Source: Bacteroidota bacterium
GTDB taxonomy: Bacteria > Bacteroidota > Bacteroidia > Flavobacteriales > BACL11
Assembly (NCBI GenBank): GCA_028408365.1
Contig: JAOOLD010000009.1
Location: 1-63,422, forward strand
Length of the DNA: 63,422 nucleotides
Reading direction: 5' to 3'
Shown: one piece after another, positions 1 through 63,422 of the stretch
Layout: each line of letters opens with the position of its first letter
Numbering within the stretch: the stretch's first letter is position 1
Position numbers and translations under genes: made by a program
Notes under the pieces: generated by a model
Told to the model about the DNA's origin: nothing
Databases searched by the model: none
The model's input: the letters and a program-made list of their open reading frames with translations, nothing else

Positions 1-1
1 T

Positions 2-397
2 TTTTTTATATTTCCAATAATCTCATTTTCACAATCATTTTATAGCAATAGTTATAAAGAATTTAATTTTGGGATTTACTCTGAAAAGGAGATAATTGTT
101 TCTCCAGGTGCATCTTTTCTTTGGGGTAAAACAAATTATTTACAAAATAATACATTGTTAGATTATCAAATTGGCATAGCACTTCCAACAATTATTACAG
201 GTAAAGTTGGATTTGGAATTGGAGATCAAAATTATGCCACAATTATAGGCATTAGACCTTTTCCAACTTCAGCCTATGTTCAATTTAGTTTTAAAGAAAA
301 ATATAATATTGCATTTGAATACTCACCGATGTCTTTCAGTGGTGGTGATCCTTTTTCAGGAAGAGGATTTATTATATGCTATGGATATCGCTTCTAA
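2..397 (+). CDS. Small secreted barrel-like protein, 5' end cut by window edge
   Basis: The frame is open from base 2 to the TAA at 395-397, giving 131 visible residues with no start in the window. The first residues are hydrophobic and end in SFSQ, like a signal-peptide cleavage site. It is clearly a paralogue of the gene at 12307: both share PGAS-LWGKT, GIALPTI, TGK-GFG-G and ATIIGIR blocks and end in a terminal Phe (YRF/IRF), as outer-membrane or secreted beta proteins often do. The ATG at 155 is internal by comparison with the paralogue, so it is not the true start. Function unknown; a small beta-barrel is inferred. Confidence 0.7.
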   Translation, partial: FFIFPIISFSQSFYSNSYKEFNFGIYSEKEIIVSPGASFLWGKTNYLQNNTLLDYQIGIALPTIITGKVGFGIGDQNYATIIGIRPFPTSAYVQFSFKEKYNIAFEYSPMSFSGGDPFSGRGFIICYGYRF

Positions 398-401
398 TTT
401 C

Positions 402-752
402 TCAATGGAAAATTTTAAGGGTATCTTTAAGTATCAAAAGTCCAATAAGTAGGTATGACATTGCAGGTAAAATTTCTGATACATTGTCTTTGATTTTAAT
501 TCTAACATAGACAGCCGTTAACATCATAATAACTAAGAAAGATGAACTAATAAATAATATAGTTTTAGATATCAAGCCTAGACATAATAAAACTCCACAA
601 AAAAATTGACTAACTGCAATTATTTTTCTTTTCTTTTCTAAACCCCATCTCTTGAACTCCAAAACCATTTTTTGGGATAAAAAAGAATTTATACCATATA
701 TTATAAATGATACTCCAGCAAATAAGGTGATGATTTCATTTAAATCTCTCAT
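402..752 (-). CDS. DoxX-like small multi-pass membrane protein
   Basis: A 116-residue protein with about four hydrophobic segments, the size and layout of DoxX-like membrane proteins. The ATG at 752 (MRDLNEI) is chosen. The frame stays open to a TTG at 809, which would add 19 hydrophobic residues, but that TTG lies inside a dispersed intergenic element (790-820), so the shorter form is preferred. The stop faces the end of the upstream + gene with 4 bp between them. No catalytic motif is visible; family assignment is by overall resemblance only. Confidence 0.55.
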   Translation of the reverse strand: MRDLNEIITLFAGVSFIIYGINSFLSQKMVLEFKRWGLEKKRKIIAVSQFFCGVLLCLGLISKTILFISSSFLVIMMLTAVYVRIKIKDNVSEILPAMSYLLIGLLILKDTLKIFH

Positions 753-789
753 AATAATAGCTAATATTAAACTAATTACCAAAGCTAAT

Positions 790-820
790 AATTTTTTACT
801 TTGACACAATATAGTTGCAG
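790..820 (+). repeat. Dispersed intergenic element, copy E
   Basis: Contains TTGAC, a 4-base spacer and TATAGTTGCAG, preceded by an AATTTTTTACT tract. The same arrangement with identical spacing occurs at about 3738, 4330, 4873 and 12205. This copy lies between the DoxX-like gene (minus) and the barrel gene at 894 (plus). Confidence 0.6.
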
Positions 821-846
821 ATCATCTCTTGGCTATGTTTAATGAA

Positions 847-889
847 TTTATGCAATGAATAATAAACTAATGTATCTATATTATCTTCG
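847..889 (+). promoter_or_regulatory. Promoter module TTTATGCAATG with -7-like box
   Basis: TTTATGCAATGAATAATAA (847-865) is followed 35 bases from its start by TATCTTCG (882-889), close to the Bacteroidota -7 consensus TAnnTTTG. The gene starts 4 bases after the box. The same module with the same 35- and 47-base spacings precedes the genes at 12307 and 13698. The box is so close to the ATG that the transcript may be leaderless. Confidence 0.6.
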
Positions 890-893
890 CACA

Positions 894-1553
894 ATGAAAC
901 TAATAATATTTTTAACACTTTTTTTATTTTCCACAATTGGATTAGCAAATAACTCATACACGGGAACTTTAAACTCAAAACCCGATTTGGAAATTGAAAT
1001 TGATGAATCTAATTTTGAATTTGATAATCAGTTATTTTCGAATTTTAAACATAGAAGAAGTTTTAATAAAAAAAGATTTAAAAAAAGAAAAAATTTTGTC
1101 ATTGGTGCTGGATATAACTATTACCTAAATAGCAAAGAAAAAGAAAATCTCACCTTAGTAAGTACAAAACTAAATAACTATCCTTGCTTGAATATTGGAA
1201 GTATATTATTTGATCATTTTTATGTTGGAATTGAATACTCTAGTCGTGAAGTTGGTTTTTTTGAAGCAAGAATATATACTCCCAATGTAGATAATTTTTC
1301 TAGTTCTAGTTCTATTAATCTATATTTATCTGCCAAATCTGGTGTTGATATTGAAAAATATGCAGTTGGTTATGATTATTTTATTCATGAAAATTTTTCA
1401 ATTAATACAGAAGTTGCATATTATTTTTGGTCAGATAGAGATTTGATTTCTGGAGCTCACATTGGTGGTATTGTTATTATTGGTCCATTAGAATATCATA
1501 GTGAAAGTCACTCTGATATGCAATTTTCTATGAAAATACAGTTTCACTTTTAA
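894..1553 (+). CDS. Secreted outer-membrane barrel-like protein, unknown function
   Basis: A 219-residue protein. The ATG at 894 gives a good signal peptide (MKLIIFLTLFLFSTIGLANN); the ATG at 855 lies inside the promoter module and would place 13 polar residues before it. After a basic KKRFKKRK stretch near residue 57, the rest alternates polar and hydrophobic residues (for example VIGAGYNYYL and NFSINTEVAYYF) and ends in FHF, the terminal aromatic typical of outer-membrane beta-barrels. I do not recognise the family. Expression is probably driven by the module at 847-889, and a hairpin follows the stop. Confidence 0.65.
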   Translation: MKLIIFLTLFLFSTIGLANNSYTGTLNSKPDLEIEIDESNFEFDNQLFSNFKHRRSFNKKRFKKRKNFVIGAGYNYYLNSKEKENLTLVSTKLNNYPCLNIGSILFDHFYVGIEYSSREVGFFEARIYTPNVDNFSSSSSINLYLSAKSGVDIEKYAVGYDYFIHENFSINTEVAYYFWSDRDLISGAHIGGIVIIGPLEYHSESHSDMQFSMKIQFHF

Positions 1554-1567
1554 CAAAAAGTACAAAA

Positions 1568-1585
1568 AAAACCTTTTTAGGTTTT
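1568..1585 (+). terminator. Probable hairpin terminator
   Basis: Stem AAAACCT/AGGTTTT with a four-T loop, 15 bases after the stop of the barrel gene. The 3' arm ends in four T, but there is no long U-tract after it, so it is a weak terminator candidate. Confidence 0.45.
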
Positions 1586-1675
1586 ACATCATTTTCTAAA
1601 TAAGTCATTAAAAAATTAATAATTGATTATAAATCTTTTTAATTTTACCTAACTCTAATTACAAAAAAATAAATT

Positions 1676-3367
1676 ATGTCAGATGATAAGAAAATAATTT
1701 TTTCAATGACTGGTCTTTCCAAGTCATATAATAACAATAATAATCAAGTATTAAAGGATATCTATTTATCTTTTTTTTATGGCGCAAAAATTGGCATTAT
1801 AGGGCTTAACGGTTCCGGTAAATCGACACTTTTAAAAATAATTGCTGGAGTTGAAAAATCTTATCAAGGTGATATAACTTTTTCTGAAGGATATAAAACA
1901 GGATATCTTGAACAAGAACCAAAACTAGATGACAATAAAACAGTAATTGATATAGTAAAAGAGGGAATGCATGAGGCTGTTGAGGTTTTGGATGCCTACA
2001 ATAAAATAAATGATGCCTTAGGACTACCAGAAAATTATGAAAATCCTGATAAAATGGAAGAGCTTTTAAAAGAGCAAGGTGACCTTCAAGATAAGATTGA
2101 AGCACTTGGAGCTTGGGATATAGAAACTAAATTAAATATAGCAATGGACGCTTTAAGATGTCCTGAGCCAGATACTAAAATTTCAGTACTTTCAGGAGGA
2201 GAAAGAAGAAGAGTTGCACTCTGTCGCTTATTGCTTCAAGAGCCTGAAATTTTATTACTGGATGAGCCTACCAATCACTTAGATGCAGAATCTGTACTAT
2301 GGCTAGAGCAACATCTCTCAGAGTATAAAGGGACTGTAATAGCAATTACTCATGATAGATATTTTTTAGACAATGTTGCTGGCTGGATTTTAGAGCTAGA
2401 CAGAGGTGAAGGCATCCCATGGAAGGGAAATTATTCCTCATGGCTAGATCAAAAAACAAAAAGATTAGCTCAAGAAGAAAAGACAGAAAGTAAAAGAAAA
2501 AGAACTTTAGAGAGAGAACTTGAATGGGTACGTATGTCACCAAAAGGAAGACGTATAAAATCAAAATCCAGATTAAGTAATTATGAAAAACTACTTAGCG
2601 AAGAAGGAAAAAGAAAAGAGGATAAAATTGAGTTATACATCCCTGCTGGACCTAGATTAGGTACTAATGTTATTGATGCAGAGGGCGTAAGTAAAGCATT
2701 TGGTGATAAGTTGTTATATGAAAATTTAGATTTCAAACTTCCCCCAGCTGGAATAGTAGGCATTATTGGGCCGAACGGAGCAGGAAAAACAACCTTATTT
2801 CGTATGATAATGCAACAAGAGACTGCTGATTCAGGTTCATTTAAAATTGGTGAGACTGTAAAGATTGCCTATGTTGATCAACAACATGCTGATATTGATA
2901 TGGAAAAAACTATTTGGCAACAAATTACTGATGGACAAGAGCAAGTAAATGTTGGTGGAAAATTAATAAATTCAAGAGCTTATGTCGCTAAATTCAACTT
3001 TAGTGGCTCAGATCAAAACAAAAAGGTTGGCGTACTTTCAGGCGGGGAACGTAATCGATTACATTTAGCAATGACTTTAAGACAAGAAGCAAATGTGCTT
3101 TTATTAGATGAACCAACTAATGACTTAGATGTAAACACGTTAAGAGCATTAGAAGAGGGCTTAGAAAACTTTGCTGGATGTGCTGTCATCATTTCACATG
3201 ATAGATGGTTTTTAGACAGAGTTTGTACACATATCCTCGCTTTTGAAGGAAATAGTAATGTTGTATATTTTGAAGGTGGCTATTCGGATTATGAAGAAAA
3301 TCGCAGAAAAAGATTGGGTGATACTTCTCCCAAACGTATTAAGTATCGAAAACTTAAAAGAGACTAA
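1676..3367 (+). CDS. ettA: ABC-F ATPase EttA, translational throttle
   Basis: A 563-residue soluble ABC-F protein with two ATPase cassettes and no membrane segment. Cassette 1 has Walker A GLNGSGKS (43-50), signature LSGGE (172-176) and Walker B ILLLDEP (192-198). Cassette 2 has GPNGAGKTT (365-373), LSGGERNR and VLLLDEPTNDLD. An insertion after the first Walker A and the basic linker around 260-310 match EttA (E. coli 555 residues), which binds the ribosomal E site and couples translation start to ATP/ADP ratio. The final residues are basic. It stands 12 bases before the DUF6122 gene and may be cotranscribed with it. Confidence 0.93.
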   Translation: MSDDKKIIFSMTGLSKSYNNNNNQVLKDIYLSFFYGAKIGIIGLNGSGKSTLLKIIAGVEKSYQGDITFSEGYKTGYLEQEPKLDDNKTVIDIVKEGMHEAVEVLDAYNKINDALGLPENYENPDKMEELLKEQGDLQDKIEALGAWDIETKLNIAMDALRCPEPDTKISVLSGGERRRVALCRLLLQEPEILLLDEPTNHLDAESVLWLEQHLSEYKGTVIAITHDRYFLDNVAGWILELDRGEGIPWKGNYSSWLDQKTKRLAQEEKTESKRKRTLERELEWVRMSPKGRRIKSKSRLSNYEKLLSEEGKRKEDKIELYIPAGPRLGTNVIDAEGVSKAFGDKLLYENLDFKLPPAGIVGIIGPNGAGKTTLFRMIMQQETADSGSFKIGETVKIAYVDQQHADIDMEKTIWQQITDGQEQVNVGGKLINSRAYVAKFNFSGSDQNKKVGVLSGGERNRLHLAMTLRQEANVLLLDEPTNDLDVNTLRALEEGLENFAGCAVIISHDRWFLDRVCTHILAFEGNSNVVYFEGGYSDYEENRRKRLGDTSPKRIKYRKLKRD

Positions 3368-3379
3368 TAAACAAATTTA

Positions 3380-3688
3380 ATGACCTCTCTTATCATTCAC
3401 TATTCACTACATTTCTTCTTACCACTTTTTGTCGCAAAATTGTTCTTTAATAAAGATTGGAAAAAAGCTTATTTAATTATGATTTCAACAATGATAGTTG
3501 ATATAGATCACTTACTTGCTACACCAATTTATCAAGTGGACAGATGCAGCATTAATTTTCATCCTCTACACTCCTATTACGCAATAACATTATATTTTAT
3601 TATGTTGTTCTTAAAAAGACCTTTTAATATAATTGGAATAGGTCTAGTTTTGCACATGATTGCTGATTTTTGTGATTGCTTCATTTAA
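3380..3688 (+). CDS. DUF6122 family small membrane protein
   Basis: A 102-residue protein with three or four hydrophobic segments. The conserved-looking blocks DIDHLLATPI, DRCSINFHPLHSYYA and LHMIADFCDC match my memory of DUF6122, a Bacteroidota membrane family of unknown function. The Asp/His-rich motifs (DIDH, HPLH, HMIAD) suggest a metal-dependent membrane hydrolase-like fold, but this is inference. It follows ettA by 12 bases. Confidence 0.75.
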   Translation: MTSLIIHYSLHFFLPLFVAKLFFNKDWKKAYLIMISTMIVDIDHLLATPIYQVDRCSINFHPLHSYYAITLYFIMLFLKRPFNIIGIGLVLHMIADFCDCFI

Positions 3689-3729
3689 ACTAAAAAATAT
3701 TTCCGCAACTTAAAGTTTATGAATCATAA

Positions 3730-3776
3730 CTTAATAATTTTCACTTTGACTGTTCATAGTAATATTTTATGTTTTA
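3730..3776 (+). repeat. Dispersed intergenic element, copy A
   Basis: Carries CTTTGAC (TTGAC at 3746-3750), a 4-base spacer and CATAGTAATAT, followed by TTTATGTTTT as in copy B. It lies in the 185-base gap between the DUF6122 gene and the gene at 3874; nothing else is recognisable there apart from the -7 box at 3858. Confidence 0.55.
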
Positions 3777-3857
3777 ATTAAATATGTATTTATTAAAATA
3801 CTTCATTATTTTTCGTAATCTAAGTGTTTAAAAGATTAAAGTTTACAATAATTAGAT

Positions 3858-3865
3858 TACATTTG
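3858..3865 (+). promoter_or_regulatory. -7 promoter box TACATTTG
   Basis: Perfect match to the Bacteroidota -7 consensus TAnnTTTG, ending 8 bases before the ATG at 3874, so the leader of this short operon would be only a few bases long. Confidence 0.6.
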
Positions 3866-3873
3866 AAAAGATT

Positions 3874-4104
3874 ATGTCTAAAGCCGGAAGAAAACCAAGT
3901 AGAATAAAAAGTCTGAAAAATGGATATTACTTTTCTATTTCTGGATCAACACAAAGCTCAAGACCTATCCGTTTAATGAGAAGCTCAAAGTTTGAAATAG
4001 ATATTGCAGAGAAGGAATTCAAAAACAGGAACTTTAAATATTTAGGAGAGGTAAAAGACAACTTGTGGCAAGATGGTGAAAACAAAGGCAAAAAAACAAA
4101 TTAA
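3874..4104 (+). CDS. Small basic conserved protein upstream of cold-shock gene
   Basis: A 76-residue basic soluble protein beginning MSKAGRKPSRIKSLKNGYYF. It resembles a Bacteroidota family of small proteins that begin with an (A)GRKP(S/A)R motif followed by a (K/R)NGFYIEV-like segment and that occur beside cold-shock genes; this is from memory and not checked. No catalytic motif. The basic N-terminus suggests nucleic-acid binding. The stop is 23 bases from the csp start, so the two are probably one operon. Confidence 0.6.
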   Translation: MSKAGRKPSRIKSLKNGYYFSISGSTQSSRPIRLMRSSKFEIDIAEKEFKNRNFKYLGEVKDNLWQDGENKGKKTN

Positions 4105-4127
4105 ATCAAATTAAATTAAATTAAATT
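4098..4127 (+). repeat. Pentanucleotide tandem repeat (AAATY)6 before csp start
   Basis: Six consecutive pentamers, five AAATT and one AAATC, fill the space from the end of the preceding gene to the csp ATG. The array replaces any normal leader or Shine-Dalgarno site. Confidence 0.7.
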
Positions 4128-4322
4128 ATGAAAGGAACAGTTAAGTTTTTTAATACAAGTAAGGGATTCGGGTTTATCAAAAATGATGAAGACTCTAATG
4201 AATATTTTGTTCATGTAAGTGGAACAAATGAAGAAATAAAAGAAAATGATAAAGTCACTTTTGAATTAGAAGATAGTGACAGGGGTAAGAGAGCCATAAA
4301 TGTAAGTATCGACAAAGAATAA
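4128..4322 (+). CDS. Cold-shock domain protein (CspA family)
   Basis: A 64-residue single cold-shock domain. It begins MKGTVKFFN and has the RNP1-like motif KGFGFI (13-18) and the RNP2-like motif YFVHVS (26-31), the aromatic surface that binds single-stranded RNA or DNA. The length is typical of bacterial Csp proteins, which act as RNA chaperones. It is preceded directly by a pentamer repeat array and follows a small basic protein gene. Copy D of the dispersed element starts 11 bases after the stop. Confidence 0.9.
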   Translation: MKGTVKFFNTSKGFGFIKNDEDSNEYFVHVSGTNEEIKENDKVTFELEDSDRGKRAINVSIDKE

Positions 4323-4332
4323 TACAAATAGA

Positions 4333-4366
4333 AATATGACTACATATAATTGTAGTTTATATTAAA
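4333..4366 (+). repeat. Dispersed intergenic element, copy D
   Basis: ATGAC, a 4-base spacer and TATAATTGTAG followed by TTTATATT, matching copies A, B, C and E in spacing. It sits between the convergent csp and 4369 genes, so a promoter role for this copy is unlikely. Confidence 0.55.
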
Positions 4367-4368
4367 AG

Positions 4369-4632
4369 TCAGGATAGGAAAAGTTCAAAGATACAGAACA
4401 AAAAAACGTACACAAGAAAAATAATTTCAAAGAAAGAAAGTTTAGTAAAATAACTTTTGAAATTAGTATATTTTCTTTTGCTAAAGTTTAAACCTTGGTA
4501 AAGTAAAAGTGCAACAAAAATATAATTGTTATCAAAATCAAAAAACCAATTATGATTTAACTTTTCATAAATTAAATCCACACAACATATTAAAGCAAAA
4601 ATTGTAAAAATAATTTCAAGAAAATTTTTCAT
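4369..4632 (-). CDS. Small membrane protein, unknown
   Basis: An 87-residue protein with three predicted hydrophobic segments (about 4-20, 36-48 and 65-86). No family recognised. The ATG overlaps the stop of the upstream gene (4629-4841) by ATGA, which indicates translational coupling. The pair looks like a two-gene membrane-protein operon reading away from copy C of the dispersed element. Confidence 0.5.
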   Translation of the reverse strand: MKNFLEIIFTIFALICCVDLIYEKLNHNWFFDFDNNYIFVALLLYQGLNFSKRKYTNFKSYFTKLSFFEIIFLVYVFLFCIFELFLS

Positions 4633-4841
4633 TTACTGTTTTTTTTTTGATATTTTTTTGCACCTAAATAAGTCATTAAAAAAAACATGGTAATTAATGG
4701 TGCTTCAGTGTATTCATTTAGAAACTCTGTTTCTTTAATTAAATTACAATAAATATCATAGCAAAGCAATGCTACAGATCCAAAATATAATATTGGTGGC
4801 AAGTACTTAACTGAGTAAATGAAATTTTCTAATTTCTGCAT
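4629..4841 (-). CDS. Small membrane protein, unknown
   Basis: A 70-residue protein with two hydrophobic segments (about 12-31 and 44-61) and a Lys-rich C-terminus (KKYQKKNSK), so the tail is probably cytoplasmic. First gene of the pair with 4369-4632. The upstream 157-base gap (4842-4998) holds dispersed element copy C and no other recognisable feature. Confidence 0.5.
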   Translation of the reverse strand: MQKLENFIYSVKYLPPILYFGSVALLCYDIYCNLIKETEFLNEYTEAPLITMFFLMTYLGAKKYQKKNSK

Positions 4842-4868
4842 TTAATTGTAAATCTACTGTTTATTAAA

Positions 4869-4912
4869 ATTAACAATTTTTATTTGACCGTTTATAGTTG
4901 TAGCAGTACTAA
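4869..4912 (+). repeat. Dispersed intergenic element, copy C
   Basis: ATTAACAATTTTTATTTGAC, a 4-base spacer and TATAGTTGTAG (4893-4903). It lies 28 bases upstream of the start of the minus-strand gene ending at 4841. Confidence 0.55.
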
Positions 4913-4998
4913 AGTAAACTAGTTTAGACAATTTAAAAGGTAACCGAATAGGTCCCTACAATTTTATACATTATAACTAAATTTAAATATATTAAAAA

Positions 4999-5559
4999 TT
5001 AATCACGTGTTGCAGAAAAAGAAACTGAATAATTTTTATTATCAAAAATAAAATCACAATCAAACTCAAGAACAGTACTCCAACTTCCTCCTGTTTGAAT
5101 TAATTGCCCAGTACCAATATAACGAACATTTGATTGAACATGGGGATCATAAACCACATCATTAATAGTAAATTCTAAAGTTTCAGAGTTAATAAAATTT
5201 AAAATAAGATAATTATATATTGATAGATCTCCATTCCAATCAAAACTATTTACAGGAAATTCAAGACTAATATTTTGTAATCCTTGAGTAAGTGCATTTA
5301 GACCATGCAACTGATAAGAATGTATATTTCCTGATTCATCTGTAAAATTTAATTCTCCGCCCCATGACCCATGACTAGTATATAGGTCAAGCTTAGGTCT
5401 ACATTGCCAATTCCAGTCAAAAAAATCATCACTAACATTAGTACATCTCTCCCATTCATTACATTCTTCTTCGCATCCTACAGAAAATGTTGATTCCTCT
5501 CTTTCACAAGATGAGAAAATAATAAATACTGCCAATAATAAAAAATGTAGTTTATTCAT
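4999..5559 (-). CDS. Secreted lipoprotein, unknown function
   Basis: A 186-residue protein with a lipoprotein signal (lipobox IIFSSC, Cys at about 19), so it is probably anchored in a membrane after export. The mature N-terminus is Cys-rich (C-EEECNEWERC...QC) and rich in acidic and aromatic residues. The remainder is beta-rich with repeated Trp/Asn motifs, like small lipocalin-type lipoproteins of Bacteroidota, but no family is identified. It is transcribed divergently from crtD. Confidence 0.6.
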   Translation of the reverse strand: MNKLHFLLLAVFIIFSSCEREESTFSVGCEEECNEWERCTNVSDDFFDWNWQCRPKLDLYTSHGSWGGELNFTDESGNIHSYQLHGLNALTQGLQNISLEFPVNSFDWNGDLSIYNYLILNFINSETLEFTINDVVYDPHVQSNVRYIGTGQLIQTGGSWSTVLEFDCDFIFDNKNYSVSFSATRD

Positions 5560-5614
5560 ATTTATTGATTTGTTTAACTAATTATAAAGCAAATAAAAAA
5601 AAATAAAAATAAAA

Positions 5615-5633
5615 TATTATGCTCAGCATAATA
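5615..5633. promoter_or_regulatory. 19-bp perfect palindrome between lipoprotein gene and crtD
   Basis: TATTATGCTCAGCATAATA: two 9-base arms with one central base. It lies 56 bases from the lipoprotein start and 139 bases from the crtD start. Symmetry and position suggest a dimeric regulator site. There is no adjoining U-tract in either direction. Confidence 0.5.
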
Positions 5634-5735
5634 AATAATAAAAGTCAGACTAGTATTTTATGCCCAACTAAATATGTTTAACAAATTAGATATTTTTTTA
5701 AAAAAATTATTAAAAGTTTCATTTTTAGTTATTAA

Positions 5736-5769
5736 TTTTGCATAACTTTTTATACAAAAGATTATACAA
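5736..5769 (+). promoter_or_regulatory. crtD upstream element shared with gene at 23324
   Basis: A 34-base block beginning TTTTGCATAACTTT and ending TTATACAA. The same block with identical ends and length lies at 23289-23322; 26 of 34 positions match. It contains two TATACAA-type half-sites in direct orientation. The -7 box TAATTTTG (5733-5740) overlaps its left end, so a regulator bound here could block transcription. Confidence 0.55.
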
Positions 5770-5771
5770 CA

Positions 5772-7265
5772 TTGGCTAGTTCAAAAAAAAACAAAACAAA
5801 AAATATCTCAATCATAGGTTCAGGAATAGCTGGTATTTCCTGTGCTATTAGATTAAAAAATGAAGGACATAATGTCAAAATCTATGAAAAAAATAAATCT
5901 TTTGGAGGTAAAATAGATGAGCTTAAAATGATGGGGTATAGATTTGATATTGGCCCCTCATTGTTAACGATGCCAAAACTAATTGAAGAAATTTTTGAAT
6001 TAACTGGTAAAAAAATTGATAACTATCTAAATTTCAAAAAGAAAAAATATATATGTAATTATTTTTATGAAGATGGTACACGATTTAATGCACCTGCAGA
6101 AAAAAAAGAATTTGCAAAGTTAGCCTCTGAGACTTTTAATGTAAGTGAGAATGAGTTAATGAGTTATTTTGAACTTAACAAGAAAAAATATGATTTAACA
6201 AATGGTATTTTTTTGAGAAAATCCTTGCACAAAATATCAAGCTACTTATCATTAGAAACTGTAAAAGCAATTTTAAACATTGGAAAGCTTGGGATTTTTA
6301 AAAACTTATCTGATTTTAATGACAACACATTTAGCGATAAAAGATTAGCTCAATTTTATAATAGATTTGCAACATACAATGGTTCGTCACCATACAAAAC
6401 TCCTGCAATAATGTCTATGATACCGCATTTAGAGCAACATTATGGAGTATATTTCCCAATAGGAGGAATGAGGATGATTTCAAAAAAACTTTTTGAACTT
6501 GCTTTGGAAATTGGAGTTGAGTTTAATTTTAATTCTGAGGTCAAAGAGATAATAATTAAAAATAAAAAAGCAATTGGTTTAGTTGTAAATCAAAAGCAAA
6601 TTACATCTGATATTGTAATTAGTAACTCTGACGTTGAACACACTTATGGCTTAATGTCAAAGAGAATTACACCAATTAGTGTTACAAAAAATGAAAAAAG
6701 TAGTTCAGCTATTATATTCCTGTGGGGCGTCAAGAAAAAATTTAAAGAATTAGATCTACACAATATTTTCTTCTCTGCTAATTATAAACGAGAATTTGAC
6801 GATATTTTTCAAAATAAAAAAATCTCTAAAGACCCAACAATATATATTAATATAACCTCAAAAGAAAATATTGAAGATGCACCTGTAAACTGTGAAAACT
6901 GGTTTACAATGATTAATGTACCAAATAACTATGGACAAGATTGGAGTGATTTAATAAAATCTGCAAAAAAAAATATTATCAAAAAATTAAATAAGAATTT
7001 AAAAATTGATTTAGAAAATTATATTGACTTTGAAAAAGTAATTAGCCCGTTAGATATTGAAAAAAAAACAAACTCATCAAATGGATCATTGTATGGATCG
7101 TCAAGTAATGATAAATTTTCTGCTTTGTTAAGACATTCTAATTTCTCAAATAAAATAAAAAATCTTTACTTTTGCGGTGGCAGTGTACACCCAGGAGGAG
7201 GAATACCACTATGCTTACTATCTGCTAAAATTGTTTCTGATTTGGTTAAAGAACAAAAACACTAA
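5772..7265 (+). CDS. crtD: Carotenoid desaturase, CrtI/CrtD family, probably 1-hydroxycarotenoid 3,4-desaturase
   Basis: A 497-residue FAD-dependent desaturase. The dinucleotide-binding motif GSGIAG is at 16-21, followed by the acidic end of strand beta-2 (IYEK) and the FGGK motif. The C-terminus has the carotenoid-desaturase signature FCGGSVHPGGGIPL. Blocks such as FNRFATYNGSSPY and MIPHLEQHYG agree with flavobacterial CrtD proteins, which introduce the 3,4 double bond in myxol- or saproxanthin-type carotenoids; ordinary CrtI phytoene desaturase is the alternative. The start is a TTG, the only suitable one, just after the 34-base element. No phytoene synthase or cyclase gene is nearby. Confidence 0.8.
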   Translation: MASSKKNKTKNISIIGSGIAGISCAIRLKNEGHNVKIYEKNKSFGGKIDELKMMGYRFDIGPSLLTMPKLIEEIFELTGKKIDNYLNFKKKKYICNYFYEDGTRFNAPAEKKEFAKLASETFNVSENELMSYFELNKKKYDLTNGIFLRKSLHKISSYLSLETVKAILNIGKLGIFKNLSDFNDNTFSDKRLAQFYNRFATYNGSSPYKTPAIMSMIPHLEQHYGVYFPIGGMRMISKKLFELALEIGVEFNFNSEVKEIIIKNKKAIGLVVNQKQITSDIVISNSDVEHTYGLMSKRITPISVTKNEKSSSAIIFLWGVKKKFKELDLHNIFFSANYKREFDDIFQNKKISKDPTIYINITSKENIEDAPVNCENWFTMINVPNNYGQDWSDLIKSAKKNIIKKLNKNLKIDLENYIDFEKVISPLDIEKKTNSSNGSLYGSSSNDKFSALLRHSNFSNKIKNLYFCGGSVHPGGGIPLCLLSAKIVSDLVKEQKH

Positions 7266-7280
7266 ACTTAAAATTTGGAT

Positions 7281-7691
7281 ATGTACAATACAAACGATTA
7301 TTTAGTAAGAATACCATTATTTATAATTTTTTTCTGGTTTGGATTCTTGAAAATAATAAATTTATCACCTGCTCAAGATTTAGTTATTGATACGGTCTAT
7401 TGGATGCCAATATTTAGTGCTGAAACATGGACAATTATTATTGGTTATTGGGAAGTTTTAATTGCAATTTTCTTTTTGTTTAAAAAAACAACATTAATTG
7501 CTATGATTCTATTGATTATTCAAATGACAGGTACTTTTTTACCACTAATAATACTGCCTGATGTTTCCTTTCAAAATTCAAATTTCTTATTACCAACTTT
7601 AGAAGGTCAATACATAATTAAAAATATAATTATCATTGCAGCTTCTTTGATAATTGGAGGAAACAAGCTTAAAGTGAGTTTTAAGATTTAA
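7281..7691 (+). CDS. DoxX/DUF417-like membrane protein
   Basis: A 136-residue protein with four hydrophobic segments. The motif FWFGFLKIINLSPA near the N-terminus is typical of the YkgB/DUF417 branch of DoxX-like proteins. The ATG at 7281 is preferred over the TTG at 7275. It starts 15 bases after crtD and is probably cotranscribed. Its role in carotenoid synthesis is unknown. Confidence 0.65.
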   Translation: MYNTNDYLVRIPLFIIFFWFGFLKIINLSPAQDLVIDTVYWMPIFSAETWTIIIGYWEVLIAIFFLFKKTTLIAMILLIIQMTGTFLPLIILPDVSFQNSNFLLPTLEGQYIIKNIIIIAASLIIGGNKLKVSFKI

Positions 7692-7767
7692 AATTCATAG
7701 TTTGTTAAAATGCTTTATTCAATCTTAATATTTAATAAATCACATTTGTTAGTTAAGTTATAACATT

Positions 7768-8670
7768 ATGAACAAAATTAGACTAGCTCTTGACTGGACA
7801 CCAAATATTAATCACATCGGTTTTTTTGTTGCTAAAGAAAAAGGGTACTATAAAGAAAAAAATATTGATTTGAAAATTATCTCACCAGAAATGGATAATT
7901 ACAAAGAAACTCCCGCAAAAAAAATTGAGTTAGGTAATGCTGATTTTGGATTGTGCCCGACTGAAACTTTGATTAGCTTTAGAACAAAAAAAAATAAATT
8001 TAATCTTTTAGCCCTCTTAACAATTTATCAAAAAGATATTAGTGCAATTGTAGTTAATAATAAAAGTAAGATTTACAGACCCAAAGATCTGGATAAAAAA
8101 ACTTATGCATCATATGGGGCAAGATATGAGGATCTCATAATAAAAAAATTGATTAAAAATGATGGAGGAAATGGTAATATAAATATACACTATCCACAAA
8201 GATTAGGAGTTTGGGAAACAGTTTTAAAAGAAAAATTTGATTCTACTTGGATATTTCTAAATTGGGAAGGAATAGAAAGAAAAGATCTAAACTTTTTCAA
8301 ATTAGAAAATTATAAAATCCCCTACTCTTATTCACCTCTTTTAGTAACATCAGAACTTTTTTTGAAAAATACAGATCAAAAGATTATTTCAGAATTTATT
8401 GATACTACAAAAAAAGGATTTATATATTCCATTAACAATATTGAAGATTCCTCAAACATTTTAAGAAAATATATTCCTAAACATGAAAACATTGATATAA
8501 AAAAATCACTTGAATTTTCTATACCTTATTTCGGAGACTTAAAGAATTTTGGTCACATAAATCCAAGTATTCTATCAAAATTTATAAGCTGGTTAAACAA
8601 AAATCAAATTGAAAAAATAAAAGTTAATGCAAATGACTTAATTTACAATTTTGATAAAAAAAAATCATAA
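7768..8670 (+). CDS. NMT1/THI5-like substrate-binding-fold protein without signal peptide
   Basis: A 300-residue protein beginning MNKIRLALDWTPNINHIGFF, the opening of NMT1/THI5-like proteins, with ADFGLCPTETL about 60 residues in. Family members are usually ABC-transporter binding proteins for pyrimidine thiamine precursors, or Thi5-type HMP-P synthases. Here there is no signal peptide or lipobox and no permease or ATPase gene nearby, so it probably acts in the cytoplasm. The Lys and His used by yeast Thi5 (GLKAMIHT) are replaced (GLCPTETL), so a Thi5 reaction is unlikely. The 76 bases before it hold no clear promoter. Confidence 0.65.
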   Translation: MNKIRLALDWTPNINHIGFFVAKEKGYYKEKNIDLKIISPEMDNYKETPAKKIELGNADFGLCPTETLISFRTKKNKFNLLALLTIYQKDISAIVVNNKSKIYRPKDLDKKTYASYGARYEDLIIKKLIKNDGGNGNINIHYPQRLGVWETVLKEKFDSTWIFLNWEGIERKDLNFFKLENYKIPYSYSPLLVTSELFLKNTDQKIISEFIDTTKKGFIYSINNIEDSSNILRKYIPKHENIDIKKSLEFSIPYFGDLKNFGHINPSILSKFISWLNKNQIEKIKVNANDLIYNFDKKKS

Positions 8671-8730
8671 TCAAATGAGTAGATTTGTTCTTAATTTAAC
8701 ATTATTTTAACCAAACCTAATCAAACATTT

Positions 8731-11073
8731 ATGATCTTCAATTGCAAAAAAATAAATTTTACTATACTGATACTTTTAACCACTTCTTTACTTATGGGGC
8801 AAGAAAATTTAAATAAAAGTAAGTTCAAACAATTACATCAAGAACTCCCTACTCCTAACGTTTACAGAACAGCTAGTGGAGCTCCAGGTCATGAATACTA
8901 TCAACAAAAAGCTGACTATATAATTGATGTCGAATTAGATGAAAAAAACAATATATTGTCAGGAAATGAAACCATAACCTATACCAATAACTCACCTGAT
9001 ATTTTAAATTATTTATGGGTTCAGCTAGATCAAAATGTGCGTGCTAAAAATTCTCATAGCCAACTGACCAGTACCAGTAGGATGACAAAAAAGATGAGAT
9101 TTGGTTCCATTAGAAGAATGCATGATAAAATGAATTTTGATGGAGGGTTTAAGCTTGAGGAAGTAACGGATATGTATGGCAAGAAATTACAATACATAGT
9201 TAATGAAACCATGATGAGAATAGAACTTCCTAAGCCATTAATAAAAGAACAAACATTCTCATTCAAAATAAAATACTACTACAACATTAATGACAGAATG
9301 AAAATTGGCGGTAGAAGCGGATACGAATATTTTGAAGAAGATGATAATTCTATATACACCATTGCTCAATTTTTCCCACGAATGGCAGTCTACAATGAAG
9401 TTGAGGGCTGGCAAAACAAACAGTTTCTAGGTAGAGGAGAGTTTTCATTACCATTTGGAGATTACAAAGTAAGCATAACTGTTCCGGCAGATCACATTGT
9501 TGCAGCGACAGGTGAGCTAAAGAATACATCTAGCGTATTAGAAAAAAAACAAATTAAACGACTAGAAATAGCTAAAAGAAATTACACAGATCCTGTAATT
9601 ATTGTTAATCAAAATGAAGCAGTAGAAAATGAGAAAACAAAAAGTGAATCTAAAAAAACATGGATTTTTGAAGCTAAAAATGTTCGTGACTTTGGATGGG
9701 CCAGTTCTAGAAAGTTTATATGGGATGCAATGGCAGTTGATATTTCAGGTAAAAGAGTCATGGCATACAGCTACTATCCGAAAGAAGGAAACCCTTTGTG
9801 GGAGCAATATTCAACAAGAGTAGTTGCACACTCGCTTAAAGTTTACTCTAAATATACAATAGATTACATTTATCCTCAAGCTACTTCTGTGCATGCAAAA
9901 TGGATTGGAATGGAGTATCCAATGATTTCATTCAATTTTGGAAGACCCGAAAAGGATGGAACTTACTCTAAAAGAACAAAATACGGAATGATCGGAGTTA
10001 TAATACATGAAGTTGGACATAATTTTTTTCCCATGATTATTAATTCTGATGAAAGACAATGGACATGGATGGATGAAGGACTAAATACTTTTGTGCAATA
10101 CCTTGCTGAGCAAGAATTTGAAAGAAACTATCCCTCCAGAAGAGGGCCTCCTGCTAATATTATAGAATATATGAAAGGAGAAAAAAGTGGTATTGTCCCA
10201 ATAATGACAAATTCTGAATCTGTCCTACAATTTGGAAATAACGCATACGGAAAGCCGGCAACCGCACTAAATATATTACGAGAAACAATTATGGGAAGAG
10301 AATTGTTCGACTATGCATTTAAAACATACAGTCAAAGATGGGCATTTAAGCACCCAACTCCTGCAGATTTTTTTAGAACAATGGAAGACGCCAGTGCGGT
10401 TGATCTTGATTGGTTTTGGAGAGGCTGGTTCTATACTAACGACCATGTTGATATTTCTCTTGACGAAGTAAATTGGTACCAAATAAACACTGGAAATCCA
10501 GATATTGAAAACCCAATAGCGAAAGAAAATGAAAAAAATCAAAATACTTACATTGGAGATACAAAAAATGAAATATCTATTCCCAAAACAGTAACAGAAT
10601 ACGATGAAGATGCAATAGACTTTTACACAACATTTGACCCATATAATATAAGTATTTTAGACAGAGAAGATTATTCTGACTACATTAAAAATCTTGATGA
10701 TAGTGAAAAACAAATCTTAAATTCTGATAAAAATTATTATGAATTGCAATTCTCAAATATTGGAGGGTTAGTCATGCCTATAATTCTAGAGTTTATATAT
10801 GTAGATGGCACTAGAAAAACCATTCGGATTCCTGCAGAAATATGGAAAAAGAATTCTAACTCTGTTAAAAAAGTATTCATATTGGAAAAAGAACTTTCAA
10901 AAGTTATTTTAGATCCTTTTCTAGAAACAGCAGATACAGATAGAAACAATAACTATTGGCCAACTAAAAACGAACCAACAAGATTTCAACTTTTTAAGCA
11001 AAAAGAAAAAAATAGTGAAAACCAAATGCAACGTACAAGAAAAGTAGAAGAAAGATTACAAAATGATAAATAA
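8731..11073 (+). CDS. M1 family zinc metallopeptidase, secreted
   Basis: A 780-residue protein with an N-terminal signal peptide (about 1-23, ending SLLMGQ). The zinc site is HEVGH at 426-430 with the third ligand Glu449 in WMDEG, fitting HEXXH-X18-E. The upstream GMEYP segment stands for the GxMEN exopeptidase motif. It is therefore a gluzincin aminopeptidase-like enzyme acting outside the cytoplasm. The charged C-terminal extension after residue 600 lacks a T9SS sorting domain. The downstream DUF6702 gene overlaps its end by 11 bases. Confidence 0.88.
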   Translation: MIFNCKKINFTILILLTTSLLMGQENLNKSKFKQLHQELPTPNVYRTASGAPGHEYYQQKADYIIDVELDEKNNILSGNETITYTNNSPDILNYLWVQLDQNVRAKNSHSQLTSTSRMTKKMRFGSIRRMHDKMNFDGGFKLEEVTDMYGKKLQYIVNETMMRIELPKPLIKEQTFSFKIKYYYNINDRMKIGGRSGYEYFEEDDNSIYTIAQFFPRMAVYNEVEGWQNKQFLGRGEFSLPFGDYKVSITVPADHIVAATGELKNTSSVLEKKQIKRLEIAKRNYTDPVIIVNQNEAVENEKTKSESKKTWIFEAKNVRDFGWASSRKFIWDAMAVDISGKRVMAYSYYPKEGNPLWEQYSTRVVAHSLKVYSKYTIDYIYPQATSVHAKWIGMEYPMISFNFGRPEKDGTYSKRTKYGMIGVIIHEVGHNFFPMIINSDERQWTWMDEGLNTFVQYLAEQEFERNYPSRRGPPANIIEYMKGEKSGIVPIMTNSESVLQFGNNAYGKPATALNILRETIMGRELFDYAFKTYSQRWAFKHPTPADFFRTMEDASAVDLDWFWRGWFYTNDHVDISLDEVNWYQINTGNPDIENPIAKENEKNQNTYIGDTKNEISIPKTVTEYDEDAIDFYTTFDPYNISILDREDYSDYIKNLDDSEKQILNSDKNYYELQFSNIGGLVMPIILEFIYVDGTRKTIRIPAEIWKKNSNSVKKVFILEKELSKVILDPFLETADTDRNNNYWPTKNEPTRFQLFKQKEKNSENQMQRTRKVEERLQNDK

Positions 11074-11581
11074 TTTCTTTTTTTTAGCTGCATTTCTATT
11101 TGTTCCATTTCATGACTTTCATGTTACTCATACGACTTTTCATTATAATAATGAATCAAAATCTATGGAAATAACAATTAAAGTTGCTCTAGAAGATCTT
11201 GAGAAATCAATCAAAGATATATATTCTGAAAAAATAGATGGTTTTTTAGATACTCAAGAAAATAAAAATATTGAAAAATTAATTATTGAGTACTTTAGAA
11301 ACAATTTAATATTTTCAGTAGACAAGAATAAACAAGAGTATCATTGGGTAGGAAAAGAATCGAGTAATAACTTACATGATATTTATTTATACTTTGAAAT
11401 TCCCAATTATGATAAAAATGAAAATATAGAATCTATAATAATAAAAAATACTCTTTTTTTCGACTTGTATAATAATCAAACCAATATTGCACTTATAGAA
11501 CTCATAGATAGTAAATATAACTTAACCTTTACTATAGACAATGATATTCAAACCATATTTATGAATAATAAAAGTAGGTGA
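11063..11581 (+). CDS. DUF6702 family secreted protein
   Basis: A 172-residue protein with a short signal sequence (MINNFFFLAAFLFVPF) followed by HDFHVTHTTFHYNNESKSME, a pattern typical of DUF6702. It overlaps the M1 peptidase gene by 11 bases. From memory this pairing is common in Flavobacteriia and suggests a shared role, perhaps as an accessory of the peptidase. Function unknown. Confidence 0.75.
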   Translation: MINNFFFLAAFLFVPFHDFHVTHTTFHYNNESKSMEITIKVALEDLEKSIKDIYSEKIDGFLDTQENKNIEKLIIEYFRNNLIFSVDKNKQEYHWVGKESSNNLHDIYLYFEIPNYDKNENIESIIIKNTLFFDLYNNQTNIALIELIDSKYNLTFTIDNDIQTIFMNNKSR

Positions 11582-11630
11582 GTAATAAGGAAACAAAAAT
11601 AATATAAGTAGTAGTTTTTTCATTGTTATT

Positions 11631-12185
11631 CTATTGTTTTAATAGTTTCTTTTTTTGTTCATTAAACTCCTCCTCTGTAAGTATTCCCTTTTCTTTTAAT
11701 TCATTTAGTTTAATTAATTCATCATAAACCGAGGTATTTGAATTATTTGCCGAGTACTGCCTGCTTTGATTTGTATCTTCAGAGCTACTTACATTAAATA
11801 AATTTCTCCAAAATTCAGTTTTATTTATTGCTCGTACGACAAATATGGTAGTAAATATTGTAGAAATAGTTCCAAAAATAGCGATGCTTGAAGAAGGGCC
11901 TCTTGAATACACTAATGCGTATATTTGAAATGGTGTTACTTTTGTTAACCATATGACAAGAAATAAAATTGCGTTTGCAACAAAAAGCTTAACATTAGCA
12001 CCTTCTTTATTGTTTTTTGATTCTTCTGCTGAATTTGAAGAAACTCTTTGAGAAGTTGGTAGTTTTTCAAGCTCATCCTCTATTTTAGTATTTGTCTCGG
12101 GATGGAATTTCCTCACTAAAAAAAATATAATTACTACAAGCCAAGCCAATAAAAACAAACCAGAAATGATTTCCATAAATCCCAT
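11631..12185 (-). CDS. SHOCT-domain membrane protein
   Basis: A 184-residue protein with an N-terminal membrane segment (about 5-24), a polar linker, two further membrane segments (about 66-85 and 98-119) and a C-terminal SHOCT motif (LNELKEKGILTEEEFNEQKK). SHOCT domains are short oligomerisation or targeting helices. No enzymatic domain is seen. Copy B of the dispersed element begins 15 bases upstream of its start. Confidence 0.75.
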   Translation of the reverse strand: MGFMEIISGLFLLAWLVVIIFFLVRKFHPETNTKIEDELEKLPTSQRVSSNSAEESKNNKEGANVKLFVANAILFLVIWLTKVTPFQIYALVYSRGPSSSIAIFGTISTIFTTIFVVRAINKTEFWRNLFNVSSSEDTNQSRQYSANNSNTSVYDELIKLNELKEKGILTEEEFNEQKKKLLKQ

Positions 12186-12199
12186 AGTTTTATTTCAAA

Positions 12200-12246
12200 C
12201 TTAACAATTTTTACTTTGACTCTATATAGTTGTAGTTTATGTTTTC
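12200..12246 (+). repeat. Dispersed intergenic element, copy B
   Basis: CTTAACAATTTTTACTTTGAC, a 4-base spacer and TATAGTTGTAG (12225-12235), then TTTATGTTTT. It is the clearest copy. It lies between the SHOCT gene (minus) and the small barrel gene at 12307 (plus), followed by the TTATGCAATG module, the same order as copy E. Confidence 0.65.
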
Positions 12247-12259
12247 ATTACATAATTAA

Positions 12260-12302
12260 CTTATGCAATGCATAATAATTAAAACACTTATTGTTTAATT
12301 TG
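12260..12302 (+). promoter_or_regulatory. Promoter module CTTATGCAATG with -7-like box
   Basis: CTTATGCAATGCATAATAA (12260-12278), containing the perfect palindrome ATGCA-A-TGCAT, and TTAATTTG at 12295-12302. Spacings (35 to the box, 47 to the ATG) equal those at 847 and 13651. Confidence 0.6.
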
Positions 12303-12306
12303 TAGT

Positions 12307-12708
12307 ATGAAAAAAATACTACTACTCTTATTCATATGTCCAGTAGTCTCATATTCACAATTTAATGAAACATATAAGGAATTTAATTTTGGGGTAATTA
12401 CAGATTGGAAATATGGAATTTTTCCAGGTGCATCATATTTGTGGGGGAAAACACATTACTATAATAATAACACTATTTTAGACTATCAAGGTGGAATTGC
12501 TTTACCTACAATAGTAACTGGAAAAATTGGATTTGGAGTAGGGAGTAGCAATTTTGCTACAATTATTGGTATTAGAGCTTATCCTACGACAGCTTATATA
12601 CAATTTGGGAATAATCAAAGATTTAACTTTTCAGCCGAGTATCTTCTTGATAATGGAGAGATTTTTGGAGAAAAATCAATGATTATTACCTATGGGATAC
12701 GTTTTTAA
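12307..12708 (+). CDS. Small secreted barrel-like protein, paralogue of the gene at 2-397
   Basis: A 133-residue protein with a signal peptide ending SYSQ (about residue 18). The mature part of about 115 residues is rich in Gly and aromatic residues and ends in GIRF. It is strongly similar to the truncated gene at the window start over its whole length. The size and terminal Phe fit a small outer-membrane beta-barrel, but I know no family. It is followed after 27 bases by another small exported-protein gene. Confidence 0.7.
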   Translation: MKKILLLLFICPVVSYSQFNETYKEFNFGVITDWKYGIFPGASYLWGKTHYYNNNTILDYQGGIALPTIVTGKIGFGVGSSNFATIIGIRAYPTTAYIQFGNNQRFNFSAEYLLDNGEIFGEKSMIITYGIRF

Positions 12709-12735
12709 GAGTTGTAGTTTTAAAATTTTAAACTA

Positions 12736-13110
12736 ATGAAATCAGTACTAAGCATTTTACTAATTATAATGCCAATTATCGCAACCCCATCTTTTCCTGT
12801 TGCTGAAATTCAGAAAGATGAAATTGTTGAAATTATTGGTTCTGAGTTACCAAACTTTAGCAGTAATAATTCTTTCTGGGGGATTTTTTCATTTAGTTGT
12901 GCATTACTTAGTATAGGTCTAATACCAAATATATTAGCTATAGTTCCGATTTCTTTATTAGGTATAATATCTGGAGCAATTGGCTTTAATAAAAGAAGAA
13001 AAGGCTTAGCTATAGCCGGTTTTATTTTATCAATAATCGTTTTTATAATATCCATTTTATTGAGTGCTTTTATTTTAATTGGTGGAGTTGGAGGAGCATT
13101 TGGCGGTTAA
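12736..13110 (+). CDS. DUF4190-like small membrane protein
   Basis: A 124-residue protein: signal-like hydrophobic start, a polar segment, then two long hydrophobic segments separated by a basic turn (GFNKRRKGLA), and a Gly-rich end (GGVGGAFGG). The GIFSFSCALLSI...GAIGFNKRRKGLAIAGF arrangement resembles DUF4190-type membrane domains. Function unknown. It is probably cotranscribed with the gene at 12307. Confidence 0.55.
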   Translation: MKSVLSILLIIMPIIATPSFPVAEIQKDEIVEIIGSELPNFSSNNSFWGIFSFSCALLSIGLIPNILAIVPISLLGIISGAIGFNKRRKGLAIAGFILSIIVFIISILLSAFILIGGVGGAFGG

Positions 13111-13136
13111 AATATTGTATTACGTAAAACAATATT

Positions 13137-13640
13137 TTACTTTGATTTTGCATTTAGCAATTTACTTATCCCTCCATAATCTGCCCACTCCCAAATTGCA
13201 GATATTTTTTGATTTTTAAAATTAATTGTTTGGTATCCAGAATATTGTATAGTATCTTTTTTATAAAAAATATCAGCACCATAATAAACTCTTACACTAC
13301 CATCAGTTCTATGAGTAGATTCATTTATGCCAGGTAAAAAAATTGTGTGTGCAATATTTAGATTCGCATTGTTTTTTTTCATTTCAAGAGCGAAATTTAG
13401 AAATTCTTCTTTTGAAACTTTAATACCTTTCCTGTTACCAGCTGGAAAGTAATGAAAAATAAAGTCATCAGTGTAATAGTTTGATAATATATAATCTGAG
13501 CTTGCAGTATCACAAAAAAAACTATTGATATAAAGAACTAAATCTTCACAAATCTTTAAATTTTCATTAAAGTGAGAATTGTTAGAACATGAAGTCAGAA
13601 ATAGATTATATAGAATGAATATCATCAATAATTTTTTCAT
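13137..13640 (-). CDS. SnoaL/NTF2-like lipoprotein
   Basis: A 167-residue protein with a lipobox (LFLTSC, Cys18). The mature domain has the NTF2-like order: N-terminal helices, YYTDDFIFHYFPAG, a stretch ending in GSVRVYYGADIFYKKDT and a C-terminal ISAIWEWADYGGISKLL, as in SnoaL-like proteins. It is divergent from the gene at 13698, whose promoter module begins 11 bases from this start. Substrate unknown. Confidence 0.65.
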   Translation of the reverse strand: MKKLLMIFILYNLFLTSCSNNSHFNENLKICEDLVLYINSFFCDTASSDYILSNYYTDDFIFHYFPAGNRKGIKVSKEEFLNFALEMKKNNANLNIAHTIFLPGINESTHRTDGSVRVYYGADIFYKKDTIQYSGYQTINFKNQKISAIWEWADYGGISKLLNAKSK

Positions 13641-13650
13641 TGTTAATTAA

Positions 13651-13693
13651 TTTATGCAATGCACAATAAAAATAAATTTACTTTTTATTTTCG
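13651..13693 (+). promoter_or_regulatory. Promoter module TTTATGCAATG with -7-like box
   Basis: TTTATGCAATGCACAATAA (13651-13669) and TATTTTCG (13686-13693), again 35 and 47 bases before the box and the ATG respectively. Confidence 0.6.
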
Positions 13694-13697
13694 TTTC

Positions 13698-13991
13698 ATG
13701 AAACTAATTACTATTTCAATTTTATTTTTACTACCATCAATTAGTTGGGCGTCTTTTCCAATAGAAACAACTATTAACTCTGAGATTAAGAAATCTGAGA
13801 TAACAATTGAATATAAGAAAGAAACAATTGAAAAAAGATATTGGAAATATAAAACTAAAAAAAGATTTTTACCAAATTGGAAGATCTGGCAAAAGGCCTT
13901 GTTAATTTTTTTTGGTTCATTAATTGCCTTAATTATACTTGGTATAATTTGGATGTTATTTTTTTGGGATTTAAATTTTGCGAGTATTTAA
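13698..13991 (+). CDS. Small exported protein with one membrane helix
   Basis: A 97-residue protein. The ATG at 13698 gives a signal peptide ending SWASF; the earlier ATG at 13659 lies inside the promoter module. A central acidic/basic stretch (IKKSEITIEYKKETIEKRYW) is followed by a basic patch and one strong membrane segment near the C-terminus. No family recognised. The following 158 bases to the tRNA contain a GTGTGT/ACACAC inverted repeat (14024-14046), a doubled GTCCACCTAT and the terminator at 14095, but no gene. Confidence 0.5.
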   Translation: MKLITISILFLLPSISWASFPIETTINSEIKKSEITIEYKKETIEKRYWKYKTKKRFLPNWKIWQKALLIFFGSLIALIILGIIWMLFFWDLNFASI

Positions 13992-14094
13992 ATCTTAAAA
14001 CCAATATTCTATTTAATCGGCGGGTGTGTTTCTTTAATATACACACAAAATTGGAAGTTTAGGTGTAAAAATGTCCACCTATGCGTCCACCTAT

Positions 14095-14135
14095 AATAAA
14101 AAAAACCCTCATAAAATATTGATTTACAAGGGTTT
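14095..14135 (-). terminator. Intrinsic terminator after tRNA-Asp
   Basis: On the minus strand, stem AAACCCT/AGGGTTT (14135-14129 with 14109-14103) with a 19-base loop, followed by eight T. It lies 15 bases downstream of the tRNA. Confidence 0.7.
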
Positions 14136-14149
14136 CTGGAATTAATTTG

Positions 14150-14223
14150 CGGTCTGGACGGGACTCGAACCCGCGACCCCATGCGTGACAGGCATGTATT
14201 CTAACCAACTGAACTACCAGACC
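14150..14223 (-). tRNA. tRNA-Asp (GTC)
   Basis: Acceptor arms GGTCTGG/CCAGACC, anticodon loop CTGTCAC with stem CATGC/GCATG, T-loop GGTTCGAGTCC, and discriminator G, as expected for tRNA-Asp. CCA is not encoded. A terminator follows on the same strand. Confidence 0.95.
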
Positions 14224-14261
14224 GTCTTAAAGTGTTGCAAATATAATTTCTTTTTGATTCA

Positions 14262-15182
14262 TTACAACATTTTTTTTCTTTTTAGTAGATAGGAATTTAG
14301 AACATTTTTTAAATCTTCATTTATGTCAATATCAAAAAGATCAATTTTATACTTTAAACAACCAAGTTTAATTTGATCAGAATAAATATTCATTTCTTTT
14401 ACATAATCATTTTTTATTTCAGTATAGTCAATTAAAATCTCGTCTAATGATTCCATATCCTTAAAACTGTACTTTTTATTTGGAAAGTCAAAGTTCATCT
14501 CAGTATCTTTTTCCAAAGTTCTAAAAATTATTACCTCGTGCTTTTTAAATTTTAAATTATTAATTGAAGAAAAAAAATCATTTAGATTTTGCTGATAATT
14601 TAATAAATCAGTAAAAATTATTATGAGTGATCTCTTTTTTATTCTCTGAGAAACCAAATTAATTGATTTAATTAAATCGGTTTGTTTGGAGCTTTCAATA
14701 GAAAAATCATTAATTAGTTTATCAAATTCAGTTAAAATAATTCTTTTTTGTTTTATACCAAGTGATGGCTTCAAAAAGAAATCTAGATTTTGAGAAAATA
14801 AACTTAATCCGACAGCATCTCTTTGTCTATTCAATAAATTCATAAGAGATAGAGAAGATAGTATAGAGTAATATATTTTGCTTTTGGTTTTATCTAATTC
14901 ATTCTTGGAGTAAAACATAGAAGATGAAGTATCTATAAGAAAATGACATCTTAAATTAGTCTCCTCTTGATATTTTTTTACGTAAAGCTTTTCTGTTCTT
15001 GCAAAAAGTTTCCAATCAATATTCTTAATATCATCTCCTGTGTTGTAGAACTTGTGTTCAGCAAATTCGACAGAAAAACCATGAAAAGGACTAGAGTGTA
15101 ATCCAGTTAGAAATCCTTCAACAGCAGTTTTAGCTACTAAATCAAGTTTGATAATATCAAACTTGTTAGGATTATCAACCAT
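14262..15182 (-). CDS. DUF58 domain protein (vWA-like)
   Basis: A 306-residue soluble protein. The conserved DUF58 segment GDDIKNIDWKLFARTEKLYV is at about 50-69, followed by a von Willebrand A-like core with a MIDAS-like DTSSSM and FTDLL. DUF58 proteins usually accompany MoxR ATPases and Bat proteins in membrane-protein assembly or stress roles; none of these partners is adjacent here. It follows trxA on the same strand by 8 bases. Confidence 0.8.
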   Translation of the reverse strand: MVDNPNKFDIIKLDLVAKTAVEGFLTGLHSSPFHGFSVEFAEHKFYNTGDDIKNIDWKLFARTEKLYVKKYQEETNLRCHFLIDTSSSMFYSKNELDKTKSKIYYSILSSLSLMNLLNRQRDAVGLSLFSQNLDFFLKPSLGIKQKRIILTEFDKLINDFSIESSKQTDLIKSINLVSQRIKKRSLIIIFTDLLNYQQNLNDFFSSINNLKFKKHEVIIFRTLEKDTEMNFDFPNKKYSFKDMESLDEILIDYTEIKNDYVKEMNIYSDQIKLGCLKYKIDLFDIDINEDLKNVLNSYLLKRKKML

Positions 15183-15190
15183 ATAATTTT

Positions 15191-15508
15191 TTAAGCGTAA
15201 GATTCAAGCTTATCAATAAGTTGTTGTTTGGGAACAACACCTACAACTTTATCAACGACCTCACCATTTTTAAAAATAAGTAAAGTAGGGATATTTCTTA
15301 TACCATACTCAACAGGAACTTCTGTATTCTCGTCAACATTAACTTTACCCACAACAGCTTTACCTTCCATCTCTGAATGAAGCTCGTCAATTATTGGTGC
15401 TATTGTCCTACAAGGCCCGCACCAGGGAGCCCAAAAATCTACAAGCACCGGCTTGTCAGAATCTTTTACTAAACTTTGAAAATTTGCATCGTTAATTTCT
15501 AGTGCCAT
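15191..15508 (-). CDS. trxA: Thioredoxin
   Basis: A 105-residue thioredoxin with the active-site motif WCGPC (about 29-33) and the cis-Pro loop RNIPTLLIF. It is a cytoplasmic disulfide reductase, typical in length. A -7 box TAAATTTG (15524-15531) lies between dnaE and this gene, so it can be transcribed on its own, probably with the DUF58 gene. Confidence 0.95.
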   Translation of the reverse strand: MALEINDANFQSLVKDSDKPVLVDFWAPWCGPCRTIAPIIDELHSEMEGKAVVGKVNVDENTEVPVEYGIRNIPTLLIFKNGEVVDKVVGVVPKQQLIDKLESYA

Positions 15509-15523
15509 AATTTTTATTTATCA

Positions 15524-15531
15524 CAAATTTA
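15524..15531 (-). promoter_or_regulatory. -7 box for trxA
   Basis: TAAATTTG on the minus strand, 15 bases before the trxA ATG. Perfect match to TAnnTTTG. Confidence 0.6.
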
Positions 15532-15536
15532 TTAAT

Positions 15537-18500
15537 TTATTCTGATTTAATCTCTAGTGACAAGGCATTAATGTTTGAAATATTTTTAAAAAAATCTCTA
15601 TCTAAGCTAATTCTTGCCTTTCTTGAAAATAGATTTACATTATAATTGTTTTGTTTATCAATCAAATTAAATGTTACAGTATGTTTACCTTTAGTTTCGT
15701 TAATTATACTCTCAATTTCATTGACTAAGCTTTTAGTTATATCTTTGACATCAACTGAAATTAAAAGATTTCTAACTTCACTATCAACAATTTCTGACAA
15801 TAGCTTTATATTGTTTATTTTTAGTTCTAATTCATTATTATAAAACTTCTTCTTTATTTTTCCAGAAATCAATACTGCCCACCCTATATTTAGTAAAGAA
15901 TAATATTTTGTATAGTCCTCACCAAAGAAATAAAGTTTGTGAGAATCTGTATAATCTTCAACTTGTACTACTGCATATTTTTTTCCATTTTTTGATTCTC
16001 TATGCTCTACATCAACAATTACACAACTAAAAAAAAGATCTCTATTTTTATTTTTTTCGAGAAGTTTTATGTCTTTTACAGTAGAATTTGAAAAATTAAT
16101 TGATTCAAAAATAAAATCATCAAGTGGATGTGCAGATAAATAGATACCAACAACCTCTTTTTCTTTTGTAAGAAACTCCATTGTTTTCCATTTTTCGCAA
16201 ATCGGAGCTTTTGGAGATTCTAGTTCTATTTCTTGTGCACCTCCAAATATGTCTATTTGAGTGGATGATTTATCTTGTTGAATCTTATTACCAAATTTTA
16301 TCATTTTTTCAATATATGATTGTCCATCCTCAAGATGGAAGTATCTAGACCTATCAATTTCAAATGAATCAAACCCACCAGAAAGCACAAGAGATTCTAT
16401 TGTTCTTTTATTACAAGATCTTAGGTCTACTCTTTTAACAAAATCTGTAAAGCTCTTGAATGTACCATTTTGCTTTCTTTCTTCAACTATTGAATTAACA
16501 GCACTTTCTCCAACTCCTTTAATTGCCCCTAGACCAAATCTTATTTCAGATTTTTTATTTACTGCAAATTTGTAGAAACTCTCATTAACATCAGGACATA
16601 ATACTTTAATTTTCATTTTTTTACATTCTTCCATATAAAGGGTTATATCTTTTATATCTCGCATATGATTAGCTAGTATTGACGCCATTAACTCAGCAGG
16701 ATAGTGTGCTTTAAGAAAAGCTGTTTGATATGCTATCAAAGCATAGCATGTTGAATGTGATTTATTAAAAGCATATGATGCAAATTTTTCCCAGTCAGAC
16801 CAAATTTTTTCTACAACAGTCTCATCATAACCATTTTTCTTACACCCATTTACAAATTTTGGTTTTAGCTCATCAATAACAGATTTTATTTTTTTTCCCA
16901 TACCCTTTCTCAAGCTATCTGCTTCTCCTCTTGTGAAATTAGCAAGCTTCTGTGATAGCAACATAACTTGCTCTTGATAAACTGTTATACCGTAAGTTTG
17001 GGATAAATACTCCTCCATTTCTGGCAAATCATAGCTTATTTCTTCTTTACCATGTTTTCTTTTTATAAAATTTGGAATATATTCCATAGGTCCCGGACGA
17101 TAAAGAGCATTCATAGCTATTAAATCATCAAACTTATCAGGTTTAAGATTTTTTAAATGTGATCTCATTCCTTCTGATGAAAATTGAAAAATTCCTGTTG
17201 TATTTCCGTTTTTAAAAATTTCAAATGTAATACTATCGTTCAGTTCTATGTTTCTAATGTCAATTTCTTTTTGATGCAAATGCTTTATTATTTTCAAACA
17301 ATCTTTTATAATCGTCAAATTTTTTAAACCAAGAAAATCCATTTTTAATAAACCCGCATTTTCAACAGCACTATTATCGTACTGTGTGACTAAAAGATCA
17401 GAGTCTTTTGATGTTAAAACTGGTATGCTATCAACAAGATTATCAGATGTTATTATGATTCCACATGCATGAGTACCTATATTCCTTAAAGAACCCTCAA
17501 CTTTAATTGCGTTATTTATAGTTTGAGATGTAAGATTGTCTCCTTTTGAGATAGATATAAGCTCATTAACATTCTTGAGTTGATCACCTGCAAATCTTTT
17601 TTTTAGCTCATTTTTTTCCAAACTAAAAATTTCAGAAAGAGATGTTAAATCTGGAACAAGTTTTGCAATCCTATCTGCCTCGTTAAGTGGGAGATTAAGA
17701 ACACGAGCTGTGTCACGAATTGAAGATTTGGCAGCCATTTTGCCGTAAGTAACAATTTGAGCAACATTTTCATGACCGTATTTCGAAACTACCCAATCAA
17801 TAATTTTATTTCTGCCCTCATCATCAAAATCTATATCAATATCTGGAAGTGATATTCTATCAGGATTTAAAAATCTCTCAAAAAGAAGATCATATTGTAT
17901 GGGATCAATATCAGTAATTCCTATACAGTAAGCCACAACAGAACCTGCAGCAGAACCTCTACCAGGTCCAACAGAAACACCCATTTCTCTTGCTTTATTA
18001 ATAAAGTCTTGTACAATTAAAAAATAGCCAGGATATCCTGATTTTTCAATCACCTTTAATTCAAAGTTAATTCTCTCTTCAACATCTTGAGTTATTTCAA
18101 CATATCTTTTTTTTGCACCTTCAAAACAAAGATATCTCAGGAATTTATTTTGAGATTCAAGACCGTCTAAATCATCGCTGTCAGTAAAAGGTTGTGGTAC
18201 GTCAAACGAAGGAAGATTAACCTCTCTTTTTAATTTATAAGCATCAATCTTATTTACAACCTCATTTGTATTTGAAACAGCATCTGGAACTTCACAAAAA
18301 ATATTAAGCATTTCTTGAGTTGACTTAAAATAATATTGATCATTTTCCATTCCATATCTATATCCTCTTCCCTTTCCTTTGGGTGTTTGCTTAAGTTCTC
18401 CGTCCTTAACACAAAGCAAAATATCATGTGCGGTTGCATCTTCAGATTTTGTATAAAAAATATTATTTGTAGCAACTAATTTAATTTGAAATTCTTTAGA

Positions 18501-19832
18501 AAAATTGATGAGATGAGAATTAACGAATTCTTCATCAGCTACTGCATGTTTATTGATCTCAAGGTAAAAATCGTCTTTGAAATTAGTATGCCACCATTGA
18601 ATTTCTTTTCTTGCTTCTGACTCTCCCTTTTCTAATAAAATCTGAGAGATAGGTCCACTTAAGCCTCCGCTCAGTACAATTAAATTTTCCTTATTTTCTG
18701 TTAATATGTTCTTATCAATTCTTGGAACATAATAAAACCCATTTTGATAAGAGTATGAACTAAGTTTGCTGAGATTCAAATAACCCTCATAATTCTTAGC
18801 AAGAACTGGTAATTTATATCCGTTATCTCTGTTAGATTTATTTGTTGAATCAATACAAATATTAAATTCACAACCAATAATTGGTTTTAGCTTTAAACTA
18901 TCTAAATCTAATCCTTTATTAATTTCATGATTTAATACCTTATTAACAAAATTAAATGAACCAAACATATTTGAATAATCTGTTAGAGCCAAGGCTGGCA
19001 TTTCATACTCGATTGCCTTATCGATAATATCATCTAGTTCACATGTTGCTTGTAAAATTGAAAATTTTGAATGTAAATGTAAATGAGAAAACTTAATATC
19101 TGATGAAATTTGAATAATAGATTCAATTGTATCAGAAATAATTTCGGTTGGATGCTCATGTTGTTCTTTAATGTCGAGTTTTTTTTCAGGTAAAAAAGAT
19201 TTGGAATTGGATTTAAAATCACTAAATGTATTAAAGTCCATACCGATGTTTGAGTGAGGTACTACCTCCCTTTTGATTAACTCAAAAAAACATCTAGCTG
19301 TTGCATCTACATCATAGGATGCATCGTGAGCACCATCAAAGTCAGATTCAAATAATTTAAAATGAAGTTCTGCCAATGTAGGCCATTTATATCCTCCTCC
19401 TCTACCTCCTGGAATTTCACAATAATGAGTAGAAACAATTTTTGTATCAAGTGTAGGCTTTGATTGTAAATAGTTAGGAAGATTTTTTCTTAGAAATTCA
19501 CATCCTACTATATTATTATCAAACTCTACATTATGACCAATGAGTATATTTGTTTTTTCAAGAGTCTGTATAAATTCTTCAAGAACATTATCTATGTCTA
19601 AACCTTTTTTCTGAGCTATTTCATTTGTAATTCCATGTATTTTAGTTGAGTTGTATGGAATATCAAAATTATCAGGCTTAATAATCAAATTGTTTTTTTC
19701 AATAAGATTTCCTTTTATATCATGCAATTGCCATGCCAATTGGACCAGTCTTGGCCAATTATCAAAATCAGTTAATGGAGCTTTCCAATCATTTGGCAGT
19801 CCAGTTGTCTCTGTATCAAAAATTAAGTACAT
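15537..19832 (-). CDS. dnaE: DNA polymerase III alpha subunit with fused N-terminal exonuclease
   Basis: A 1431-residue replicative polymerase. The N-terminus is a DEDDh exonuclease: DTETTG (D6, E8), D105 in NVEFDNN, H169 and D174 in AHDASYDVDA. The PHP domain follows (SHLHLHS near 249-255). The polymerase catalytic aspartates are in PDIDIDF near 663-669. Finger and HhH regions and a C-terminal OB-fold follow. The exonuclease fusion is, as far as I know, normal for Bacteroidota DnaE and supplies proofreading in cis. The start is the ATG that begins the exonuclease strand. Confidence 0.95.
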   Translation of the reverse strand: MYLIFDTETTGLPNDWKAPLTDFDNWPRLVQLAWQLHDIKGNLIEKNNLIIKPDNFDIPYNSTKIHGITNEIAQKKGLDIDNVLEEFIQTLEKTNILIGHNVEFDNNIVGCEFLRKNLPNYLQSKPTLDTKIVSTHYCEIPGGRGGGYKWPTLAELHFKLFESDFDGAHDASYDVDATARCFFELIKREVVPHSNIGMDFNTFSDFKSNSKSFLPEKKLDIKEQHEHPTEIISDTIESIIQISSDIKFSHLHLHSKFSILQATCELDDIIDKAIEYEMPALALTDYSNMFGSFNFVNKVLNHEINKGLDLDSLKLKPIIGCEFNICIDSTNKSNRDNGYKLPVLAKNYEGYLNLSKLSSYSYQNGFYYVPRIDKNILTENKENLIVLSGGLSGPISQILLEKGESEARKEIQWWHTNFKDDFYLEINKHAVADEEFVNSHLINFSKEFQIKLVATNNIFYTKSEDATAHDILLCVKDGELKQTPKGKGRGYRYGMENDQYYFKSTQEMLNIFCEVPDAVSNTNEVVNKIDAYKLKREVNLPSFDVPQPFTDSDDLDGLESQNKFLRYLCFEGAKKRYVEITQDVEERINFELKVIEKSGYPGYFLIVQDFINKAREMGVSVGPGRGSAAGSVVAYCIGITDIDPIQYDLLFERFLNPDRISLPDIDIDFDDEGRNKIIDWVVSKYGHENVAQIVTYGKMAAKSSIRDTARVLNLPLNEADRIAKLVPDLTSLSEIFSLEKNELKKRFAGDQLKNVNELISISKGDNLTSQTINNAIKVEGSLRNIGTHACGIIITSDNLVDSIPVLTSKDSDLLVTQYDNSAVENAGLLKMDFLGLKNLTIIKDCLKIIKHLHQKEIDIRNIELNDSITFEIFKNGNTTGIFQFSSEGMRSHLKNLKPDKFDDLIAMNALYRPGPMEYIPNFIKRKHGKEEISYDLPEMEEYLSQTYGITVYQEQVMLLSQKLANFTRGEADSLRKGMGKKIKSVIDELKPKFVNGCKKNGYDETVVEKIWSDWEKFASYAFNKSHSTCYALIAYQTAFLKAHYPAELMASILANHMRDIKDITLYMEECKKMKIKVLCPDVNESFYKFAVNKKSEIRFGLGAIKGVGESAVNSIVEERKQNGTFKSFTDFVKRVDLRSCNKRTIESLVLSGGFDSFEIDRSRYFHLEDGQSYIEKMIKFGNKIQQDKSSTQIDIFGGAQEIELESPKAPICEKWKTMEFLTKEKEVVGIYLSAHPLDDFIFESINFSNSTVKDIKLLEKNKNRDLFFSCVIVDVEHRESKNGKKYAVVQVEDYTDSHKLYFFGEDYTKYYSLLNIGWAVLISGKIKKKFYNNELELKINNIKLLSEIVDSEVRNLLISVDVKDITKSLVNEIESIINETKGKHTVTFNLIDKQNNYNVNLFSRKARISLDRDFFKNISNINALSLEIKSE

Positions 19833-19923
19833 ATTACGTAATAAATTTAAAAAACGAATCGTAATTAAATTTAAATTACTTCACAATAGTTAATAAAAGT
19901 TAATAACTAATATTGTGGAAAAA

Positions 19924-20898
19924 CTAAATAAAGTTTTGTTTTTTCATCCAATCATCATTGAAAATTTTTGCTACATAGCGACTACCATGGTCGTGTAACA
20001 AAACAACGACCACATCACTACTATTAAGTTTCTCTTTTAATTGATTAATTGCAGCTATTGCACTGCCTGCTGAATATCCAGCGAAAATTCCTTCCTCTTT
20101 TGCTAGTCTTCTGGTGTACAGAGCACCATCTTTATCCGAAACCTTTTCAAAGTGATCGATTAGATTAAAATTAACATTAGCTGGTATAATATCTTCTCCT
20201 ATGCCTTCTGTTACATATGGATATATCTCACTTTCATCAAACTTACCAGTTTCATGAAATTTTTTAAATACTGAGCCATATGTATCAACACCCCATATTT
20301 TAATATTGGATTTTTTTTCTTTAAGAAATTTAGCGATGCCAGAGATAGTCCCGCCAGTTCCAACACCGACTACAAAATGAGTAATTTTACCTTTGGTCTG
20401 CTTCCAAATTTCAGGGCCAGTTGTTTCATAATGTGCATCGGAATTTGATAAGTTATCATATTGGTTAGGATAAAAAGAATTAGGTATTTCTTTATTAAGT
20501 CTTTTAGCAACTGAGTAATAAGACTTTGGGTCATCTGGATGAACATCAGTTGGACACACATAAACTTTCGCACCCATGGCTTTTAAAATATCTATTTTTT
20601 CTTTTGACTGCTTATCAGACACAGTACATACAAGATTGTATCCTTTATTTATACAAGCAAGAGCAAGACCCATACCAGTATTTCCTGAGGTAGCTTCAAT
20701 AACTGTACCACCTTTCCTGAGTGTACCTTTTTTTTCTGCATCTACAATCATTTTTAATGCCATTCTATCTTTGGTTGAGTGACCGGGATTAAAGCTTTCT
20801 ATTTTTGCTAAAACCATTGCACTAGTAGAAATAACTTTATTTAATCTGACTAGAGGTGTGTCACCGATTGTCTCTAAAATATTTTTATGAAATAGCAT
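19924..20898 (-). CDS. Cystathionine beta-synthase-like PLP enzyme
   Basis: A 324-residue fold-type II PLP enzyme. The Schiff-base lysine is in the motif FNPGHSTKDRMA (variant of NPGGSVKDR), the substrate loop is TSGNTGMG and the phosphate loop GTGGTISG. The Bacteroidota blocks GVDTYGSVFKKFHETG and HDHGSRYVAKIFND point to cystathionine beta-synthase rather than O-acetylserine sulfhydrylase. It lacks the regulatory CBS domains of eukaryotic enzymes. The ATG at 20898 is chosen because the -7 box at 20902-20909 covers the alternative TTG at 20904. No cystathionine lyase gene is adjacent. Confidence 0.85.
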   Translation of the reverse strand: MLFHKNILETIGDTPLVRLNKVISTSAMVLAKIESFNPGHSTKDRMALKMIVDAEKKGTLRKGGTVIEATSGNTGMGLALACINKGYNLVCTVSDKQSKEKIDILKAMGAKVYVCPTDVHPDDPKSYYSVAKRLNKEIPNSFYPNQYDNLSNSDAHYETTGPEIWKQTKGKITHFVVGVGTGGTISGIAKFLKEKKSNIKIWGVDTYGSVFKKFHETGKFDESEIYPYVTEGIGEDIIPANVNFNLIDHFEKVSDKDGALYTRRLAKEEGIFAGYSAGSAIAAINQLKEKLNSSDVVVVLLHDHGSRYVAKIFNDDWMKKQNFI

Positions 20899-20901
20899 AC
20901 A

Positions 20902-20909
20902 CAAAACTA
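20902..20909 (-). promoter_or_regulatory. -7 box abutting the start of the cystathionine synthase gene
   Basis: TAGTTTTG on the minus strand ends only 3 bases before the ATG at 20898. If it is the real -7 element, the transcript starts at or next to the ATG and is leaderless. Confidence 0.55.
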
Positions 20910-20926
20910 TTAAAACTCAACAAACC

Positions 20927-22132
20927 TTATTGTTTAACTTTTGAGACTTTACCAATGTAAATTGTTGGTAAGTACAGAACAAAAAGAGATAGAATAATAG
21001 CAGAAAGATTTAATATAGCTACATCTGTAAAATTTATTTTTATTGGCACATATTCCATAAAATAAACAGTTGGGTCTAGTTTAATTACCTTTAATTTTTT
21101 TTGAATAATTGAAGCCAATAGTGCTACTATGTTTCCAATTAATAGTCCATATGTCAATATAAAAGTGGTATGATATTGAAAAACCTTTCTAAGAACTTTA
21201 TTTGAAAAACCTATTGACTTTGTTATTTGATAAAATGTCTTTTTAGTTGCCAATATAACAAACATGATAGTAACTATGTTGACAAGACCGATAATAACCA
21301 TCAATATTATTATTATTCTAACATTAATATTTTGTAGTTCCAGCCAACTGAATATTTGTGGGAAATTATCGTAAAAGTTTGATGCTAAAAGATCAAATGA
21401 TATTTCATCATTTATTTTTTCAGTTAAATCGACTGTACTATTGTTATCTTTTAAATAGATTTCTAATCCTCCAACTTGATTTTGGTTCCAATTATTTAAT
21501 CTTTGTAATATTCTTATGTCAATTATGCAGTAGTATTCATCAAACTCAATCATTGTTGTTTCATAAATTCCACAAACTTTAAACTTTCTTAATCTTGTTT
21601 TTTCATCAAAAAAATAAGAAATCAAATCATCCCCTACAGATATTTTAAGTTTATCAGACATTATTTTCGAAATAAGGATTTGATTATTTTCTTTTTTTGA
21701 ACCTAAATCAGGCAAATTTCCTTTAATCAGATGACTAGAAAAAAAATCTAAGTTATAAACTTTATCAAACCCATTAACTAAAACTGGGTGAGTTAGATTA
21801 TTATATTTTAAAATTGATGTTTTCTTTACATACGGAAATACTCTATTTATACCCTCAACTTTTTTAATCTGTGAAAGGACCGAATCTTTATACAGAAACA
21901 TATTTTTATCATTGGATAAGTTATATTTTTCAATCTTTAAGTGAGAATTGAAGCCTATTACCTCATTTTTTATTGTTTCTTTAAAGCCAGAAAGAATAAA
22001 AATTGACAACATCATAATTATTACAGAAAGGGAAATAGCAACAATTCCTATTTTGATTGCAGGTTTTGTATTTTTACTTAATATTTTTTGAGACCTAAGT
22101 AATTTATATGCTATGTATAAAGGTAAGTTCAT
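20927..22132 (-). CDS. FtsX/LolC-type ABC transporter permease
   Basis: A 401-residue protein with an N-terminal membrane segment (about 28-48), a large extracytoplasmic MacB-like domain and three C-terminal membrane segments (about 272-295, 318-340 and 366-390), the FtsX/LolC/MacB plan. These permeases work with a LolD-type ATPase to release lipoproteins or drive similar mechanochemical steps; no ATPase gene is adjacent. The first 20 bases overlap head-to-head with the NamZ-like gene on the other strand. Confidence 0.85.
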   Translation of the reverse strand: MNLPLYIAYKLLRSQKILSKNTKPAIKIGIVAISLSVIIMMLSIFILSGFKETIKNEVIGFNSHLKIEKYNLSNDKNMFLYKDSVLSQIKKVEGINRVFPYVKKTSILKYNNLTHPVLVNGFDKVYNLDFFSSHLIKGNLPDLGSKKENNQILISKIMSDKLKISVGDDLISYFFDEKTRLRKFKVCGIYETTMIEFDEYYCIIDIRILQRLNNWNQNQVGGLEIYLKDNNSTVDLTEKINDEISFDLLASNFYDNFPQIFSWLELQNINVRIIIILMVIIGLVNIVTIMFVILATKKTFYQITKSIGFSNKVLRKVFQYHTTFILTYGLLIGNIVALLASIIQKKLKVIKLDPTVYFMEYVPIKINFTDVAILNLSAIILSLFVLYLPTIYIGKVSKVKQ

Positions 22133-23276
22133 ATTAAGTAACTCGGCTAAAATAGTCTATTTATTTTTTCTTATTGTTTTTGTCAGCTGTGAGAAGGAGT
22201 CAAAATTGATTTCTGGAGCTGAACAAACCAATATATATATCAAAAAAGTTTCAAATAAAAATGTCGCTATTGTTGCAAATCAATCTTCAATAATAGGTCA
22301 AACTCATCTAGTTGATTCTCTCACTAAACTTAACATAAATATTACAAAAATTTTCTCACCTGAACATGGTTTTAAAGGTGATAAAGATGCAGGAAAATAT
22401 ATTCCAAATAGATATGACGCAACAACTGGAATTCCAATAATATCTCTTTATGGTAATAATAAAAAGCCGTCCAAAGATGATATGCAAAATATTGATGTTC
22501 TTGTTTTTGATTTACAAGATGTCGGAGTTAGGTTCTACACTTACTTATCAACACTTCATTATGTTTTAGAGGCTTGCGCTGAAAATGATATTAAAGTTTT
22601 AGTTTTAGATAGACCAAACCCGAACGGACACTACATCGATGGTCCAATTTTAGACACCAATTTCAAATCTTTTGTTGGACTTCACCCAGTACCCATAGTA
22701 TATGCAATGACAATTGGAGAATATGCTAAGATGATAAATGGTGAAAGATGGATAAATGATTTATGTGATTTAGAAGTTATAAAAATGGTCAATTATAATA
22801 GAGATAAATTGTATGAATTACCTATTAAACCATCACCAAATCTTCCAAATGCTAAATCAATAAACTTATATCCATCCTTATGCTTGTTTGAAGGTACTAA
22901 TGTTAGCGTTGGCAGAGGAACTGATAAACCATTTCAACAATTTGGATCACCATACTTAAATATTTATGACTATTCTTTTGTTCCTACTAGTGGACAAGGA
23001 AATAAATTTCCTAAGCATGAGAACAAAGTTTGTAAAGGTGAAAATTTGGAGAATTATCCCAACTTAAATCATATTGATCTAGGTTGGCTTATAAGTTCGT
23101 TTAATCAAACTGAAAATAAAGAGGTTTTCTTTAATAATTTTTTTGATAAACTTGCAGGAAACGACAAGCTTAGAAATCAGATTGTAATTGGATTAGATGA
23201 AGATGAAATTAAAAACAGCTGGAAGAACGAGCTCGAAAATTTCAAAAAAATAAGATTAAAGTATTTAATCTATTGA
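22113..23276 (+). CDS. namZ: DUF1343/NamZ-type exo-beta-N-acetylmuramidase, probable lipoprotein
   Basis: A 387-residue protein with a lipoprotein-like signal (VFVSC, Cys27). The body carries the DUF1343 blocks VAIVANQSS, FSPEHGFKGD, FDLQDVGVRFYTY, LDRPNPNG and GLHPVPIVYAMTIGEYA. Characterised members (NamZ) remove terminal MurNAc from peptidoglycan fragments. The ATG at 22113 is the only start that keeps the signal, and it overlaps the 5' end of the divergent permease gene by 20 bases. The gene ends 12 bases before the regulatory element at 23289. Confidence 0.85.
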   Translation: MYKGKFILSNSAKIVYLFFLIVFVSCEKESKLISGAEQTNIYIKKVSNKNVAIVANQSSIIGQTHLVDSLTKLNINITKIFSPEHGFKGDKDAGKYIPNRYDATTGIPIISLYGNNKKPSKDDMQNIDVLVFDLQDVGVRFYTYLSTLHYVLEACAENDIKVLVLDRPNPNGHYIDGPILDTNFKSFVGLHPVPIVYAMTIGEYAKMINGERWINDLCDLEVIKMVNYNRDKLYELPIKPSPNLPNAKSINLYPSLCLFEGTNVSVGRGTDKPFQQFGSPYLNIYDYSFVPTSGQGNKFPKHENKVCKGENLENYPNLNHIDLGWLISSFNQTENKEVFFNNFFDKLAGNDKLRNQIVIGLDEDEIKNSWKNELENFKKIRLKYLIY

Positions 23277-23288
23277 TTTTTTAATTTT

Positions 23289-23322
23289 TTTTGCATAACT
23301 TTGTTACAAACAAGTTATACAA
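23289..23322 (+). promoter_or_regulatory. Upstream element shared with crtD
   Basis: A 34-base block beginning TTTTGCATAACTTT and ending TTATACAA, immediately before the ATG at 23324. It equals the crtD element (5736-5769) in length and in both end motifs. Shared control of the two transcripts is inferred. Confidence 0.55.
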
Positions 23323-23323
23323 A

Positions 23324-23527
23324 ATGGACAAACTACCTAAATTTCTTACCGTTTATTACCCAATAATTTTGGCTTTTATATGTCTCCTATATTCTGTTGG
23401 TTTAGGATTACTAGGATTCACTGAGGAAGCTCAATACTCTGCTCACTGGCCAGCTACGATTCTATTATTTGCTATAGCAATTAGGCAAAGAAGAAGTGAC
23501 TTGAACAAAAAAAGTAGAAGAAGATGA
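23324..23527 (+). CDS. Tiny membrane protein (67 aa), unknown
   Basis: The ATG at 23324 gives 67 residues with two hydrophobic segments (about 8-28 and 40-52) and a strongly basic end (RQRRSD...KKSRRR) that should face the cytoplasm. No family recognised. The frame is open upstream to 23291, but that would read through the 34-base element. The stop overlaps the next gene (ATGATGA), so the two are coupled. Confidence 0.6.
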   Translation: MDKLPKFLTVYYPIILAFICLLYSVGLGLLGFTEEAQYSAHWPATILLFAIAIRQRRSDLNKKSRRR

Positions 23528-23658
23528 TGAATACCTCAATGTTTATTATTGGATTTGTCATTTTCAGCATGTATATATGGGGTTTAATTTACATGATCAA
23601 CTGGGGTCATAAATCTCAAGAGAACGATCAAACTAAAGATCCAGAGCTAGAAAAATAG
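23524..23658 (+). CDS. Tiny single-helix membrane protein (44 aa), unknown
   Basis: A 44-residue frame starting with two consecutive ATG codons that overlap the stop of the 67-aa gene. It has one membrane helix (about 6-26) with a polar, charged tail (GHKSQENDQTKDPELEK). The topology resembles small accessory subunits of membrane complexes or transporters, but no partner gene is near. It ends 1 base before the convergent aminotransferase stop. Confidence 0.55.
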   Translation: MMNTSMFIIGFVIFSMYIWGLIYMINWGHKSQENDQTKDPELEK

Positions 23659-23659
23659 A

Positions 23660-24856
23660 CTACAATTTATTTGGATAAATCTCAAGTGCATATTTAATAC
23701 AATCCACTGCCTTGCTAATAGAGTTGCGATTTAATACGTATGCAATCCTTACTTGCCTTTTACCAATAACTTGATTAGAATAAAAACCTGCAGCAGGAGC
23801 AAGCATTACAGTATTACCTTCATGATTGAATTTCTCTAGCATCCACTGACAAAAATTTTCTGCATCATCAACAGGAAGCTCAGCAATTGCGTAAAATGCA
23901 CCACTTGGTTTTGGACAGACAACACCTTCTATATCATTCATTTTTCTGACGAGTAAATCTCTTCTTGAAACATATTCAGCAATTACTTTATCAAAATAAT
24001 CTTTTGGTGTTTTTAAAGCTGCTTGAGCAGCAATCTGACCAAAAGTAGGTGGAGACAGCCTAGCTTGAGCAAACTTTAAAGATGTTGAAATTACATGCTT
24101 GTTTTTGGAAACCAAACAACCAATTCTAATGCCACACATACTGTATCTTTTTGATGTTGAATCAATAACAATTGCATTCTTTTCTATTCCTTCAATATTT
24201 AGTATTGAAGTATGTTTCAGTCCATCATATGTAAATTCTCTATAAACTTCATCAGCAATTAAAAAAAGATTGTGTTTCACCACAATTTCTTTGAGTTGAT
24301 TTAATTCCTCCTCGCTATATAAATATCCAGTGGGATTTCCTGGATTACATATAAGAATAGCTTTTGTTTTAGTACTAATTAATTTTTCGAACTCTTTAAC
24401 AGGAGGTAATTTAAATCTGTTTTTTATTGAAGTACTTATTGGTCTAACTTTGACATTTGCGGATTTAGCAAATCCGTTGTAATTAGCATAAAAGGGTTCT
24501 GGAATTATAACTTCTTCATCTATATCTAAGCAAGAACTCATTGCAAAAAATAAAGCTTCAGAACCTCCTGTAGTGATTAATAAATCGTCATGTGATAATG
24601 AAATATTTTTTGATTCGTAATATTTAACGAGTTGCTTTCTATAACTTTCAAATCCAGCTGAATGACTATACTCTACTACTTTTTTGTTAAAGTTATTAAT
24701 TGCTTCTAATGCTACATCTGGTGAATTAATATCAGGCTGACCAATGTTTAGATGAAATACATTTGTTCCGTTTTTCTTTGCTTTCTCTGAAAAAGGTACA
24801 AGTTTTCTTATTGGAGACTCAGGCATGGCTAAGCCCTTTTTTGAAATACTGGTCAT
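23660..24856 (-). CDS. Class I/II aminotransferase (aspartate aminotransferase-like)
   Basis: A 398-residue fold-type I PLP enzyme. It has NPGNPTGY, the cofactor Asp in IADEVYREF, and the Schiff-base lysine in DSTSKRYSMCGIRIG. The C-terminal Arg in RQVRIAYV binds the substrate carboxylate. The overall pattern fits aspartate/alanine aminotransferases of the I-gamma group; the exact substrate cannot be read. It follows the DUF1573 gene by 4 bases. Confidence 0.85.
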   Translation of the reverse strand: MTSISKKGLAMPESPIRKLVPFSEKAKKNGTNVFHLNIGQPDINSPDVALEAINNFNKKVVEYSHSAGFESYRKQLVKYYESKNISLSHDDLLITTGGSEALFFAMSSCLDIDEEVIIPEPFYANYNGFAKSANVKVRPISTSIKNRFKLPPVKEFEKLISTKTKAILICNPGNPTGYLYSEEELNQLKEIVVKHNLFLIADEVYREFTYDGLKHTSILNIEGIEKNAIVIDSTSKRYSMCGIRIGCLVSKNKHVISTSLKFAQARLSPPTFGQIAAQAALKTPKDYFDKVIAEYVSRRDLLVRKMNDIEGVVCPKPSGAFYAIAELPVDDAENFCQWMLEKFNHEGNTVMLAPAAGFYSNQVIGKRQVRIAYVLNRNSISKAVDCIKYALEIYPNKL

Positions 24857-24860
24857 TAAA

Positions 24861-25331
24861 TTATTCTCTAGGAGATCCTTCGGTATTTTTTGTAGGCACA
24901 GTCTTTTCTTTGTTTGGAGGTGGACTAACCTCTCCTTTAATTGTTAAGATCACTGGCTTTTTGTCAACATTTGTAGTTAGAGTAATATTTTTTGTAAACT
25001 TTCCGACCCTATTAGTGGCATATTTAACTTTAATCTTTTCAGTTGTACCAGGCATAATAGGTTCTTTTGGCCAATCAGGAACAGTACAACCACAGGAAGC
25101 TCTTGCATTTTTTATAATTAAAGGTTCGCTCCCATTGTTCGTGAATGTAAATTCCCTATTTCCATCAGAGCCATGAGCGATTGTTCCATAATCAACAACT
25201 TTCGACTCAAAGTCAATAGTTGCATTTGATATACTTACTTGATTGTTTTTTTCTTTTACACTTACAACATCACTTTGTGAGTATGAAGAAAATGAAAAAA
25301 GAAAAGATAAAATTAATGCGGTTACTCTCAT
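24861..25331 (-). CDS. DUF1573 family exported protein
   Basis: A 156-residue protein with a signal peptide ending SYSQ. It has one DUF1573 immunoglobulin-like domain: DYGTIAHGSDGNREFTFTN, PLIIKNARASCGCTVPDWP and PGTTEKIKVKY. The CGC pair in ASCGCT is a family hallmark. A Pro/Lys-rich tail follows. DUF1573 proteins are very common in Bacteroidota; function unknown. First gene of a pair with the aminotransferase. Confidence 0.85.
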   Translation of the reverse strand: MRVTALILSFLFSFSSYSQSDVVSVKEKNNQVSISNATIDFESKVVDYGTIAHGSDGNREFTFTNNGSEPLIIKNARASCGCTVPDWPKEPIMPGTTEKIKVKYATNRVGKFTKNITLTTNVDKKPVILTIKGEVSPPPNKEKTVPTKNTEGSPRE

Positions 25332-25350
25332 TTTTTTGTTTTTATAACGT

Positions 25351-25358
25351 CAAAATTA
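25351..25358 (-). promoter_or_regulatory. -7 box for DUF1573/aminotransferase operon
   Basis: TAATTTTG on the minus strand, ending 19 bases before the DUF1573 ATG. Confidence 0.55.
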
Positions 25359-25460
25359 GTAATTTATTTTTTGGTAAAAATATTTTTTTCTTCTTTTTTA
25401 ATCGTAAAATAAGTTATCGTTAAACATAAAAATTGTCTCCATTATTTTAATTTAGCAAAA

Positions 25461-28064
25461 ATGAAAGTGTCGAAAACATATAACCCCTCTGAAAACGAAA
25501 AAAAATGGTATGAGTACTGGCTAAAAAAGAAATACTTTGCGTCACAACCAGATGATAAAGAACCATACACAATAGTAATTCCGCCACCAAATGTAACAGG
25601 CATTTTACATATGGGACATATGTTAAATAACACCATTCAAGATATATTAGTAAGGAAAGCAAGGATGCAAGGCTATAATGCATGCTGGGTCCCGGGTATT
25701 GACCATGCATCAATTGCTACAGAAGCAAAAGTTGTTAAAAGTTTATCAGACAAAGGAATTAGAAAAGAAGATCTAAGTAGAAAAGAGTTTTTAGAGCATG
25801 CTTGGAAATGGAAAGAGCATCACGGAGGAATAATACTAGAGCAACTTAAAAAACTCGGAGCATCATGCGATTGGGAAAGAACTAAGTTCACCATGGACCA
25901 TGATTTAAGTGAATCAGTAAAAAAAGTATTTATCGATTTGCATGAAAAAGGACTAATTTATAAAGGAGTTAGAATGGTAAATTGGGATTCTGAGGCACAA
26001 ACTACTGTTTCAGATGAAGAAGTACTATACAAAGAAATTGATTCTAAACTTTTTCATATTTCATATCAAATTGAAAATGAAAATGAAAAGATAATCGTAG
26101 CAACCACACGACCGGAGACGATACTTGGAGATACAGCGATTTGTGTAAATCCAAAAGACAAAAGATACAGCAACCTCGTTGGTAAAGATGTATATGTTCC
26201 ATTAATAAAAAGAAAAATACCAATCATATCTGATGAATATGTAGATATGGAATTTGGAACAGGAGCTTTGAAAATTACCCCTGCACATGATATTAATGAT
26301 TATGAGATTGGGTATAGACATAAGCTAGACACAATAGATATACTAAATAATGATGGCACACTAAATGAAAAAGCAAAATTATTTGTAGGCATAGATAGAT
26401 TTAAAGCAAGAGAATTAATTGTGGAAGAGCTAAAACAAGGTAATCATTTAGTTAGAATTGAAAATCATAAAAATAAGGTGGGTTTTTCTGAAAGAACTAA
26501 TTCGATAATTGAACCTAAATTATCTATGCAATGGTTTTTGAAAATGGATAAAATTTCAAAACCTGCTTTAGACAATGTTTTAAATGGAAATATAGAGTTT
26601 TATCCTAAAAAATTTATCAATACTTACAAGCACTGGATGAGCAATATTAAGGACTGGTGTCTTTCAAGACAACTATGGTGGGGTCATAGAATACCTGTTT
26701 ATTATTACGATGGAAATAATTATGTTGTTGCAAAATCAGATAAAGATGCTTACAAGAAAATAAAAGAAATTAATCCAAATATAAAATTTGAAGAAATTCA
26801 TCAAGATGAGGATGTATTAGACACATGGTTTTCATCATGGATTTGGCCAATTTCAGTTTTTGATGGAATAAATAAGCCTGAGAATGCTGAGTTCAAATAC
26901 TACTATCCAACTAATGATTTAGTTACTGCACCAGAAATTTTATTTTTTTGGGTAGCCAGAATGATTATATCTGGATATGAGTATTGTGACCAACACCCTT
27001 TTAAAAATGTTTACCTAACTGGCATAGTAAGAGATAAAATAGGAAGAAAAATGAGCAAATCATTAGGTAACTCACCTGATCCTATCGAATTAATTGAAAA
27101 ATATAGTGCAGATGGTGTTAGAGTTGGAATGCTATTATGCTCACCTGCAGGAAATGACTTACCTTTTGATGAGTCACTATGCGAACAAGGAAGAAACTTT
27201 GCAAATAAAATTTGGAATTCCTACAGATTAATTAAATCATTAAATATTGACCAAAAAATAAATCAAAAACCTCACTGTAAATCTGCTATTTTATGGTTTG
27301 AAAATAGAATTAATCTAAAGTTAGAACAGATTAATAAATCATTTAATCAATTTAGAATCTCTGAATCATTAATGATAACATATAAACTAATTTGGGATGA
27401 TTTTTGCTCTTGGTATCTTGAAATAATTAAACCGTCATTTGGAGAGGATCTTGACCAAGAAACATACGAAAAAACTAAATATTTCCTACAAACGCTTCTA
27501 AAAATTATTCACCCTTTTATGCCATTTATTAGTGAAGAAATATGGAATGATTTAAAAGATAATAATGAAAATGACTTAATAGTTTCAAATTGGCCTGAAC
27601 TAAAAGAATTTGATTTGAATCTTGATTTAAATTTTTCAATTTCAATGAATATTATAACTTCAATTAGAAATATTCGCTCAAAAAATAATATATCCAGCTC
27701 TGATAAGCTTGATTTATTTTCAGCCAAAAAAATTTCATTTGATGAGGAAGTGGTAAAAAAGCTAAGTAACTTAAAGTCGATAAATTTTTCTAATACAAAA
27801 GATGAAAAATGTTTTTCATTTATTTGCGATTCTAATGAATTTTATATCCCATACGACGGAAATATTGACATTGAGAGTGAAAAAATAAAAATTCTGAAAG
27901 AACTTGATCACCTAAATAAATTTTTGATTTCCATTAAGAAAAAGCTTGACAATAATAAATTTGTATCTAATGCACCTGCAAAAGTTATAGATATGGAAAG
28001 AAAAAAGGAAAATGATACAATGGAGAAAATTAAAATTTTAGAAAACAGATTAAAAAATATTTAA
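25461..28064 (+). CDS. valS: Valyl-tRNA synthetase
   Basis: A 867-residue class Ia synthetase. The HIGH motif is HMGH at 50-53 (NVTGILHMGHMLNN) and KMSKS lies near 530-534 (KMSKSLGN). The editing domain shows TTRPETILGDTA, and PGIDHASIAT is the valyl-specific block. The C-terminus ends in a charged coiled-coil tRNA-binding arm (about 800-867). Length is normal for Bacteroidota. A -7-like box TAATTTAG is at 25448-25455, directly before the ATG. Confidence 0.96.
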   Translation: MKVSKTYNPSENEKKWYEYWLKKKYFASQPDDKEPYTIVIPPPNVTGILHMGHMLNNTIQDILVRKARMQGYNACWVPGIDHASIATEAKVVKSLSDKGIRKEDLSRKEFLEHAWKWKEHHGGIILEQLKKLGASCDWERTKFTMDHDLSESVKKVFIDLHEKGLIYKGVRMVNWDSEAQTTVSDEEVLYKEIDSKLFHISYQIENENEKIIVATTRPETILGDTAICVNPKDKRYSNLVGKDVYVPLIKRKIPIISDEYVDMEFGTGALKITPAHDINDYEIGYRHKLDTIDILNNDGTLNEKAKLFVGIDRFKARELIVEELKQGNHLVRIENHKNKVGFSERTNSIIEPKLSMQWFLKMDKISKPALDNVLNGNIEFYPKKFINTYKHWMSNIKDWCLSRQLWWGHRIPVYYYDGNNYVVAKSDKDAYKKIKEINPNIKFEEIHQDEDVLDTWFSSWIWPISVFDGINKPENAEFKYYYPTNDLVTAPEILFFWVARMIISGYEYCDQHPFKNVYLTGIVRDKIGRKMSKSLGNSPDPIELIEKYSADGVRVGMLLCSPAGNDLPFDESLCEQGRNFANKIWNSYRLIKSLNIDQKINQKPHCKSAILWFENRINLKLEQINKSFNQFRISESLMITYKLIWDDFCSWYLEIIKPSFGEDLDQETYEKTKYFLQTLLKIIHPFMPFISEEIWNDLKDNNENDLIVSNWPELKEFDLNLDLNFSISMNIITSIRNIRSKNNISSSDKLDLFSAKKISFDEEVVKKLSNLKSINFSNTKDEKCFSFICDSNEFYIPYDGNIDIESEKIKILKELDHLNKFLISIKKKLDNNKFVSNAPAKVIDMERKKENDTMEKIKILENRLKNI

Positions 28065-28078
28065 TTTTCAGTTTAATT

Positions 28079-28459
28079 TTATTCGATAATATTTTTTGAA
28101 ATTAAGCACTTATTTGCTTTTCCAAAGAATTTATATCTATTTCTTGCAACAAAATCATAAAAAATGTCTCTAATGCTTCTTGGGATAATCTTAAAAATAG
28201 ACATCAAATTATAAGGGAAACCTAAACTCTGTGAAATACGGATTACTGCATCAGATTTTATATATGTATTTCCATTTAAATAAAAAATGATTGAATCAAC
28301 ATCTACTAGATTTTTGTTATTGCTCAGTATATCATTCGCTGTTTTTCCAGATAGTCTTGTAAAGTAAATATTATCTTTTTTATCAATGACTGACACAATT
28401 TGAACAAATCGATTACAAAGAAGACAATCCACGTCAAAAATAATTACTGAATCCTTCAT
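28079..28459 (-). CDS. DCC family thiol-disulfide oxidoreductase-like protein
   Basis: A 126-residue protein with the hallmark D-x-D-C-x-x-C (FDVDCLLCN) near the N-terminus, as in DCC/DUF393 proteins. The ATG at 28459 is preferred over the TTG at 28462. It begins 5 bases after the FecA-like receptor gene and is the last gene of the iron operon. DCC proteins are, from memory, often found beside HTTM/gamma-carboxylase-like proteins, as here. Substrate unknown. Confidence 0.8.
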   Translation of the reverse strand: MKDSVIIFDVDCLLCNRFVQIVSVIDKKDNIYFTRLSGKTANDILSNNKNLVDVDSIIFYLNGNTYIKSDAVIRISQSLGFPYNLMSIFKIIPRSIRDIFYDFVARNRYKFFGKANKCLISKNIIE

Positions 28460-28464
28460 CAATA

Positions 28465-30876
28465 CTAAAAATTTAATTCTAAAGTTAAGTAAAAATTCCT
28501 TCTCGGTGAGGGAATAATACCAGGTCCTGGATATCCAGTTGCTCTTCTTGTAAAATATGATTTATTCAGAACATTATTAATACCATATTCAACTCTTATT
28601 ATTTTCCAGTTATATGAGCCTGAAATATCTAAAACTGTATACTCAGGAATTTGTCCAATAACACCACTTAAATTACTTTCTATAGCATTAGTAGCATCAG
28701 TAAACTGGCTAGAAATATATGTCAATTGTGTTCTAAAACTATATTTTTTAAAGCCCAAAATATATCCTGATTTGAAATTTATTTTGGGAACAAATTCAAC
28801 TTCATTTCCCTCAATACCTATTTGATCGGATTCATTGTAATTGGAAGAAATTATTGAAGTATTAAAAAATATATTTGAACTATGTATTTTAAAATTAAAA
28901 ATTGAACTTAAATTTAAGTTGAATAAAGATTCTAAGCCATAAATTGTTGCATCACCAACATTTCCTCGCTCACTTTTTACATTACCATCAGGCATAAGTT
29001 TTTGAATAAATCCAATTCTGTCGTTATAGCTTAATAAAAAAGAACTAACATCAAAATATAACACTTCATGATAATTACCACGTAATCCAAGATCAAATGT
29101 GAATCCATCCTCGTCTTTTATATTTTCATTAACTACATAAGATGGATTAATTATTGAAATATCAGCGAATGTAACTGATCTATAATTTTGAGAAAAGTTT
29201 GAATAAAACTCTATATCTTTTAAAGGCTTATAAGAAAAACCAAGACCAAAAAGCATAAAATTTCTTCTATTTTTGTTTAATTCAAAGTAGGTTGTATCAA
29301 AGATTGGATTACCTGCAGCATCTAAATTTATTTTTTTATAGTAGCCATCACTGGATGTATTTATATACTCAAATCTAAAACCTGGGGTAATTGATAATTT
29401 ATCACTAAAATAAATTATATTCTCACCATAAAAAGCAAAGTTTCTATTTGGATACTGATACTTTGATTGACTTGAATAATAAGGAAATTCACTTTCATAA
29501 AAGTTAAAATCTGCATCTGAAGCATCAGATCCAGGGCCTTGCTTACTTTCACTGTTTGATACATAAACTTTTTTTCCTATTAGAAGCACGTTATTGTAAT
29601 CTCTGAAATTATATCTTTTTAAATATTTTGTTTCTAAACCAAAGTTTTGAAAATTACCTACGATTAAATCTCTTTCTGAAAAAGAGTCAACTTGATCGAC
29701 TCTATTTGTTCTAAAACCAAGTGCTCTTCTTCTAGCACTAAGACCGAAGAAGTTTGTATAAAGTTTAGAGTTATCGTTAAATTGATGCTCAAGTCTTAAA
29801 TTGTATAAAAACCAAAAAACATCAAACCAATTTCTCTCTCTATTACTTTGTAAAGGATTTGAATTGAACATTGCATCATTTAAACCGCCAGGCTGCTGAG
29901 CTAGATATTGCAATATTGTGGACTCAAAAGATACTTTTGATTGTTTAAAGCTATATGAAAAGTAAACATAGTTGTTTATCGACTCAAAATTAGAATTTGG
30001 TCTAAACCCATTTCCTTTCTTATAATTTACTGATGTTAAATATTCAGTTTTATTAATCTTTCCAGAAAATTCACTGTAGTTTGTAAAAATATTATTACTT
30101 GCTAATGTATTTCTAATTATGCTTGAAAATCTTTTTGATTGATTAGGCTTTTTTAGTACGAAATTAATTAAACCTCCAAATTGTGTGCCGTACTGCAAAG
30201 CAGCAGCTCCTCTTACAATTTGAATCTTATCCAATGACTCACTTGGAGGAGTATAATAACTCTCTGGATATCCTAAAACATCGGCACTAATGTCATAACC
30301 ATTTTGTCTAGCGTTAAAATTTGCAGTTCTGCTTGGGTTGAGACCTCTTCCTCCTATATTTAATTGCAACCCAGCATCATCATTCTGATAAATATTTAAG
30401 CCAGCAACTTGACTGAATATTTGTCTTGCGTTGTTAGAAGATAAATTGATGTCTGTTTTTGATAAAGTGATAACCTCAGACTTTTTTCCGGCAAAAACAG
30501 CATCTTTTTCAATATCCTTTAATTTCATTATTTTAAATACTGTTTCACTTTTATCTTTTATATTAAGCTCTTCAAGTTGCACATTTAATCGATCTAACTT
30601 GATGTTCATATTTTTTTTAGCCTTAGTCTGAAAGACATTATAGTTGGACTTAAAAAAGAATAGTTCAGTGCCTATTTCAACATCAATTTTAAATTTTCCA
30701 TCACCTTTTGTTTTATAAATTAAATTTGCATTTTTATCATATATTTCAACTCCAGATATTTTTTTTCCAGAAATAGAACTTTCAATTTGTCCGTTTAAAA
30801 AAGTTGTTTGTGCTTTTAATTGACATACAAGAAAGACAAATACTACAACAAAAAAATCAAATACCTTTAATTTCAT
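28465..30876 (-). CDS. TonB-dependent outer-membrane receptor, FecA-like
   Basis: A 803-residue protein with a signal peptide (ending about residue 22), a CarboxypepD-reg-like domain (about 24-105), a plug domain (IFSQVAGLNIYQND, GRGLNPSRTANFNARQNG, VRGAAALQYGTQFGG) and a 22-strand barrel ending in LTLELNF. The plug sequence resembles iron-citrate (FecA-type) receptors. It imports an iron complex with TonB energy. Its start overlaps the HTTM gene by 20 bases, so it belongs to the iron/heme operon. Confidence 0.88.
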   Translation of the reverse strand: MKLKVFDFFVVVFVFLVCQLKAQTTFLNGQIESSISGKKISGVEIYDKNANLIYKTKGDGKFKIDVEIGTELFFFKSNYNVFQTKAKKNMNIKLDRLNVQLEELNIKDKSETVFKIMKLKDIEKDAVFAGKKSEVITLSKTDINLSSNNARQIFSQVAGLNIYQNDDAGLQLNIGGRGLNPSRTANFNARQNGYDISADVLGYPESYYTPPSESLDKIQIVRGAAALQYGTQFGGLINFVLKKPNQSKRFSSIIRNTLASNNIFTNYSEFSGKINKTEYLTSVNYKKGNGFRPNSNFESINNYVYFSYSFKQSKVSFESTILQYLAQQPGGLNDAMFNSNPLQSNRERNWFDVFWFLYNLRLEHQFNDNSKLYTNFFGLSARRRALGFRTNRVDQVDSFSERDLIVGNFQNFGLETKYLKRYNFRDYNNVLLIGKKVYVSNSESKQGPGSDASDADFNFYESEFPYYSSQSKYQYPNRNFAFYGENIIYFSDKLSITPGFRFEYINTSSDGYYKKINLDAAGNPIFDTTYFELNKNRRNFMLFGLGFSYKPLKDIEFYSNFSQNYRSVTFADISIINPSYVVNENIKDEDGFTFDLGLRGNYHEVLYFDVSSFLLSYNDRIGFIQKLMPDGNVKSERGNVGDATIYGLESLFNLNLSSIFNFKIHSSNIFFNTSIISSNYNESDQIGIEGNEVEFVPKINFKSGYILGFKKYSFRTQLTYISSQFTDATNAIESNLSGVIGQIPEYTVLDISGSYNWKIIRVEYGINNVLNKSYFTRRATGYPGPGIIPSPRRNFYLTLELNF

Positions 30877-32206
30877 CTTTTAATGGTATTATCCAATTTT
30901 TCTTCTTAAAACTCTCTTTCTCCTCTAAAAGATTCACGTTGTTATCTATGAATCTTTGGCTTTCTCTTCCATTTAGTGTGACATAACTATCAACAAATAC
31001 TTTTGGCTCAATGAATCCTCTTTTTTTATAGTAATCACCTAGAAAATGAGCATATTCTAGTATCATATCAGGCTGAAAGCTCATTTGTTTTATTTGAAAG
31101 TCAGTTAAAAAATTAGAGTTTTCAACTAATATTCTCTTGTCTGATTGACTATCTATAACTCTAAATGTGGTATAACCCATTTTTTCAATAAGCATTACTC
31201 TCCATGAAAATCTATAACCTTCCTCATTCCAGAAAAGTTCACCAGAATACATCAGGCTCCTAAATGGGAATAAAATTTGCACAAAAAGTAAAATAGAAAT
31301 TATTAAAACATTAATTTTTTGAAATTTTGAGTTATAGTCTTGGTACCAAATGTCTTTGGTTTTTAAAAATTTAATTGACTCAAATGCTTTAAATATTTTT
31401 TGAAACTGATTAGAACTAAAAAAAATAGTAGCAAAAAGAATCATAATGTATGGAAACATTCCAATCGGAAATAAAATAGCAGTCATTACGTGAAATAAAA
31501 TAACCAATAGAAAGGCAAATATTCTTGTTCTATTAATTATCAAGAAGAAAGGAATAAGTAGGTCATATAACATTCCACCCCAACTAAAAAAATAATGAAC
31601 CCATGATTTTTGGAATAAGTCTCCTAAAATGGGTAAATCATAGTTTGATGTAAGCCATAGTGATAAGGGTGCAGCTTGAAGTAACCAATCGGAATTAATT
31701 TTAGCTAATCCTGCGTAAAAATAAACGATAAAAACAAATAATTTTATAGCGTCAATATTCCATTTTGGAACTGACAAAAAGGCTTTTTTATTTAAATAAT
31801 TATCCAAAGAGTATTTGGCATTAAGGGGAAGGAAAATAAATAAGAAACTAACTACACTGATGAAATAGTAGTGATTTAGATATGTTGTTTTATCAATTAA
31901 CTCAATATATGTGAAAGAGATAAAAAATACGAAAATTGAAAATCTATACTTGTATCCTAAAGCAACAAACAAAGATGAAACTCCACATATTATGAACAGT
32001 AAATAGTTGTAATGACCTAATGATTTCACCCACTCAAAACCATAATATTTAAAATGCATAAATGGTTCTATATAAATGGATTCTATCCAACCGTTATAAT
32101 AAAACCTTATCATACTAAAAAGCATTAAAAGACCGAAACCTATTCTTAAAAAAGCTAAAGGCTCCGGTCTTATTTTCTGATTTAAATAATTCTTGATATT
32201 GTTCAA
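30857..32206 (-). CDS. HTTM / vitamin K-dependent gamma-carboxylase-like membrane protein
   Basis: A 449-residue protein with about eight or nine membrane segments in the first 290 residues, including the HTTM block FYAGLAKINSDWL, followed by a soluble C-terminal domain with FSWRVMLIEKMGYTTFRV and conserved Trp/Arg residues. This matches bacterial homologues of gamma-glutamyl carboxylase, whose reactions are mostly unknown. The start is a TTG that overlaps the stop of the 36-aa gene; the next ATG would remove the first membrane segment. It lies between imelysin and the FecA-like receptor. Confidence 0.82.
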   Translation of the reverse strand: MNNIKNYLNQKIRPEPLAFLRIGFGLLMLFSMIRFYYNGWIESIYIEPFMHFKYYGFEWVKSLGHYNYLLFIICGVSSLFVALGYKYRFSIFVFFISFTYIELIDKTTYLNHYYFISVVSFLFIFLPLNAKYSLDNYLNKKAFLSVPKWNIDAIKLFVFIVYFYAGLAKINSDWLLQAAPLSLWLTSNYDLPILGDLFQKSWVHYFFSWGGMLYDLLIPFFLIINRTRIFAFLLVILFHVMTAILFPIGMFPYIMILFATIFFSSNQFQKIFKAFESIKFLKTKDIWYQDYNSKFQKINVLIISILLFVQILFPFRSLMYSGELFWNEEGYRFSWRVMLIEKMGYTTFRVIDSQSDKRILVENSNFLTDFQIKQMSFQPDMILEYAHFLGDYYKKRGFIEPKVFVDSYVTLNGRESQRFIDNNVNLLEEKESFKKKNWIIPLKDEIKGI

Positions 32207-32313
32207 AATACAGCTGTCTTGTAAATGTAGTCTGTAATTAAAAGTATTAGGACCGTAATAAAACCAACTACGAAAAGAATTAATAACTTCTTCCCATTAT
32301 TATTAGTCTCCAT
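32203..32313 (-). CDS. 36-residue single-helix membrane peptide in the iron operon
   Basis: ATG at 32313 lies within the last codons of the imelysin gene (11-base overlap) and the TGA at 32203-32205 overlaps the TTG start of the HTTM gene. The product is 36 residues: polar start METNNNGKK, a hydrophobic helix (about 10-27) and a short tail DYIYKTAVF. The overlaps at both ends argue that it is a real, translationally coupled gene. Function unknown. Confidence 0.6.
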   Translation of the reverse strand: METNNNGKKLLILFVVGFITVLILLITDYIYKTAVF

Positions 32314-33418
32314 CTGCATCCACGTAATCAACTGCAATAGACAAAACAGATAACATGTCTGTCTTTAATTTCACTACTCCCTCTTGAATTGCATCATATG
32401 TGTATAGAAATTGTAATAAGTTTCCATTTATTTGCTCAACAAAATTATCGTTTAGCTGAAGTAGCATTTGTTCAGAATTATTAAACTTATCATTTATTTG
32501 TTGAGATAAATAAATATTAGATAGATTATTTTTTGAAACAATAAAATCAATGTAGGTTTTCAAAGACTCTCCGCTAGTTCCATCAACAAAAGATTCGCCG
32601 TTATAAAAAGCTTTGACTGCTTTCAAAGCCTCTATTGCTAACTTTTTAGAAATATTTTTCCTGTAGTAAGCCTCGACTTTATCAGTGTAAACTGATGAAA
32701 AAACTCCTCCAGGAATTCCTATTTTATTTGCTCTAAATCCTTTTTCATAATAATAAATAAAGTCATTAGTTAATTTATTTAGGCTAGAAGTGGCTGTGTT
32801 TGCCGTAGAACTTACAAAATCATCTCTTTCAGTTTGCCAATAATTAATTATTTGATCTGTATTGCTAATCATTTGATTAATCAAAGAAGATAAATAGTTA
32901 GTGTATTTGTATCCATCAACAGATTGATATTTAGTAATGACCATATTACTATCACTTTCAATTCCGTATAGCATATAGTCAATTGCAGGAAATCCTTGTG
33001 CAGAAAAGTTATTTGAGTTATTTTCTAAATCAAATGTAGCGCTTTCTACGTTTAGCTCTATCCTAGCTGTATTTGTAGGATATATATTTGTCTTTTGAAA
33101 ATAATACATCTCCTCAGCTTTACCTATGTTGAACATTTCTACATACTGCCAGGATATATAAGCATCAAGCCATTTTTTTCTAAGATCCATTAAATTATTT
33201 TGAGTCAAATCAGATGAAAAAGTTTGAAAAGACTGATTCAAATCAGAAAGCTCATTTGAAAATTGATTAATAGAAGGTATGATTATGTTGTCTGTCAAAT
33301 TGACAAGCAAAGCTCCCCTATCATATCCGTCATTTGTTATTGATGGTTGGTTTGAATCACCACCTCCACAAGATGACAATCCAATAACTATAATTAAGAA
33401 TAAATATATTTTTTTCAT
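32303..33418 (-). CDS. Imelysin family lipoprotein with altered metal motif
   Basis: A 371-residue lipoprotein (lipobox GLSSC, Cys17). It has the imelysin helical-bundle pattern with RKKWLDAYISWQYVEMFNIG (80-99) and GFPAIDYMLYG (142-152). Imelysins are iron-regulated surface or periplasmic proteins linked to iron or heme uptake. The classical GxHxxE motif reads GFPAID here, so the His and Glu are missing and peptidase activity is unlikely. It is probably in one transcript with the 36-aa gene, HTTM, receptor and DCC genes; a long inverted repeat separates it from the DUF4856 gene. Confidence 0.85.
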   Translation of the reverse strand: MKKIYLFLIIVIGLSSCGGGDSNQPSITNDGYDRGALLVNLTDNIIIPSINQFSNELSDLNQSFQTFSSDLTQNNLMDLRKKWLDAYISWQYVEMFNIGKAEEMYYFQKTNIYPTNTARIELNVESATFDLENNSNNFSAQGFPAIDYMLYGIESDSNMVITKYQSVDGYKYTNYLSSLINQMISNTDQIINYWQTERDDFVSSTANTATSSLNKLTNDFIYYYEKGFRANKIGIPGGVFSSVYTDKVEAYYRKNISKKLAIEALKAVKAFYNGESFVDGTSGESLKTYIDFIVSKNNLSNIYLSQQINDKFNNSEQMLLQLNDNFVEQINGNLLQFLYTYDAIQEGVVKLKTDMLSVLSIAVDYVDADGD

Positions 33419-33457
33419 TTTTTAAATAATAAATAACAATTAAGAGTTTTTTAAAAT

Positions 33458-33538
33458 AAATAGAAAATGAGGAGTAAATATATGAGTGATCAGAGGCAAT
33501 GAAAAGATCCTTTAAATACAAACCCCTCTTTTCTATTT
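33458..33538 (-). promoter_or_regulatory. Long inverted repeat between DUF4856 and imelysin genes
   Basis: AAATAGAAAATGAGG (33458-33472) pairs with CCTCTTTTCTATTT (33525-33538) with one bulged base and a loop of about 52 bases. In the minus-strand transcript it would form an AT-rich stem after the DUF4856 stop. It could set differential expression or mRNA ends; it lacks the form of a standard terminator. Confidence 0.4.
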
Positions 33539-33547
33539 TTTATAATT

Positions 33548-34726
33548 TTATAAGCTAGTTCTTGACTTAATGTTATTAGCCATATCAGTTAGTTCCTGGT
33601 CTGTTCTATCCCAAAACCCATTACCAGCTTCTAATGAAGCTAACATATTGTTAACTTCTACATTTGTGAAATATGGTGTTCCACCTTCATCAAAAGTAAA
33701 CTGTAGGCTCATGATAAAACCATAACCCTCAGATAAATCGTGGAAGTAGTCTGCCATATCAGCACTAGCATTCCCACCACTAGCGGCTGCTGATTCTAAG
33801 TAATCGATAGCTTTATATGCTATTATTCTAGAAATTGCTTTTCTTACTACATCAATTTGCTCGTCTGCAACAGATTGAACATCTTGTGTCACTGCAGCTC
33901 TACCAAGTTTAAATGCTTCAAAAAGAGTATTGAATATTCCTACTTCTTGACCATTGTTAACTTTATTAGTATACTTTGCAAGTAACACATCACCAGTCAT
34001 ATAGCTAGATTCAGGAAGAGCTAAATCACTTGCTAATCCAAAAAGATAACCATAGCCTTCATCATATTTATGCTCCTTTTCAGTTGCACCATTATTACTT
34101 GATGCATCTCTAATCACATGATCGTAATTAGCAGAATTTAGATAAACACCAGCAAGATATTTATATAAAATTTGATCAGCACACATACCACCAATTAGAC
34201 CTTTACCGAAGCATTGGTTTAATTCCATTCCTTTAGCATTGACTTTAACAGTTCTCCCACCAGGACCAGTGTGAACACCAGCAACACCAGCAGAAGCATC
34301 AGTTAGAGCAACTACTGCAGGGGCAACAACATCAGCAAACTCAGTTACCATTGCATCAAATTGAGCTTTGACAGTTGCTGAAGCTTGTGATGAAGCAGCT
34401 GTTTTACTTCCAACAATTTTAGTTGTTCCATTAAGAGTAGCATCAGCAAAACCTGCTGATGAACCATTATCACCGTCAAACATCGTCATTATTTCTGATT
34501 TTGTTTTAATCTCATCGTTCATAGCACTCATTAATTCAGCAGCCATTTTAAGTCTAGCTGTTTGACCTGCACAAGCTACAGTTGAAGTTCCCTCATATAA
34601 AAACTCGTAACTATCTGGCATATTTACAACTGGTGTTGGATCATCTCCATCTCCTCCAGTTGAACATGATGAGAAAATCACGACAAGAGAAAGAAATAAG
34701 ATTTGAAATAAATTATTTTTTTTCAT
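33548..34726 (-). CDS. DUF4856 family lipoprotein
   Basis: A 392-residue lipoprotein (lipobox IFSSC, Cys20). YEFLYEGTSTVACAGQTARL after a Pro-rich linker, and the Asp/Glu-rich helices after it, match DUF4856, a Bacteroidota family that I recall beside imelysins. Its composition (Ala, Gly and Ser rich, KYDEGYGYLFGLA) is less AT-biased at the protein level than its neighbours. It probably works with imelysin in metal or heme handling; this is inferred from context only. Confidence 0.75.
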   Translation of the reverse strand: MKKNNLFQILFLSLVVIFSSCSTGGDGDDPTPVVNMPDSYEFLYEGTSTVACAGQTARLKMAAELMSAMNDEIKTKSEIMTMFDGDNGSSAGFADATLNGTTKIVGSKTAASSQASATVKAQFDAMVTEFADVVAPAVVALTDASAGVAGVHTGPGGRTVKVNAKGMELNQCFGKGLIGGMCADQILYKYLAGVYLNSANYDHVIRDASSNNGATEKEHKYDEGYGYLFGLASDLALPESSYMTGDVLLAKYTNKVNNGQEVGIFNTLFEAFKLGRAAVTQDVQSVADEQIDVVRKAISRIIAYKAIDYLESAAASGGNASADMADYFHDLSEGYGFIMSLQFTFDEGGTPYFTNVEVNNMLASLEAGNGFWDRTDQELTDMANNIKSRTSL

Positions 34727-34748
34727 TTTGTTATTTTTAATTAAACAA

Positions 34749-34812
34749 CAAAATTATATATTATTTAGAATAAATCTAAATAAATAGAAACATTTTTTAT
34801 TTATTCTAAATA
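34749..34812 (-). promoter_or_regulatory. Promoter and operator of DUF4856/imelysin transcript
   Basis: -7 box TAATTTTG (34756-34749, minus) ends 22 bases before the ATG. Upstream is a perfect 14-base inverted repeat, TATTTAGAATAAAT (34762-34775) and ATTTATTCTAAATA (34799-34812), centres 37 bases apart. Within it the minus strand carries AATAAATAAA, also present in the AraC/hmuY control region. Confidence 0.5.
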
Positions 34813-34879
34813 GATGTAATAAATTTAAGCATGGCCAGAACAAAATAAGAACTAAATATTAAGTAATAAGAATAATTTA

Positions 34880-35827
34880 TTAAGGAATTAATTCCTCCAA
34901 CTCAAACTTTGGGTATCCTTTCAAGCCTTGACTGTTGTAAAAATCAATGAATCTCATTTTATAGTATTTTCCTTCAAAGTCTCTAATAACAAAATTGATA
35001 TTATCTTTTACTGAGTAAAGATTAGTTTCAAAATTAAATTCTTTCCAATTATATCCAATTATATCCCTTTGGGATAAAAATTGATAGTCAGATAAACTCG
35101 AGTAATTGATTTGATTAAAATCGTTAATGGTATCTACAGCTACTTGAATTGTTTTATCATTAATTAATACACCAGTCACTAGATACTCTATCTGTGGATT
35201 TGTAAATAGCCTTGTGTATTGGGTAAATAATAAATCCCAGCTATTAATTTCTGGTGAGATATTTACAACCTTTAATGAGCTAAAAGAAAATGGAGTAAAT
35301 AACTTATTTTGGTCCAGAGTGATATCTAAAATTGTATCATTGAATAACTCTATTTGTGAAGTCTTAACTCTAAAAAATGAGGTGTTAAGTTCTAAAAATT
35401 GAACTTTATATATTCCCATCGCACTTCCGTTTATATTTAGTCCTATATCAAGAATATATACTTTTGAGGTATCAATTGATTGAAAGGCTAAACTATCATG
35501 ATTTCCACTTGGAGCATCCCAACTCCATTGTGCATTTGCAATATCAACACTGTCATTAAAATTATAATCAGTTACCCATACTTTGGAAAAGTTAGCTGAA
35601 TTTAAAATTATTTTAAAATTAGAATCTAGCAAAATGCCTATATCCCACTCAGACTTAATATTCATAGATGAAATACTTGATTGACTCAAATCGTAAAAAA
35701 CTTGATTTTGATAATTAGGCTCTAATGGTATTGTTTCAATTAACAACTCTGAAGTAGGTGGATTTATTGGAATCTCGCCTGGATCGCAAGCACTAAAAAT
35801 TAGAATTATATAAAGAATACGTTTCAT
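34880..35827 (-). CDS. HmuY family heme-binding lipoprotein
   Basis: A 315-residue lipoprotein (lipobox FSAC, Cys14). HmuY-type blocks: SEWDIGILLDS, WDLLFTQYT, IGYNWKEF and KMRFIDFYNSQGLKGYPKFE. HmuY proteins capture heme and hand it to HmuR; the axial ligands (two His in P. gingivalis HmuY) cannot be assigned here. The start overlaps the end of the receptor gene by 4 bases. The following 152 bases hold the DUF4856 promoter, so this may be the last gene of the first transcript. Confidence 0.82.
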   Translation of the reverse strand: MKRILYIILIFSACDPGEIPINPPTSELLIETIPLEPNYQNQVFYDLSQSSISSMNIKSEWDIGILLDSNFKIILNSANFSKVWVTDYNFNDSVDIANAQWSWDAPSGNHDSLAFQSIDTSKVYILDIGLNINGSAMGIYKVQFLELNTSFFRVKTSQIELFNDTILDITLDQNKLFTPFSFSSLKVVNISPEINSWDLLFTQYTRLFTNPQIEYLVTGVLINDKTIQVAVDTINDFNQINYSSLSDYQFLSQRDIIGYNWKEFNFETNLYSVKDNINFVIRDFEGKYYKMRFIDFYNSQGLKGYPKFELEELIP

Positions 35828-38052
35828 AAAAATCTATAGTTAAGAGAAACAAAAAAAGATCTGCCATATGAAATGGACATACTTTCACTTTGTTGATGAA
35901 ATCCTTGTGAATTATTAGACATTCCAACGTCAGTAATATTGAAAAGGTTTTTGAAACCTAAAATAATTTTGAGTTTATTTTCATAATATTTTTTTGAGAA
36001 ACTCAAATCAAGCAACTGATAAGAATCTCTTTTGTTTTCAACAATTTCATTATCGGAATTTAGAGTTAAAAATTTTGACTTTCCTCTAATGGAAAATGAT
36101 AAAACTATTTCAGAATCAATCATTTCAGAGAAAAATGTAACAAAAGAACTGTTATCAACAGAGTAATAATAAGTATCATCTGCATTTACACTACTATTTA
36201 TTCCACTAAAGTTCAATTTGTTATCAATTGTTAATAAATCTTTTTTAAAGTTTAATTTAAAGGATCCTCCTCTAGTTTTATATCTACCAACATTCACATA
36301 TGTATATAAATTACCATTTTCAGCTAGAGTAATTAAGTTTTTTATATCATTATAATAAGTAAAAATTGAAACTGTGGTATTTGCTGAATTGTTATTTATA
36401 TTTTTACTCATTTCATAGCTAATATGATCAGATATTTCTGATTCTAAGTTTTGATTTCCTATAATATTATGATTGATATCAACAAACTCGAAATATAGCT
36501 CCTTTAATGTTGGTGACCTGAAGCCTTTTGCTAATGAAAGTCTTAATTTAACGTCATTAATTTCTGAAAGCAGATTAATTGATGGTATCAGAGGTACATC
36601 ATATTTGGAATTATATGAGTATCTGATTCCTGGCTTAATTCTTAAGTAATCTTTGACATTAATATCTAAATTAGAGAAAAAAGCGAAATCACTTAGGTTC
36701 TTTTCTCCACCGGTAATTCGTCTACCACTTGCAACTTCCATGTTTAAATTATATCCTAGTTCATATTTAAAGTTTTTATTTTTTTTAGATGCATAAGTTG
36801 CTCTATTAAAAAAATTGCTGAAACCAATAGTATCTTGCATAGACTGGTCATTGACTATTCTTTGATTAAGAGTTGTTAAGTCAACATAAAAGGTATTTTT
36901 TCTCCTTTTATAAGTGTCATATGAAACTAAAAAATTTGATTTATTATCGTCATTTAAAATATCAAAATTTAAAGAAGTAGAATTTCTCCAAGTTTTATAG
37001 AAATCATCAAATGCGTTAATATAATATGGTTGCCTTGGATATCCTTTGTTTGTTATCTCCTCAAAAAAGAAACTATTTTTTATTGTCATATTCACTGAAC
37101 CTAACTTTACAAAATCATTAAAGGTTATAAAATATTGCTCTTTTGGATTCCATTGTTGGTATCTTGAAGAATCGGCAATATTTTTTCTTGGGATAAAAGT
37201 AAATTTTTCAGATTTAGACCATCCGTCGAAATAGTTTCTTCCAACTAAAATTGAAAAATTGTTTATTCCTATCTTTCTCATATAATTGGAAGTGATATTA
37301 TATTTTCCTACTGACTCATAGTAGCTAGACAGCTTTAAGCTCTGATTTTGAGTTAAAGTTTTACTACTAATTAAATTAATTGTTCCTGCTAACGCATCAG
37401 TTCCATAATTAACTGATAAAGGCCCTTCAACTATTTCAATTCTTTCGATATTAGATAAATTAATGTGTCCAAGATCAATGTTACCACCTAATCTACCTAT
37501 GACAGGAACATTGTCTATAAGAATTTTTATATTCTGTCCCGAAAGACCTTGTATAGACAAACTACTGCCTAAAATATTATCATTATTAAGACTCAAAGAG
37601 GCATCCATCTTAACAACATCACTTAAATTAACAGCTGCTAATCTTTCTATTTTATGTTTATTTATCAAGTTAATACTATGAAATGATTGTGAAATATCAC
37701 TTTCAAAAATTTGACCAGTAACAACTGCTTGTTGCAGTTCATAATTTTTTTCTCTTAAATAAATGAAATTAGTATCTAATAATTTAACATTTTTTTCAAA
37801 CGCGAAATAACCAATATGCTTAGCTATGCATAAATATTCTTTATCCATTTGTAAAGAAGTTACATCTAAAAATCCATTTGATTCAGTAAAAGATGAAAGA
37901 ACTAGATTCTCATTTTCGTAAATATAAATATCGCAAGATTCAATTTTTTTTCCATTGATATCAGAAACAATTATAATCTGACTAGAGACTTTTTCAAAAG
38001 AAAAAAATAGAATTATGAAAAATAATTTTCTAAACAATTTTTTACTTAACAA
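35824..38052 (-). CDS. TonB-dependent receptor, HmuR-like
   Basis: A 742-residue receptor with signal peptide (ending VSSQ, about 25), a short regulatory domain, a plug domain (IERLAAVNLSDVVKMDASL, LSIQGLSGQNIKILIDNVPV, VEGPLSVNYGTDALAGTINLI) and a barrel ending in NYRFL. The plug closely follows heme/vitamin B12-type TonB receptors. It is flanked on both sides by HmuY-family genes, each overlapping, so a heme uptake (HmuYR) role is inferred. The start codon is a TTG, with no ATG available. Confidence 0.85.
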   Translation of the reverse strand: MLSKKLFRKLFFIILFFSFEKVSSQIIIVSDINGKKIESCDIYIYENENLVLSSFTESNGFLDVTSLQMDKEYLCIAKHIGYFAFEKNVKLLDTNFIYLREKNYELQQAVVTGQIFESDISQSFHSINLINKHKIERLAAVNLSDVVKMDASLSLNNDNILGSSLSIQGLSGQNIKILIDNVPVIGRLGGNIDLGHINLSNIERIEIVEGPLSVNYGTDALAGTINLISSKTLTQNQSLKLSSYYESVGKYNITSNYMRKIGINNFSILVGRNYFDGWSKSEKFTFIPRKNIADSSRYQQWNPKEQYFITFNDFVKLGSVNMTIKNSFFFEEITNKGYPRQPYYINAFDDFYKTWRNSTSLNFDILNDDNKSNFLVSYDTYKRRKNTFYVDLTTLNQRIVNDQSMQDTIGFSNFFNRATYASKKNKNFKYELGYNLNMEVASGRRITGGEKNLSDFAFFSNLDINVKDYLRIKPGIRYSYNSKYDVPLIPSINLLSEINDVKLRLSLAKGFRSPTLKELYFEFVDINHNIIGNQNLESEISDHISYEMSKNINNNSANTTVSIFTYYNDIKNLITLAENGNLYTYVNVGRYKTRGGSFKLNFKKDLLTIDNKLNFSGINSSVNADDTYYYSVDNSSFVTFFSEMIDSEIVLSFSIRGKSKFLTLNSDNEIVENKRDSYQLLDLSFSKKYYENKLKIILGFKNLFNITDVGMSNNSQGFHQQSESMSISYGRSFFVSLNYRFL

Positions 38053-39274
38053 TAAGCTTCTTGTGATGTATTGATTTATTTTCTAATAAAGAAATTGTAT
38101 AGACTCCAGACTTATAAGTATGAACTGGTAAATTAATAACTGAAAAATTATCCTTAATCTTTTGAGAAAAAATTAATTTACCTGAAATATCGTAAATATT
38201 GATTTGAGAATTTAAATCAAGTGTATTTGTCACAATATTTACGTTATCTGAGGCTGGGTTTGGATACACATTTATAGTTGATTTATTTTTATCATTTGTA
38301 GAAACAGAAGAATTAATTTGTGTAACATTGAAAGAAATCTTGCCTGTCGATGAGCCTTCAAACTCAGTGAAGTAAATTCTAAAAACATTGTTATCAAAAT
38401 CTTTTATAAAATAGCATCTGGAGTTATCAATGATATAAGAAAATGAGCCCATATCGAAGGTTTTCCAATCATAACCTATCTCATTTATTTCATACTCAAA
38501 ATTGTGATTCGCAAAATTAGTGTATGATGAAGGACTACCAATTTGTGACGCCTTCGCAACTTCGATGCCTTCATTGCAAAGTACACCAGTAACAGAATAT
38601 GGTTGATTCATAACTGGGGTGATATATTTTGTAAATGTAAAATGCCATTGGTCATCAGCTGGCTCTCTATCCAAAGTTTGATCTAAATCTATGTCATAAT
38701 ATACAAACTTTTTGTTTGAATAGTTGTTAGTATTAACTTGCTGGGTAATCAAGTTTGTTCCATCCAAATTTGCGTATTTAAAAAAATATACTCCTGCATC
38801 AAGCTTCTCAATCCAGAGCTTTTTCCAAATTCCATTAGTTGTTTTAATTATGTGTAAGGAATCTCCAACAACATTGTGAGTCAGCATATTATAAATACCC
38901 CACCCATAGTCAGGAAAAGCTGAAGAGTAGACATCAAATGCTCCTACTGACCAACCTGTGTCACTATTAAATTGAGGACTTGGTAATGTATTGATTGATA
39001 AATTATTAATTGAAGACCAACCACTAGTGTCAGTTGATGAATAAGTGTAAAGTTCCACTCCCTTACCATCATTGGTTCTAATAGAAGAATTAAAAGTACC
39101 TGTGCTGAACGCTAAATCCCATGAGTTGTTATCAACATTGGCAGTTTCACCGTTAACTAAATGATAAAAACTTTGATTAGAATAAGACTGTTGAAGATAT
39201 ACAGAATTATTTTGCGCAGAAGTGGTATTGATCAAAAAAAGGGTTACAATTATTATTTTTAGTCTGAAAATCAT
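38042..39274 (-). CDS. HmuY-domain protein with T9SS sorting domain
   Basis: A 410-residue secreted protein. Signal peptide ends TTSAQ. Two HmuY-like segments (NSWDLAFSTGTF and DDQWHFTFTKYI, IGYDWKTFDMGSF, FRIYFTEFEG) are followed by a type A T9SS sorting domain (INVYPNPASDNVNI to the terminal KKLIVK). The ATG at 39274 is used because the -7 box TATCTTTG (39293-39300) lies between it and the upstream TTG at 39307. It overlaps the receptor gene by 11 bases and is the first gene of the heme operon. A T9SS-exported HmuY beside a lipoprotein HmuY is uncommon. Confidence 0.8.
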   Translation of the reverse strand: MIFRLKIIIVTLFLINTTSAQNNSVYLQQSYSNQSFYHLVNGETANVDNNSWDLAFSTGTFNSSIRTNDGKGVELYTYSSTDTSGWSSINNLSINTLPSPQFNSDTGWSVGAFDVYSSAFPDYGWGIYNMLTHNVVGDSLHIIKTTNGIWKKLWIEKLDAGVYFFKYANLDGTNLITQQVNTNNYSNKKFVYYDIDLDQTLDREPADDQWHFTFTKYITPVMNQPYSVTGVLCNEGIEVAKASQIGSPSSYTNFANHNFEYEINEIGYDWKTFDMGSFSYIIDNSRCYFIKDFDNNVFRIYFTEFEGSSTGKISFNVTQINSSVSTNDKNKSTINVYPNPASDNVNIVTNTLDLNSQINIYDISGKLIFSQKIKDNFSVINLPVHTYKSGVYTISLLENKSIHHKKLIVK

Positions 39275-39292
39275 TTTTTTCAAAATTTTTTG

Positions 39293-39366
39293 CAAAGATA
39301 AAACCAATAAAATCAGAAAAAATAATAAATAAAGTTCATTTTTAATAAATAAAGTGCCTAGATTTG
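39293..39366. promoter_or_regulatory. Divergent promoters with AraC-type direct repeat
   Basis: Minus-strand -7 box TATCTTTG (39293-39300) serves the heme operon; plus-strand box TAGATTTG (39359-39366) serves the AraC gene. Between them TAATAAATAAAGT occurs twice in the same orientation (39323-39335 and 39343-39355) with a 20-base period, the geometry expected for an AraC-family dimer. The right copy ends 4 bases before the AraC -7 box. Confidence 0.6.
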
Positions 39367-39406
39367 CGAATCTTTTTTAAAGATATAAATAACAAAAAAA
39401 GTTCTT

Positions 39407-40273
39407 ATGAAAAAAAGTGAAAATTTTGATAAAAGTATCATAGAAAACGAAATGATATTACTTAAATATCAAAGTCTAACTGAAGACTCTATTTTTTTAA
39501 ATGAAGAGGGACCTACAGGTTATATCCAGTTTCATTTTGTAAATGATGGTATTTCAAAATTTAGGTTTAACAACAACTCTTATCAATTAGAAATCAAAAA
39601 AGGTAATTACTTAACTTTATATAACCCCGAAAGAGAACTTCCAATAGATATAGAAATAATTAATAAAGGAAGTGTAATTAGCATTGTGATTTCAATTTCT
39701 AGATTTCACAACCTGCTATCTTCTGAATCCTCCAACATAAAATTTTTAGATAATGATAATATCAACAAAAAACATTATAAGGAAGAAAAGATGTCAATAG
39801 GAATGCAAACTGTACTTAATCAGATTTTTAACTATAATAAAAAATCAACTACAAAAAAACTTTTCTTAAAATCGAAGTTGTATGAGCTAATTAGTCAAAT
39901 TTTTGATTCAAATAATGAGGTTTCAATAGATCAATGTCCTGTTTTTATAAATAGCGAATACTTCAAAAAAATAAGACTAGCAAAAGAAATATTAATTTCT
40001 AATTTTTCCTCTCCTCCAACTCTAGAAAAGTTATCTAATGAAGTTGAACTTAGTCTAAAAAAATTAAAAATTGGCTTTAAAGAAGTCTACGGCAAACCTG
40101 CATATCAGTATTTAATTGATTACAAATTAGAAATTGCTAAAAATATGATTACAAATGGTAAGTTGAATATAAATGAGATAAGTGATGAGTTGGGATATAA
40201 CAACGCAAGTCACTTCATTTCTTCGTTTAAGAAAAAATTCGGAATAACACCAAAATCATTTTTAAGTAGTTAG
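39407..40273 (+). CDS. AraC family regulator, PchR-like
   Basis: A 288-residue protein. The N-terminal part resembles siderophore-sensing PchR regulators; the C-terminal 100 residues form the two-helix-turn-helix AraC domain (LEKLSNEVELSLKKLKIGFK and NEISDELGYNNASHFISSFK, ending FGITPKSFL). It is transcribed away from the heme operon and shares its control region. Such regulators activate iron or siderophore uptake genes when bound to their ligand. It is the likely controller of the adjacent locus and of itself. Confidence 0.88.
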   Translation: MKKSENFDKSIIENEMILLKYQSLTEDSIFLNEEGPTGYIQFHFVNDGISKFRFNNNSYQLEIKKGNYLTLYNPERELPIDIEIINKGSVISIVISISRFHNLLSSESSNIKFLDNDNINKKHYKEEKMSIGMQTVLNQIFNYNKKSTTKKLFLKSKLYELISQIFDSNNEVSIDQCPVFINSEYFKKIRLAKEILISNFSSPPTLEKLSNEVELSLKKLKIGFKEVYGKPAYQYLIDYKLEIAKNMITNGKLNINEISDELGYNNASHFISSFKKKFGITPKSFLSS

Positions 40274-40312
40274 ATAGCAACTTATTTAAAAATTACTAAC
40301 TATGAGAAAGTT

Positions 40313-40549
40313 CTAAGCTTTCTTCCAGTCAAAGCAGAGCATTCCCTTACCTGACCTATCAGAATAGCTACAATCACTTTGTTGGTAGCTAGCACAGTTC
40401 AAGCAAGAAGATTCTTTACTTAAATTGATATTATGTTGATGATCATCACAAAAACTATTCATTTCTACTTCTGTGTTGTGTAAACCACATTCGAAATTGT
40501 CTGAAAGATTTGCACAGTTTAAGCATATATTTGCAGAGCCTATATTCAT
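40313..40549 (-). CDS. Small Cys/His-rich probable metal-binding protein
   Basis: A 78-residue protein with eight Cys in two similar halves: CLNCANL...CGLH...FCDDH and CLNCASYQQSDC...LCFDW. The repeated CLNCA motif looks like a duplicated Zn or Fe-S binding unit. No transmembrane segment or signal. It ends 40 bases from the AraC gene stop (convergent). Bacteroidota proteins with such Cys-rich halves are known to me only as hypothetical. Confidence 0.55.
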   Translation of the reverse strand: MNIGSANICLNCANLSDNFECGLHNTEVEMNSFCDDHQHNINLSKESSCLNCASYQQSDCSYSDRSGKGMLCFDWKKA

Positions 40550-40564
40550 AATTTTTTTTTTTTA

Positions 40565-40572
40565 CAAATTTA
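40565..40572 (-). promoter_or_regulatory. -7 box for the Cys-rich gene
   Basis: TAAATTTG on the minus strand, ending 15 bases before the ATG at 40549. The rest of this 98-base gap is AT-rich and includes a short TTTAGA/TCTAAA inverted repeat near 40620. Confidence 0.5.
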
Positions 40573-40647
40573 GTAATTATTTAGACAAAAAATTATGTAA
40601 CTAATTGATAATTATTAATTTAGAAGAAGTCTAAATAAAAATAAAAG

Positions 40648-42810
40648 TTATTGCAAAGCTAATTTTTTGTTGATAGTTCCTTGCTTTGTATTAATTTCTA
40701 AGAAGTATACAGCCTTTGTGTAATTCTCTAAGCTAATTTCTTTTGTATATGTTCCATCAAACTGATTGAGCTCCTCTTTGTATATCTCCTCTCCTACAAT
40801 ATTTCTTATCCTTAGTGTGATATCTTGCATATTAGCTGTTTTAAAGCTGATATTAAACACATCTCTTGAAGGGTTAGGATAGATATCTAAATCATTTATT
40901 ATCGTACTCTGTTCTAATCTAACTGATCCTGGCATAGTGAAGTATATAAATGATGTCCATGATGGTGCCTTATATGCTCCTCCATTGAGATCACACCATG
41001 TCCTTGACTTAGCTCTATATGATGTGCCTGGTACTAAGCCGTTCTTGTTCTTTGTATATGTCCCATATGGTACTCCTACTCCACCAATATTAAAGAATGA
41101 TGAACCAACAGTATCTACTCTACCTTGTAGTCTTGCAAAGCTGTATGCTCCATTACTATTATCCCAAGTAAAGGTTGCTTTAGTACTATTTGGTGTAGTA
41201 ACTGCTAGATTACCAACATTTGGACAATCAGCAAGTGTTGTGAAGTTAGGTCCACTCACCCATGGTGTATTACCTGTTGAACAGTACCATACTCTCATCT
41301 GCCATTCATAAGTCGTATTGGATGATAAGCCTAGTAATTGTTTGTCTGTTCTTGTTGTGCTATTACAAATACCTGTAACTGGGTCATAGCCTGTGGGTGA
41401 GCCCATGTTCTTCTGATTCCAGGCATTTGTTCCTACTTTTCTATACTTTATCCTTAGCTGGTCTACCCTGCAAGATGAACTATTCATATCATCAAAGGTA
41501 AGTGTTGCTCGATCATGTATCACATTACTAACACCAAGGCCAGTGATTGATGGTGAACTACAACTTACAGTATAAGTACAGCTTCCGTCATCAACTGTTG
41601 CAAGTGGATCATAATTAATAGCTAAAGAATCTGTGCAGCCGTTAAAAATACCTATTTGAATTGTATCAAATACATTGCAGCCTGCATCATCTTGTATATT
41701 AACGATATAATTACCTGTACAGAGATTGAATACATAGCTTTGAGTGGAACCATTTTGCCATGTAATTGTAAATGGAGGATTAGAGGTAACTACTGAAGTA
41801 ATAGCTATCCATCCATCGCAAGAACTTAAACTACTTGGGTCTGAAAAACCATATGAATATGAAAGATCACAATAAACACATGAACTATCATCTACAGTAG
41901 CTAGAGGGTCATAATTAACCGCATAATTATCTGTGCATCCTGAGATCAGAAAGTTTAAACTAATTCCTACAGGCCTATGGTCAGAAATAATATTATCATA
42001 TGTACTCCAACCTCCAACTAAATAATCATCTATACGAATAGTAGATACATTACTGTTAGTGAAGTAGTTAAAAAGCTCATTTGTTACTAATATATGATCA
42101 ATATCAGAAGGCCAATTTGGATATGACCAATTAGTAATTGATGAGTTGGATATATATAAATCAGCAAAATAGTAGTTTGTTGAGTCTAAAAATATATTTC
42201 TAAAAACATTATTAGCAAAAGGATCTTGCAACTCATCATTTAAATCTCCTAAAAAAATGACTCTAGAACTTTGTAGATTATTATCTATATAATTTTTAAT
42301 CATATTCATCGCTCTGTACCTTCTATTTTCTTCATCAGAAATATCATTAGTATCTAGTATACCATCGCCACAGCATTTTAAATGTGAGTTGATGATTTCA
42401 ATATTTTCTCCATTGTAGTTCAAAGAAATAACAATCGGAGCTCTTCCTGCAAAATTATAGGTCTGAGAAGAAAAAATAGTATATATGTTGTTAACAGCAA
42501 GATTTGATTTGTAAATAAAAGCCATTTTTCTACTACTACCAGAGCTACAATAGCCGCTATAGTTAGGTAACAGTGACAATAAATTATTGAAATCAGAGAC
42601 ATTCATTATTTCCTGCAAAGCAATAACATCAGCATCGAATGACTCAATAATTACAGCTACTGAATCTATTGTTTGTTGACCATTTTTTGGAAAATTTTCA
42701 ATGTTCCATGAAATAACATCCAAAGAATTTGATCCTCCAAAGGTTACATTAGAAAGATTTTGAGCATCAACTAAATTAAAAGAAATTATTAGAACTAAAA
42801 TTAATCTCAA
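40648..42810 (-). CDS. Secreted endonuclease/exonuclease/phosphatase with T9SS sorting domain
   Basis: A 720-residue exported protein. After a signal peptide, an EEP domain (about 25-285) shows DVISWNIENFP, VIALQEI, NSHLKCCGD, FLGDLNDE, DIDHILV and SDHRPVGISL, covering the catalytic Asn, Glu, Asp and His positions of metal-dependent nucleases. Two short GCTD..NYDPLATVDD.SC modules follow, then fibronectin-like domains and a type A sorting domain (DIYPNPSRD). It probably acts on extracellular DNA. The start is a TTG with no upstream ATG in frame. The preceding large gene shares the ATVDDGSC module. Confidence 0.82.
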   Translation of the reverse strand: MRLILVLIISFNLVDAQNLSNVTFGGSNSLDVISWNIENFPKNGQQTIDSVAVIIESFDADVIALQEIMNVSDFNNLLSLLPNYSGYCSSGSSRKMAFIYKSNLAVNNIYTIFSSQTYNFAGRAPIVISLNYNGENIEIINSHLKCCGDGILDTNDISDEENRRYRAMNMIKNYIDNNLQSSRVIFLGDLNDELQDPFANNVFRNIFLDSTNYYFADLYISNSSITNWSYPNWPSDIDHILVTNELFNYFTNSNVSTIRIDDYLVGGWSTYDNIISDHRPVGISLNFLISGCTDNYAVNYDPLATVDDSSCVYCDLSYSYGFSDPSSLSSCDGWIAITSVVTSNPPFTITWQNGSTQSYVFNLCTGNYIVNIQDDAGCNVFDTIQIGIFNGCTDSLAINYDPLATVDDGSCTYTVSCSSPSITGLGVSNVIHDRATLTFDDMNSSSCRVDQLRIKYRKVGTNAWNQKNMGSPTGYDPVTGICNSTTRTDKQLLGLSSNTTYEWQMRVWYCSTGNTPWVSGPNFTTLADCPNVGNLAVTTPNSTKATFTWDNSNGAYSFARLQGRVDTVGSSFFNIGGVGVPYGTYTKNKNGLVPGTSYRAKSRTWCDLNGGAYKAPSWTSFIYFTMPGSVRLEQSTIINDLDIYPNPSRDVFNISFKTANMQDITLRIRNIVGEEIYKEELNQFDGTYTKEISLENYTKAVYFLEINTKQGTINKKLALQ

Positions 42811-42841
42811 TATTTTAAAAGATATCTTTTCATAGTATTTA

Positions 42842-45800
42842 TTATTTCACTAGAGATATTTTTCTACTGTATACTTTACCACTTTTAGATCTGATATTTA
42901 TAAAATATGTTCCTTTTTTTAATGCTCCCAAACTGAGTTTAGTGGAGTTAGTATTCTGATCGAATGATTTTATAATCATTCTCTCTCCTAAAACATTAAA
43001 TATGTCAACCTTATCTATATTCTCAAGTAAAATATTAATTTCATCAAATGTTGGATTTGGAAATATTTCTAAATCTCTAGTTTCCAAAGTATTAATATTA
43101 CTTACACAAGAGTCTACAATAATCTCAATTTGACCTGAAGAAACACATAAGTTTGAATCAACAGCAGTTAATGAATAAGTAGTCGTTTCATTTGGAACAT
43201 CAGTATATGTGGGTAGTAAACTAACAAAGTTTGCAACCTTGTACCAGTAATAAGATAAGAATCCAGGTGCTGTAAGAGTAATTGTATCACCAAGACAAAT
43301 AACATTTGTATTTAATCCTGTAGCAAATATGTTAACAGGAGTACTAGCAAGCACTATTACTTCAGTACTGACAAGGCTATCGCAGTAGCCTATTTGATAA
43401 ACAGTATCAATATATGTACCTGAGCTATAATATGTGCTATTCATAACTTGAACACTATCGCCAGAACAAATTACGAATGTTTGATATCCAACACTTGGTG
43501 CTATAAACTCAATATTACTAAAAACAATACTATCACATAAATTTGATGCAGTCAATGTATCAAATCTTGTTGCATTAGAGGTGTAAGTTTGTCCAGAAAT
43601 ACTAATTGAATCTCCCGCGCACAAAGCGTAGTTTACCAGCGACGAGAGAGGCTTAACTTCAATATCGTAGTAGAAATAATAATATTGATTGCCAACATTG
43701 GAAGATTGAATAGTCACAGATCCAACTGAGTAAGGATATGACCAAGAATTACCGTTTCCTGCATTACTTCTGTACAAGCCCGAATTTCCTCCATCAATAC
43801 CCAGTTCATAATCAGTACCTGATGGTACATAAAAATCAAAAACTAGTCTTTGGACTCCTGGATATACTGTATGAGTTATTGATTCTAAAACATTACCAGT
43901 ACTTCCTCTTAACTCAAATGTGACAGTGTTAGTATCTTGTGAATAAACATTTGCTGATTTAATTATACTCGGTAATGATGCATCTAAAACTAAAGCTCCG
44001 CTATAATTGCTAAATGCACCAGGAGCAATTGCTGTATCCAAAATACCACCATTATAAGTATTATAGCTCGCAGTTTGAATAGATAAGTTAGTTGTAACAA
44101 GGCTATCGCATCCATTAACATTTAATAATGTATCAATGTATGTTCCAGCTTGATAATATTGATTAGAGTGTAAATTCAAAGTATCACCAAGGCAAATTAT
44201 TTGGTTATTAGTACTACTAGAGCTTGAAACTGTCAATACATTTAGATTTGTTGTGATAATACTATCACAGCCATAACTTGTAAACAAAGTATCTATGTAT
44301 GTACCTGATGAATCGTAGCTGTTTCCATTAATTACATAAACTTCGCCATCGCAGATAATTTGGTTGTTTGTATATGTAACATTGGGATAAAAATTAACTT
44401 GAGAGTAAACTAAGCTATCACAACCTACTGATGAGATGAGTGTATCAATATACAGTCCTGAAGTTGTATATACATTACCCAGTAAATTTAAAGTATCTCC
44501 ATCACACAGATCATAAGTGCTTGGATTTGCTGACGGTCTCATTTCTATATCATAATAAAAATAATAATATTGATTACCGGCATTGCTAGATGTTATTGAA
44601 GCAAATGCACCAAAATCATATGGATAATTTACTCCTTGATTGTTCCTCCAAAGTCCTGAACCTGGAGTTGACACGCCAAGTTGAAGGTCATTAGCGGGCA
44701 TGACATCAAAATTTAATATAACTCTCTGAGGACCTGGTACCAATAAATGCGTAGTGTCTTGAAGAACATTTCCATTATTGTCTCTTAGTTCAAATGTAAT
44801 GGAGTTTGTGTCTTGAGAATAAACTAAACTTGATAAAATTTCAGTTTGTGAATAACAACTGAAAATTAAATATTGGCTTTGACTGTTATAATAACCACCT
44901 CCTCCAACAGTATTGTTTGAGATTCCATTAAAAATTGAATTGTATTGATCATAAACAACGACTTCAGTATAAACAATACTATCACAACCCAAAGTATTAA
45001 ACAAAGTATCTGTATAATTTCCAGTTTGATTATATGTAGAAGTACCAACAGTAACACTATCTCCTGAACATATTGTATAAGTGAAATAATTTTGAGTTGG
45101 AATTACATCTAAGCTAGTTTGGACAATACTGTCACAGCCATTAACATTTATTAAAGTATCTGAGTAATTACCACTATTTAAATAAAAAGAAGGACCTACA
45201 AATGCAGTATCACCTTCACAAATAGATAAGCTATTAACTGTAAATGAGGCAGAACTATTTTGTACAAAAAGGTCAGTCAAAATTATACTATCACAGCCAT
45301 TAACAGTAGTTAGCGTATCAAAATACACTCCAGTAGAGTCATATATATTAGTTCCAACTATTACTGATTGACCGCTACATAATGTATCAGAAAAAACAAT
45401 TGAAAATACTGGATTGACTGTTAAATTTGTTGTAACGATACTATCACAAGCAATGGACGACAATAAAGTATCTATGTATGTACCCGTGGAATCATAATTA
45501 TTTCCTCCAATAGAATAAGTTTCACCTGAACAGATATTAATATTGCTAACAAAGTTTTGAGATACAGCAATATCATAGAAGAAATAATAAAAATTAAATG
45601 GTGATCCAGAATTAGAAGATTTGATTGATAAAAGATTAGAAAAATCGTATGGATAATTGACTCCCTGATTGTTTCTATACATTCCGCTGTGTCCACCTGG
45701 CACACCTAACTCAAAATCGTTTCCTACAGGTATATCAAAATTAAGATTAACTCTATTTGCCCCTTGAACCAATGGAACAGTACTTGTTTGTAAAACATTA

Positions 45801-47425
45801 CCTCCGTTATCTCTGAGTTCAAAAGTATAATTGTCATTGGCTTGAGCATATATAGTTGCACTTTCAATTTTTGATGGCACAAAACAATCAAGTACTAAAG
45901 CTCTATTTCCAGAGTAGAAGCCACCACCTCCAACGGTATTATTTTGAATTCCTCCGTTAAATTGATTGTTGATTGTTAAGTTTAATACTAAGACTGAATC
46001 ACAGCCAACTGAATTAATTGAAGGCGAAGAGCTAGGTAATTCTAATATGTAATTTCTTGAAAATGTCTCATTGTCATCCTCCCACATGCCATTTAAGTTA
46101 TTCATAAAACCGTAATCTTGCCCATTTGGACTGCCAGCGTCTGTATAGTTGTCAGGTTGAGTTGGTAACCAATTTGTGTAAACAAGTGGATCACCGTTAG
46201 TCCAAACAAAAGTACCTTCATTTTGTTCATCATTAAGGCCAATCCAAACATATTCGTTGATTAGGGAGCTAATAAAATTATTTTCAGCAGTATCTGAAAT
46301 ACATACTAAAGAGCCTCCAAGTGAAGCACATATTGAATCTGCATCAGTCCAAACTTCGTTATTTTGTGAGATGTAGTAATGGCTACCTGCGTGTGTTCCA
46401 ATGAAACTAAAGCCAGATAAGCTAGCAGGTGAAGTTATCTGAGTGGTGTAATATGTACCACTTTGATAATATGTATTGCCTCCCCAATGAAAACTATCAC
46501 AGGCTATAACACTTGTGTATGTAGTATCTGAATTGTTAATTGTTAAATCTAAGACTACTAAACTATCACATCCATCGATATTTGTAAATAAACTATTATA
46601 GATCCCGCTTGTTGTGTAGGTATTACCAAGCCATGAATAGGAATCACATGAAGTAACTTGAATATTTGTTGTATCTGAATTAACAATAGTTATAAAAAGA
46701 TATGCCAAACTATCACATCCATTGACATTTGTCAATAAACTATCATACAGTCCACTTGTAGTATAATTATTTCCTAACCATGTGTATGAGTTACAAGATG
46801 TGATGTAGGATGTTGTCCCAAAATTTGTTTCAATTGTGAGATCTAATACAACAATACTGTCGCACCCATTTATATTTGTAAAAAGTGATGTATAAACTCC
46901 TGATTGAGTATAAGTGTTTCCATTCCAAACAAAAGGATCGCACGAGAATAAAGAAGAAAAAGTTGAATCATTGGTACAGTAAATACATGATCCGTCATCT
47001 ACAGTTGCAAGTGGGTCATAATTTATTGCAGTAGAGTCAGTACAACCAGATATTTGTTGGGCTGAAACAATAATTAATCCTTTCATTGGTGGACTTAAAG
47101 AAATATGTGGTGTGCAAATGAAAAAGTGAGATGTTGCACTATCAACAACTAAAGTACCTAATCCACTTCCTCCCATTGATGTCGATAAAAAATGAAAACC
47201 GACATTTGTTCCAGAAGTATTAGCAAGCCAACTAGCTTGATCAACTTCCTTAGCATCATGAAATCCATTCAAAATAAAATGAATGGTATCACCAACAACA
47301 CATTGAATAGTGTCGGGAGTAAAAATGTTAATATTGGATGATGCATTTATTGTGTAAGAATTCTGAGAGTTAGCTGTAAAAAACAAGACAAAGCTTGTAA
47401 ATATTGATAGTATTAGTTTTCTCAT
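42842..47425 (-). CDS. Giant T9SS surface protein: copper domain, C-type lectin and GCDS repeats
   Basis: A 1527-residue exported protein. Signal peptide ends at about 20. Residues 23-122 form a plastocyanin-like domain with a probable type 1 copper site (H56, C104, H107, M114). One ATVDDGSC module follows (128-148). The rest is a tandem of about 50-residue repeats of the type NTYT.SG.Y..F.N.NGCDS...LDLTI, with a C-type lectin domain (about 340-463; WIGLND, QPDN) inserted within one repeat, and three GG-SGLYRNNQG/YYYFYYDIE modules. It ends in a T9SS sorting domain. It looks like an adhesin, possibly glycan-binding. Confidence 0.8.
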   Translation of the reverse strand: MRKLILSIFTSFVLFFTANSQNSYTINASSNINIFTPDTIQCVVGDTIHFILNGFHDAKEVDQASWLANTSGTNVGFHFLSTSMGGSGLGTLVVDSATSHFFICTPHISLSPPMKGLIIVSAQQISGCTDSTAINYDPLATVDDGSCIYCTNDSTFSSLFSCDPFVWNGNTYTQSGVYTSLFTNINGCDSIVVLDLTIETNFGTTSYITSCNSYTWLGNNYTTSGLYDSLLTNVNGCDSLAYLFITIVNSDTTNIQVTSCDSYSWLGNTYTTSGIYNSLFTNIDGCDSLVVLDLTINNSDTTYTSVIACDSFHWGGNTYYQSGTYYTTQITSPASLSGFSFIGTHAGSHYYISQNNEVWTDADSICASLGGSLVCISDTAENNFISSLINEYVWIGLNDEQNEGTFVWTNGDPLVYTNWLPTQPDNYTDAGSPNGQDYGFMNNLNGMWEDDNETFSRNYILELPSSSPSINSVGCDSVLVLNLTINNQFNGGIQNNTVGGGGFYSGNRALVLDCFVPSKIESATIYAQANDNYTFELRDNGGNVLQTSTVPLVQGANRVNLNFDIPVGNDFELGVPGGHSGMYRNNQGVNYPYDFSNLLSIKSSNSGSPFNFYYFFYDIAVSQNFVSNINICSGETYSIGGNNYDSTGTYIDTLLSSIACDSIVTTNLTVNPVFSIVFSDTLCSGQSVIVGTNIYDSTGVYFDTLTTVNGCDSIILTDLFVQNSSASFTVNSLSICEGDTAFVGPSFYLNSGNYSDTLINVNGCDSIVQTSLDVIPTQNYFTYTICSGDSVTVGTSTYNQTGNYTDTLFNTLGCDSIVYTEVVVYDQYNSIFNGISNNTVGGGGYYNSQSQYLIFSCYSQTEILSSLVYSQDTNSITFELRDNNGNVLQDTTHLLVPGPQRVILNFDVMPANDLQLGVSTPGSGLWRNNQGVNYPYDFGAFASITSSNAGNQYYYFYYDIEMRPSANPSTYDLCDGDTLNLLGNVYTTSGLYIDTLISSVGCDSLVYSQVNFYPNVTYTNNQIICDGEVYVINGNSYDSSGTYIDTLFTSYGCDSIITTNLNVLTVSSSSSTNNQIICLGDTLNLHSNQYYQAGTYIDTLLNVNGCDSLVTTNLSIQTASYNTYNGGILDTAIAPGAFSNYSGALVLDASLPSIIKSANVYSQDTNTVTFELRGSTGNVLESITHTVYPGVQRLVFDFYVPSGTDYELGIDGGNSGLYRSNAGNGNSWSYPYSVGSVTIQSSNVGNQYYYFYYDIEVKPLSSLVNYALCAGDSISISGQTYTSNATRFDTLTASNLCDSIVFSNIEFIAPSVGYQTFVICSGDSVQVMNSTYYSSGTYIDTVYQIGYCDSLVSTEVIVLASTPVNIFATGLNTNVICLGDTITLTAPGFLSYYWYKVANFVSLLPTYTDVPNETTTYSLTAVDSNLCVSSGQIEIIVDSCVSNINTLETRDLEIFPNPTFDEINILLENIDKVDIFNVLGERMIIKSFDQNTNSTKLSLGALKKGTYFINIRSKSGKVYSRKISLVK

Positions 47426-47450
47426 ATTTAATTTTTAGTAAAAATAATTA

Positions 47451-50210
47451 TTATTTCTTTACAAATTGTTTTGTAATTTTTTCTGATTCATTTTTTACAA
47501 TAGCGAAATAAATCCCAGGCTTTAGTTGACTAATATTTTTATTGATTTTTATCTCTCCAGAGATTGATTTAATTTCCTTTGTTTCCATTACTTTTTTTCC
47601 TAATTCATCAATAATTGTTAATGACACAGTTTGGGGCTCATTAGACTTAAAGTTGATAAAAAGTTCGTTAGAAGCAGGATTTGGAAAAACGGAAATCTTT
47701 AAGCTTTCTTTATCCAGATTTTCAATTGCTAAAACATTATTTACATTATTCAAAGTAGTTTGATATATACCATTGCCATGAGTTGCAACTACCAGTCTAC
47801 CATCAATGGGTCTATATGTTAAAGTCTCAATAACAACATTTCCTATTGTATTTTTTCCTATTTGTTTCCATACAGTATTTTGGCCATCTAAATTGGCAGT
47901 ACCAAAAAGACCAACTGAGGTTCCAACCAAATATAGAGTGTCATTTCCTAAAGGAATTATTTCAGCTGTTCTACAAGAAGGTCCATTACCTGAGCCAGAT
48001 GGATTTTGTTCTAGATTACCAGCAACTTTTTCAAAGCTTGCACCACCATCTATTGAATGAAATACAGAATAAACACTGTAATTAGAATATATAACCATTA
48101 TTTCATCCGCATCAAGTGGATTGATAGCAATATCAGAACAATATGCTGTTGATCCTGTTGGAAGATTTATTTGATTTAAAGATGGATCTCCAACATTAGC
48201 ATTATCAATTCTGTATATATACTTATTTCTTGTACCTAAATAGACAATATTTGGTGGATTAGTTGAAGTTTCAATTACAGAAATTCTCAGTGATGGAGGA
48301 AATAAAGTATCAGAAAAGTGATGCCATCCAAAATCTGATCTGTTATGTGAATCATTATATGGAATATTAGCAATATCATTATTTCTCCATAAGTGATTAC
48401 CAGCTGCCCAATAGATTATATCAGAGTTATCGTCCATAACCATAGGATTTATAAACATGTACTTATTTGTGTCTGCTGAGGCTGGATCCATTCTTTGAAA
48501 AGATATTCTGTTTGCATTATTATCTAACTTCATCTTATACATAACTCCCCTTTGTATAGTCAAATAAAAATCCTCTTCGTTATCAGCAATTCCAGCGAAA
48601 GCACCATCTCCGTTAAAAGGCATTGTCCAATGATCAGTTGGGTTACCAGAAAAGGTTATAAAATTTCCATTATCCTGAAAGCCTCCATGTAAAAGATCAG
48701 AATTAGCATTTCTACTTAAAGTAGCAGCATAAAGCTGAGTAGTATAGTAACCATTGTTTAATGAGGTCCATTCAATCGTATCAGCAAAAATGTTATCACA
48801 ACGATACACACCACCATCTGTAGCACTATAAGCTACTGAATCATTTGATTTTAAATAAATAAGATCGTGTTGATCTGGATGATGATTTGGATATAGTCCC
48901 CAATTTCCATCGCCCTCATAAGAGCCTACCAAATATCCTCCACAGATATCAGTGTTGCTGGCTGTAGTAAATCCATCAGTTGATCTCCATAAATTGGTAC
49001 CTCCAATGATTATGATGTTTGGATCACTGGGATGAATTTTTATCATCAAATCATAACTACTTTGTGAATTAAAGTTGTCAAAAGATGTTGGGTTATTAGA
49101 AGGAATATTACTTGACAAGTCAGTCCAAATACCACCCGAACCAGTACCATTTCCACTTACATAATCATATTTCCAAAGTGATGTCCAAGTCTCTCCTCCA
49201 AAAAAAACATCAGTGTGTTGACCATAGCCATCGGTCTCAGCAGCTAAAAAATATATTTCATTTTCGTTTAAAGGATTTATTCCAATAGCAATTCTCGCAT
49301 AAATAGGCGGGAACATTGCGTCATTGATTTTTGTCCAATTTATCCCATCATCTGATCTCCAAATACCTCTGCCAGATGAACTACCGTCGCTACTTAATGT
49401 AGCATATACAACACCGTTTGTTGTAATTGCAACATTATTGTGATATGCATTACCACCATTTATTGATTTAGACCAAGAAGCTCCCCCATCTGCTGATCTA
49501 TATATTGATCCATAAGTAGCTGCATAAATAACATCCATTGAATCATTACTTGGGTCAGTGACAATATTCCAAATGAAATCAAAATCGTTGTCAAATGAGT
49601 GCGGGGTATTGGTAGCAGTATATGATAAAGAGTCCCAGCTCAAACCACCATCTATTGATTTGTAAATACCATTTCCCTGGTAATACGCCTCTCCACCACT
49701 AGCTGAGCTACCTCTTAATTCACCTGAGCCAAAATACCAAATATTTTCTTTTCCTGGTCTAGTATCTTGAGACACACATGTTACGTTATGTAGCTGATTG
49801 GGATGAGTTGTCATTAACCAGCTCATACCTGCGTCTGTTGAACGAAACATTCCTCCAGAGGCTCCACCTGCAAATAATATGTTTTCATTTGTTACATCAA
49901 TAGCTAAAGCTCTTGTTCTTCCACCTACATTGAACGGGCCTCTGTGAACCCAGTTTGCTTGTGAAATATTTTTTGCATTAGAAAAATTAACGCTTGGTAA
50001 AGTTTTAGCAAACGTTCTCTCTTTTTTATGTATATTTCTAGGAATTTGACCAGTTGCAGGGTCCATTAGTCTAATCTTTTCCCAAACTACTCTTTCGGTT
50101 GGATTATCAGATGGGTACATCTTAACTTTATTGTAATTTTCAACAATTGTCAAGTAAGATATTACAGAAATTATTATTGCAAAAATTGAAGGAAGAATTA
50201 TAAATCTCAT
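47451..50210 (-). CDS. Secreted Asp-box (sortilin/BNR-like) propeller protein with T9SS sorting domain
   Basis: A 919-residue exported protein with an N-terminal hydrophobic segment. Repeated Asp-box motifs (STDAGMSW, SIDGGLSW, SADGGASW, SIDGGASF) mark a beta-propeller of the sialidase/VPS10 type; catalytic sialidase residues are not evident, so it is likely a binding or adhesion protein. It ends in a type A sorting domain (ISVFPNPASNEL to ITKQFVKK). A -7-like box TAACTTTA (50228-50235) lies upstream, divergent from the icmF promoter. Confidence 0.78.
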   Translation of the reverse strand: MRFIILPSIFAIIISVISYLTIVENYNKVKMYPSDNPTERVVWEKIRLMDPATGQIPRNIHKKERTFAKTLPSVNFSNAKNISQANWVHRGPFNVGGRTRALAIDVTNENILFAGGASGGMFRSTDAGMSWLMTTHPNQLHNVTCVSQDTRPGKENIWYFGSGELRGSSASGGEAYYQGNGIYKSIDGGLSWDSLSYTATNTPHSFDNDFDFIWNIVTDPSNDSMDVIYAATYGSIYRSADGGASWSKSINGGNAYHNNVAITTNGVVYATLSSDGSSSGRGIWRSDDGINWTKINDAMFPPIYARIAIGINPLNENEIYFLAAETDGYGQHTDVFFGGETWTSLWKYDYVSGNGTGSGGIWTDLSSNIPSNNPTSFDNFNSQSSYDLMIKIHPSDPNIIIIGGTNLWRSTDGFTTASNTDICGGYLVGSYEGDGNWGLYPNHHPDQHDLIYLKSNDSVAYSATDGGVYRCDNIFADTIEWTSLNNGYYTTQLYAATLSRNANSDLLHGGFQDNGNFITFSGNPTDHWTMPFNGDGAFAGIADNEEDFYLTIQRGVMYKMKLDNNANRISFQRMDPASADTNKYMFINPMVMDDNSDIIYWAAGNHLWRNNDIANIPYNDSHNRSDFGWHHFSDTLFPPSLRISVIETSTNPPNIVYLGTRNKYIYRIDNANVGDPSLNQINLPTGSTAYCSDIAINPLDADEIMVIYSNYSVYSVFHSIDGGASFEKVAGNLEQNPSGSGNGPSCRTAEIIPLGNDTLYLVGTSVGLFGTANLDGQNTVWKQIGKNTIGNVVIETLTYRPIDGRLVVATHGNGIYQTTLNNVNNVLAIENLDKESLKISVFPNPASNELFINFKSNEPQTVSLTIIDELGKKVMETKEIKSISGEIKINKNISQLKPGIYFAIVKNESEKITKQFVKK

Positions 50211-50227
50211 TTGTTTGTTTTATTTCC

Positions 50228-50281
50228 TAAAGTTATCAATTTTTAATAATTTTTTAAATCATTCTTAAAAGTTTAAATTTG
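50228..50281. promoter_or_regulatory. Divergent promoter region, propeller gene and icmF
   Basis: Minus-strand box TAACTTTA (50228-50235) points to the propeller gene; plus-strand box TAAATTTG (50274-50281), a perfect TAnnTTTG, ends 10 bases before the icmF ATG. The 80-base gap contains nothing else recognisable. Confidence 0.55.
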
Positions 50282-50291
50282 CACTTAAATC

Positions 50292-53200
50292 ATGATAGAA
50301 GTCAAGTCATATAAACCTAAAAATAAAGTTAGAATAGTTACTGCTGCTTCACTTTTTGATGGTCATGATGCCGCAATAAACATTATGAGAAGAATCATTC
50401 AATCATCTGGTTGTGAAGTAATTCATTTGGGACATGACAGATCAGTAAAAGAGATTGTAGATTGTGCTATTGAAGAAGATGCAAATGCAATCGCACTAAC
50501 TTCCTACCAAGGCGGACATAACGAATTTCTCAAGTACATGTATGACCTATTGAAAGAAAATAACTCTAAGCATATTAAAATTTTTGCTGGAGGTGGTGGT
50601 ACTATTTTACCAGAAGAAATTAAAGAGTTAGAGGATTATGGAATTACAAAAATATACCATCCTGATGATGGAAGAAAAATGGGATTGCAAGGGATGATAA
50701 ACGATTTAGTATTAAAATCTGACTACTCACTTGGAGATAAATTAATCGGTGAAATCAAAGATATTGAAAACCAAAAAATTAAAAGTATTTCTAGGACAAT
50801 ATCAGCAGTTGAAAATTTTCCTAACAATCACAAAGAATTTATAAAAACCATCACTCATAAAGCAAAAAACAAAGAAATCCCTATTGTTGGGATAACGGGA
50901 ACTGGTGGAGCAGGTAAATCTTCTTTGGTTGATGAACTTGTAAGAAGATTTTTAAATCAATATGAGAGCATTAAAATTGGTATTATTTCCGTAGATCCCT
51001 CTAAAAGAAAAACTGGTGGAGCTTTGCTAGGTGATCGGATTCGTATGAACTCCATTAATTCTAATAGAGTTTACATGAGATCATTGGCTACCAGACAGGC
51101 TAATCTAGCTTTATCAAAGCATGTCAGTAAAGCCTTAGAAATTTTAAAAGTTGCAAATTTTGACTTGATTATTTTAGAAACTTCAGGAATAGGTCAATCA
51201 GACACTGAAATCACTGAGCACTCCTCACTTTCAGCGTATGTAATGACACCTGAATATGGGGCAGCCACTCAACTTGAAAAGATAGATATGCTGGACTTTG
51301 CTGACATTATAGCAATAAACAAATTTGATAAAAAAGGAAGCTTTGATGCTGTAAAAGATGTAAAAAAACAATTTCAAAGAAATAACAAGCTATTCAAAGA
51401 TAAAGTTGATAATATGCCTGTTTATGGGACAATAGCTTCTCAGTTTAATGATCCTGGAACGAACACTTTTTTCTACGAGCTTAATTCAATTTTACTAAAA
51501 AAAGGATTCGGAAAATTTAAGCTAAAATCTTTGAGCAGAAGCAACTCTGAAAGTGAAAAAATATATGTGATTCCTCCAAAAAGAGTTAGATATCTATCGG
51601 AAATAGCAGATAACAATAGAGATTATGACAAATGGGTGAATGATCAAAGTGAAATTGCAAAAAAACTATACGCTCTAAAAATAAGTATGGAGGTATTACA
51701 AAAAGACTCAGAAGCACATAACCAAATTCAATTGCAATATGAATCTTACAGAGAAAAATTAACTAAAGAGAACTACAATAATCTTCTGAATTGGTACAAT
51801 CTTGTTGAAAAATACAAAAAAGACATTTTTGAGTTTGATGTTAGAAATAAAAAAATTCAAATCCAAACAAAATTTCATTCACTATCAAACTCTAAAATTT
51901 CAAAAGTTGCTCTTCCTAAATTTGAAAGTTGGGGTGATATATTAAAATGGCTACTACAAGAAAATGTACCAGGAAGTTTTCCATTTACATCTGGCATCTT
52001 TCCATTCAAAAGAAAGGGGGAAGATCCAACAAGGATGTTTGCTGGGGAAGGTGGCCCTGAGAGAACAAATAAAAGATTCCACTTAGTCAGTAAAGACATG
52101 CCTGCAAAGAGACTTTCAACTGCATTTGATTCGGTAACACTATACGGAAATGATCCTGATGTCAGACCAGACATCTATGGGAAAATTGGAAACGCTGGAG
52201 TATCAATTTGCTGCCTCGATGACATGAAAAAACTTTATTCTGGTTTTGATTTGTTAAATAACTCGACATCAGTAAGTATGACAATCAACGGTCCTGCACC
52301 TATGATTTTAGCATTCTTTTTTAACGCGGCAATTGACCAACAATGTGAAAGGTATATTAAAGAAAATGGGTTAGAAGAATCAACTAGAAAAAAAATTAAA
52401 AAAATCTTCAAAGAAAAAAATCTCTCTGTTCCTGAATATCAAGGTCAGTTACCAGAAGGCAACGATGGGCTAGGGCTGATGTTGTTGGGTGTAACAGGAG
52501 ATCAGGTGCTCGACCAAAAAATTTACAATAAAATTAAAAAACATACATTGAAAAATGTACGAGGAACTGTTCAAGCTGATATTTTAAAAGAAGATCAAGC
52601 TCAAAATACATGTATTTTTTCCACTGAATTTGCATTAAAAATGATGGGTGATGTTCAGCAATATTTCATTGATAACCAAATAAAGAACTTTTACTCTGTT
52701 TCAATTTCAGGATACCATATTGCTGAAGCAGGAGCTAATCCAATTACACAGCTAGCATTTACTTTAGCAAATGGGTTTACATACGTTGAATACTACATAA
52801 GTAGAGGAATGAAAATTGATGATTTTGCAAGTAACCTTTCATTTTTCTTCAGCAATGGTATTGATCCTGAATATTCTGTAATTGGTAGAGTTGCAAGAAG
52901 ATTATGGGCCAAGGCTATGAAATTAAAATATGGAGCCAACAAAAGATCACAATTGCTCAAGTATCACATACAAACATCTGGAAGATCTTTACATGCGCAA
53001 GAAATTGATTTTAACGATATTAGAACTACGCTACAAGCATTATATGCAATTTATGATAACTGCAATTCTCTACATACAAATGCTTTTGACGAAGCTATAA
53101 CAACACCAACGGAAAATTCTGTCAGAAGAGCAATTGCTATACAGATGATTATAAACAAGGAATTAGGACTTACAAAAAATGAGAACCCATTGCAGGGTTC

Positions 53201-53660
53201 ATTTATCATTGAAGAACTCACTGATTTAGTTGAGGAAGCTGTACTCGTTGAATTTGACAGAATAACTGAAAGAGGTGGAGTATTAGGAGCTATGGAAACA
53301 ATGTACCAAAGAGGGAAAATACAAGAAGAGAGTCTTCACTATGAAAGTTTGAAACACAGCGGTGAGCTTCCAATAATTGGAGTTAATACATTTTTAAACG
53401 ATGATGGATCTCCAACCTTAACTAACAATGAAGTAATAAGAGCTTTTGATAAAGAGAAAAAATATCAAATTTTAATGCTTGAGATGTTTCATCAATTAAA
53501 TTTAGAAAAATCTGAGCATTTTATTGAAAAATTAAATTCAGTTTCACTAAAAAATAAAAATATTTTTGAAGAGCTAATGAATTCTACTAAATGCTGTTCG
53601 CTAGGCCAGATAACAAATGTTTTATTTGATGTTGGAGGTCAATATAGAAGAAACATGTAA
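50292..53660 (+). CDS. icmF: Fused acyl-CoA mutase (isobutyryl-CoA mutase, IcmF type)
   Basis: A 1122-residue three-part protein. An N-terminal cobalamin domain holds the B12-ligand His25 in DGHDAA (22-28). A MeaB-like GTPase has a P-loop GTGGAGKSS (203-211). The C-terminal mutase barrel carries [30 protein letters not shown]-type sequence around 567-595. Fusion of all three in one chain is the IcmF plan. The Phe in GIFPFKR agrees with IcmF rather than methylmalonyl-CoA mutase, so isobutyryl/butyryl-CoA isomerisation is favoured. It needs adenosylcobalamin. Confidence 0.9.
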
Positions 53661-53661
53661 T

Positions 53662-53979
53662 ATGATACTAGTAAACAATAACAATATCCCAAATAAAAAA
53701 ATTATTGAAAGTCTTGGCATCGTACAAGGAAGTACAGTTAGAGCTAGAAATGTGGCAAGAGACATATTTGCAAAAATTAGAACTTTGATTGGAGGTGAGA
53801 TCTCAGAATATACTAATCTTCAGAACAGTGCAAGACAACAAGCAATTGATAGGATGATAATCGAAGCTAAAAACAAAAATGCTGATGCAATCATTAATGT
53901 ACGAATAACTACATCCATGGTTATGCAGGGTTGTTCTGAAATACTTGCTTATGGAACTGCTGTTAAGCTCTCAGATTAA
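53662..53979 (+). CDS. YbjQ/UPF0145 family protein
   Basis: A 105-residue protein starting MILVNNNNIP with GIVQGSTVRARNV, a GGEI.EYT segment and the C-terminal AIINVRITTS...ILAYGTAV, characteristic of YbjQ/UPF0145 proteins, which form pentameric assemblies of unknown function. The ATG at 53662 is used rather than the TTG at 53617, which would lie inside icmF. It follows icmF by 1 base, and the next gene begins directly at its stop. Confidence 0.88.
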   Translation: MILVNNNNIPNKKIIESLGIVQGSTVRARNVARDIFAKIRTLIGGEISEYTNLQNSARQQAIDRMIIEAKNKNADAIINVRITTSMVMQGCSEILAYGTAVKLSD

Positions 53980-54888
53980 ATGTTTGATATAACTATACTT
54001 ACAGAGGATAGATATTTAGATCCCGTAAAGAAAAATTGGTATACAGAGCAAGTATTACTAGAGGAAGAAATTCTTTTTGAAAGCCTCAAAAAAAGAGGCT
54101 TAGTAGTTACCAGAAAAAGCTGGTCTGACAAGAATTTTGATTGGAGTAATACTAATTTTGCTATTATTCGGTCAACTTGGGACTATTTTGATAGAATTAA
54201 TGAATTTTATCAGTGGTTGATGAATATTAAAGATAAATTGATTCTTATAAATTCATTCAACTTGATTAAATGGAATTTAAACAAATCCTATCTTTTAGAT
54301 TTTTCTAAAAAAAAAATAAATATAGCTAGCTCAATCTTTATTAGTAGCAAAAATTTTACAAATCTAAAAACATTGTTTAATCAAACGAATTGGCAAGAGG
54401 CAATCATCAAACCAGCTATTTCTGGAGCTGCCAAAAACACTTTCAGAGTTAACAAAGTAAATTGTGATGATTTTGAAAATATTTTTAGAAAACTATGTGA
54501 TAAAGAAACTATGATCTTTCAAATTTTTTTAAAAAGTATAATAAGCTTTGGAGAGATTTCTTTGATGGTTTTTGGAGGTGAATATAGCCACTCTGTAAGA
54601 AAAATTGCAAAGGACGGAGATTTTAGAGTTCAAGATGACCATGGTGGTAGAGTTGAAAAATATATCCCCAGCTTAAATGAAATTAGATTTGCAGAAAAAT
54701 GTGTCAGTGAATGTATTGAATTACCATTATATGCTAGAGTTGATGTAATATATGACAACGAAAACAACTTGTCATTATCAGAAATTGAGTTAATTGAACC
54801 AGAATTATGGTTTAGACTTAAGCATGGTTCAGCGGACTTGCTTTCTGAAAAAATTATGCTAGAAATAGGTAAAAAGAATTGTAAGTAA
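53980..54888 (+). CDS. ATP-grasp family protein, substrate unknown
   Basis: A 302-residue protein of the ATP-grasp fold. The ATP-binding lysine is in EAIIKPAISGAAKNTF (about 135-150), the Arg-rich loop in FGGEYSHSVRKIAKDGDFRVQDDHGGRV, and metal-ligand acidic residues in YARVDVIYD and LSEIELIEPELWF. It resembles the cycloserine-pathway (DcsG-like)/RimK-like group, which couples carboxyl groups to amines. The ATG follows the ybjQ-like stop with no gap. Its end overlaps the convergent 48-aa gene by 30 bases. Confidence 0.75.
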   Translation: MFDITILTEDRYLDPVKKNWYTEQVLLEEEILFESLKKRGLVVTRKSWSDKNFDWSNTNFAIIRSTWDYFDRINEFYQWLMNIKDKLILINSFNLIKWNLNKSYLLDFSKKKINIASSIFISSKNFTNLKTLFNQTNWQEAIIKPAISGAAKNTFRVNKVNCDDFENIFRKLCDKETMIFQIFLKSIISFGEISLMVFGGEYSHSVRKIAKDGDFRVQDDHGGRVEKYIPSLNEIRFAEKCVSECIELPLYARVDVIYDNENNLSLSEIELIEPELWFRLKHGSADLLSEKIMLEIGKKNCK

Positions 54889-55005
54889 ACCAGTCACACC
54901 TATAAATGTTTTTATGTAGACTGGCCAAAAACTAAATCCCTTATATCTTTGATAACATGCTATTAAATAAGAAATAACAAATGAGGAAACAAGTATTTCA
55001 ATCAC
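54859..55005 (-). CDS. 48-residue hydrophobic protein coupled to yceI-like gene
   Basis: GTG at 55005-55003 shares its first base with the TAG of the YceI gene. The product has 48 residues with two hydrophobic segments separated by CYQRYKGFSFWPV. The reading frame ends in TAG at 54859 and overlaps the ATP-grasp gene end by 30 bases. No homologue known to me; the tight coupling is the main support. Confidence 0.4.
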   Translation of the reverse strand: MIEILVSSFVISYLIACYQRYKGFSFWPVYIKTFIGVTGLLTILFTYF

Positions 55006-55595
55006 TATCTTGAAACAGAATAAAGAAACACTTTAAATTCAATGTTATCTTCAATCAATTTGTCAGCCACAGTTCCGACAATAGATGATCTGTATTTAAC
55101 ATCCCATCTTGTTCTGTCAATAACTATATCTCCTTCAGCTTGAAACTGATTACCTCTTAATCTAACATTTGAAATAAAGTTGATTTCGTTTGTTATTCCT
55201 CTGATAGTTAAATCTGCAGTGATATTATAGTTTTGATCAGAAATCTTTTTTGCATTTTTTATAATTAATATGCTTGTTGGAAATTTTTCAACATCAAAAA
55301 AATGATCGTCTTTTAAATGATTTACTAACTTTTGTGAGTACTTTTCAGATTTAATGTCAAGATTTGTAATGGTATTCATATCAATAATAAATTTTCCACC
55401 AACCAATTTCCCGTGATCGCTAATTATGTATCCGCTCTTAAGTTTTATATTTCCATCATGGTACCCTCCTACTTCATTTCCTTTCCAATAAACATATGAT
55501 TTTTCTGTATCTGCTTTTACACTAGTTAGATGAGGTTTTGTTGCATAACTCGAAAGGCTTACAATTAGTAATAAAAAAAATAATTTCTTGAACAT
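55005..55595 (-). CDS. YceI family periplasmic lipid-binding protein
   Basis: A 196-residue protein. The ATG at 55595 gives a signal peptide ending SLSSYA; the longer ATG at 55637 is less likely. The YceI pattern is present: KSYVYWKGNEVGG, DMNTITNLDI, LKDDHFFDVEKFPT, ITADLTIRGITNEI and GDIVIDRTRWDVKYRS. These lipocalin-like proteins bind isoprenoid or other lipids in the periplasm. It is divergent from the GNAT gene, and the 31-base gap between them has no clear box. Confidence 0.88.
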   Translation of the reverse strand: MFKKLFFLLLIVSLSSYATKPHLTSVKADTEKSYVYWKGNEVGGYHDGNIKLKSGYIISDHGKLVGGKFIIDMNTITNLDIKSEKYSQKLVNHLKDDHFFDVEKFPTSILIIKNAKKISDQNYNITADLTIRGITNEINFISNVRLRGNQFQAEGDIVIDRTRWDVKYRSSIVGTVADKLIEDNIEFKVFLYSVSR

Positions 55596-55626
55596 AATAT
55601 ATCTATTTTTACAAATATATATATAA

Positions 55627-56067
55627 ATGAATACCAAAAAAAATTCTGTTTCAGTACTACAAGTTAATTTTGATGATAAAAAATTAATTAATAAAATTTT
55701 CGAAATAAGGAATCAAGTTTTTGTAGTAGAACAAGATGTTGATCCAAGCGAAGAATATGAATTTGAAGAATCTTCTACACACTTTTTGTTATTTGAAGAA
55801 AAAATACCATGTGCCACAGCTAGATATAGAAAAACAGAAAAGGGTATTAAACTTGAAAGATTTGCTGTTCTAAAACAATATAGAAAAAAAGGATATGGCA
55901 ATAAAATACTTAAAAGAATTCTTAAAGATCTAAAGGATAGTGAAGATGATATTTATTTACATGCACAAGTTCAGGTAGTTGACTTTTACAAGAAACAAGG
56001 ATTTATTAAAAAGGGGGATATCTTTTCAGAAGCGGGTATTCAGCATTATAAAATGATCTATAATTAG
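55627..56067 (+). CDS. GNAT N-acetyltransferase, ElaA-like
   Basis: A 146-residue GNAT enzyme. IRNQVFVVEQDVDPSEEYE and the acetyl-CoA motif QYRKKGYGNKIL (about 93-104) followed by HAQVQVVDFYKKQGF match the ElaA group. Acceptor unknown. Its last 4 bases overlap the convergent ilvE end. Confidence 0.85.
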   Translation: MNTKKNSVSVLQVNFDDKKLINKIFEIRNQVFVVEQDVDPSEEYEFEESSTHFLLFEEKIPCATARYRKTEKGIKLERFAVLKQYRKKGYGNKILKRILKDLKDSEDDIYLHAQVQVVDFYKKQGFIKKGDIFSEAGIQHYKMIYN

Positions 56068-57107
56068 ACTGAAACAGTCCAATTATTTGTGTCATCTATA
56101 TCACCTCTTTGAATTGAAACTAATTTAGTTTTAATTTTATCACAATAAGAATCCTCTTGATTAGGTAAATAATATTTCTCTTCTTTATAAGAGATTGACC
56201 TGATCTCACTTAATACAACTGCAGTACCAGATCCAAACGCCTCTAATAATGTTTTGTTCTTAAAAGAATTAATTATTTCAGTAATTGATATTGTTCTTTC
56301 CTCAACTTTTAAATTCATCTCAGAGGCCAGAGTTAATATACTGTTTCTTGTAACACCTGGAAGAATACTATCTGTCAATTTTGGAGTAACTAATTTATCT
56401 TTAATTCGAAACCAAATATTCATCGTACCAGATTCTTCAATATTTTTATGATTAATTCCATCTGTCCATAATAATTGAGTGTAACCTTTCTCTTCAGCTA
56501 AACTCGTTGGATAAAATGAGGCAGCATAATTTCCTGAGGCTTTAGTATAACCGACACCTCCTTTCATTGCTCGTGTAAATTTTTGCTCAATTAATATATC
56601 TATTGGGTCTGAATAATAATTCATAGTTGGTGAAGTAATTATAACAAAAGTAAAATCATTTGAAGAATTAGCTTTTATACACTCACTCGATCCAAAAACA
56701 AATGGTCTTATATATAGTGAATAACCATCTCTTTTAGAGACCCAATTGCTATCAATTTTTACTAGCTCTTTAAGACCATCAATAAATGCATCTTTTGGTA
56801 TTTGTGGGATTGATAGTCTTTTGGCAGAATTATTTATTCTTTCAAAGTTTTTATAAGGTCTAAATAATAAAACATTATCATTTTTGGACTTAAAAGCTTT
56901 CATTCCTTCAAAAATGGATTGACCATAATGTAGCGCTTGTGTTCCAGGAGATAATTCAAGTGGTCCATACGGTTTGATTTCCGGCTCATTCCATTTACCA
57001 TTTTTAAATTCGCAAATAAGCATGTGATCAGAGAATATAGAGCCAAATGGAAGATTGTTGAAATCAACTGTTTCTAATCTGGACTTTTTAATCTTATTTA
57101 TTTTCAT
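56064..57107 (-). CDS. ilvE: Branched-chain amino acid aminotransferase
   Basis: A 347-residue fold-type IV PLP enzyme. GTQALHYGQSIFEGMKAF, the Schiff-base lysine in GYTKASGNYAASF, and the phosphate-binding GTAVVLSEI fit IlvE, which interconverts Leu, Ile and Val with their 2-oxo acids. The start follows an intrinsic-terminator-like hairpin and its T-tract (57108-57133) with no leader between; later ATGs would remove conserved sequence. It probably works with the E1 and icmF genes nearby. Confidence 0.9.
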   Translation of the reverse strand: MKINKIKKSRLETVDFNNLPFGSIFSDHMLICEFKNGKWNEPEIKPYGPLELSPGTQALHYGQSIFEGMKAFKSKNDNVLLFRPYKNFERINNSAKRLSIPQIPKDAFIDGLKELVKIDSNWVSKRDGYSLYIRPFVFGSSECIKANSSNDFTFVIITSPTMNYYSDPIDILIEQKFTRAMKGGVGYTKASGNYAASFYPTSLAEEKGYTQLLWTDGINHKNIEESGTMNIWFRIKDKLVTPKLTDSILPGVTRNSILTLASEMNLKVEERTISITEIINSFKNKTLLEAFGSGTAVVLSEIRSISYKEEKYYLPNQEDSYCDKIKTKLVSIQRGDIDDTNNWTVSV

Positions 57108-57133
57108 AAAAAAAGAGGGAGCTAAGCTCCCTC
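57108..57133 (-). terminator. Strong intrinsic terminator directly before ilvE
   Basis: On the minus strand GAGGGAGCT, one base, AGCTCCCTC, then seven T and immediately the ilvE ATG (57107). It follows the T9SS gene stop by 20 bases. A partial -7 box (AATATTTG) sits just upstream of the hairpin. Confidence 0.8.
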
Positions 57134-57153
57134 ATCAAATATTAAACAACAAA

Positions 57154-58605
57154 TTAATTTGTTACTGTCAGTTTTTGTGAAGTAATAATCTCTCCAAGTT
57201 CATTTTCAACAACTACAAAATATTGACCTTTTTTAAAGTCTATATTCTTCATTATCAAATGATTCCCTGATGATAAATACATCTTTTTGGTTTCAGAAAC
57301 TTTTGAGCCAAGTATATTGTAGATATTTATTGAAACTTTGTTGTTATTTTCTAAACTTAAAGGAATAATAAAGTTATTTGTTGCTGGATTAGGATAGATG
57401 TTATTACTAGTATATAGATTTAAGTTTTCATTACTTGTCATTGACGCTACTTCAAATTGAATTGTTTCATCATGATTGAAAACATTGTCCGAAGTTCTGA
57501 AAACTGTGATGTATGGCGTTGACCTTACATGACTAGCATCAGGTGTCCATGAAAAGTCTCCTTGAATCTCATTTCCGTTTCCAGTTAAAGAGTAGGTGAA
57601 AGTGGGTGCTGAAAGATTAAGGTTGAAAGCTTCCCCGTAGGCATTCATACTAAGAACATCATTTGGATTTGCATCATTTCCAATGAGGTGAAGTTGATAA
57701 TTTTGCCCGGCAGTTAAAATAACATAAGGGTATCCTCCAGAATTTGTTGGAATACTTTGCATGTTAGATATTTGCGGGATATAATTTGTTGTATCGTTTA
57801 CAACAATAAACTGCATATCTCTCCTCATTTCACCAATTTTTTGACCAGATCTGTACTCCTCTATTATAAAAGAAGCAACAAAATTTCCTGACATTCTCGC
57901 ATTCCACGATAAAGAACCTGTTATTGAATCAAGTGAAAAAATGCCAGATAAATTAGAATACAATGAATCAGATAAAAATTCATAGCCAGAAACTGTGCCA
58001 TTACCATCCAGTGGCACTGTCATACTCCAAGATAATGAATCTCCATCTGGATCAAAAGGAAGTGGATTATACTGCCATATTGTGTCAGAAGGAAGGTAAG
58101 CTACTGGCGGAGTAATGAATGTGGGCGTGGAGTTTTGATTATGGTTGTCTATAGTCAAATAAGTTGTTAGTGCCATAGATTCATTACCAGGATTACTCAT
58201 ATTTGCAATTGCAGCATTTCTGCAACACTCTTCGTATGAAATTGAAAAATATCCACTAGTATCAGCAAATGTTAATGTATCCTGAAAAAGATATACTTCT
58301 ACTCCATAAGCATTTACTGAAGTCATTAAGCCACCTGAGGTTGTATCATAAGCTACAGTCTGAGAAAAAACAAAATTCCAATTTCCAGATGTATCTAGTT
58401 TATGTATGTCAAACTCAGCAGTTGCCTGCATTGGAATTCCAATCGTGTCTCTGTAGGCAGTTAGCTCAACTAAATAATGAACTCCATTTGTGTCAGCTGA
58501 AAGATATGTGGCTGTTATTTGTCCACCCATTAAATGAGATGATTTAGCCTCGTAATTAGAAATCATTAATGTAAAAGCAATAATAAAAGTAAAGATATTT
58601 TTCAT
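57154..58605 (-). CDS. Secreted SHLMGG-type surface protein with T9SS sorting domain
   Basis: A 483-residue exported protein: signal peptide ending NYEAKS, the SSHLMGGQI motif (22-30), a beta-rich domain with the pair ECCRNAAI, a cadherin-like region (DPDGDSLSW, ITGSLSWNA) and a C-terminal type A sorting domain (NIYPNPATNN). SHLMGG proteins are frequent in gliding or surface-adhesive Flavobacteriia. Function unknown, probably surface adhesion. The start codon lies 27 bases after the -7 box at 58632. Confidence 0.78.
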   Translation of the reverse strand: MKNIFTFIIAFTLMISNYEAKSSHLMGGQITATYLSADTNGVHYLVELTAYRDTIGIPMQATAEFDIHKLDTSGNWNFVFSQTVAYDTTSGGLMTSVNAYGVEVYLFQDTLTFADTSGYFSISYEECCRNAAIANMSNPGNESMALTTYLTIDNHNQNSTPTFITPPVAYLPSDTIWQYNPLPFDPDGDSLSWSMTVPLDGNGTVSGYEFLSDSLYSNLSGIFSLDSITGSLSWNARMSGNFVASFIIEEYRSGQKIGEMRRDMQFIVVNDTTNYIPQISNMQSIPTNSGGYPYVILTAGQNYQLHLIGNDANPNDVLSMNAYGEAFNLNLSAPTFTYSLTGNGNEIQGDFSWTPDASHVRSTPYITVFRTSDNVFNHDETIQFEVASMTSNENLNLYTSNNIYPNPATNNFIIPLSLENNNKVSINIYNILGSKVSETKKMYLSSGNHLIMKNIDFKKGQYFVVVENELGEIITSQKLTVTN

Positions 58606-58631
58606 AGAAGTAATTTTTTGTAACTATGTAA

Positions 58632-58639
58632 CAAATTTA
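58632..58639 (-). promoter_or_regulatory. -7 box for SHLMGG gene
   Basis: TAAATTTG on the minus strand, upstream of the ATG at 58605. It overlaps a TGTAACTATGTAAC direct repeat (58619-58632), possibly a regulator site. Confidence 0.5.
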
Positions 58640-58647
58640 ATAAAAAA

Positions 58648-59310
58648 ATCGATAAAATCAATCGGAAATTATACATTACAAATGATGGTTCTCATACTAT
58701 TTATTTCAGTGATCTTAATGAGCATTATCACTCCAAAAAAGGAGCAATTAGCGAGTCCGAATATGTATTCATAAGAAATGGTCTTTCTCAACAAAACAAA
58801 AAACATATCAAAATTTTAGAAATTGGTATGGGAACTGGTCTTAACATTCTACTCACTTTTTTACACTCAGACAAAAATTCAAAAATATATTACCATGCTT
58901 TAGAACCTTATCCTTTAGGTGCATCATTCCAAAAAAAACTAAATTATTGTCAGTTCCTAAATGTTGATGAAGAAATTTTAAAAAAAATTCATGTTTCTGC
59001 ATGGAACAAAAAAATAAAATTAAATGAAAAATTCATTCTTTGTAAAGAGAAAACAAAAATTGAAAACTTTATGTCCAAAGAATTTTTTGATTTAATTTAT
59101 TTTGATGCATTTGCTCCATCAAAGCAAAAAAATATTTGGGATTTTAAAATAATAAAATATTGCTACGATATACTGAATAAAGACGGAATCATTGTCACTT
59201 ACAGTTCAAGTGGAGATTTTAAAAGAAATTTAAAAAAAATTGGTTTTGAAATTTCTGTACTAAAGGGGGCTCTTGGCAAAAGAGAAATGATTAGAGCTAA
59301 GAAAATATAG
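58648..59310 (+). CDS. mnmD: tRNA U34 methyltransferase MnmD, with a non-AUG start
   Basis: A 220-residue methyltransferase of the MnmC1/MnmD type that methylates the wobble 5-aminomethyl group of tRNA. NDGSHTIYF, NEHYHSKKGAISES (His/Glu motif) and the SAM site LEIGMGTGLN are in the first 80 residues, with YFDAFAPSKQ later. All of this needs sequence upstream of the first ATG at 58828. In frame there is no ATG, GTG or TTG back to the stop at 58621; the best candidates are ATC at 58648 or 58657. So it starts at a rare codon, or the sequence has an error. Confidence 0.85.
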   Translation: MDKINRKLYITNDGSHTIYFSDLNEHYHSKKGAISESEYVFIRNGLSQQNKKHIKILEIGMGTGLNILLTFLHSDKNSKIYYHALEPYPLGASFQKKLNYCQFLNVDEEILKKIHVSAWNKKIKLNEKFILCKEKTKIENFMSKEFFDLIYFDAFAPSKQKNIWDFKIIKYCYDILNKDGIIVTYSSSGDFKRNLKKIGFEISVLKGALGKREMIRAKKI

Positions 59311-59506
59311 AATCAATAATATTTCTTAGCGCTTTGTAAGCACAAATAAAAACAGTTGGAAGTAAGCAATAACCTATAATTATAAATAAGTGACTCCCAT
59401 CTCTGCTTCTATTGTTTCCTACGTAAATAAAAAAAGCACAGAGAAGTACACAAAATGAAAACATACTAGCCCAAATAACAGCTTTTATTAATTTGTCTTT
59501 ATTCAT
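59297..59506 (-). CDS. DUF6095 family small membrane protein
   Basis: A 69-residue protein with two hydrophobic segments (about 8-28 and 41-58) and the ending AYKALRNIIDSIFS, like DUF6095 proteins that I recall next to murQ in Flavobacteriia. It overlaps the murQ end by 8 bases. Function unknown. Confidence 0.72.
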   Translation of the reverse strand: MNKDKLIKAVIWASMFSFCVLLCAFFIYVGNNRSRDGSHLFIIIGYCLLPTVFICAYKALRNIIDSIFS

Positions 59507-60314
59507 ATTTTTTTTTGTCTAATACTTGTCTAACAGATCCAAATTTTTTAAGTAATTCTAGTGCTTTTTTTTCACTAACATTTATTTTTTCAGAAATAAT
59601 TTTTGCACCTCTATTTAGTAACTTTTTATTTGAAAGAGCCATATCAACCATTTTATTGTCAATAACTTTACCAAGCTTTATCATAAGTGATGTAGACAAC
59701 ATATTTAATACCATTTTTTGAGCAGTTCCAGATTTTAATCTTGTGCTTCCAGAAATAAATTCTGGTCCAACAACAATTTCAATTGAAACATCAGAATACT
59801 TTGACAGCAAAGAATTTTTATTGCAAGTGATGCAACCTGTTAATATATTATTTTTCTGGGCTTCTTTTAAAGCTCCAACAACATACGGTGTTTTTCCTGA
59901 TGCAGCCAAACCAATTACCGTATCGTTTTGATTAACATTGTAAGAAAGCAAGTCCTTCCAACCCAAATTAGGATCATCCTCTGCAAATTCAACAGCTTTT
60001 CTTATAGCTTTATCCCCTCCCGCTATCAAGCCTATAAAAAGCTCGTGACTTACACCAAAAGTTGGAGGACATTCTGAGGCGTCTAAGATTCCTAATCTGC
60101 CCGATGTTCCTGCACCAAGATAAAATACTCTACCTCCTTTTTTTAAATTAACAAAAGTGTGATTTACCAAACTTTCAATGGAATGTAAATTTTCCTGGAC
60201 ACATTTAGCTACTACCAAATCTTCGCTGTTCATACTAGAAATGATGTCGTAAACAGACATTTCTTCAAGATTATTGTAGTTAGAACTAGATTCTGTTGTT
60301 GAGATTTCTCTCAA
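59499..60314 (-). CDS. murQ: N-acetylmuramic acid 6-phosphate etherase
   Basis: A 271-residue SIS-domain enzyme. TTESSSNY at the start, YLGAGTSGRLGILDASECPPTFG, IAGGDKAIRKAVEFAED and EFISGSTRLKSGTAQKM are the MurQ signatures. It cleaves the lactyl ether of MurNAc-6-phosphate to give GlcNAc-6-phosphate, the key step of MurNAc recycling. It starts with TTG that overlaps the E1 stop (TTGA). The first 25 residues are shorter than in E. coli MurQ. NamZ at 22113 could supply MurNAc; no MurNAc kinase gene is in the window. Confidence 0.93.
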   Translation of the reverse strand: MREISTTESSSNYNNLEEMSVYDIISSMNSEDLVVAKCVQENLHSIESLVNHTFVNLKKGGRVFYLGAGTSGRLGILDASECPPTFGVSHELFIGLIAGGDKAIRKAVEFAEDDPNLGWKDLLSYNVNQNDTVIGLAASGKTPYVVGALKEAQKNNILTGCITCNKNSLLSKYSDVSIEIVVGPEFISGSTRLKSGTAQKMVLNMLSTSLMIKLGKVIDNKMVDMALSNKKLLNRGAKIISEKINVSEKKALELLKKFGSVRQVLDKKKYE

Positions 60315-62716
60315 AATAGTTGAGGGAATTTTTTTGGATCTGCTTCATTAAGAATTGAGTATACCTTTTCAATTACATCATTCACTGAAGGTTTCGTAAA
60401 ATAATCACCATCTTTTCCATACGGAGGTCTATGAGCCTTTGCTGTCAGCGTTGATGGACTTGAGTCCAAATATTCATATGCTTTTTGATCTTCAATTATT
60501 TTTTGTAAAATGTAAGCACTAGCTCCTCCAGGAACATCTTCATCAACAACAAGTAATCTATTGGTTTTTTTTACAGATTCAACTATTTCACAATTTAAGT
60601 CAAATGGAACAATTGATTGTATATCTATAACTTCACACGAAATCCCTAACTTTTCAAGTTCGTTTGCAGCATCATCGACTATTCTCCAGGTTGAACCATA
60701 GGAAACTAAGGTAATGTCATTTCCCGTTTTGGTAACATCAATTACCCCAAGTGGTGTTCTAAATTCACCAATGTTACTAGGCATTTTTTCTTTTGTTCTG
60801 TAGCCATTTAAACATTCAATAACCATAGCTGGCTCATCAGAAATCATAAGAGTATTATAAAAACCTGCGGCTCTAGTCATATCTCTTGGAACACAAATAT
60901 TTACACCTCTTGTACCGTTAATGATCATACCCATTGGAGACCCTGAGTGCCATATACCCTCTAGTCTGTGACCTCTTGTTCTTATTATCACAGGAGATAT
61001 TTGACCACCATAAGTTCTGTAATGTAGAGATGCTAAATCATCAGCCATTGTTTGAAAAGCATAAAGCAAATAATCTAAATACTGAATTTCAGCGATTGGT
61101 CTTAAACCTCTTAGAGACAATCCTATGCCTTGTCCTAGAATTGTTGTCTCTCTGATTCCAGTATCTGCAACTCTTTCTTCTCCGAATTTTTCTTGCATTC
61201 CCTCAACACCTTGGTTTACTCCGCCAATTTTTCCAACATCTTCTCCAAATATCATTGCCTCGGGTATATCTTCAAACATTTGATGAAAATTATCTCTTAA
61301 AATAATCCTTCCATCAACTAGCTCTGCATTATCGCTATATATCGGCTTGACTTCTTTAACATTTCTTGCAGATGATGAGGTTAAATTGTATAAGAAAGTA
61401 TTGTATCTGCTTGAGTTCTCATTATTTATCTTGTCAATAAATTGAATTAATGATTCTTTTTCAGGCCCAGAAACCTTGTTCAACTTAGTAAGTAAAAGTC
61501 TTGCTTTAGTCATATAATCTCTTCTAAACAACCCAAACATTGCAGATTGATTTAAATCCTTACTCCACTCGTCAATCTCATCAATAGCAAATTTTGATTT
61601 TATCGACTTAAATATGTTTAATAATTGGTTTAATTCATCTTTGATTGGTTTTTGATACTCTGACCAAGCTTCCTTTTTGGCTTGCTTTACAGTTTCTTTT
61701 GCTTCAGTTCTAATCTCATCAAGCTCTTCTTCACTAGCAATGTTATTTTTTATTATCCATTCTTCATATTTTTTGATACAATCGAATTCCTTTTCCCACT
61801 CAAGTCTCTCTTTGCTTTTATATCTTTCGTGACTTCCTGAGGTTGAATGACCAGTAGGTTGAGTCATTTCAATAACATGAATTATTGAAGGAATATGCTT
61901 GTCTCTAGCTAACTTTTCTGCTTTTTCATATGCTTCTATTAGTGACGGATAGTCCCATCCTTTGACTTTGAAGAGTTCAAAGCCTTCTCCTTTGTCATCT
62001 CTTTGAAATCCCTTTATTATTTCAGAAATATCCGATTTTGTGACCTGATACTCATTACTCACAGAGATTCCATATCCATCATCCCAAATTGAAATTATTG
62101 CAGGAACTTGAAGAACTCCTATTGCGTTAACAGCTTCAAAAAAATGACCCTCAGCACAAGAAGAGTTTCCAATTGTTGCAAAAGCAATTTCAGTTCCGTT
62201 GTTTGTAAACTTGGGCTTTGACTTTGCCAGTACTTTGTTGTTTCTGTATACTTTTGATGCTTGAGCCAAACCTACAAGTCTAGGAAATTGAGATGCTAGG
62301 CATGCCATGTCAGAAGTTGAGTTCTTTTGCTCCATCAAGTTTTTCCAAGAGCCATCTTCGTTAAGAAATCTTGTTCCAAAATGATTCATCATTTGTCTTG
62401 AGCCAGAACTTGGTTCTCTTTCAATTTCTGGGTCACCATACAAAGCAGTAAACATATGCTTGGGAGAATATTGACCAATCGCAGTCATAAAAACTTGATC
62501 TCTATAGTATCCTGCTCTAAAATCACCGTTTTTGAAGACTTTTGCCATTGCAATCTGAGCTAATTCTTTTCCGTCACCAAAAATTCCAAAACTTCCCTTT
62601 CCTGACAAAACATCTCGTCTGCCGAGAAGACTAGACTCTCTACATTCAAAAATTAGCTTGTAATCTGAGAGTATAGTGTTTTTGAAACCGGCTTTGTCTA
62701 ATTTTTTAGCTGACAT
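60311..62716 (-). CDS. 2-oxoacid dehydrogenase E1, fused alpha-beta subunits
   Basis: A 801-residue fusion. The alpha half has the thiamine diphosphate segment GNSSCAEGHFFEAVNA with WDDGYGIS; the beta half has FGEDVGKIGGVNQGVEG, RETTILGQGIG and a C-terminal transketolase domain (GSTWRIVDDA, VDEDVPGGASAY). It fits E1 of branched-chain-type 2-oxoacid dehydrogenase in Bacteroidota. The E2 and E3 genes are not in the window. Together with ilvE and icmF it suggests a branched-chain amino acid route. murQ is coupled to its end. Confidence 0.85.
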   Translation of the reverse strand: MSAKKLDKAGFKNTILSDYKLIFECRESSLLGRRDVLSGKGSFGIFGDGKELAQIAMAKVFKNGDFRAGYYRDQVFMTAIGQYSPKHMFTALYGDPEIEREPSSGSRQMMNHFGTRFLNEDGSWKNLMEQKNSTSDMACLASQFPRLVGLAQASKVYRNNKVLAKSKPKFTNNGTEIAFATIGNSSCAEGHFFEAVNAIGVLQVPAIISIWDDGYGISVSNEYQVTKSDISEIIKGFQRDDKGEGFELFKVKGWDYPSLIEAYEKAEKLARDKHIPSIIHVIEMTQPTGHSTSGSHERYKSKERLEWEKEFDCIKKYEEWIIKNNIASEEELDEIRTEAKETVKQAKKEAWSEYQKPIKDELNQLLNIFKSIKSKFAIDEIDEWSKDLNQSAMFGLFRRDYMTKARLLLTKLNKVSGPEKESLIQFIDKINNENSSRYNTFLYNLTSSSARNVKEVKPIYSDNAELVDGRIILRDNFHQMFEDIPEAMIFGEDVGKIGGVNQGVEGMQEKFGEERVADTGIRETTILGQGIGLSLRGLRPIAEIQYLDYLLYAFQTMADDLASLHYRTYGGQISPVIIRTRGHRLEGIWHSGSPMGMIINGTRGVNICVPRDMTRAAGFYNTLMISDEPAMVIECLNGYRTKEKMPSNIGEFRTPLGVIDVTKTGNDITLVSYGSTWRIVDDAANELEKLGISCEVIDIQSIVPFDLNCEIVESVKKTNRLLVVDEDVPGGASAYILQKIIEDQKAYEYLDSSPSTLTAKAHRPPYGKDGDYFTKPSVNDVIEKVYSILNEADPKKFPQLF

Positions 62717-62730
62717 TTAAATGTTTTTTG

Positions 62731-62738
62731 CAAAACTA
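62731..62738 (-). promoter_or_regulatory. -7 box for E1/murQ operon
   Basis: TAGTTTTG on the minus strand, ending 14 bases before the E1 ATG at 62716. Confidence 0.6.
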
Positions 62739-62810
62739 TAAAAATAGAGCTTAATTTTGTACTGGAATCAAACAATTGATTAAATAATTTTTCAATTAAA
62801 TTAAAAATAG

Positions 62811-62868
62811 TAGTTTTGCGCTCCTGATTAAGGAATAATCACGTGATGGTTTAACCAAAAATTATAAA
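62811..62868 (+). promoter_or_regulatory. rpsP promoter and structured leader
   Basis: -7 box TAGTTTTG (62811-62818). The leader of about 45 bases holds two small hairpins, GATTA-AGGAA-TAATC (62826-62840) and TGGTT-T-AACCA (62847-62857). A ribosomal-protein leader that binds S16 has, as I recall, been described in Flavobacteriia; this one may be it. Confidence 0.5.
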
Positions 62869-63422
62869 ATGGCAACAAGAATTAGACTTCAAAGAAAAGG
62901 TAGAAAAGGAAAACCAATCTACTCTTTAGTAATAGCTGACCAAAGATCCCCTAGAGACGGTAAATTTATTGAAAAGATTGGCACATACAATCCAAACACA
63001 AATCCAGCAACCATTAATATTGACTTTGATAAATGCGTAGATTGGGTAATGAAAGGTGCTATACCCACAGACACATGCAGAGCAATTTTATCCTACAAAG
63101 GAGTAATGCTTAAAAAACACTTATTGGTTGGAGTTACAAAAGGAGCTCTAACAGAAGAACAAGCGAACAAAAAATTCGAAGATTGGATTAATGAAAAAGA
63201 AAATAAGATTAATACCAAAAAAGACGACTTAGATAAGGCTAAAAAAGACAAGGAAAAAGAAAGAATGGAGGCAGAATCTGAGAGAAATGAAAAAAGAAAG
63301 AAGGAAATTGAAGACAAGCTAGCCTCTGCACAAGCTCCTGCTGCGGAAGAAGCACCTGTTGCGGAAGAAGCACCTGTTGCGGAAGAAGCACCTGTTGCGG
63401 AAGAAACACCTGCTGCTGAAGA
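62869..63422 (+). CDS. rpsP: 30S ribosomal protein S16 with long acidic tail, 3' end outside window
   Basis: The ATG at 62869 opens a frame of 184 codons that runs off the window. The first 80 residues are S16 ([49 protein letters not shown]). A charged, coiled-coil-like region follows (about 105-150), then hexapeptide repeats of the type APVAEE. The extension is common in Bacteroidota S16 and is not a frameshift. No stop is visible, so the full length cannot be given. Confidence 0.93.
63334..63422 (+). repeat. 18-bp tandem repeat in rpsP tail
   Basis: At least four full 18-base units, GCACCTGTTGCGGAAGAA and close variants, plus a partial unit at the window end. Each encodes APVAEE or APAAEE. 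The three middle units are identical, so copy number may vary between strains. Confidence 0.85.

What the first reader, a model, noticed from the sequence alone, without database searches (positions are those of the whole stretch)
28079..39274. Heme/iron operon that includes HTTM, DCC and a micro-peptide: candidate undescribed system
Genes overlap through T9SS-HmuY, receptor and HmuY, then DUF4856, and again through imelysin, a 36-aa peptide, HTTM protein, FecA-like receptor and DCC protein. Known heme uptake explains HmuY, the receptors and imelysin but not a gamma-carboxylase-like membrane protein with a thiol oxidoreductase. One possibility is a membrane modification or redox step acting on an uptake component; another is reduction or release of iron at the inner membrane.
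Basis: partly seen in the sequence, partly recalled or inferred. Interest (0 to 1): 0.7.

Follow-up and report, generated by a model that had tools for sequence, protein, structure and literature searches.

The report
Iron-uptake operon with vitamin-K carboxylase homologue
A bacterial iron-uptake operon, found across the Bacteroidota, includes a close structural relative of the human vitamin K-dependent carboxylase with its catalytic residues intact, and in some lineages that gene has been replaced by an unrelated oxygen-using membrane enzyme, which suggests an undescribed chemical modification step in iron acquisition.

Summary
The genes are real, but the stretch is two units. T9SS-HmuY-like/TBDR/HmuY (34880-39307) is an ordinary heme-type cluster and is not conserved next to the rest. 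The core is DUF4856-imelysin-'HTTM'-FecA-like receptor (28465-34726), preceded by a Fur box. The 'HTTM' protein is a homologue of vitamin K-dependent gamma-carboxylase (VKGC): its model matches human GGCX at TM 0.86, and N159, H160, K218 and W223 are invariant in 118 of 118 homologues. The four-gene order holds in 134 of 138 VKGC loci and continues outside the class. DCC (10 of 156) and the micro-peptide (one genus) are not core. The same genes in a Riemerella Fur regulon are published without a function. New here: lineages that lost VKGC carry an FA_hydroxylase-family di-iron enzyme (12 of 18 VKGC-less loci, 0 of 138 others; 16 of 26 against 2 of 65 genomes). All operon imelysins but one end in DGD-COOH, a tail mostly absent from other imelysins. 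I infer that a membrane, O2-dependent C-H-modifying enzyme acts on a system component; the imelysin tail or a membrane lipid are the candidates. Activity and substrate are untested. Substrate evidence is weak: no Glu in imelysin or DUF4856 tracks VKGC, and most of these genomes lack VKOR.

The parts
34763..34781 (-). Fur-box-like palindrome ATTTAGATTTATTCTAAAT, 37 bp upstream of the DUF4856 start; marks the core operon's promoter region
   Evidence: 1 mismatch to the R. anatipestifer Fur box; at most 3 mismatches upstream of DUF4856 in 117/151 loci against 1/151 shuffled
33548..34726 (-). DUF4856 lipoprotein (core gene 1)
   Evidence: PF16148 E 4e-77; AF2 pLDDT 90.9, no PDB fold match
32303..33418 (-). 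Imelysin-family lipoprotein (core gene 2), GFPAIDYML in place of GxHxxE, ends ...DADGD
   Evidence: PF09375 E 3e-24; DGD C-terminus in 153/154 operon imelysins
32203..32313 (-). 36-aa one-TM ORF, genus-specific, not a core part
30857..32206 (-). VKGC homologue: HTTM transmembrane domain plus VKGC lumenal domain (core gene 3)
   Evidence: PF05090, PF22777; human GGCX phmmer E 2.5e-37; AF2 model TM 0.80-0.86 to most GGCX cryo-EM chains; K169=K218, N111=N159, H112=H160 invariant in 118 homologues
28465..30876 (-). FecA/siderophore-type TonB-dependent receptor (core gene 4)
   Evidence: PF00593, PF07715; FecA and TonB-siderophore models, below cut-off; present in 134/138 full VKGC loci plus 4 without detected DUF4856
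28079..28462 (-). DCC thiol-disulfide oxidoreductase, lineage-specific accessory
   Evidence: PF04134; at the operon end in 10/156 loci
34880..35827 (-). HmuY lipoprotein, separate neighbouring unit
   Evidence: PF14064; not detected in flanks of the 80 named loci
35824..38052 (-). TonB-dependent receptor of the HmuY unit
   Evidence: PF07715; distant hits to B12 and heme receptor models
38042..39307 (-). T9SS-exported HmuY-like protein of the HmuY unit
   Evidence: PF18962; BLASTP to HmuY P0003 E 2e-10

Best explanation
The core (DUF4856, imelysin, VKGC homologue, FecA-like TBDR) is a Fur-repressed ferric-chelate acquisition system of Bacteroidota. SHOWN by computation: conserved gene order, Fur box, GGCX fold, invariant catalytic base and carboxylate and quinone pockets, and replacement of VKGC by a di-iron FA_hydroxylase-family enzyme in lineages that lost it. 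INFERRED: the VKGC homologue is a working inner-membrane enzyme that oxidises menaquinol with O2 at Lys169 to make a strong base, and uses it to modify a C-H bond (carboxylation, as GGCX does) on a component the system needs; FA_hydroxylase supplies an equivalent C-H functionalisation (hydroxylation) elsewhere. LEAST CERTAIN: the target. The best protein candidate is the C-terminal D/N/S-x-DGD-COOH tail of the operon imelysin, turned into a metal-chelating acidic residue; an amino-acid-containing membrane lipid is the alternative.
For: Gene order DUF4856-imelysin-VKGC-TBDR in 134 of 138 VKGC loci and imelysin-VKGC-TBDR in 15 of 15 loci from other classes of the phylum. Fur box; published iron and Fur regulation in R. 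anatipestifer (PMC5609570). GGCX homology. In 118 of 118 homologues the equivalents of N159, H160, K218, W223, F286, H287 and F299 are unchanged, the residues that PMC12589487 assigns to the base, Glu pocket and quinone pocket. VKGC-less operons carry an FA_hydroxylase gene with all His boxes in 12 of 18 loci and never within 10 kb in 138 VKGC loci; genome-wide 16 of 26 against 2 of 65, and 0 of 304 genomes without DUF4856; 6 phylogenetically independent pairs all or nearly all opposite, p 0.031; one locus keeps a 55-aa N-terminal VKGC remnant between imelysin and receptor. DGD C-terminus in 153 of 154 operon imelysins and 15 of 15 outside the class, one match in the whole own genome.
Against: No enzymatic data. 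No Glu in imelysin or DUF4856 is clearly more conserved with VKGC than without it. The human propeptide-binding second lobe and arch are missing, N158, M401 and R436 are changed. VKOR is absent from the own genome and present in only 35 of 396 class genomes, few of them with the operon, so epoxide recycling is unexplained. FA_hydroxylase-family active sites usually face the cytoplasm (general knowledge), which sits badly with a periplasmic protein tail. The DGD tail could be a docking or metal-binding feature that is never modified. The own genome is 86% complete.
Confidence: 0.5

Rival explanations
1. VKGC and the FA_hydroxylase modify a membrane lipid or isoprenoid, for example an amino-acid lipid, and so tune the outer membrane or a lipid chelator for iron uptake; no protein is modified.
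For: The replacing enzyme's nearest NCBIfam model is ornithine-lipid hydroxylase OlsE (E 1e-12 to 1e-16, far below its equivalog cut-off), a family that acts on lipids. It fits both membrane enzymes without a topology problem, and no Glu in imelysin or DUF4856 tracks VKGC.
Against: The carboxylate-binding pocket N159/H160 of GGCX is invariant, and the genes sit with two lipoproteins, one with a system-specific tail. OlsE similarity is remote.
Confidence: 0.25
2. The enzyme is a menaquinol oxidase or ferric reductase: it passes electrons from menaquinol to O2 or Fe(III) at the inner membrane to release iron, with no substrate carboxylation.
For: The quinone pocket and base are conserved and the setting is iron uptake.
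Against: No redox metal-binding motif was noted in the alignment; GGCX chemistry is not electron transfer to metal; a hydroxylase would not replace a reductase.
Confidence: 0.1
3. The VKGC homologue is catalytically silent or a chaperone-like membrane partner of the receptor, kept for structure.
For: It lacks half of the GGCX substrate-binding domain, and a Leptospira homologue is reported, from memory, to have altered activity.
Against: Complete conservation of catalytic residues over 118 sequences at about 40-60% identity, and replacement by another enzyme that keeps all its metal ligands.
Confidence: 0.1
4. The whole 28079-39274 stretch is one heme operon in which HmuY, DCC and the micro-peptide are functional partners of HTTM.
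For: Overlapping genes and the same strand.
Against: Gap with its own Fur box before DUF4856; HmuY absent near the core in 80 named loci; DCC in 10 of 156; micro-peptide in one genus.
Confidence: 0.05

Closest known systems
[quoted passage not shown]
   Same: Fold (TM 0.80-0.86 to most chains), HTTM plus lumenal domain, catalytic lysine, Glu pocket N159/H160, quinone pocket
   Different: 449 aa against 758; second propeptide-binding lobe and arch missing; N158, M401 and N290 replaced; bacterial inner membrane, iron operon; mostly no VKOR in the genome; activity unknown
R. anatipestifer Fur-regulated cluster RAYM_09779-09794 (PMC5609570)
   Same: TBDR, 'vitamin K-dependent gamma-carboxylase', imelysin and a hypothetical gene, induced by iron limitation and listed as Fur-regulated
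   Different: Listed in a table without functional discussion of the carboxylase; no mention of the replacement enzyme or the imelysin tail; I did not fetch its sequence
Imelysin-like protein systems (EfeUOB; P. aeruginosa PA4370-4372; PMC3143127)
   Same: Imelysin-family lipoprotein, Fur-controlled iron uptake
   Different: No EfeB/DUF1111 peroxidase or EfeU in this operon; GxHxxE motif replaced by GFPxxD; conserved DGD C-terminus
HmuR-HmuY / HfpR-HfpY heme uptake (PMC9331221)
   Same: The neighbouring unit 34880-39307 has a TBDR and HmuY-family proteins
   Different: A separate unit, not part of the conserved core
FA_hydroxylase superfamily (PF04116), nearest named model OlsE
   Same: The replacing enzyme keeps all invariant His boxes
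   Different: Remote from OlsE (46-58 bits against cut-off 475); tied to the DUF4856-imelysin system

Membership tests
VKGC (GGCX) family | HTTM domain plus VKGC lumenal domain | tested here: met
   Both Pfam models far above cut-off; TM 0.80-0.86 to most GGCX chains
VKGC (GGCX) family | Catalytic base K218 | tested here: met
   K169; K in 118/118 iron-clade and 22/22 other-clade homologues
VKGC (GGCX) family | Glu-binding pocket N159, H160, Y395, R436, N158 | tested here: inconclusive
   N159 and H160 invariant, Y395 Y or F, but N158 is L and R436 mostly Q
VKGC (GGCX) family | Propeptide-binding domain and arch for substrate docking | tested here: not met
   Alignment ends at about human residue 506; the protein is 449 aa
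VKGC (GGCX) family | Vitamin K-dependent carboxylation and epoxidation activity | not testable with these tools
   Needs biochemistry
VKGC (GGCX) family | VKOR partner for quinone recycling | tested here: not met
   PF07884 absent in own genome (86% complete) and rare in class
Imelysin/M75 | Imelysin domain | tested here: met
   PF09375 E 3e-24
Imelysin/M75 | GxHxxE motif | tested here: not met
   GFPAIDYML, with GFPALDYLL-like variants in most operon imelysins where the motif was recognised
EfeUOB-like imelysin system | EfeB-type peroxidase in the operon | tested here: not met
   No such gene among the operon proteins
HmuRY heme uptake system | HmuY next to the receptor of the core operon | tested here: not met
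   HmuY is in the separate upstream unit; none detected near the core in 80 named loci
HTTM-DCC pair as a unit | Conserved DCC neighbour | tested here: not met
   10/156 operon loci; two non-operon VKGCs also have a DCC neighbour
Fur regulon | Fur box upstream | tested here: met
   binding not tested here

The most novel reading that the evidence does not exclude
Bacteroidota use menaquinone-dependent carboxylation of an iron-acquisition lipoprotein, possibly at the C-terminal Asp residues of the imelysin tail, to build a metal-chelating site, and some lineages have swapped this for hydroxylation of the same target by a di-iron enzyme. This would be a bacterial counterpart of vertebrate Gla modification, with iron rather than calcium as the reason.
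Probability: 0.25. Interest if true: 0.93.

Novelty: new variant of a known kind. Interest (0 to 1): 0.72.

Why it matters
What bacterial homologues of the vitamin K-dependent carboxylase do is, to my knowledge, an open question. Here a large, deeply conserved clade keeps the human catalytic residues and always sits with an imelysin and a ferric-type receptor, usually under a Fur box, so the question becomes testable in cultured flavobacteria. The swap with an unrelated oxygenase gives an independent handle on the substrate: whatever both enzymes act on should differ by a carboxyl or a hydroxyl between lineages. It could also give functions to DUF4856 and to the imelysin tail.

Tried and rejected
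Glu substrate in imelysin or DUF4856: the well conserved Glu columns (imelysin E225, E249; DUF4856 E168, E223, E333) are about equally conserved with and without VKGC; in the receptor only weaker columns such as E103 (0.79 against 0.29) differ. DUF4856 as an imelysin-like fold: no PDB match or PDB sequence match. VKOR as partner: absent or rare. DCC as core partner: lineage-specific. Micro-peptide as core subunit: one genus. Other VKGC clade for hints about function: housekeeping neighbours such as RibF, no shared substrate gene. Cyanobacterial irpB as a VKGC relative: a lead from memory; PF05090 did not ring in the Synechococcus elongatus control genome, dropped. Literature search for imelysin with HTTM: no paper held; DUF4856: none. 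Other Flavobacteriota iron papers read for the terms: no mention of this system.
Full report
Observation. They form two units. The upstream unit (39307-34880) overlaps throughout and encodes a T9SS-exported HmuY-like protein, a TonB-dependent receptor and HmuY. After a 153-bp gap with a Fur-box-like palindrome at 34763-34781 come DUF4856, imelysin, a 36-aa ORF, the HTTM protein, a FecA-like receptor and DCC.

What the HTTM protein is. It matches both the HTTM domain and the VKGC lumenal domain of Pfam, human VKGC chains of the PDB at E 2.5e-37, and its AlphaFold2 model (pLDDT 92.9) matches the GGCX cryo-EM chains at TM 0.70-0.86, mostly 0.80 or more. The GGCX residues assigned by PMC12589487 to the catalytic base (K218), part of the Glu pocket (N159, H160) and the quinone pocket (W223, F286, F299), plus H287, are identical in 118 of 118 operon homologues; N158, M401, N290 and R436 are changed. 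It lacks the second propeptide-binding lobe and the arch. It is the only HTTM gene found in its genome, which is 86% complete.

Conservation. Eighty named loci and 60 class-wide loci separate two VKGC clades: one always next to imelysin and receptor, one never. With later loci, 138 loci carry the operon VKGC, 134 of them in the order DUF4856-imelysin-VKGC-receptor; DCC follows in 10. Those sampled with DCC fall in one marine flavobacterial group on the tree, which also holds one locus without it. Fifteen loci from other classes of the phylum repeat the imelysin-VKGC-receptor order, 13 with a detected DUF4856. HmuY was not detected near the core in the 80 named loci, and the micro-peptide is confined to the window's genus.

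Iron. The R. anatipestifer Fur paper (PMC5609570) reports its TBDR, 'vitamin K-dependent gamma-carboxylase' and imelysin genes as induced by iron limitation and lists them as Fur-regulated, and gives a Fur consensus. A site within 3 mismatches of it lies upstream of DUF4856 in 117 of 151 loci against 1 of 151 base-shuffled controls. So the operon type and its iron response are already on record; its function is not.

Replacement. Eighteen loci have DUF4856 without VKGC. Of these, 14 keep imelysin and receptor, and 12 have a gene of the FA_hydroxylase family: upstream (6), downstream (3) or divergent (3), and never within 10 kb in the 138 VKGC loci. All His boxes are invariant. Across 396 class genomes this subfamily (E at most 1e-60) occurs in 18, all with DUF4856: 16 of 26 whose DUF4856 is not linked to VKGC and 2 of 65 whose is, Fisher p 2.4e-9, not corrected for kinship. 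Some of the 26 are contig-split or distant DUF4856 cases, so the contrast is if anything diluted. Two of the VKGC-less operons without a nearby hydroxylase (G109, G222) have it elsewhere in the genome. The tree shows repeated independent changes; with kinship accounted for there are 6 independent pairs, opposite in 4 to 6 of them, median p 0.031, a modest significance. One locus retains the first 55 aa of VKGC between imelysin and receptor, a scar of loss.

Substrate. No Glu in imelysin or DUF4856 is clearly more conserved with VKGC than without. The operon imelysin's C-terminus is the striking feature: DGD at the very end in 137 of 138 VKGC and 16 of 16 VKGC-less loci and 15 of 15 outside the class. 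All 144 ORFs of 150 aa or more that end in DxDGD in the sampled DNA are imelysins, and the window genome has a single match. Full-length imelysins outside the operon mostly lack it; two paralogues adjacent to Winogradskyella operons have it. The sample of outside imelysins is small.

Mechanism. From GGCX chemistry (PMC12589487) and conserved residues I infer menaquinol- and O2-driven base formation at Lys169 and modification of a C-H bond on a system component. That the alternative enzyme is a di-iron hydroxylase-family protein fits the idea that C-H functionalisation of one target is the shared job. The target may be the imelysin tail or a lipid; rarity of VKOR and hydroxylase topology are unresolved objections. 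None of this is shown by experiment.

Verdict. A GGCX homologue with an intact active site as a core part of a conserved iron operon, with an unrelated oxygenase as its apparent substitute, was not found described in the literature available here; the held library lacks most subscription journals.

Noticed in passing
window 32303-32320: Imelysin ends DADGD-COOH; a DGD C-terminus is near-universal in imelysins of this operon.
   Followed up: yes
L213:7647-7814 (-): 55-aa N-terminal VKGC remnant between imelysin and receptor, a deletion scar.
   Followed up: yes
L159, L167, L168, L169, L178, L182: A second VKGC clade, also with the K218 equivalent invariant (22/22), sits directly behind a RibF-like gene in several genomes, with no imelysin nearby.
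   Followed up: partly
L018:1040-1438 and L019:2867-3265: DCC genes lie divergently next to VKGCs outside the iron operon in two families, so a DCC-VKGC link may exist beyond this operon.
   Followed up: no
L014/L022, L015/L021, G117:C18:51210-52532: VKGC reading frames broken by frameshift or stop in otherwise intact operons; sequencing errors or early decay.
   Followed up: no
window 39407-40273 (+): AraC-family regulator divergent from the HmuY unit, which has no Fur box of its own in front.
   Followed up: no
window 40618-40636: Second Fur-like palindrome (2 mismatches) just behind the 40648-42810 gene, not in front of any gene of the finding.
   Followed up: no
window 40648-47425 (-): Two large T9SS-tail proteins: an endonuclease/exonuclease/phosphatase-family protein and a C-type-lectin-domain protein.
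   Followed up: no
L061:13769-14845 and L077:14028-15110: In Winogradskyella a second imelysin with a DGD tail but S-AA-E motif lies convergent behind the operon.
   Followed up: partly
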